Shown one piece after another: positions 1 through 20,255 of a DNA stretch of 20,255 nucleotides. The stretch covers positions 1 through 20,255 of the IMG/VR virus record IMGVR_UViG_3300025159_001077. The stretch is one strand, 5' to 3'. The notes under the pieces are model-generated. The model made no database searches. It was not told the DNA's origin and was given only the letters and a program-made list of their open reading frames with translations. The DNA is from a virus. The stretch's first letter is position 1, and each line of letters begins with the position of its first letter. The translations under genes were made by a program, and so were the position numbers.

Positions 1-21
1 GAATCCAGTTCCAGCAGTTGA
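1..21 (+). CDS. 3' end of an upstream gene, possibly another Ser-rich protein (partial)
   Basis: Frame 1 reads Glu followed by five Ser codons (TCC AGT TCC AGC AGT) and then TGA at 19-21. This matches the Ser-rich ends of other genes in this window. The other two forward frames also stay open for a short way (stops at 31-33 and 47-49), so the assignment rests on the resemblance alone. If frame 1 is right, the stop codon overlaps the -35 element of the next promoter. Confidence 0.3.
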   Translation, partial: ESSSSS

Positions 22-47
22 CAGAGCCGGGCTAAGCAATCTAGAAT
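18..47 (+). promoter_or_regulatory. sigma70-type promoter (TTGACA-18-TAGAAT)
   Basis: A perfect -35 hexamer TTGACA lies at 18-23 and a 5/6 -10 hexamer TAGAAT at 42-47, with an 18-base spacer. The predicted start of transcription is near 54. It is the best promoter match I see in the window and it precedes the first complete structural gene. The initiated RNA would run into the hairpin at 94-145 after only about 40 bases, so the promoter may drive a short RNA or an attenuated leader. Seen by eye only. Confidence 0.55.
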
Positions 48-93
48 GAATGGCAGAGTAGAGGAACGCGGGTAAAAAGGCGATTGTCCCAAT

Positions 94-145
94 AGCCCCG
101 TCTCGAGATGACATATCCATGTCGTCTTTTGAGGCGGGGCTTTTT
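94..145 (+). terminator. intrinsic terminator with long two-part stem
   Basis: The outer stem pairs 94-104 (AGCCCCGTCTC) with 131-141 (GAGGCGGGGCT) through one G.U wobble. The inner stem pairs AGATGACAT with ATGTCGTCT, again with one wobble. TTTTT follows at 141-145. This is a strong Rho-independent terminator shape. It lies between the promoter at 18-47 and the start codon at 170, so it either ends the upstream transcript, ends a short RNA of about 90 bases, or acts as an attenuator. A small alternative hairpin at 79-97 (GGC-g-ATTG, loop TCC, CAAT-a-GCC) would compete for the first bases of the terminator stem. Confidence 0.8.
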
Positions 146-169
146 CGTTGGTGCGGAGCGAAGAATCAT

Positions 170-1252
170 ATGGCGACGCTGATGACTTTCGGCATCAGGC
201 AGGCCCCTGCCGCGACGACGTCCAGAACGATCGCCATCTGGAACAAGACGACTGAGCCATTTGACCTCATCACGTCCCAGGCAATAAGTGTATCTGCGAC
301 TGAATTTGCAATTCGTCTGCCAGACAACATTCCTATCCTCGTGACGCTAACAGATGTTGCTGGGCAGAACCAGTATGTAAGCAGATGCCATACTGACACC
401 ATCGCGCCAGCGATCGACGTCTTCTCCGGCAGGCTCTGTGTGCTCTGGTATGACGAGGAGACGACAAGCTCAACAGCGTCCAGTTCTACATCCTCGTCTT
501 CGACAGCCGCAGCCGAGACATCACAATCTAGCAGCTCGTCGCTTTCATCTTCTTCGTCGAGCAGCCTCTCGAGTTCGTCGTCGACTTCGACATCGTCTAC
601 GTCAGTATCCACACCGTCTTCTTCGTCTTCATCTTCCACGTCTTCGTCTTCCACGAGTAGCAGCGTATCGACAAGTTCCGAGAGCTGCGAAACCGAGCCT
701 TCAGCCAGTTCGCAAAGTTCGTCCTCGAGTACCTCATCATCGTCGACAAGTTCTCTGAGCAGCAGTTCGCAGAGCAGTAAATCGTCTTCTTCCTCATCCT
801 CGACTTCTTCGGTGTCGTCTTCTTCCTCTTCATCGTCTTCAACTTCCTCTTCGAGTACGGTGGCCAGCGTTACTAGCAGCTCGTCGTCGCAGTCTTCATC
901 TTCATCATCTTCGAGCTCCACGTCATCCACGGTGGCAGGAGAAACTAGCAGCTCATCATCGCAGAGTTCTTCATCTTCCTCTTCGACTTCATCTTCGTCC
1001 TCTTCCTCGCAGAGTTCTTCCTCATCGAGTAGCCAGTCTTCGAGTTCGTCGTCGTCTTCCTCGACATCGTCTACTAGCACGGCTGGTATGACGACGAGCA
1101 GTACTGCTGGAGAGACGACTTCGCAATCCCTGAGTTCGTCTAGCTCCTCATCTACTTCATCGACTTCGTCTACCGTTGAATCGCTGACGACATCGAGCAG
1201 CACATCGTCCAGTACGCAGCCCGAGATGACTTCAAGCACTCAGAGCGACTAA
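170..1252 (+). CDS. virion-associated protein with long Ser/Thr-rich tail
   Basis: A protein of 360 residues. Residues 1 to about 97 form a hydrophobic, probably beta-rich domain that I do not recognise. The rest is almost pure Ser/Thr, ending in PEMTSSTQSD with no distal domain. I chose ATG 170 because GGAG at 155-158 sits 11 bases upstream, and because the in-frame ATG at 119 lies in the loop of the terminator hairpin, which makes it an unlikely start. The tail carries repeats such as SSTVASVTSS and SSTAGETTSQ that recur in the later Ser-rich proteins. Ser codons of all six types are mixed, so the protein sequence rather than the DNA repeat is what is kept. The role is probably as a surface decoration or fibre. 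Function is inferred only from context and from the likeness to the Ser-linked proteins downstream. Confidence 0.7.
   Translation: MATLMTFGIRQAPAATTSRTIAIWNKTTEPFDLITSQAISVSATEFAIRLPDNIPILVTLTDVAGQNQYVSRCHTDTIAPAIDVFSGRLCVLWYDEETTSSTASSSTSSSSTAAAETSQSSSSSLSSSSSSSLSSSSSTSTSSTSVSTPSSSSSSSTSSSSTSSSVSTSSESCETEPSASSQSSSSSTSSSSTSSLSSSSQSSKSSSSSSSTSSVSSSSSSSSSTSSSSTVASVTSSSSSQSSSSSSSSSTSSTVAGETSSSSSQSSSSSSSTSSSSSSSQSSSSSSSQSSSSSSSSSTSSTSTAGMTTSSTAGETTSQSLSSSSSSSTSSTSSTVESLTTSSSTSSSTQPEMTSSTQSD
464..1249 (+). repeat. Ser/Thr-rich low-complexity tract 1
   Basis: About 260 residues of Ser and Thr with scattered Gln, Glu, Val, Ala and Gly. It contains several SST[VA][AG]x[TV]-type motifs. It forms the C-terminal tail of the gene that starts at 170. 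Confidence 0.9.
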
Positions 1253-1262
1253 GGAACACAAC

Positions 1263-1685
1263 GTGGCAACAGCACAACAGCCAGTCACGAAACTGCCGCA
1301 AAGGCGCAAGCCTAAAGCGCCGAGTGTTGACGGCGGTAAGTCAGTCGTTATCCCCAAGAAGACGCCTGGCAAATCCTATTTCAGCATTGACGTTGAGCAT
1401 GCGCTGCAATGGATAGCGTGGGTTGACAAGCCGGAACATTGCTACAGCTTCGATGGGTATTGGGAACTTGTCAATGCACGGATCAAGCAACTGGGATTCC
1501 GTCCGGACAAGAGTGTACTCAAGGCTCTTCCGGAGGTTGTCGGTTCCCCATCGTTCAACACAGGTGCCTTGGGGGCTTGGATTTCTTCTGCCGACGCCGA
1601 TCAGATCGATGCGTTGCAGAAAGTATACGCAGCTATGCGGTTGCGATACCGACATGCTAATTGGTTGAAACGCAAGAGAGGCTGA
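1263..1685 (+). CDS. small basic hypothetical phage protein
   Basis: A protein of 140 residues starting at GTG 1263. A Shine-Dalgarno AAGGA at 1251-1255 overlaps the stop codon of the previous gene and sits 7 bases before the GTG, so translation is likely coupled. Residues 1-33 are basic and Pro-rich (PQRRKPKAP, PKKTPGK), probably disordered. The rest looks like a compact domain with aromatic residues, and the C-terminus is again basic (NWLKRKRG). I do not recognise the family. Its place just before the prohead protease and major capsid genes suggests a head or scaffold-associated role, but that is context only. It ends one base before the next start codon. Confidence 0.7.
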   Translation: MATAQQPVTKLPQRRKPKAPSVDGGKSVVIPKKTPGKSYFSIDVEHALQWIAWVDKPEHCYSFDGYWELVNARIKQLGFRPDKSVLKALPEVVGSPSFNTGALGAWISSADADQIDALQKVYAAMRLRYRHANWLKRKRG

Positions 1686-1686
1686 T

Positions 1687-4600
1687 ATGCCGAAGCCAAA
1701 ACCAGGTCAATCTCAAGACGACTTCGTGGCCATGTGTGTGCCGATGGTGCTTGATGAAGGTACGGCAAAAGACCAGGACCAAGCCGTGGCTATATGCAAT
1801 TCAATGTATGAAGAGCACGGCAAGCAGGCTCATGCGATGGGGCCAGGTGACGACGAATCTGAGTCCGACTGGATGGGGCGATGTGTATCGGAGATGGAGT
1901 CCGAAGGCAAAGACAAGGATGAGGCACAGTCTGCTTGCGAGACGATGTGGCAGCACCATCAGGAACGATCTGCCATGGTTCCAAGCCGGAAAGAAGAATT
2001 GCATGTCAACGAAGGAGAGAGCCAGTCTGAGTTTATCGATCGATGCGTCGCCAAACAGGACGGCATGGACGAAAGCGAAGCTCGGGCTGCTTGCCAGAAG
2101 ATATGGGAGCACCGCAACCAATCGGAGCAAAGGCCTGAAGCTTCAATGCACGAATCATTTGTCGCCAGGATAAAGGGCCGTCGCAATTCCATATCTCGTT
2201 TTGGATACGGTATCACGACGGCAGAGCCATACGTCCGTGCTTTGCTGCAAATGGAAGAGTCTGGTTGCTCGACGGGCCGCACTTGCTCCGTTGAATCACT
2301 TCTCAAGGAGGCTCAATCACGTCTCTGTTGTTCAACGCCCCATATGACCCTAGAGAGTATCGCGACAGCCAAAGACCTTTTTTTAGGGCGGCTGGACGGC
2401 ATCGGCGTCTCTGGCCTTGAGCCTCCCCCCAAGACGCTGATGCTGCTCCGCCACGTAGTCACGACTGACAAGCAGGACCGAGACGGCGACGTACTGGAGA
2501 CTGCTGGGTTCGAGTTGGACCCAGCGGCACCGCTGTTGTGGCAGCACCAGCCGTTTCTGCCGATCGGCAAGGTGCTGCGAGAGGTGGAGCACACGGCACA
2601 CAAGCTGACGGTGATCTCGGCACTACTGGACATGAACGAGTTGACACATGATGCGGCAGTGCTGTTTGAGGCAGACGCACTGCGGTTTAGCCATGGTTTC
2701 CGCGTCCTGGACTACGATGCCATGATGGACGAGAAAGGCGCGGAGACTGGCTCATTCCGGATCAAGAGAGCCGAGGGCCTTGAAGTCTCTGGCGTAAGCG
2801 TGCCGAGCAATACCGATGCTGTGGTGGAGTTGTGGAGCCGCGGCAAGTTCGAGTCAGACGTCGTGCGCTCGTACGCCAAGCATTACGCGAGCAAGCGGCC
2901 TGTGCAGGTGCGAGGTATCGACATCAGGACGAAGCATGTGCAGCCGTTCAACATGAAGAAGATACAGTCGGAGTTTCACCCTGAGCACCAGCGAGCATAT
3001 GCAGCTGTACCAGTGCACGACTGGGCATCGCAATGGTTGGAGTGCGAAGTCAAGGACTTGTACATTACCAGCACGTTCGCGCCATATTTCGCGATGGGAA
3101 ACTTCCTGTCTGCCATGAAGATAGCGATGGACTCGGCCAATCTTCGCGACACGAGGAACCTGGATGACTACGGCCACGATTGGCCGATCAAACGAGAAAC
3201 AGTGCAGTTGAACTCCAAGAAGTCTGACACCTTCATTGTGAATGGCTTTCAATTCTGGACTTGTGACAATCATAAGTGTTGCCTCGACTTGCAGAGATAT
3301 CACGACGGATTGGAAATCAGACGCTACGACGTGGACGACCGCGGCGTTAAGTTCTTTGAGGATTGCTGGGAGTGGGTGCGCGAGAACAATTACCTCAAGG
3401 GCGAGGCATTCCGACTGGGCGGCGGGTTTATTGAACGCAAAGGCCAGTCGCTAGACGAAATCTTTTTGGTTGACGGCAACAAGATCGCACTCAAACGCGC
3501 TGTCAAGTTGGCCAGCAGCGGAACCCAATTCGCCAGCCGAGGCATGATCTTTCTTGGGCCTCCAGGCACTGGCAAGACACTCTCGGCCAGGGCATTGCTT
3601 AACAACACGGATGCTACATTCATCTGGGTCAGTGCTAAGGATATGTATGGCGCCTCGAGCATCAGCATGGCGTTCAAGATTGCAGGTGAGCTCGCGCCGT
3701 CGATTATCTGCTTCGAGGACATTGATTCGTTCTTCAGTGATTATGCTTTCGATCTGCTGAAGACGGAGCTTGATGGACTCGACAAACGCACCGGTGTTTT
3801 GACGCTCCTCACTACGAACTATCCAGCCATGCTTCCCGAGACTTTGATCGACAGGCCAGGCAGGTTCCACGACGTGCTGCAATTCGACTTGCCGGACGAG
3901 CATTGCAGACGGGACATGTTCCGTGTGTGGTCTGCCTCTGCATCCAACAATCTCATTGAGGACATGGTGAAGCGGACAGCTGGGTTCAGCGGCGCCCACA
4001 TCAAGGACCTCTGTTCGTTCGCGGACGTGCTGAGGCGCGACGACGACATGCAGATCGATGAAGCGCTCGAGAAGGCCTACGGAAAAGTCTCTGAGCAGCG
4101 ACGTCTGGTGAGAGGCCTGTCGTCGCAGCAAAGAATGCGGCGAGACTATTCCAAAATGGACATCGCTGTGTCAGTATTGGAGAAGATTTGTCCTGCCTGT
4201 GCCAAGAGGGCCAGGGCCAAAGGGTTCAAGTCTGTCAAGCTCGACAAAGCTGTGAGTGCAGAGATGGTTGCCGGGCTATGTGACGCAGTTGGTAGCGATC
4301 CTGGATTTTTCAGCAACTGCATGGAATTCGACTTCGGCGAGTTCGAGGGGGAGATCGGGAGCAAAGAGGGCTTTTGCAATTGGCTGCATGAGACGTGCGG
4401 TTTCGGATACCCAGGGGAACACGAATCAGCCGTTGTGCGGATCAAAGCCGGCCGCGTGATATCGCAGAAGAACATGGACCTGCTGGGTGAAGTGCGAGCT
4501 GACTTGGAGGAGCTTTCTGGCATGGAAATGGCGAGAGCTGCCAAGGCTTTGTGTGAACGATGCGCGAGCAAAGTGCAGAGCGTAATTGAATCGGCAAAGC

Positions 4601-4866
4601 CGGCGGAAGAGCCGGAAGGCAAGAGCGTCTGTATGGGCCACGTCCACATGACAGTAGACGACATGGAGCCGCTCATTACCGATGTGATCAAGAAAGAGGT
4701 TGCTGCTAAGCAACCCGATCTAACCGATGTGGTCAACTTCGTCCTTGGTGCAAGTCAAGACGATCTGGCCCGCGTTAAACATACGTTGGACTTGGTGGTC
4801 GACCTCACGGCGTACAACGCCGCTGCGGAAGAGTACCGGGCCTTCGAAAGATCGATTGATTTGTAA
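1687..4866 (+). CDS. Cys-repeat / HK97-type prohead protease / AAA+ ATPase fusion
   Basis: A 1059-residue protein; HK97-type prohead proteases alone are usually around 200-250 residues. AGAGAGG at 1675-1681 precedes the ATG. Residues 9-143 carry three Cys repeats. Residues about 245-385 resemble the prohead protease (peptidase U35/S78): LWQHQPFLPIGKV holds the likely catalytic His287, FSHGF is at 334-338, and EVSGVSVPSN at 366-375 has the likely catalytic Ser368. Residues about 450-600 are an unrecognised region leading into an AAA+ module: Walker A GPPGTGKT 624-631, Walker B IICFEDID 673-680 with the Glu-Asp order seen in BCS1-type ATPases, sensor 1 LTTNYP 708-713, arginines in DRPGRFHD 722-729, and TAGFSGAHIKDLC 764-776. 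The C-terminal 230 residues contain CPAC (835-838), FCNWLHETC (896-904) and CERC (956-959). The protease would cleave the capsid protein's N-terminal arm during maturation. ATP-driven unfolding or threading of substrate is my inference. No internal stop interrupts the fusion. Confidence 0.85.
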   Translation: MPKPKPGQSQDDFVAMCVPMVLDEGTAKDQDQAVAICNSMYEEHGKQAHAMGPGDDESESDWMGRCVSEMESEGKDKDEAQSACETMWQHHQERSAMVPSRKEELHVNEGESQSEFIDRCVAKQDGMDESEARAACQKIWEHRNQSEQRPEASMHESFVARIKGRRNSISRFGYGITTAEPYVRALLQMEESGCSTGRTCSVESLLKEAQSRLCCSTPHMTLESIATAKDLFLGRLDGIGVSGLEPPPKTLMLLRHVVTTDKQDRDGDVLETAGFELDPAAPLLWQHQPFLPIGKVLREVEHTAHKLTVISALLDMNELTHDAAVLFEADALRFSHGFRVLDYDAMMDEKGAETGSFRIKRAEGLEVSGVSVPSNTDAVVELWSRGKFESDVVRSYAKHYASKRPVQVRGIDIRTKHVQPFNMKKIQSEFHPEHQRAYAAVPVHDWASQWLECEVKDLYITSTFAPYFAMGNFLSAMKIAMDSANLRDTRNLDDYGHDWPIKRETVQLNSKKSDTFIVNGFQFWTCDNHKCCLDLQRYHDGLEIRRYDVDDRGVKFFEDCWEWVRENNYLKGEAFRLGGGFIERKGQSLDEIFLVDGNKIALKRAVKLASSGTQFASRGMIFLGPPGTGKTLSARALLNNTDATFIWVSAKDMYGASSISMAFKIAGELAPSIICFEDIDSFFSDYAFDLLKTELDGLDKRTGVLTLLTTNYPAMLPETLIDRPGRFHDVLQFDLPDEHCRRDMFRVWSASASNNLIEDMVKRTAGFSGAHIKDLCSFADVLRRDDDMQIDEALEKAYGKVSEQRRLVRGLSSQQRMRRDYSKMDIAVSVLEKICPACAKRARAKGFKSVKLDKAVSAEMVAGLCDAVGSDPGFFSNCMEFDFGEFEGEIGSKEGFCNWLHETCGFGYPGEHESAVVRIKAGRVISQKNMDLLGEVRADLEELSGMEMARAAKALCERCASKVQSVIESAKPAEEPEGKSVCMGHVHMTVDDMEPLITDVIKKEVAAKQPDLTDVVNFVLGASQDDLARVKHTLDLVVDLTAYNAAAEEYRAFERSIDL
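1711..2115 (+). repeat. three tandem Cys-pair repeats in the protease N-terminus
   Basis: Residues 9-44, 58-91 and 112-143 share the pattern S-x-[SD]-[DE]-[FW]-x3-C-V, an acidic middle, then [DE]-x-A-x-x-x-C-x3-[WY]-[EQ]-[EH]-H. Each copy has two Cys about 20 to 25 residues apart. From memory, a similar single F-x3-C...C-x3-W unit occurs in phage prohead or capsid-region proteins. Three copies in a row point to local duplication. Confidence 0.7.
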
Positions 4867-4884
4867 CCAATAGGAGTAGTTTAT

Positions 4885-6483
4885 ATGTTGAAACTGACCG
4901 ACAATTTGAAGTCTTGGCTTCGTCAAAACAAGGGCGTAGCTGAGGATGCAGATGATGCTAGTTACACCAAAGCTGTGGCAGAAGGGATTTGCGACGGTAG
5001 CATCACGCCTCAGCAGGTCACTGAGCTAACCAAGGACCCGGACGCCGACAAGGCCAGTGTACTTACCAAGACGTTGACGTCTATGCAGGATGCCATGGCG
5101 GCAATGGCCAACCAAGTTGCGACGCTGTCAAAGCCAGCGGATCAGAAGGCCAGACCGACAAGCAATGTCACGACGAGCATGATCGTGAGTGCGGACCCTG
5201 TCACTGGCGGTGAGCCGAATATCCGCCACATCACGGCGGACAAGCAGTACTCGACGACCAAGACGGCTTTGACGTTTCCGCTCAAGGAAGCCAACGGACG
5301 AAGTCACCCGAAGGCCAACCAGCGAGTCATGGATATTGGCCGATACATTGATGAACCGAGCGAGTTGGATCGTGCCGTGAATGGGGCCTATGGGAAGATG
5401 ATGATCTTCGGACCGCTCATTGCCAGAGGCATCATGCCGAAGTCAATCATTACTGATCACGACAAAGAGTTGATCCAATATGCGGCGAGGAACATGAATT
5501 GGATCGGCTGCATCCGCGAGGTCGGCGATGACGAGCTTTACGGCGGCAAGGATGTCTACAACCGTCGACTCACCGAGTGGGAAGTTAAGCAGGTGCTAGA
5601 CGAGAGCGGCGCCAGCCAAGGTTTGGAGATCGTGCCAATCGTATTCGACGACTCGATCTTAACTCAGCCATTGCTCCACTCAGAACTTTATCCTCGTGTC
5701 GAGGTGGTGAACATTCCTCGGGGACGCCGGATTGAAGGTGGGGTCGTCGCGAATCCTACGATCACTTGGGCGGATACCGAGGCAACGCAGGTTCCACTCG
5801 TGACGACGACTGCGTTCGTGGGAGCGTTCGACACCAACATCCATGTCGTGCAAAGTGCGATCCTGCTTGGATTGGACTTCCTGTCTGACACGCCGATCGC
5901 ATTTGGCGACTTGCTGACACGGAATTACGGAGAAGTGCTGCTGCACGACCTTGACCGCGTGATCGCGGTTGGCAACGGCACGACGGAGCCTGATGGCGTG
6001 TACAACGCCAGCGGCTCGACGAATGTCACTGTCGATGCAGGTTCGTGGACGACAGGCAAGCTGATGGAGCTGATGTTTGGCGTGCCCAAGGAGTACAGGA
6101 CAGGAGACAGAAACCGAATTTGTTATGCCGCCAATGAGACTACTTACCGCCGGATTCGGCAAATTGCCACTGGCGTCACTGGTGACGATCGATTCCTGTT
6201 TGGCAACGACGTCGAGACCTACACGCTTCTTGGCCACCCATTTTTGATCCAGGGTGACTTTGGTAATGCACAGGCAGTGTTCTGCAACTTTGCGCATTAT
6301 CGCATGTACAAGAGGCTTGGGCTGCAGATCAAGTCGACTACCGAGGGCCAGACGCTCGTACGGAACAACCATATGCTCGTGTGTGCACGTGCGAGGTACG
6401 GCGGCCAGTTGGCACAGCCTGCTATTGGTGGAACACCTTCTACTGGCATGTACGTGGCCCATACGGCCAACGGGCAAGTGTAG
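4885..6483 (+). CDS. major capsid protein, HK97 fold
   Basis: A 532-residue protein with Shine-Dalgarno AGGAG at 4872-4876, 8 bases before ATG 4885. Residues 1 to about 95 are charged and helical, with a short coiled-coil-like stretch (LTKTLTSMQDAMAAMANQ), consistent with a scaffolding delta domain removed by the protease. The capsid body follows. HK97-fold hallmarks are the turn GNGTTEPDGVYNASG at 363-377, the preceding FGDLLTRNYGEVLLHDLDRV helix, and the late HPFLIQGDFGNAQAVFCNF segment at 451-469. It sits directly after the maturation protease, as in HK97. A GC-rich hairpin just after the stop may protect or terminate the capsid mRNA. The family call is confident; the cleavage point (probably between residues 85 and 110) is a guess. 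Confidence 0.9.
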   Translation: MLKLTDNLKSWLRQNKGVAEDADDASYTKAVAEGICDGSITPQQVTELTKDPDADKASVLTKTLTSMQDAMAAMANQVATLSKPADQKARPTSNVTTSMIVSADPVTGGEPNIRHITADKQYSTTKTALTFPLKEANGRSHPKANQRVMDIGRYIDEPSELDRAVNGAYGKMMIFGPLIARGIMPKSIITDHDKELIQYAARNMNWIGCIREVGDDELYGGKDVYNRRLTEWEVKQVLDESGASQGLEIVPIVFDDSILTQPLLHSELYPRVEVVNIPRGRRIEGGVVANPTITWADTEATQVPLVTTTAFVGAFDTNIHVVQSAILLGLDFLSDTPIAFGDLLTRNYGEVLLHDLDRVIAVGNGTTEPDGVYNASGSTNVTVDAGSWTTGKLMELMFGVPKEYRTGDRNRICYAANETTYRRIRQIATGVTGDDRFLFGNDVETYTLLGHPFLIQGDFGNAQAVFCNFAHYRMYKRLGLQIKSTTEGQTLVRNNHMLVCARARYGGQLAQPAIGGTPSTGMYVAHTANGQV

Positions 6484-6505
6484 TTTCTCACCTGTCGTAG
6501 CTTAT

Positions 6506-6535
6506 GCGGCGGGCCCGCTTCGGCCGGCCTGCCGC
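6506..6535 (+). terminator. C(UUCG)G hairpin after the capsid gene
   Basis: A 13-bp stem pairs 6506-6518 with 6523-6535, with one G.U wobble and one C-C mismatch. It is closed by the very stable C(UUCG)G tetraloop at 6518-6523. Only GAATTTG follows, not a clean U-run, so it may be a leaky terminator or an mRNA-stabilising 3' structure for the highly expressed capsid message. Confidence 0.6.
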
Positions 6536-6578
6536 GAATTTGTCCGAGCAATGAAATCTTTATCGTGGAGACCAGAAG

Positions 6579-7199
6579 ATGTCCGAGCAAACAGCGGTGG
6601 CGGCACCCACCAAGACGAAAGTCAATGTGCCAGAGTTTGAGATTGAGTTCGGCGACGACAGCAGCAATACCATCAGAGTGACAACGCTGGGGTTGAGCTT
6701 CCGCGGAAAGTGGTCCAGATACAAGCTTGACGGCAATGAAGTATCGCTCAGTGGTGTCATGACCATGATGCCGGACGTCCCTGGCTTGCACATGCGAGTC
6801 GTCCAGAAGGAGTCCAAGGTTGTCGTGACTGATCCGCTGGAGAAGAATCCTCAGCTATGCAGGCAGATCAGCCATATCCTTTCGCAAAAGATCGTCGGAT
6901 TCGATCGAGAAATAACACACGTGAATCCAACAACGACGGTCTTGGATGAGGATCGATTCAAGACCCTGCTGTACGAGCTGCGTGGTGCCATGCACTCGCC
7001 GCAGCCAACCTTTGAGGTTGTGTCTGGCCAGTTCCCGAGTGAGGAGCAGATTGATTCTCTTCCGGGGCGGGAACTGAATGACGTCGGCAACGACAGCAAG
7101 CGTAAGGCTAAATACAAAGATGACGCTGAGCCGTGGGTTGCGATTCTGGAGGCTATGCGGCAAAGCGGGGCGCTGCGAATGATGACCGGAGCTAATTAA
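6579..7199 (+). CDS. hypothetical protein between capsid and neck genes
   Basis: A 206-residue protein. GGAG at 6567-6570 lies 8 bases before ATG 6579. The N-terminal 15 residues are Ala/Thr/Lys-rich and likely flexible. A beta-rich stretch follows (VNVPEFEIEFGDDSSNTIRV, GLSFRGKWSRYKLDG), then a helical C-terminal half ending in EPWVAILEAMRQSGALRMM. I do not recognise it. Its place after the capsid gene and before the head-tail adaptor is where decoration or other head proteins are often found, but no motif supports a specific role. It is bracketed by hairpins at 6506-6535 and 7254-7298, so its transcript level may differ from its neighbours. Confidence 0.75.
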   Translation: MSEQTAVAAPTKTKVNVPEFEIEFGDDSSNTIRVTTLGLSFRGKWSRYKLDGNEVSLSGVMTMMPDVPGLHMRVVQKESKVVVTDPLEKNPQLCRQISHILSQKIVGFDREITHVNPTTTVLDEDRFKTLLYELRGAMHSPQPTFEVVSGQFPSEEQIDSLPGRELNDVGNDSKRKAKYKDDAEPWVAILEAMRQSGALRMMTGAN

Positions 7200-7253
7200 C
7201 GAGTGAGGAACAAGAAGCGGCACGTAGGATAACTGGGCGAAATGCTCGGACGG

Positions 7254-7298
7254 GGGCCGGCGTGCCAGGTTTGTTGTGACCTACACCCGGCCCTTTTT
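7254..7298 (+). terminator. strong intrinsic terminator
   Basis: The outer stem GGGCCGG (7254-7260) pairs perfectly with CCGGCCC (7287-7293). Inner pairs GTG/CAC and AGGT/ACCT continue it, with small bulges, and TTTTT follows at 7294-7298. It separates the capsid cluster from the neck and tail cluster. An open frame that could start at 7242 would begin upstream of this stem and read through it; the better start of the next gene is at 7317. Confidence 0.85.
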
Positions 7299-7316
7299 GA
7301 TATAGAGGAGGCAGCA

Positions 7317-7517
7317 ATGCTCAATAGCAGAATCAAGGCACAGAGACCATCCCGAATTGGCGAAGGTGGCGATTGTGTTTACTGCAATGGCGTTGGCCGA
7401 ATACGAATGAAGATTGCCGGGGGAGATCGCGGTAGGAGCAATCGTGCAAAGCAGACAAAAGTGTGTGCTTACTGTCGTGGGACTGGTAAGGCAACGAAAG
7501 GATATTTGACAAAGTGA
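7317..7517 (+). CDS. small DnaJ-type zinc-finger protein
   Basis: A 66-residue protein. AGAGGAGG at 7304-7311 sits 5 bases before ATG 7317, which decides this start over an in-frame one at 7242 ahead of the terminator stem. Two CxxCxGxG motifs, CVYCNGVG (20-27) and CAYCRGTG (50-57), are separated by 22 basic and Gly-rich residues. Two such motifs make one zinc site in DnaJ-family Cys-rich domains, where they bind unfolded protein. There is no J domain. The protein could be a small chaperone or an RNA- or DNA-binding factor for the structural genes; the zinc site is clear and the role is unknown. Its stop overlaps the next start (GTGA). Confidence 0.8.
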   Translation: MLNSRIKAQRPSRIGEGGDCVYCNGVGRIRMKIAGGDRGRSNRAKQTKVCAYCRGTGKATKGYLTK

Positions 7518-8326
7518 TAGCCAACCAGGACGACATCAAGTTGCTACTGGGGTTGTCCTCGTCCATTACGGATGAGGAGCAGGGGTTTCTGTCGTTGGTG
7601 CATCCATTGGCTGAAGGACTCGTCAAGCAATACCTCAAATACGATCCGGAGCAGAAGTCGCACACCGAATACTTTCCGAGGCACCTGCGGAGCGGCGGGC
7701 CAGGATACGATTACGAGGGGCGCTGGACGTCACGTAGTGGCCTGGCGATATGGGAATCGCGAGATAGCGACAACACGCTGCAGCTGACACATCTGCCATT
7801 GCGGCGCATCACTAGTGTGCGAATTGATACGGCAGCCAAGCATGGCGATGCTGCCAATAGCTTCGACTTAGACACAGTGCGCACCCAAGGCATAGATTAT
7901 TGGGGCGATTGGGATCAGACGAACGTGGGCTACAGCGGTGAGCTTTACTCATATGGCTCATGGCCGAGCGAGCCCGGAACAGTCAAGGTCGTGTACCGAG
8001 CGGGCTACTCGCCGGCTGAATTGCTGGGCACGGCGACTGAGGATGCACTGGTAGGCGATGTGATCACGACTGCCGGTGTGGACGGATCGGGAATAACGCG
8101 GGCTGTCCATATCACGGTGATCTCGCAGTTTCTAAAAAATATGGCATTGAAGAAGAAGGATATCGCCGGCTTCACACCTGGAGCACTGCTTGGCGAGCGA
8201 TTGGGCGACTATAGCTATCAGGTTGACAGGGGGACATTTGGGGCAGCAGGTCTTGCCGTCTCGCTGCCGGATGAGGCCAAGGAGCAACTCGAGGCATATA
8301 GACACTGGGGGCTCGCGAGACTATGA
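7514..8326 (+). CDS. head-tail adaptor (HK97 gp6-like connector)
   Basis: A 270-residue protein from GTG 7514, which overlaps the previous stop by 4 bases; AAAGGA at 7497-7502 is a plausible ribosome site. The N-terminus (NQDDIKLLLGLSSSITDEEQ, then HPLAEGLVKQYLKYD) has the helical pattern of gp6-like head-tail connector proteins, which form a ring under the portal. The middle (LPLRRITSVRIDTA, GTVKVVYRAGYSP) matches the beta-rich insertion often seen between the two helical parts in this family. It is longer than the 100 to 200 residues I expect for gp6, mainly through this insertion. The place right before a head-closure protein supports the call. Function is inferred from family resemblance and gene order. 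Confidence 0.7.
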   Translation: MIANQDDIKLLLGLSSSITDEEQGFLSLVHPLAEGLVKQYLKYDPEQKSHTEYFPRHLRSGGPGYDYEGRWTSRSGLAIWESRDSDNTLQLTHLPLRRITSVRIDTAAKHGDAANSFDLDTVRTQGIDYWGDWDQTNVGYSGELYSYGSWPSEPGTVKVVYRAGYSPAELLGTATEDALVGDVITTAGVDGSGITRAVHITVISQFLKNMALKKKDIAGFTPGALLGERLGDYSYQVDRGTFGAAGLAVSLPDEAKEQLEAYRHWGLARL

Positions 8327-8691
8327 GCCTGTTGGAAAAACTTCCGCACACGGTAAGCCACCTGCGCAAGACATACGCGAGGGACCAGTACATCGGCAAC
8401 ACGACGGACACAGAGGAGTTGGCCACGAGCGTGCGTTGCTGGATCCAGACAGTCGGACAGTCGGAGGTGCAGCAGTATGAGAAGGCGGACCAGTTGATCA
8501 CGCACAAGGTGTACTACAAAACGCAGCCGACATTGCGTCCTGGAGACCTGATTCGCGTGACGGCCGGGCCAAGCTATGTCGGAAAAGACTTCAACTTTGA
8601 ATCACTTGCTGATGCATCTGCCGGTTTAGGGAAGTTATTCAAGGTGATGGTGAACGAAGAGAATAACGTACCAGTTACGTTTGCAGGATAA
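8323..8691 (+). CDS. head-closure / head-tail joining protein
   Basis: A 122-residue protein whose ATG overlaps the previous stop by 4 bases (ATGA), typical of coupled neck genes. The segment VRCWIQTVGQSEV...LRPGDLIRVTAG is like the small beta-barrel head-tail joining proteins (SPP1 gp16 or HK97 gp7 type), which carry an R-x-GD-x-I turn. Such proteins plug the portal-adaptor channel after packaging and accept the tail. The length suits the family. The call rests on the motif and on gene order (adaptor, closure, gp10-like, tail terminator). Confidence 0.65.
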   Translation: MSLLEKLPHTVSHLRKTYARDQYIGNTTDTEELATSVRCWIQTVGQSEVQQYEKADQLITHKVYYKTQPTLRPGDLIRVTAGPSYVGKDFNFESLADASAGLGKLFKVMVNEENNVPVTFAG

Positions 8692-9296
8692 TGGCCATGC
8701 CGCGTTTTACCGTCGGAGGAGCAGTTACCGAGGGGATAGTGAAGGCCGGAGGAGTGCACTCGGCCGAAGCGTTGGGCATCCATTTGGAGCCACGCCTGGT
8801 AGGAGGAGTGACACTCGGAGCAGAGCGAGGAATTTCTAAAGGCACATTCCGAAGCGTGAAATCGGCTGTGTCGCGGATGTCCAAGATACGCACTGGCAAA
8901 ACAGAAGCCACTGTCGTCTGGAACGGCGAGAAGCTCGAGAAAATCCTAGAACTTGAATTCTCTAAGCGGATCAAGCTTGCTACGCAGCTGGTCAAGGACC
9001 AAGTAAAGCTGAATCTCAACAGGTCGGTGTTGAAGTATAAGGGGCCTATAAGCAAGAAGATACGAGTATTGCCAGAAAGCCGCTCGAGACCAGGCGAGTT
9101 TCCGCGAAAAGAGACTGGCGATTTGCAGAAGAATATCTTCGGCGAGACGCCACGTCCCGACTGGGGTGTTGTAGGGACAACGTATGGTTATGGCTTGTTG
9201 CTTGAGACGCAGATGAATAGATCGTACCTACGTCGGACGCTGCTTGAGATGCAGCCGAAGATCAGGCAGATACTGGTGAAGGCAGTTTCACTTTGA
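8691..9296 (+). CDS. HK97 gp10-like neck / tail component
   Basis: A 201-residue protein whose ATG shares one base with the previous stop (TAATG). A central helix (residues 83-110, KLEKILELEF...VKDQVKLNLN) is followed by PGEFPRKETGDLQKNIF (134-150) and VGTTYGYGLLLE (161-172). The order of helix, PG-x-P-x3-TG-x-L and VG-x3-YG-x3-LE is the signature of HK97 gp10-like proteins found between the head-closure and tail-terminator genes. The N-terminal 60 residues are Gly-rich and specific to this protein. The exact step in neck assembly is not established by sequence. Confidence 0.75.
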   Translation: MAMPRFTVGGAVTEGIVKAGGVHSAEALGIHLEPRLVGGVTLGAERGISKGTFRSVKSAVSRMSKIRTGKTEATVVWNGEKLEKILELEFSKRIKLATQLVKDQVKLNLNRSVLKYKGPISKKIRVLPESRSRPGEFPRKETGDLQKNIFGETPRPDWGVVGTTYGYGLLLETQMNRSYLRRTLLEMQPKIRQILVKAVSL

Positions 9297-9297
9297 A

Positions 9298-9477
9298 ATG
9301 ATACACCCAGTTGTCAAAGTATGGCAACATAGTATGGAGCAGGCGAGCAAAGACGAGCAGGAGCAGTCTATGGCCAAAAACACATGTGTTCGGTGTGGCA
9401 GGCCGGTAATCGGCATAGCGAGTACGCAGAACATCTTGTGCCGCGCCTGTGCAAGGGACTTGTTCGGTGATGACTGA
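9298..9477 (+). CDS. tiny zinc-ribbon-like protein
   Basis: A 59-residue frame fills the gap between two neck/tail genes. It starts two bases after the previous stop and its TGA shares one base with the next ATG (TGATG). The Cys pattern CVRCGRP...LCRAC gives two CxxC knuckles 14 residues apart, like a minimal zinc ribbon. An internal ATG at 9370 has a good Shine-Dalgarno (AGGAG at 9359-9363, spacing 6) and would give a 35-residue protein with the whole finger, so the true start is open. I chose 9298 because genes here are otherwise nearly gapless. Its role is unknown; it is the second zinc mini-protein in this neck cluster. Confidence 0.6.
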   Translation: MIHPVVKVWQHSMEQASKDEQEQSMAKNTCVRCGRPVIGIASTQNILCRACARDLFGDD

Positions 9478-11681
9478 TGGCTACGGAGGCAGGTACGTGG
9501 CGACTGGACGAGGCGATCGCGGCACACTGGGAATCAAGAGGGCTCGACACCGACTTCCGCGCCGAATGGCTCGATCCGACTGCGATGGAGTACGAGCCGC
9601 TGCACGACGGGATGGCCAGACCGGAGCCGCCAGGTCCGTACTGCGTGTACGAGAAAGACGAGCCGGAGATACTGGCGAGGATGACAGGGATTGACAACAG
9701 CGGAGACGATAGGGAGTTGCAACGGTGGACGTTTCGATTCAAGGTGCACGCACAGGATACGAGCAGCGAGAGCGCGAAGAGCATTGCTCAACGGCTGGCG
9801 AAGAAGATCGCTGCCGCCTTCGACCCCCACAATGCTATCCAATTCGATGGCGTTGCGCATGTCGTGACGGAGCGGGGCCCGGATTGGCACGACCAGGAGG
9901 GGGAACAAGAGGCGTCGTGGACGCTGCAGTTCTCGATTCTGGTGGACGCGACAGTGGGGGCCTTTGGCGGCGAGGCCGAGTTCAGTTCGAGCAGCAGCTT
10001 CTCCGAGACGTCGACCACATCAATGTCGTCATCCTCAAGTTGTTCGAGTGTTACGGAGCCTATTGCTGAGGAGGACGACGTGCTGGATTTCGGCGACATC
10101 GGCGGAGTATACGACAGCCAGGCGGCGGCCGTGGCCAACAGGGCAGCACTGATCGCATATCTTGCCACCCGTGTCAACGAGCCTGTCGAGCTGGGGTTCC
10201 GCGGACCTGTGGATTATCTCGACAGCAAACGTCAGCCGGCCAATGTCTACCTGGACCTGTCAGCTGGGGCGATCGCGATCACGGTGGGCGGGGCCGGAAA
10301 TATGTCGCACCTGACGTTCTTCGGTGGCTCGAAGATCTTCGGCGTGAATGCGGCCACGCCGGCAACGCCGATCTTCCAGATCACGCGCGGGTCGGGGCAG
10401 ATGCCTCGTGTTGTGATTCGAGGCCTGGCTTTCGAGTCCGATGGGTCCGTGATCAAGTTCGTCTACGGGGGATCGGGTGTCGTGCTGGAGGATGTCAAGA
10501 TCGATGACTTCACTGGGGCTGGGTCAATCGACCACGAGGACTGGACCGACGTGGAGGCCGAGACCTGCAGCTACGGCGTCTGGCTGGAGGATGCCGACGG
10601 GGCCCGGATCCAGAACCTGCAGATCAAGCAGGGTAGCGGCCACGGGATCGTGGCCACCAGGCTGCATGCCGGGGACGTCGATGCCCGGATTCAGTTGTGT
10701 GAGGGTGCCGGATTCAAACTGCAGCAGTTCAACGGCAATCGTGCTCACCTCTGGGCCGAATCCTGCAATGGCTACGGGCTTCTGGCCCGTGACTGCGGCG
10801 GCGACCGGCGGAGCGGAGGTGTCAAGGTCGCGAACGATGGGGCGCCGAATGACTGGAGGGCATGGTTTGAGGCCAACAACGGGCGAGGCACGAGCCACGG
10901 GGCCAGCGGCTACAGGTTCTCCCAGTTTAAACTGGCCAACTGCACGAGGATCAAGATGGCTGGCCACAGCGGCTGGCGGGACAATCAGGCGAGGCTCGAC
11001 AGAATATCTCGGTTGCGGAATGAGTTCGTCGAGGACTACTACCTAGACCCGAGCGTGGATCCTGACTTGTATTTGGTAGGTGCAGCCGGGGCCGGCGACG
11101 AATACCTAGTCAACGTCGCGAACATCACGCTGCCGCCGGCTGGGTTCGGCAACGCGAGTTGCACGAACTGGGACACGGTTTGGACAGACCCCGGCGACAG
11201 GCCGACAGCGACGATCGTTGGGAGCGGGACGGCGAGCGACCCGGAGCGGATTCGGATCACTTGGCCCGGCGGCTGCTTCGACGCCACGAGTGGGACAGAC
11301 ACAGCCTACTGGAGACCGTTCTGGGCCGTGGCCTTGAGCTCGCCTGGAAGCTATTTTTTCACTGCTCAAATCAAGGCAACGACATCCGTCGCAGGGACAT
11401 ATTGTGCATCTCGGGAAAGCTTATCGGTGGCGAATCGCCAGACGAACTCGCTTGGCAGCTTCTCGATTGCACCAGTGTCTGGGGCCATCACGGGGCTGAC
11501 GCTTTGGGACACGCACAGCCGTTGGCTCAGCGGTTCATTTACGGTGGACGATATCCGGTCTGACATCTCGCCACAATTTGCCGCTTGGGATAACGGCATG
11601 CAAGATCTGGACGGGGACGCCAGTCAAGACACCGAAATTATTGTGGATATTTACCAACTGAGGCTTTACAAGTTTGTGTGA
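9477..11681 (+). CDS. tail-terminator-like domain fused to beta-helix spike
   Basis: A 734-residue protein. Residues 1-161 closely match the free-standing protein at 11684-12190 and occupy the gene position of a tail terminator. Shared blocks include GLDT, ARPxPPGPYxVYEK, ESAKSI, RLAK, AFDP and RGPD. Residues 169-192 are a short Ser/Thr linker. Residues about 200-515 show the repeated short turns of a right-handed parallel beta-helix (VVIRGLAFESDGS, VVLEDVKIDDFTG, ARIQNLQIKQGSG), the usual fold of phage tailspikes. Residues about 545-734 look like a beta-sandwich, perhaps carbohydrate-binding. There is no catalytic motif I can name. The likely role is a spike held to the virion by a tail-terminator-like ring. 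Start ATG 9477 has no good ribosome site and is probably coupled. The beta-helix DNA is GC-richer than the later beta-helices. Confidence 0.75.
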   Translation: MATEAGTWRLDEAIAAHWESRGLDTDFRAEWLDPTAMEYEPLHDGMARPEPPGPYCVYEKDEPEILARMTGIDNSGDDRELQRWTFRFKVHAQDTSSESAKSIAQRLAKKIAAAFDPHNAIQFDGVAHVVTERGPDWHDQEGEQEASWTLQFSILVDATVGAFGGEAEFSSSSSFSETSTTSMSSSSSCSSVTEPIAEEDDVLDFGDIGGVYDSQAAAVANRAALIAYLATRVNEPVELGFRGPVDYLDSKRQPANVYLDLSAGAIAITVGGAGNMSHLTFFGGSKIFGVNAATPATPIFQITRGSGQMPRVVIRGLAFESDGSVIKFVYGGSGVVLEDVKIDDFTGAGSIDHEDWTDVEAETCSYGVWLEDADGARIQNLQIKQGSGHGIVATRLHAGDVDARIQLCEGAGFKLQQFNGNRAHLWAESCNGYGLLARDCGGDRRSGGVKVANDGAPNDWRAWFEANNGRGTSHGASGYRFSQFKLANCTRIKMAGHSGWRDNQARLDRISRLRNEFVEDYYLDPSVDPDLYLVGAAGAGDEYLVNVANITLPPAGFGNASCTNWDTVWTDPGDRPTATIVGSGTASDPERIRITWPGGCFDATSGTDTAYWRPFWAVALSSPGSYFFTAQIKATTSVAGTYCASRESLSVANRQTNSLGSFSIAPVSGAITGLTLWDTHSRWLSGSFTVDDIRSDISPQFAAWDNGMQDLDGDASQDTEIIVDIYQLRLYKFV
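9981..10052 (+). repeat. Ser/Thr-rich linker 2 (short)
   Basis: Twenty-four residues, mostly Ser and Thr with one Cys, join the tail-terminator-like domain to the beta-helix. It is much shorter than the other tracts. Confidence 0.85.
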
Positions 11682-11683
11682 CC

Positions 11684-12190
11684 ATGGCTATCCCAAACAC
11701 CAGAGGAAGCTGGACGCTTGACGGAGCCATCAACCAGCGGTGGGACGACGCCGGCCTGGACACGACGATCAAGCTGGAGTGGCCTGCAGCGGACAGATTG
11801 ATTGACAAGTACCAGGCGTTGAACGACGGGTTTGCGAGGCCTACACCTCCAGGCCCGTACGTAGTGTACGAAAAGTCGATCCCGGTCGTGATGGCCCACA
11901 TGAGCGGCCACACTGCGGCGCAGCGGGAAGACCAGTTGCAGCAGATACTCGTGGCGTTCCGGATTCACGCCAAAAGTACTGCGGCCGAGTCTGCCAAGTC
12001 GATCTGCATCAGACTTGCGAAAGAGGTAGCCGAGGCATTTGATCCAAATACGGCACCTTGGGAGATGACAGACGACAAGATAGTGATCGTGAAGCGAGGA
12101 CCTGACTTCCACGCGAGAGAAGACGACGATGAATGGGTGTGGGTGCTGCAGTATGACGTACTGATTGACGCGGAGTATCTGCAGGCGTGA
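11684..12190 (+). CDS. tail terminator protein (stand-alone paralogue)
   Basis: A 168-residue protein starting at ATG 11684; a GTG at 11678 overlapping the previous stop is the alternative start. It matches residues 6-161 of the preceding gene product at roughly 40% identity by eye, with the same blocks (GLDT, ARPTPPGPYVVYEK, AESAKSI, RLAKE, AFDP, RGPDFH). The size, mixed alpha/beta pattern and place after a gp10-like gene fit a tail terminator, the ring that caps the tail tube and docks to the neck. Without a Ser linker or distal domain, this is the better candidate for the essential copy. The family call comes mostly from gene order; the duplication is directly visible. Confidence 0.7.
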   Translation: MAIPNTRGSWTLDGAINQRWDDAGLDTTIKLEWPAADRLIDKYQALNDGFARPTPPGPYVVYEKSIPVVMAHMSGHTAAQREDQLQQILVAFRIHAKSTAAESAKSICIRLAKEVAEAFDPNTAPWEMTDDKIVIVKRGPDFHAREDDDEWVWVLQYDVLIDAEYLQA

Positions 12191-12193
12191 CAA

Positions 12194-12742
12194 ATGGCCA
12201 ACCGTTCGGCGGAGAGCGATATCCAGCTTCTGGTCAAGTCGACCATGATGCTCACTGTCGACGATGGATGGCGGACGAGCGTAAAGGTGGGCGGCTGGGT
12301 GTTGAAGCAGCATTTGCTGACTGGAGTGGAATCCGATCAGGCGAATCGAGGTTGGGGGTACGAGGGTACGATAGCGAGCGGGAATGTGGTTGACTTAGAC
12401 CTCTACGACATGGCTGGACTGAACACCGGCGGCGGGGCTGGCCGTGATGGGCTCGGCCAGGCTCTGGCCATGGAGGAGATCGTATCTCTGGGGATCGCGA
12501 AGATTTCCGGTAGCGGGCAATTGGAGGTCATGCCTACACAGCCAGCCAACTATCTGACATGGGTACCGCCACTCACGGTCGCGGATGGAAATGCCCTGAA
12601 GACTGACGGCGTGGCGCTCATGCATCAGTCGCACACAGATGCGTTTGATGTCGAGGATGGCTCGAGTCACGTTTTGCGTCTGGGTGCCAACGGCGGCGAC
12701 GTGACATACCGTGTCTACCTAATCGGCCGCCATGACGACCAG
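12194..12742 (+). repeat. shared ~185-residue virion domain, copy A (N-terminal)
   Basis: Residues 1-183 of the 1046-residue protein. Key shared blocks are RSAES, DQANR, DLDLYD, GRDGLG, LEVMPTQPANYLTWVP, TVADGNALKT, EDGSSH, GANGGD and YLIGRHDD. Copies B and C carry nearly the same blocks in the same order. Confidence 0.85.
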
Positions 12743-15334
12743 TTGTCCTCCAGCAGCACGCTGTCGACATCTTCACTCAGTTCCATGACGACATCTGTCT
12801 CTGGTAGCTCTGTCAGCAGCTCGAGCTCTCTCTCCGTGTCGTCCTCGAGTTCGTCCCTCTCAGTTTCATCATCGTGCTCTTCTCTGTCTATGTCTTCATC
12901 CTCGAGCTCGCTATCCGTTAGTTCCTCGAGCAGCAGTCTATCCGTGTCGTCAAGTTCGTCGAGCTCGCAGTCTATCTCGTCTGTGACGATAACTTCATCC
13001 TCGCAAAGCGTAAGCTCATCCAGCTGGTCCAGTTTCAGTTCGAGCCTGAATTCATCCTGCAGCACGATTGCCAGGACCAGTTCTTCAACATCGAAGAGTT
13101 GTTCGAGCCAAACGATGTCCACATCGAGCTCGATGGAATCCGGTGTTACGTCCTCGTCCAGCAGCACGGCTGGGAGAACTACGTCTAGTACAGTCGGCCA
13201 GTCGACAACGTCTGTCTCGAGCAGCGTGGGGCGGACTACCTCGAGCTCCAGCACGGTAGCCAGCGTGACATCATCGACTGTCGCCAGGACGACGTCGTCG
13301 AGCTCAAGCTCCGAAAGCTCATCCTCAAGTACCGTTGCGAGATCGACATCAAGTACCGTGGCGCGATCTACTTCCAGCACAATCGGCGAAACTACGTCTA
13401 GCACGGCTGCTTCACTGACCTCCTCCAGTTCGTCCACCTCTTCGACAATCGTTGAAACAACGTCCACGAGCTCGTCAATCACAGGATCCATTGAGAATCT
13501 GCAGGCTACCGTGTGGGCCTACAACCAGATCAGCCTCTCGTGGGACGCAACCGGGGTGAACTGGTACGACGTGGAGGTGCAGGACGGTGGCGGGCGGTGG
13601 AACCACGTGCGGAGTGTGTACGACAACGGGGTGGATATGGCCGGCTTCGATGCGGCCACGACATACAGTTTTCGCGTGCGAGGAGTTGAGAATACTTGGC
13701 CGGACTGGAGCTACACCGACTACTCGGCTGTGGTGACGCCTACGACCAGTGCATATCAGGCGGCTCCCACGTTCACCGTCACGGACGACACATCTTGGAA
13801 CACGGCCTATGTCAACGCAGAGGCTGGCGACGTTATAGAGATTCTGCCGGGAACAGTCCTGACAGAGAAGACGGCGCCGCCATGGCGAGTTGGATCCGGT
13901 AAGTTCGTCACAATCCGATCCGCTGCCATGGCATTACTGCCAGGTTTTGACCAGCGGATTGGACCAAGTGATATCGGCAACATGCCGATGTTTCGCACAC
14001 GACAGCAAGTTGCCGGCGCAATGCATGTTGGCCCAGGAAGTCACCATCTCTCTTTTGAGGGTATTCGTTTTGAAGCCGATCAACCGACGCAATACCGCGT
14101 GAATTACATCGTTGTGTTTAACGAAGCTTTCCAAGATGTTAACAACGATCCGTATGACATCGAGTTTCATCGGTGCTGGGTCGAGAGCCCGAGGCCAGGT
14201 ACAGTTTTCGGTGCGACGACATTTACGGAATGCGATTCAGGATTTTACAGTTATGGTGCAGATCGCGTTGTGATCAAAGACACTTATTGCAAGGAGCTGT
14301 CTGCAGAAACGCAAGATGCGCCATCGATTGGTGGGACGCGCGGTAAGGAATGGGCAGTAAACAACTGCCATCTTGAGGGGAGCATGCCAGTGTTCTGGGG
14401 CGGTGCGAGCCATCCAGAAACTGACGTGTTGCCAGACTTGCACAGCTATCGCCGCAATCACATCGTCAGGCCTACATATTGGATTCCGACGGAGGCCGAC
14501 TACGACGGGCGATCCCGCAACCGCAAAAACATGTTTGAAATCAAATATGGCCAGCGGTTCCTGATTGAGGACAACTATTTCCAACGTGGTTATTGCACAG
14601 ATTCTTATGTCGTGATTCTGACGCCACGTGCTGACATTTCCTGGTCTGGCATTTACGACGTGCAGATTCGATACAACCACTTCGACACGATTGACGGAGG
14701 ATTCCGGATTTCAGGAAGCGATGGATTGTACTCGCCACCGAATGATGGCTTTGCAACAAAGCGACTAACAGTATCGCACAATTTGATCGAGGATTTTGGT
14801 AAACTTTCGCAGCTCGGCAAGCGAGAATACGAGTTTAATACATCCTCGCCAGAATGGGATCGTTTAGAGGACATCTGTTTCCGCCGCAACAGTTGGGTAA
14901 CTGACGAGTTGTCCGGTCTGACGCCTTGGTTTTCACCTACCAATGCTGTTGCGCTTTGGGAAGATGGCTTCGGGCTTGTCGGGCAATTCATTTACGAGAA
15001 CAACATCACATGTGGACTACTCGGCAGAGACGGTGGTGCGAATGACATAACTGTATTGTCATATGTCATAGGAGATAATCGCTGGACCTTTGAGAATAAC
15101 GTAATGGTCCTAGCAGATTCGAGCCTCAACAATTCGACAAAATTCCCAAACAACTATAATCTTGCAACCGGTCCTGGCGACTCTGGCTACAACATGGATG
15201 GTGTTGGGTTTGTTGACTGGAGAAACGGCAATTGGCGACTTCATGAAACAAGTGCGCATTACAGCGCACAAGGCTGCGACAACTCAGTTTACGATCGCAC
15301 GGCCCACTGTATTGATGGAGACTGGAGCGCGTAA
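12194..15334 (+). CDS. modular spike: shared domain, Ser linker, FnIII-like, beta-helix
   Basis: A 1046-residue protein. Residues 1-183 are the domain also found at 16790-17350 and 17366-17917. Residues 184-432 are a Ser/Thr linker with many SSTVARSTSS-type motifs. Residues about 433-518 look like a fibronectin type III domain (ISLSWDATGVNWYDVEV, then TYSFRVRGVEN). Residues about 525-1046 form a long right-handed beta-helix resembling secreted bacterial beta-helix proteins: KNMFEIKYGQRFLIEDNYF at 778-796, then VVILTPR, IYDVQIRYNHFDTIDGG and LTVSHNLIEDFG. The helix could bind or cleave polysaccharide, but I see no certain catalytic residues. There is no clear Shine-Dalgarno; the ATG is 3 bases after the previous stop. 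The GC content drops within the beta-helix part. The likely role is a receptor-binding or surface-anchoring appendage. Confidence 0.75.
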   Translation: MANRSAESDIQLLVKSTMMLTVDDGWRTSVKVGGWVLKQHLLTGVESDQANRGWGYEGTIASGNVVDLDLYDMAGLNTGGGAGRDGLGQALAMEEIVSLGIAKISGSGQLEVMPTQPANYLTWVPPLTVADGNALKTDGVALMHQSHTDAFDVEDGSSHVLRLGANGGDVTYRVYLIGRHDDQLSSSSTLSTSSLSSMTTSVSGSSVSSSSSLSVSSSSSSLSVSSSCSSLSMSSSSSSLSVSSSSSSLSVSSSSSSSQSISSVTITSSSQSVSSSSWSSFSSSLNSSCSTIARTSSSTSKSCSSQTMSTSSSMESGVTSSSSSTAGRTTSSTVGQSTTSVSSSVGRTTSSSSTVASVTSSTVARTTSSSSSSESSSSSTVARSTSSTVARSTSSTIGETTSSTAASLTSSSSSTSSTIVETTSTSSSITGSIENLQATVWAYNQISLSWDATGVNWYDVEVQDGGGRWNHVRSVYDNGVDMAGFDAATTYSFRVRGVENTWPDWSYTDYSAVVTPTTSAYQAAPTFTVTDDTSWNTAYVNAEAGDVIEILPGTVLTEKTAPPWRVGSGKFVTIRSAAMALLPGFDQRIGPSDIGNMPMFRTRQQVAGAMHVGPGSHHLSFEGIRFEADQPTQYRVNYIVVFNEAFQDVNNDPYDIEFHRCWVESPRPGTVFGATTFTECDSGFYSYGADRVVIKDTYCKELSAETQDAPSIGGTRGKEWAVNNCHLEGSMPVFWGGASHPETDVLPDLHSYRRNHIVRPTYWIPTEADYDGRSRNRKNMFEIKYGQRFLIEDNYFQRGYCTDSYVVILTPRADISWSGIYDVQIRYNHFDTIDGGFRISGSDGLYSPPNDGFATKRLTVSHNLIEDFGKLSQLGKREYEFNTSSPEWDRLEDICFRRNSWVTDELSGLTPWFSPTNAVALWEDGFGLVGQFIYENNITCGLLGRDGGANDITVLSYVIGDNRWTFENNVMVLADSSLNNSTKFPNNYNLATGPGDSGYNMDGVGFVDWRNGNWRLHETSAHYSAQGCDNSVYDRTAHCIDGDWSA
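12743..13489 (+). repeat. Ser/Thr-rich linker 3 (about 249 residues)
   Basis: This is the tract with the most SST[VAI][AG]x[TS]-type units, including two consecutive STVARSTS copies and variants STVARTTS, STIGETTS and STAASLTS. Cys occurs at a few places. It separates copy A of the shared domain from the FnIII-like domain. Confidence 0.9.
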
Positions 15335-17353
15335 ATGTCGAATGTGATCAAAACAATCGGTTCTGGTGGAACATTTGCTAGTGTTCAGGCGTGGGCTGAT
15401 GACATAAATACAAATGCGAATGGCTTCTATATCTCTGGTGATATCGCTATCGGCCAGGTATTAAATGACTTGTCGACAGCCAGCGGAAGCCATGTATCAT
15501 TTGCTGCAGCCAATGGCACGAATCCGATCTCCAAGGCGATACTGGAGCCATCATCTGGAAATGCAAATAATGGCATTGTTGCAGGCGGCATAGTTCTAAC
15601 CCAGACTAACGGAGATAACTATGGGATATACCTTGCTGCTGCCGTAGATTATCACGTAGAAATTCGAGATCTGGAGATTTACCGCAATCAGTCGTCTGGC
15701 GGGACAAACGACTTTAGCCTGATACACAATGCGTGCACCAATTCCATTGAGTTAATAGTCAAGCGATGCATTGTCCATACTAATCAATTTGGTGCAGCAA
15801 CAGGAACGCCCATTGGAATCAAGGGTATTTCGGCTGGGGCTACAACACGTGCAGTGCGGTGCCTGGTCTTCGACATCGGAAATCCAACAACCGGATTTGG
15901 GATTGGAATTGCCGATGCGGTGACGATTCACAACTGCTGTGTGTATAATTGCGCTGGCAACGGCATCGGCAGTGACAATATCTTCCACGATGTTCGCAAC
16001 TGCATATCGATGGATAACGGCTCCACGGACTACGCTGGTGCGTGGGCCGCCACAAAAGATCGGAACATGTCATCGGATGCCACAGCGCCGGGCACGACTG
16101 TCTACATTAATAAAGTCAGTACAGCGATCTGGACAGCTCCTGGTAGTGACGATTTTACACTCCAGCTCGGAACTGACGCCATCGGAACCGGCCAGGACTT
16201 GGGCAGCGGCTACGAACAAAACATCGACATCAAACATGACTTGATTGCCGGAGAGGTATGGGACCTTGGGGCATTCCAGTCTGGCGAGATGAGCACGTCC
16301 AGCACGGTGGCTCGCTCTAGTTCCAGCACAGTGGCACGCTCGACATCCAGTACCGTGGCTCGTAGCTCGTCCTCGCAAACTGAGTCTGAGTCGTCTCTCA
16401 GTACCGAAAGCAGCTCGACGACTTCGTTCTCATCTTCCAGCACGGCGGCGATGACGACGTCTTCCTCGTCCTCGAGCAGCAGCTCTACCAGCTCGTCCTC
16501 GAGTTCGTCTTCTTCAACTTCCTCGTCCTCGTCTTCTAGTTCGTCCTCAACTTTGTCTACGTCCTCTTCAATTTCTAGCAGCAGTTCTACTAGCTCGTCC
16601 TCTTCGACGGCCGGGCAAGTCACTTCGTCGTCATCTTCTTCTGCCAGCAGTTCGTCATCTTCGTCAACGTCATCCACGTCTTCATCGTCGACGTCCTCAT
16701 CGTCATCGCTGTCGACTTCGTCTTCGTCATCTGTTTCTAGTTCGTCGTCTTCATCGTCGACGTCTTCATCTTCTTGCAGCGGAACTGACCAGGCAATTGG
16801 TACCCGCACACTTTCGGCATCGATCAAGTTGTTCGTGTCATCGACGATTAAGAACGTGATTGACGACGGTTCATCTGCAACCGTATCGGCCATGAAGGCT
16901 CGCATACTGGACTTGGTACTGACGACGGGCATCGCGGACAACAAAGCCACGCGGGCGTGGCGACTGAAGGATGGGGTAATCGGAGCAGGATCCACCAAGG
17001 ACATTGACTTGTACGATCTGGTTGGCGAAAACATCGGGGCTGGAGACGGGCGTGATGCATTGGGCCAACTCATGGTCCAGAAGCAAGTCGTTGTATTTAT
17101 TGTCGAAAAGACTGGCGGTGCGGGACGACTCGAGTTAATGCCCACCAACCCGACAAACTACTGCACATGGGTGCCGACACTTACGGTGGCTGACGGCAAT
17201 GCGCTGAAAACTGGCGGCATGGCCATGTTGGTGCAGCCTAAGGCCTCGGCCCTGCCTGTCGTGGACGCCTCGAGCCATCAGATGCGGTTGGGTGCGGTTG
17301 GCGGCGCCGTGACGTACGACCTCTGGCTTGTATCTCGACACTACGGGACCTAA
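15335..17353 (+). CDS. modular spike: beta-helix, Ser linker, shared domain at C-terminus
   Basis: A 672-residue protein with the module order reversed relative to the previous gene. Residues 1-318 are a parallel beta-helix (YHVEIRDLEIYRNQ, IELIVKRCIVHTN, AVTIHNCCVYNC, IFHDVRNCISMDNG) ending in DLGAFQ, a common last rung in bacterial beta-helix proteins. Residues 319-479 are a Ser/Thr linker that opens with three STVARS units. Residues 486-672 are copy B of the shared domain. ATG 15335 directly follows the previous TAA, with GGAG at 15324-15327 as ribosome site. The first residues (IGSGGTFASVQAWADDI) resemble the entry to pectate-lyase-like beta-helices. The likely role is a virion appendage. 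If the shared domain is the virion anchor, this protein would be mounted by its C-terminus and the previous one by its N-terminus. Confidence 0.75.
   Translation: MSNVIKTIGSGGTFASVQAWADDINTNANGFYISGDIAIGQVLNDLSTASGSHVSFAAANGTNPISKAILEPSSGNANNGIVAGGIVLTQTNGDNYGIYLAAAVDYHVEIRDLEIYRNQSSGGTNDFSLIHNACTNSIELIVKRCIVHTNQFGAATGTPIGIKGISAGATTRAVRCLVFDIGNPTTGFGIGIADAVTIHNCCVYNCAGNGIGSDNIFHDVRNCISMDNGSTDYAGAWAATKDRNMSSDATAPGTTVYINKVSTAIWTAPGSDDFTLQLGTDAIGTGQDLGSGYEQNIDIKHDLIAGEVWDLGAFQSGEMSTSSTVARSSSSTVARSTSSTVARSSSSQTESESSLSTESSSTTSFSSSSTAAMTTSSSSSSSSSTSSSSSSSSSTSSSSSSSSSSTLSTSSSISSSSSTSSSSSTAGQVTSSSSSSASSSSSSSTSSTSSSSTSSSSSLSTSSSSSVSSSSSSSSTSSSSCSGTDQAIGTRTLSASIKLFVSSTIKNVIDDGSSATVSAMKARILDLVLTTGIADNKATRAWRLKDGVIGAGSTKDIDLYDLVGENIGAGDGRDALGQLMVQKQVVVFIVEKTGGAGRLELMPTNPTNYCTWVPTLTVADGNALKTGGMAMLVQPKASALPVVDASSHQMRLGAVGGAVTYDLWLVSRHYGT
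16289..16771 (+). repeat. Ser/Thr-rich linker 4 (about 161 residues)
   Basis: It begins with three near-identical STVARS units, then runs of 5 to 10 Ser broken by Thr, with STAAMTTS and STAGQVTS inside. It joins the beta-helix to copy B of the shared domain. Confidence 0.9.
16790..17350 (+). repeat. shared ~185-residue virion domain, copy B (C-terminal)
   Basis: Residues 486-672 of the 672-residue protein. The blocks TIKNVIDDG, DIDLYDL, GRDALG, LELMPTNPTNYCTWVP, TVADGNALKTGG, SSHQMRLGAVGG and VSRHYG align with copies A and C. It has drifted further at its N-terminal part. Confidence 0.85.
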
Positions 17354-17365
17354 CAGGAGAAACAT

Positions 17366-17917
17366 ATGTCGACACGCAGTGCCGAGAGCGAAGTAAGACT
17401 GAGCTTTTCTGCCACGATCAAAAACACGTTGGACGATGGGCAAGTTGCTCAAGTGACACTCGGCGATGACAAGGGGTTCGCAATTAAACTGCATAGCGGC
17501 GTAGATGCGGACCAGGCTAATCGTGCTTGGGCGCGCACGGGGCATACGCTTACGTCTGGGAATACGGAGGATATCGACCTCTATGACTTTTCCGACATCG
17601 ATATCGGGGCCGGGCTCGGAAACGACGGACTTGGATTGCCGATGGCGTTGGAGGAAGTAGTCACGTTCTGCATCAAGCAGACATCGGGTGCTGGGCGACT
17701 CGAATTGATGCCCACCAATCCAGCCAACTATTGCACCTGGGTGCCAACAATGACGGTCGCTCTTGGATCGGCATTGAAAACAGGCGGAGCTTTCCTGCTC
17801 CACCAGCCAGATGAGGATGCATTAGACGTTGAGGATGGCTCGTCACACATGATGCGTGTCGGGGCCAATGGCGGAGATATAGTTTATGATCTGTACCTGA
17901 TAGGGCGGCACGACGAT
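17366..17917 (+). repeat. shared ~185-residue virion domain, copy C (N-terminal)
   Basis: Residues 1-184 of the 258-residue protein. The ordered blocks LYDFSDIDIGAG, NDGLG, LELMPTNPANYCTWVP, LKTGGAFLLHQ, EDGSSHMMRVGANGGD and DLYLIGRHDD match copies A and B. Confidence 0.85.
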
Positions 17918-18142
17918 GAGGCATCAAGCTCCTCGAGCTCGTCCACGTCCTCCTCTTCCTCTTCCTCCACTTCCAGTTGTTCGACAAGCACGCCTTCATC
18001 GCAATCCACGTCCTCGACTTCAAGTTCTTCGAGTTCAACATCCTCGAGTTCATCGTCATCATCATCGTGCACATCGTCGTCTTCGACAGCGGCCCGCACG
18101 ACTTCATCTTCATCGAGCAGCTCGTGCTCGAGCACAACCTAA
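17366..18142 (+). CDS. shared virion domain with Ser/Thr tail, no distal domain
   Basis: A 258-residue protein with a strong AGGAG at 17355-17359, 6 bases before ATG 17366; this is the clearest ribosome site among the modular proteins, so it may be the most highly made. Residues 1-186 are copy C of the shared domain, very close to copy A (both have RSAES, DQANR, EDGSSH and YLIGRHDD). Residues 187-258 are Ser/Thr-rich, contain one STAARTTS unit and several Cys, and end SSSCSSTT. Nothing follows the tail. The layout parallels the first Ser-rich gene at 170-1252. It is directly before the tail tube gene. It could be a decoration protein of the tail or head, or the base form from which the larger fusions arose. 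Confidence 0.75.
   Translation: MSTRSAESEVRLSFSATIKNTLDDGQVAQVTLGDDKGFAIKLHSGVDADQANRAWARTGHTLTSGNTEDIDLYDFSDIDIGAGLGNDGLGLPMALEEVVTFCIKQTSGAGRLELMPTNPANYCTWVPTMTVALGSALKTGGAFLLHQPDEDALDVEDGSSHMMRVGANGGDIVYDLYLIGRHDDEASSSSSSSTSSSSSSSTSSCSTSTPSSQSTSSTSSSSSSTSSSSSSSSSCTSSSSTAARTTSSSSSSSCSSTT
17924..18139 (+). repeat. Ser/Thr-rich tail 5 (72 residues)
   Basis: A low-complexity Ser/Thr tail with one SSTAARTTSS unit and Cys residues near the end. It ends the protein without a distal domain. Confidence 0.9.
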
Positions 18143-18162
18143 ACCAAACATAAGGAGCCAAT

Positions 18163-18690
18163 ATGAGCGGAGCGACAGTATTAGCTGGTGCGGGAGGCGC
18201 GGTTGTTGCGCAGCGCATCATAGGAGGCGCCTCCTATCTTGTTGCCAGAATTAAGCAATGGAATGCCACGATCAGCTGTCTCGAAGCTGCGTGGGGAGAT
18301 TCAGATTCTGGTGGCGCGACGAATCGTGTCGGCGGAAGAGAGGACATGACTGGTACGATCACAGGCGTGCCTGATATGGACAATCCCCAACACAACAACT
18401 TCTTGTTTGGCGGTGGTAGCAATCCGAACGACAAGAACATTGTGGCCTTACTGCTTTGGGAAGACGCTAACGAAGGTTTAACTGCAGAAGACTACTGGTA
18501 TCTACCTCGGGCATTGATCAGCCAATTAACATGGGGCATCGATAACGATACGAAACTCCCCATGGATTGGACAGCTAACTTCGGCGCTGACAGCTTGTTC
18601 TACAGGCCACGCCAGGTTGGTACGATGCCAACAGCCACCGCGGCTACTATTTTGAACGAGGGTCTACCAGTCGGGACTACGCCAGCCTAA
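18163..18690 (+). CDS. major tail tube protein (probable)
   Basis: A 175-residue protein with AAGGAG just upstream of ATG 18163. The N-terminal 30 residues are Gly/Ala-rich and hydrophobic. The rest is beta-rich with WNATISCLEAAWGDSDSGG, a DMTGTITGVPD turn and DWTANFGADSLFYRP near the end. The DMTGTI turn and overall size are like tail tube proteins of siphoviruses. The gene order of tube, two-frame chaperone and tape measure is the strongest support. The hydrophobic Gly/Ala start could instead suggest membrane contact, but it is short and unlikely to span a membrane. Confidence 0.65.
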   Translation: MSGATVLAGAGGAVVAQRIIGGASYLVARIKQWNATISCLEAAWGDSDSGGATNRVGGREDMTGTITGVPDMDNPQHNNFLFGGGSNPNDKNIVALLLWEDANEGLTAEDYWYLPRALISQLTWGIDNDTKLPMDWTANFGADSLFYRPRQVGTMPTATAATILNEGLPVGTTPA

Positions 18691-18704
18691 TAGCAGTCAA
18701 TCCA

Positions 18705-19343
18705 ATGAATGACACGACGACAGTGACGCAGAAAGTTGGGAGCCACAAATTGCCAGATGGCAAAGAGATCGTGCTTTATGGGTTCTCAATGATTGAGTGG
18801 ACTGCAGTACAGGAGGCGGCACTGGACTATTACAAGCGGAACCTCGTCAAGACCTGGACAAACAACGCTGATTTGCTGCCGGAATCCATGCGGGAGGAGG
18901 AGATCAAGAGAGCATATCGGGATGCTGGAAGAACCACGCTCAACGATCTGCCACGCCAGAAGATGAAATTTCCTCAAGTCGGCGAGGATGGCCAATACTT
19001 GAAGGACGAGATAGGACAGCCATTGTGGCAAGAGGAGGAGGTTGATTATTGGAACTGGTGGTCAAGCGAGACGCTCGAAGGAAAGCTCCACTGCACATGG
19101 CTCTCGGCACGCAAGGCGCCTGGACAGGAGACATGGACGAAGAAGCATTTGTCCGATCTTTTCTATCACGTAGTAGATTCTGAAAATCAGATTGAGGAGG
19201 CGGCTCAGAAGGTTGGCCGACTGAGTCAGCTCGATCCCAAACTAAAAAACTCCTCGTCCCCGCAGGAGGCGGGGAACGGACTGACGGCCAAGCAACGGAG
19301 AATTCTGGCCAGGCAACAGAGACAGGCCCAAACTGGCCCGTGA
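18705..19343 (+). CDS. tail assembly chaperone, upstream (lambda G-like) frame
   Basis: A 212-residue protein between the tube and tape measure genes, where siphoviruses encode the tail assembly chaperone. The N-terminal half is a compact domain (KLPDGKEIVLYGFSMIEWTA). The segment from 112 to 170 is helical and charged with several Trp. The C-terminus (AKQRRILARQQRQAQTGP) is basic. Such proteins coat the tape measure while the tube polymerises and are absent from the finished virion. Near the end, codons L180-K181-N182 lie on A AAA AAC, a -1 frameshift site, so a fraction of ribosomes should pass into the 19340-19522 frame. The ATG has no strong Shine-Dalgarno. The call rests on position plus the frameshift signal. 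Confidence 0.8.
   Translation: MNDTTTVTQKVGSHKLPDGKEIVLYGFSMIEWTAVQEAALDYYKRNLVKTWTNNADLLPESMREEEIKRAYRDAGRTTLNDLPRQKMKFPQVGEDGQYLKDEIGQPLWQEEEVDYWNWWSSETLEGKLHCTWLSARKAPGQETWTKKHLSDLFYHVVDSENQIEEAAQKVGRLSQLDPKLKNSSSPQEAGNGLTAKQRRILARQQRQAQTGP
19244..19275 (+). promoter_or_regulatory. programmed -1 ribosomal frameshift signal
   Basis: The heptamer A AAA AAC (19244-19250) is in the correct phase: the zero-frame codons are CTA AAA AAC. After a 6-base spacer (19251-19256), TCCCCGC (19257-19263) pairs perfectly with GCGGGGA (19269-19275) around the loop AGGAG. The -1 frame is open from 19250 through 19519 with no stop, so slippage joins the two chaperone frames into a 272-residue product (182 + 90). 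This is the arrangement known from lambda G/GT and conserved in many tail chaperone genes. Confidence 0.9.
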
Positions 19344-19522
19344 TTATGCGAGAGCTGTGCGAGATATATCCCGGAATGAATCCTTTGGTCTTCCAACAAT
19401 GCCACCTCAACCAGATTGCTATCATGCTGATCGATCTGGAGCGGTTGCGTACAGGCCGCAAGATCGTGCGAGGCACGCCGAGCCAGCTAAGACGTCTGGG
19501 TTTGTGGCCACCTAATACATAG
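19340..19522 (+). CDS. tail assembly chaperone, downstream (lambda T-like) frame
   Basis: This frame lies -1 to the upstream chaperone and overlaps its stop by 4 bases (GTGA); an ATG at 19346 is also in frame. Read alone it gives 60 residues (ELCEIYPGMNPLVFQQCHLN onward), but it is more likely translated mainly as the C-terminal part of the frameshift fusion starting at 18705. There is no good Shine-Dalgarno before 19340. The LC-x-Y...Q helical pattern is like the T part of G/GT proteins, which recruits the tube protein while G binds the tape measure. The feature covers the stand-alone frame; the fused product uses bases from 19250. Confidence 0.7.
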   Translation: MIMRELCEIYPGMNPLVFQQCHLNQIAIMLIDLERLRTGRKIVRGTPSQLRRLGLWPPNT

Positions 19523-19549
19523 AAGACAATTGACCAGGAATTCAATGAT

Positions 19550-20255
19550 ATGGCATTCGAGTTGGCAACGGCCTTCGTGAGCATTGAGATCGCACAGCAG
19601 AAATTCAGCCAGCAATTGCAGAAAATCAAAGGCGATTTCCTCGGAACCGTCACGTCCTTTACCAAGATGGCTGGACTGATAGGGCTTCCACTCAGTGCCT
19701 TGGCCGGTTTTTCAAAACTCAAGGAAGTCTTGACAGAGAGCGTAAGTCTAGCCAAGGAAGCTGGCCGAGTTCACCGGGAACTAGCTCAAGCTGTCGAGTA
19801 CATTGGTAATCGGACTAGTTTTACCACGAGGCAGATTGAAGCATACGCGAAGAGTTTGCAGGATATCACTGGAGTTAGCAAAACTCAGATCGCAGCTGCC
19901 ATGACGCAACTCTTGCGATTCGGGGAACTCAGCGAAGCAGTAATGAAGAAAGCCACCGACGTTGCGACCGATCTATCTAAGAGTCTACATCTCTCAGTGG
20001 AAGACGTAGCATCTTCACTTGGTCGAGCACTTATGGATCCTAGTCGCGGCTTCGCAACGCTTCGCAGATTCAACATTGTTCTCAAGGAGGATCAAAAGGA
20101 ATACATCGAACTTCTCCAAAAGACTGGCCGGGTAGAGGAAGCCAGGATGGCAATGCTCTCGTTCGTTAATGTTTCTCGCGCACGAGCAACGGCAGGCGAA
20201 CGACGCGCCATTGAGATCCAGCAGACCAAAGAAAATATTGGAGGTTTCTGGCAGA
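19550..20255 (+). CDS. tape measure protein, N-terminal part (runs off the window)
   Basis: An open frame of 235 codons without a stop to the window edge. ATG 19550 has AGGAA at 19536-19540, 9 bases upstream. The N-terminal residues (FVSIEIAQQKFSQQLQKI) are helical, with a hydrophobic patch at about 40-54 (MAGLIGLPLSALAGF). The block VATDLSKSLHLSVEDVASSL, then GRALMDPSRGFATLRRFNI, is typical of the N-terminal region of prophage tape measure proteins, where an L-x-x-AL-x-DP-x-xG-x-x-x-LR pattern recurs. The tape measure sets tail length and is ejected during infection. Tape measures are usually many hundreds of residues, so most of this gene lies beyond the window. Confidence 0.85.
   Translation, partial: MAFELATAFVSIEIAQQKFSQQLQKIKGDFLGTVTSFTKMAGLIGLPLSALAGFSKLKEVLTESVSLAKEAGRVHRELAQAVEYIGNRTSFTTRQIEAYAKSLQDITGVSKTQIAAAMTQLLRFGELSEAVMKKATDVATDLSKSLHLSVEDVASSLGRALMDPSRGFATLRRFNIVLKEDQKEYIELLQKTGRVEEARMAMLSFVNVSRARATAGERRAIEIQQTKENIGGFWQ

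Follow-up and report, generated by a model that had tools for sequence, protein, structure and literature searches.

Three adjacent genes in a viral genome fragment (IMG/VR record IMGVR_UViG_3300025159_001077, positions 1 to 20,255; "the window" denotes this whole stretch of 20,255 nucleotides) carry what looks like one domain of about 185 residues in three different settings. The locus raises the question of whether these copies are related, how one of them came to stand at the opposite end of its protein, and where on the virion such proteins would sit. A preliminary description had taken them for a modular surface-display system, in which one virion-binding domain carries interchangeable beta-helix heads in either polarity and Ser/Thr linkers serve as swap points.

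Three copies of one domain in adjacent genes

The open reading frames A (12194-15334, 1046 aa), B (15335-17353, 672 aa) and C (17366-18142, 258 aa) were confirmed. All-against-all BLASTP of the 17 window proteins showed 54% identity between A and C over 187 columns (E 1e-53), 50.5% between B and C over 182 (E 4e-57) and 45.6% between A and B over 182 (E 6e-36). The three copies are homologous, as described beforehand (46-54% identity by BLASTP and alignment), and their placement was confirmed as well: N-terminal in A (residues 1-184), C-terminal in B (488-671) and in C (1-185) accompanied only by a Ser tail. Ser/Thr-rich runs cover residues 180-435 of A, 318-492 of B and 179-258 of C, with limits taken from the genes of contig L001, which are identical to those of the window (Table 1).

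Table 1 Features of the domain genes and their surroundings in the window
Feature	Position	Strand	Remarks
End of fourth domain copy, last seven codons (ESSSSS, stop)	1..21	+	Cut by contig edge
g1	119..1252	+	Domain of ~107 residues of unknown function, then 270-residue Ser/Thr tail
g10	9477..11681	+	Residues 1-158 terminator-like, 165-198 a short Ser linker, then possible beta-helix
g11, putative tail terminator	11678..12190	+	phrog_1232 (tail terminator) E 0.039; marks slot upstream of domain genes
Copy A of domain	12194..12745	+	N-terminal in gene 12194-15334; BLASTP, alignment; phrog_22694 E 6.5e-4
Ser/Thr linker of A	12731..13498	+	Ten copies of motif ST[AVI][AGV]xx[TS]
Head of A: FnIII-like, then probable beta-helix	13496..15334	+	Weak matches
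Head of B: N-terminal probable beta-helix	15335..16291	+	PF13229 E 0.022, below cut-off
Ser/Thr linker of B	16286..16810	+	Contains identity step versus G002
Copy B of domain	16796..17350	+	C-terminal; Ile (ATT at 16796) aligns with start Met of relatives
Copy C of domain	17366..17920	+	Starts gene 17366-18142; conserved slot copy; phrog_22694 E 5.1e-7; synteny
Ser/Thr tail of C, stop codon included	17900..18142	+	
Putative tail tube protein	18163..18690	+	Position and homologues; marks downstream end of slot

The preliminary description had not noted that a fourth copy ends at the left edge of the window; this copy is complete in a relative (G005, L062), upstream of g1 (domain match E 2.4e-55). 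In relatives, g1 homologues are found upstream of the capsid gene. A parallel case, also unnoticed before, is the pair g10 and g11 (45% identity, E 3e-40 by BLASTP), in which a duplicated structural domain bears a head; the possible beta-helix of g10 scored below the cut-off (PF13229, E 0.033).

The heads of A and B are called here just "probable beta-helix", since their scores against the right-handed beta-helix family PF13229 (14.5 bits, E 0.028 for A; 14.8 bits for B) did not reach the Pfam cut-off of 25.9, and such heads are only suggested. The FnIII-like part of A showed weak matches to Pfam fn3 (E 0.0025, below its cut-off) and to FN3con in PDB (E 0.0044), while its region 432-523 matched phrog_20454 (E 4e-4). 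A single-sequence structure model of B 1-319 gave no usable fold (pLDDT 37). Neither head was found elsewhere in IMG/VR beyond near-identical contigs.

The domain belongs to a phage family of unknown function

Profile comparison places the domain in phrog_22694 as a divergent member. Copy C matched positions 4-167 of the 170-residue profile, and A matched more weakly (Table 1); B showed no match at E 0.1 and is counted in the family because it is homologous to C. Through an intermediate relative (L014) the family was reached at E 7e-21, and core members scored E 1e-53 to 1e-60. The small phage proteins with a YD...IG strand that the preliminary description had mentioned thus correspond to a real family, which includes gp9 of Streptomyces phage Hiyaa. 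Besides sequence, the window copies share with it a C-terminal strand of YD-I-x-(V/L)-(I/V)-G type (YDLYLIG in C; YRVYLIG in A and YDLWLVS in B each deviate at one place) and a gene position inside the head/neck/tail module. On the other hand, the three family members examined are 166-169 aa long, occur singly and have neither a Ser tail nor partner domains.

The predicted structure of the domain is all-beta (pLDDT 81, pTM 0.76). The PDB fold search returned nothing at E < 1e-3, with spore-appendage and GGCX chains tied as best at Z 7.3; matches to GGCX, plant-virus coat and cupin folds were set aside as common beta-sandwich arrangements. No match was found for the domain below 0.1 in the PDB sequence search (best 0.22) or at E 0.01 in plasmids. 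Among named phages, copy C and the L017 copy had no match at E 0.01, the L003 copy none at E 1, and two capsid proteins none at E 1e-5. The bacterial genomes scanned gave no confirmed relative; a host of the window phage among the Planctomycetes would be no more than a guess.

One conserved slot, many extra copies and a single reversal

We tabulated 64 domain genes on 51 contigs, after near-duplicate contigs had been dropped and with L057 and L058, which have the form without a run, kept outside the table; one comparison among relatives was made without the window and L107. A Ser/Thr run of 36-501 aa was present in 51 of the 64 genes. The standard form is the domain followed by a Ser tail, in a gene between the putative tail terminator and the tail tube, and the order terminator, domain gene(s), tube was contiguous in 37 of the 51 contigs, with six more cut by the contig end. 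The names terminator and tube come from weak PHROG matches: a g11 relative (L004:4732) matched the tail terminator at E 3.6e-4, and the tube gene of a relative matched phrog_10528 at E 0.056.

In the tree, Ser-tailed copies formed a clade (99), A and B were sisters (91), and extra copies were scattered near several different tips; judging from the sequences, the domain gene has been duplicated repeatedly in this phage group. Different modules are carried by the one conserved anchor, with putative host binding. Apart from the head of A, they are Gly_rich_2 (PF21722; 46.7 bits against a cut-off of 24.3, E 5e-12) in L018/L072, which is one contig, a C-terminal part of ~200 aa in L108, and, in L107, a part of 91 aa flanked by two Ser runs. 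L096 and L094 have an insert of about 120 aa within the domain itself. The modular display proposed earlier therefore holds in that several unrelated partners occur on the domain in relatives and both polarities occur in the window lineage; as a general system of heads in either polarity it does not, as the relatives are overwhelmingly of one polarity and most bear only a Ser tail and no head.

The domain was N-terminal in 61 of the 64 tabulated genes, and one more had an ambiguous start. Only B of the window and B of G002 carry it at the C-terminus, so that this polarity is confined to the window lineage. Three more IMG/VR contigs (L001, L002 and L005) have both A and B as intact genes, hence the arrangement of B is not a sequencing slip, although the four contigs with the fusion form one near-identical group. 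Copy B looks like a gene fusion, because ATT (Ile) replaces the ancestral start codon of the domain within one continuous reading frame. A beta-helix gene lying upstream and containing a Ser stretch would have joined, in frame, a domain gene that until then stood free; the latter would have lost its start codon, and the polarity would thereby have been reversed.

Ser/Thr-rich stalks are maintained at the protein level

Over 40 tails, drawn from the 51 genes with a run, the stalks were 76% Ser and 7% Thr. All six Ser codons are used in the window linkers and five in the short g10 linker. Adjacent Ser codons were identical in 306 of 1779 pairs (17.2%) in the 40 tails, versus 24.8% expected; in the window, the linkers of g1 and g10 showed no such deficit. 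The stalk is maintained at the protein level. An origin of the runs by slippage was rejected, as codons are scrambled beyond expectation. A wider form of that explanation, in which the Ser stretches are unselected repeat DNA and the identity step described below is a chimera of metagenome assembly, is quite unlikely. Assemblers may join strains in low-complexity DNA, the step occurs in just one profiled pair, and tails do vary in length, with a difference of 13 residues (39 gap columns) between those of the near-identical records L103 and L104; the codon scrambling argues against it, however, as does the presence of the B fusion itself in four contigs.

The step lies within the B linker: before position 16420 the window and G002 are ~100% identical, and from there on about 67-85%. 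It is the one case in favour of linkers as swap points, in one of nine profiled pairs of related records, a further one of which ends inside the tail and cannot show a step. Against this part of the earlier proposal, mosaic patches were found outside linkers too, and the longest DNA words common to the window linkers were 10-17 nt, about the level of codon-shuffled sequences (each pair shuffled 10 times; in three of the ten pairs the longest word exceeded that of the shuffles by 1-2 nt). A recent swap through linker DNA homology inside the window was rejected, no shared word being longer than 17 nt.

The Ser tails of two unrelated proteins of one phage, g1 and the domain protein, share a peptide dialect; none of 10,000 permutations was as similar, although the codons are scrambled. 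An old exchange between these tails may have occurred, because matched 5-mers of g1 and domain tails in the same phage share codons at 0.353, above the 0.278 predicted from codon frequencies (0.233 between phages). A search of open-access literature, judged from titles and abstract openings, found no description of Ser-rich phage virion tails among the papers listed.

The stalks may be sugar-coated, since many stalked relatives carry sugar-transfer-like genes: MptE-like and GT-like genes were found in 15 of 16 Ser-tailed records of at least 30 kb versus 0 of 5 without a run, a comparison in which lineage is not controlled. "MptE-like" is a name by resemblance only. The best match of the cassette gene to MptE-like/Maf (PF01973) was 23.3 bits (E 6e-5, L095), below the cut-off of 34.6, followed by L088 (E 0.0036) and L110 (E 0.18), with no match in L108 and none at 0.01 in L013 and L017. 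In the PDB sequence search the MptE-like protein had no match, and the GT-like protein had matches at E 0.04 only, which were not used. Tentatively, and with the odds somewhat against it, the tails could accept phage-encoded O-glycosylation. The cassette responsible, which encodes an MptE/Maf-like protein together with a DxD-bearing transferase-like protein and in some phages also a cupin and an FkbM methyltransferase, would decorate g1 and the domain protein, placing a sugar brush on the tails of at least two unrelated predicted virion proteins. The dialects would be recognition motifs, and the unrelated tails of one phage would therefore evolve together.

Where the anchor may sit on the virion

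We consider it the best explanation, with a probability of about 0.6, that the proteins are neck or tail-top whiskers with swappable modules and that the domain is their virion-surface anchor. Gene position points to virion binding, and the neck or tail top is proposed because the standard gene sits between the putative terminator and tube. The anchor would have acquired a C-terminal Ser/Thr stalk, giving flexible whiskers without heads; the gene would then have been duplicated many times, and in some copies modules would extend the stalk or interrupt the domain. These modules probably contact the host surface, and the anchor may assemble as a ring.

The slot cannot fix the place on the virion, because in the three annotated phages examined the family member lies elsewhere in the head-to-neck region: Hiyaa gp9 is two genes after the capsid gene, a Bradyrhizobium phage member follows the capsid and connector genes, and a Microcystis phage member lies between the protease and the head-tail adaptor. 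This nearness to capsid genes favours an anchor on the capsid shell, as a decoration or turret base, with the Ser tails as head fibres. Copy 1 of L116, between the capsid and terminator genes, agrees with it, as does a weak Foldseek match to an HFTV1 turret base chain (8qpg_TD, E 0.02, rank 12; Z 5.6, rmsd 4.2, 105 aligned). That match, however, falls within the range that the tool calls common, and the Ser-tailed slot copies lie several genes from the capsid gene, between terminator and tube, so we regard a capsid location as rather unlikely.

About equally improbable is a reading of the fused copies as ordinary fibres or spikes of the tail tip, with a generic fibre-base fold for the domain and an incidental operon position. 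In its favour, L018/L072 has its fused copy far downstream, as L108 and L111 have their extra copies; the copies in L072 and L111 come after the tape measure gene, the usual place of tail-tip genes, and Gly_rich_2 occurs in tail-fibre proteins. Against this stands the headless slot copy, which nearly all members of the group have upstream of the tube gene; A and B lie there likewise.

Comparison with known systems

Placed at the neck, the domain system most likely resembles in plan the lactococcal neck passage proteins. The neck passage structure of 936 phages is modelled as a collar at the tail-capsid connector, and its proteins have nearly identical first ~180 residues, a stalk and a remainder that varies between seven interchangeable groups, one of them a beta-helix class, with a BppU-like N-terminus and a coiled-coil stalk predicted (PMC6669499). 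A conserved region of ~180 residues, a stalk and an exchangeable remainder, in the window phage probably a beta-helix, are common to both. They differ in that the stalk of the window group is, judged by composition, Ser/Thr-rich rather than a coiled coil, and in that some phages of the group have several paralogues, most copies of the standard form lack a head, and one copy is reversed. The domain had no notable sequence match in Pfam or PDB, and BppU was not among the fold matches listed, an uninformative absence.

The HFTV1 turret, a base hexamer with a head trimer, is similar in that the base bears a host-surface module and in the weak fold similarity of its base chain, whereas its base and head are separate proteins seated on capsid hexamers; the term "serine-rich" is absent from the main text of the paper (PMC12494034). 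The capsid fibres of Agrobacterium phage 7-7-1 are likewise flexible appendages for first contact but emerge from capsid pentamers, and the structure of the fibre protein is unknown (PMC12796354).

If the neck or tail-top reading is right, these genes would be a natural and easily traced display system, with one anchor, one stalk type, several heads and both polarities, spanning dozens of uncultured phages. Looking past Ser runs beside the terminator-tube slot would then serve as a tag for adhesion modules in viral dark matter, and the tail dialects with their linked sugar-transfer-like genes would offer a testable case for glycosylated phage virions.

Copies of the domain in the window

The domain of about 185 residues is encoded in three adjacent genes, named A, B and C. 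In an all-against-all BLASTP of the 17 window proteins, the copies showed 54% (A–C), 50.5% (B–C) and 45.6% (A–B) identity with E-values of 6e-36 to 4e-57, which bears out the three copies of the preliminary description, and the Ser/Thr linkers were found where it had placed them. The heads, an FnIII-like part with a probable beta-helix in A and a probable beta-helix in B, all fell below Pfam cut-offs. A fourth copy was identified directly upstream of g1 in the IMG/VR record G005 (E 2.4e-55), which matches window bases 1–6903 at 100%. Window bases 1–21, encoding ESSSSS and a stop, are the end of this copy.

Gene order in the 20,255-base virus record
Feature	Position	Strand	Remark
g1	119–1252	+	unrelated domain with 270-residue Ser/Thr tail; first in gene order
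Prohead protease–AAA+ ATPase fusion	1687–4866	+	single 1059-aa ORF
Major capsid protein, then adaptor- and neck-like genes		+	after the fusion
g10	9477–11681	+	terminator-like, after the neck-like genes
g11	11678–12190	+	terminator-like
A	12194–15334	+	domain, linker, head
B	15335–17353	+	head, linker, domain
C	17366–18142	+	domain, Ser tail
Putative tail tube		+	after C
Gene at 18705	18705	+	putative tail chaperone, judged by position alone
Tape measure gene		+	window ends inside it

In the 1059-aa ORF, residues 281–383 match a prohead protease (PF04586, E 1e-4) and residues 620–734 an AAA+ ATPase (PF00004, E 2e-19); the fusion is likewise a single ORF in G005 and in another record, G002; to our knowledge, this is unusual for a head-maturation protein. 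Across g10 and g11 (9477–12190), a tail-terminator-like domain is duplicated with 45% identity, and in one copy a short Ser linker connects it with a probable beta-helix. Locus L003 has this pair as well.

Position and partners in relatives

The final scan of viral contigs gave 61 loci. With near-duplicates dropped and L057 and L058 left out, 64 domain genes on 51 contigs were tabulated, three of these contigs (the window, G005 (L062) and G002 (L113)) being one phage population. The domain was N-terminal in 61 genes and C-terminal in two, B of the window and B of G002; the second copy of L094 had an ambiguous start. Ser/Thr runs (60% Ser+Thr over 20 residues) of 36–501 aa, with a median of 83, were detected in 51 of the 64. 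According to profiles built from proteins of this same phage group, tail terminator, domain gene(s) and tail tube were contiguous in 37 of the 51 contigs (32 with a single gene, 5 with tandem arrays), and this slot was cut by the contig end in 6 further ones. In 7 contigs, all without a Ser run, neither neighbour was recognised by these profiles, and the remaining contig is the upstream piece G005. Neither of the two copies in L116 has a run; one lies upstream of the terminator, the other in the slot.

The domain is followed by a 500-residue Ser stretch and Gly_rich_2 in L018/L072 (one contig), by Ser and about 200 aa lacking a usable family match in L108, and by Ser, 91 aa and Ser again in the slot copy of L107. 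The second copies of L096 and L094, the latter cut by the contig end, have about 120 aa inserted into the domain ahead of its last strands. Further extra copies (L111, L088, the third of L108, L122) bear a Ser tail or little more. Relatives are thus not bound to one fixed context, as their partners differ, while the proposed use of either polarity did not extend beyond the window lineage. The modular arrangement is real and widespread in uncultured phages.

Further long proteins with internal Ser runs were observed in these phages (L111:2-2149, L108:3821, L109:4772, L064:486-2402), with no convincing family match among those searched.

Family, fold and nearest known plan

By profile matches, the domain sits at the edge of phrog_22694, whose profile matched C (E 5.1e-7) and A (E 6.5e-4), with no match to B at E 0.1. 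The intermediates L014 (E 7e-21) and L013 (E 1.7e-10) matched better, and core members from Microcystis, Streptomyces and Bradyrhizobium phages gave 1e-53 to 1e-60. Eight named phage records, Hiyaa counted twice, matched L014 or the Bradyrhizobium form; in the three opened, the member is a lone gene of 166–169 aa without a Ser run. The small phage proteins with a YD...IG ending mentioned in the preliminary description are therefore a real family.

AlphaFold2, given 15 sequences, predicted an all-beta model (pLDDT 81.4, pTM 0.76) with seven matches at E ≤1e-3 among viral models, all without a functional name, and none below E 1e-3 in the PDB. The first five PDB rows in Foldseek were human GGCX chains, the HFTV1 turret chain ranking 12th (E 0.02); VIA-align gave a best Z of 7.3 (spore appendage and GGCX) and 5.6 for the turret. 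Since Z below 8 may reflect merely a common arrangement, these matches were not used as homology.

The nearest known plan of anchor domain plus variable parts is the lactococcal 936 neck passage protein, in which, according to PMC6669499, the first ~180 residues are nearly identical and the remainder falls into seven groups, including a beta-helix class and carbohydrate-binding modules. By analogy, the domain proteins may work like it; membership is not claimed because the stalk here differs and kinship with BppU is no more than possible. HFTV1 turrets and 7-7-1 capsid fibres are looser parallels, and the Milano collar, as far as the excerpts of PMC10491603 go, was no closer match.

A probable gene fusion and the linkers

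A quick IQ-TREE analysis of 62 rows (SH-aLRT support only, weak at 26 of 59 inner branches) recovered a clade of 53 slot-type and Ser-tailed rows (support 99), including L114 with its very short tail, and placed A and B as sisters (support 91). Extra copies lay near several different tips (L088, L096, L122, L108, L111, L072). Compared with the slot copy of its own phage, an extra copy usually had the longer branch (window, L111, L072, L088, L096); in L122 and L108 the slot-copy branch was as long or longer. B has Ile (codon ATT) at the initiator-Met position, followed by GTR, where relatives read MGTR. It seems that B was a free-standing domain gene joined through a Ser stretch to an upstream beta-helix gene, presumably with an ATG to ATT step at its old start. 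The polarity reversal looks like a local gene fusion.

The linkers had also been proposed as hinges at which domains are swapped. The window and G002 are identical over 1–8000 and differ at 41 positions over 6823–16419, 32 of them in a patch (9959–10293) spanning the g10 Ser linker and the beginning of its head. A stretch of lower identity starts at 16420, within the B linker, with about 67–85% per 100-base segment across B and C and still less further on. A crossover in or just before 16420 would give such a step; chimeric assembly in low-complexity DNA might do so too, and the single step carries little weight because the B linker makes up only ~4% of the compared length. Among 19 related pairs listed, identical pairs and L094/L096 were left out of profiling, and none of the 8 other profiled pairs has such a step, L082/L115 being uninformative as it ends in the tail. 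Swapping at linkers retains one possible case, and differing patches also lie outside linkers.

The record G001 is near-identical to the window except for substitution clusters at 13882–13974, in the head of A, and at 19690–19835, in the tape measure gene; these suggest micro-mosaicism or an assembly from mixed strains.

Ser stalks and a sugar-transfer-like cassette

Ser codon entropy was 2.29–2.51 bits in the window linkers vs 2.42 in nine folded genes. In 40 tails (Ser 75.7%, Thr 7.1%), identical adjacent Ser codons made up 306 of 1779 pairs, 17.2% vs the 24.8% predicted by the codon usage of the individual tails. Judged by its codons, the stalk is under selection at the protein level.

Downstream of the tail module, relatives carry a conserved cassette of MptE-like, cupin and GT-like genes (L071:16028-18958, L095:17373-20423, L064:3960-7662, others), with an FkbM methyltransferase in L071 (E 1.5e-15), L091 and L095. 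The MptE-like protein reached at best E 6e-5 to PF01973, below the cut-off, with no match in several, and the cupin E 6e-7; the GT-like protein, with no Pfam match of note, has an invariant WLK-DTD stretch, which we take to be the GT-A DxD motif. In 32 records chosen mainly for length, the MptE-like gene was found in 18 and the GT-like gene in 17. At ≥30 kb, both occurred in 15 of 16 records with a Ser-tailed domain (G012 and G013 among the 15 being near-identical) vs 0 of 5 without a run, these five including G033/L114 with its very short Ser tail; in the sole miss, G034, the sequence past the domain gene amounts to just 1.8 kb. Below 30 kb, 3 of 11 had the MptE-like gene. No cassette genes were found in G002 and G005. 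The MptE-like gene comes immediately after a Ser-tailed domain gene in L108 and L111.

Perhaps the tails are O-glycosylated by this phage-encoded cassette, a tentative reading to which we give a probability of about 0.33. Lineage by itself could explain the association, as the records without a run come from more distantly related phages. A different transferase gene, of GT2 type (PF00535; E 4e-6 in L014, which is one contig with L117), is present in three contigs that lack a run (L117, L119, L121), and because of such genes the probability of O-glycosylation was lowered from 0.35.

A shared dialect of unrelated tails

The motif ST[AVI][AGV]xx[TS], picked after the sequences had been seen, occurs 5 times in the g1 linker, 10 in A, 5 in B, once in C and not in g10, vs means of 0.01–0.22 in residue shuffles, the single copy in C lying within the shuffle maximum. 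In 21 phages other than the window, the C-termini of g1 and domain tails resembled each other (permutation p 0.0008); both had Trp near the end (SSS[ST]W or SSSW) in 9 of 21 and not both in 12. A C-terminal SSSSW[ST], with different codons, was seen in the tails of the two unrelated proteins in L071, L076, L098, L099 and others.

Over 23 phages, with the A linker standing for the window's domain tail, 4-mer similarity of g1 and domain tails was 0.645 within vs 0.359 between phages; 0 of 10,000 permutations was as high, and the own partner ranked first in 11. Without the last 14 residues, the values were 0.603 vs 0.333, with the own partner first in 7 of 23. These statistics ignore phage kinship, and related phages have dialects in common. 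Since codon agreement between the tails was somewhat above expectation, part of their likeness may stem from old DNA exchange.
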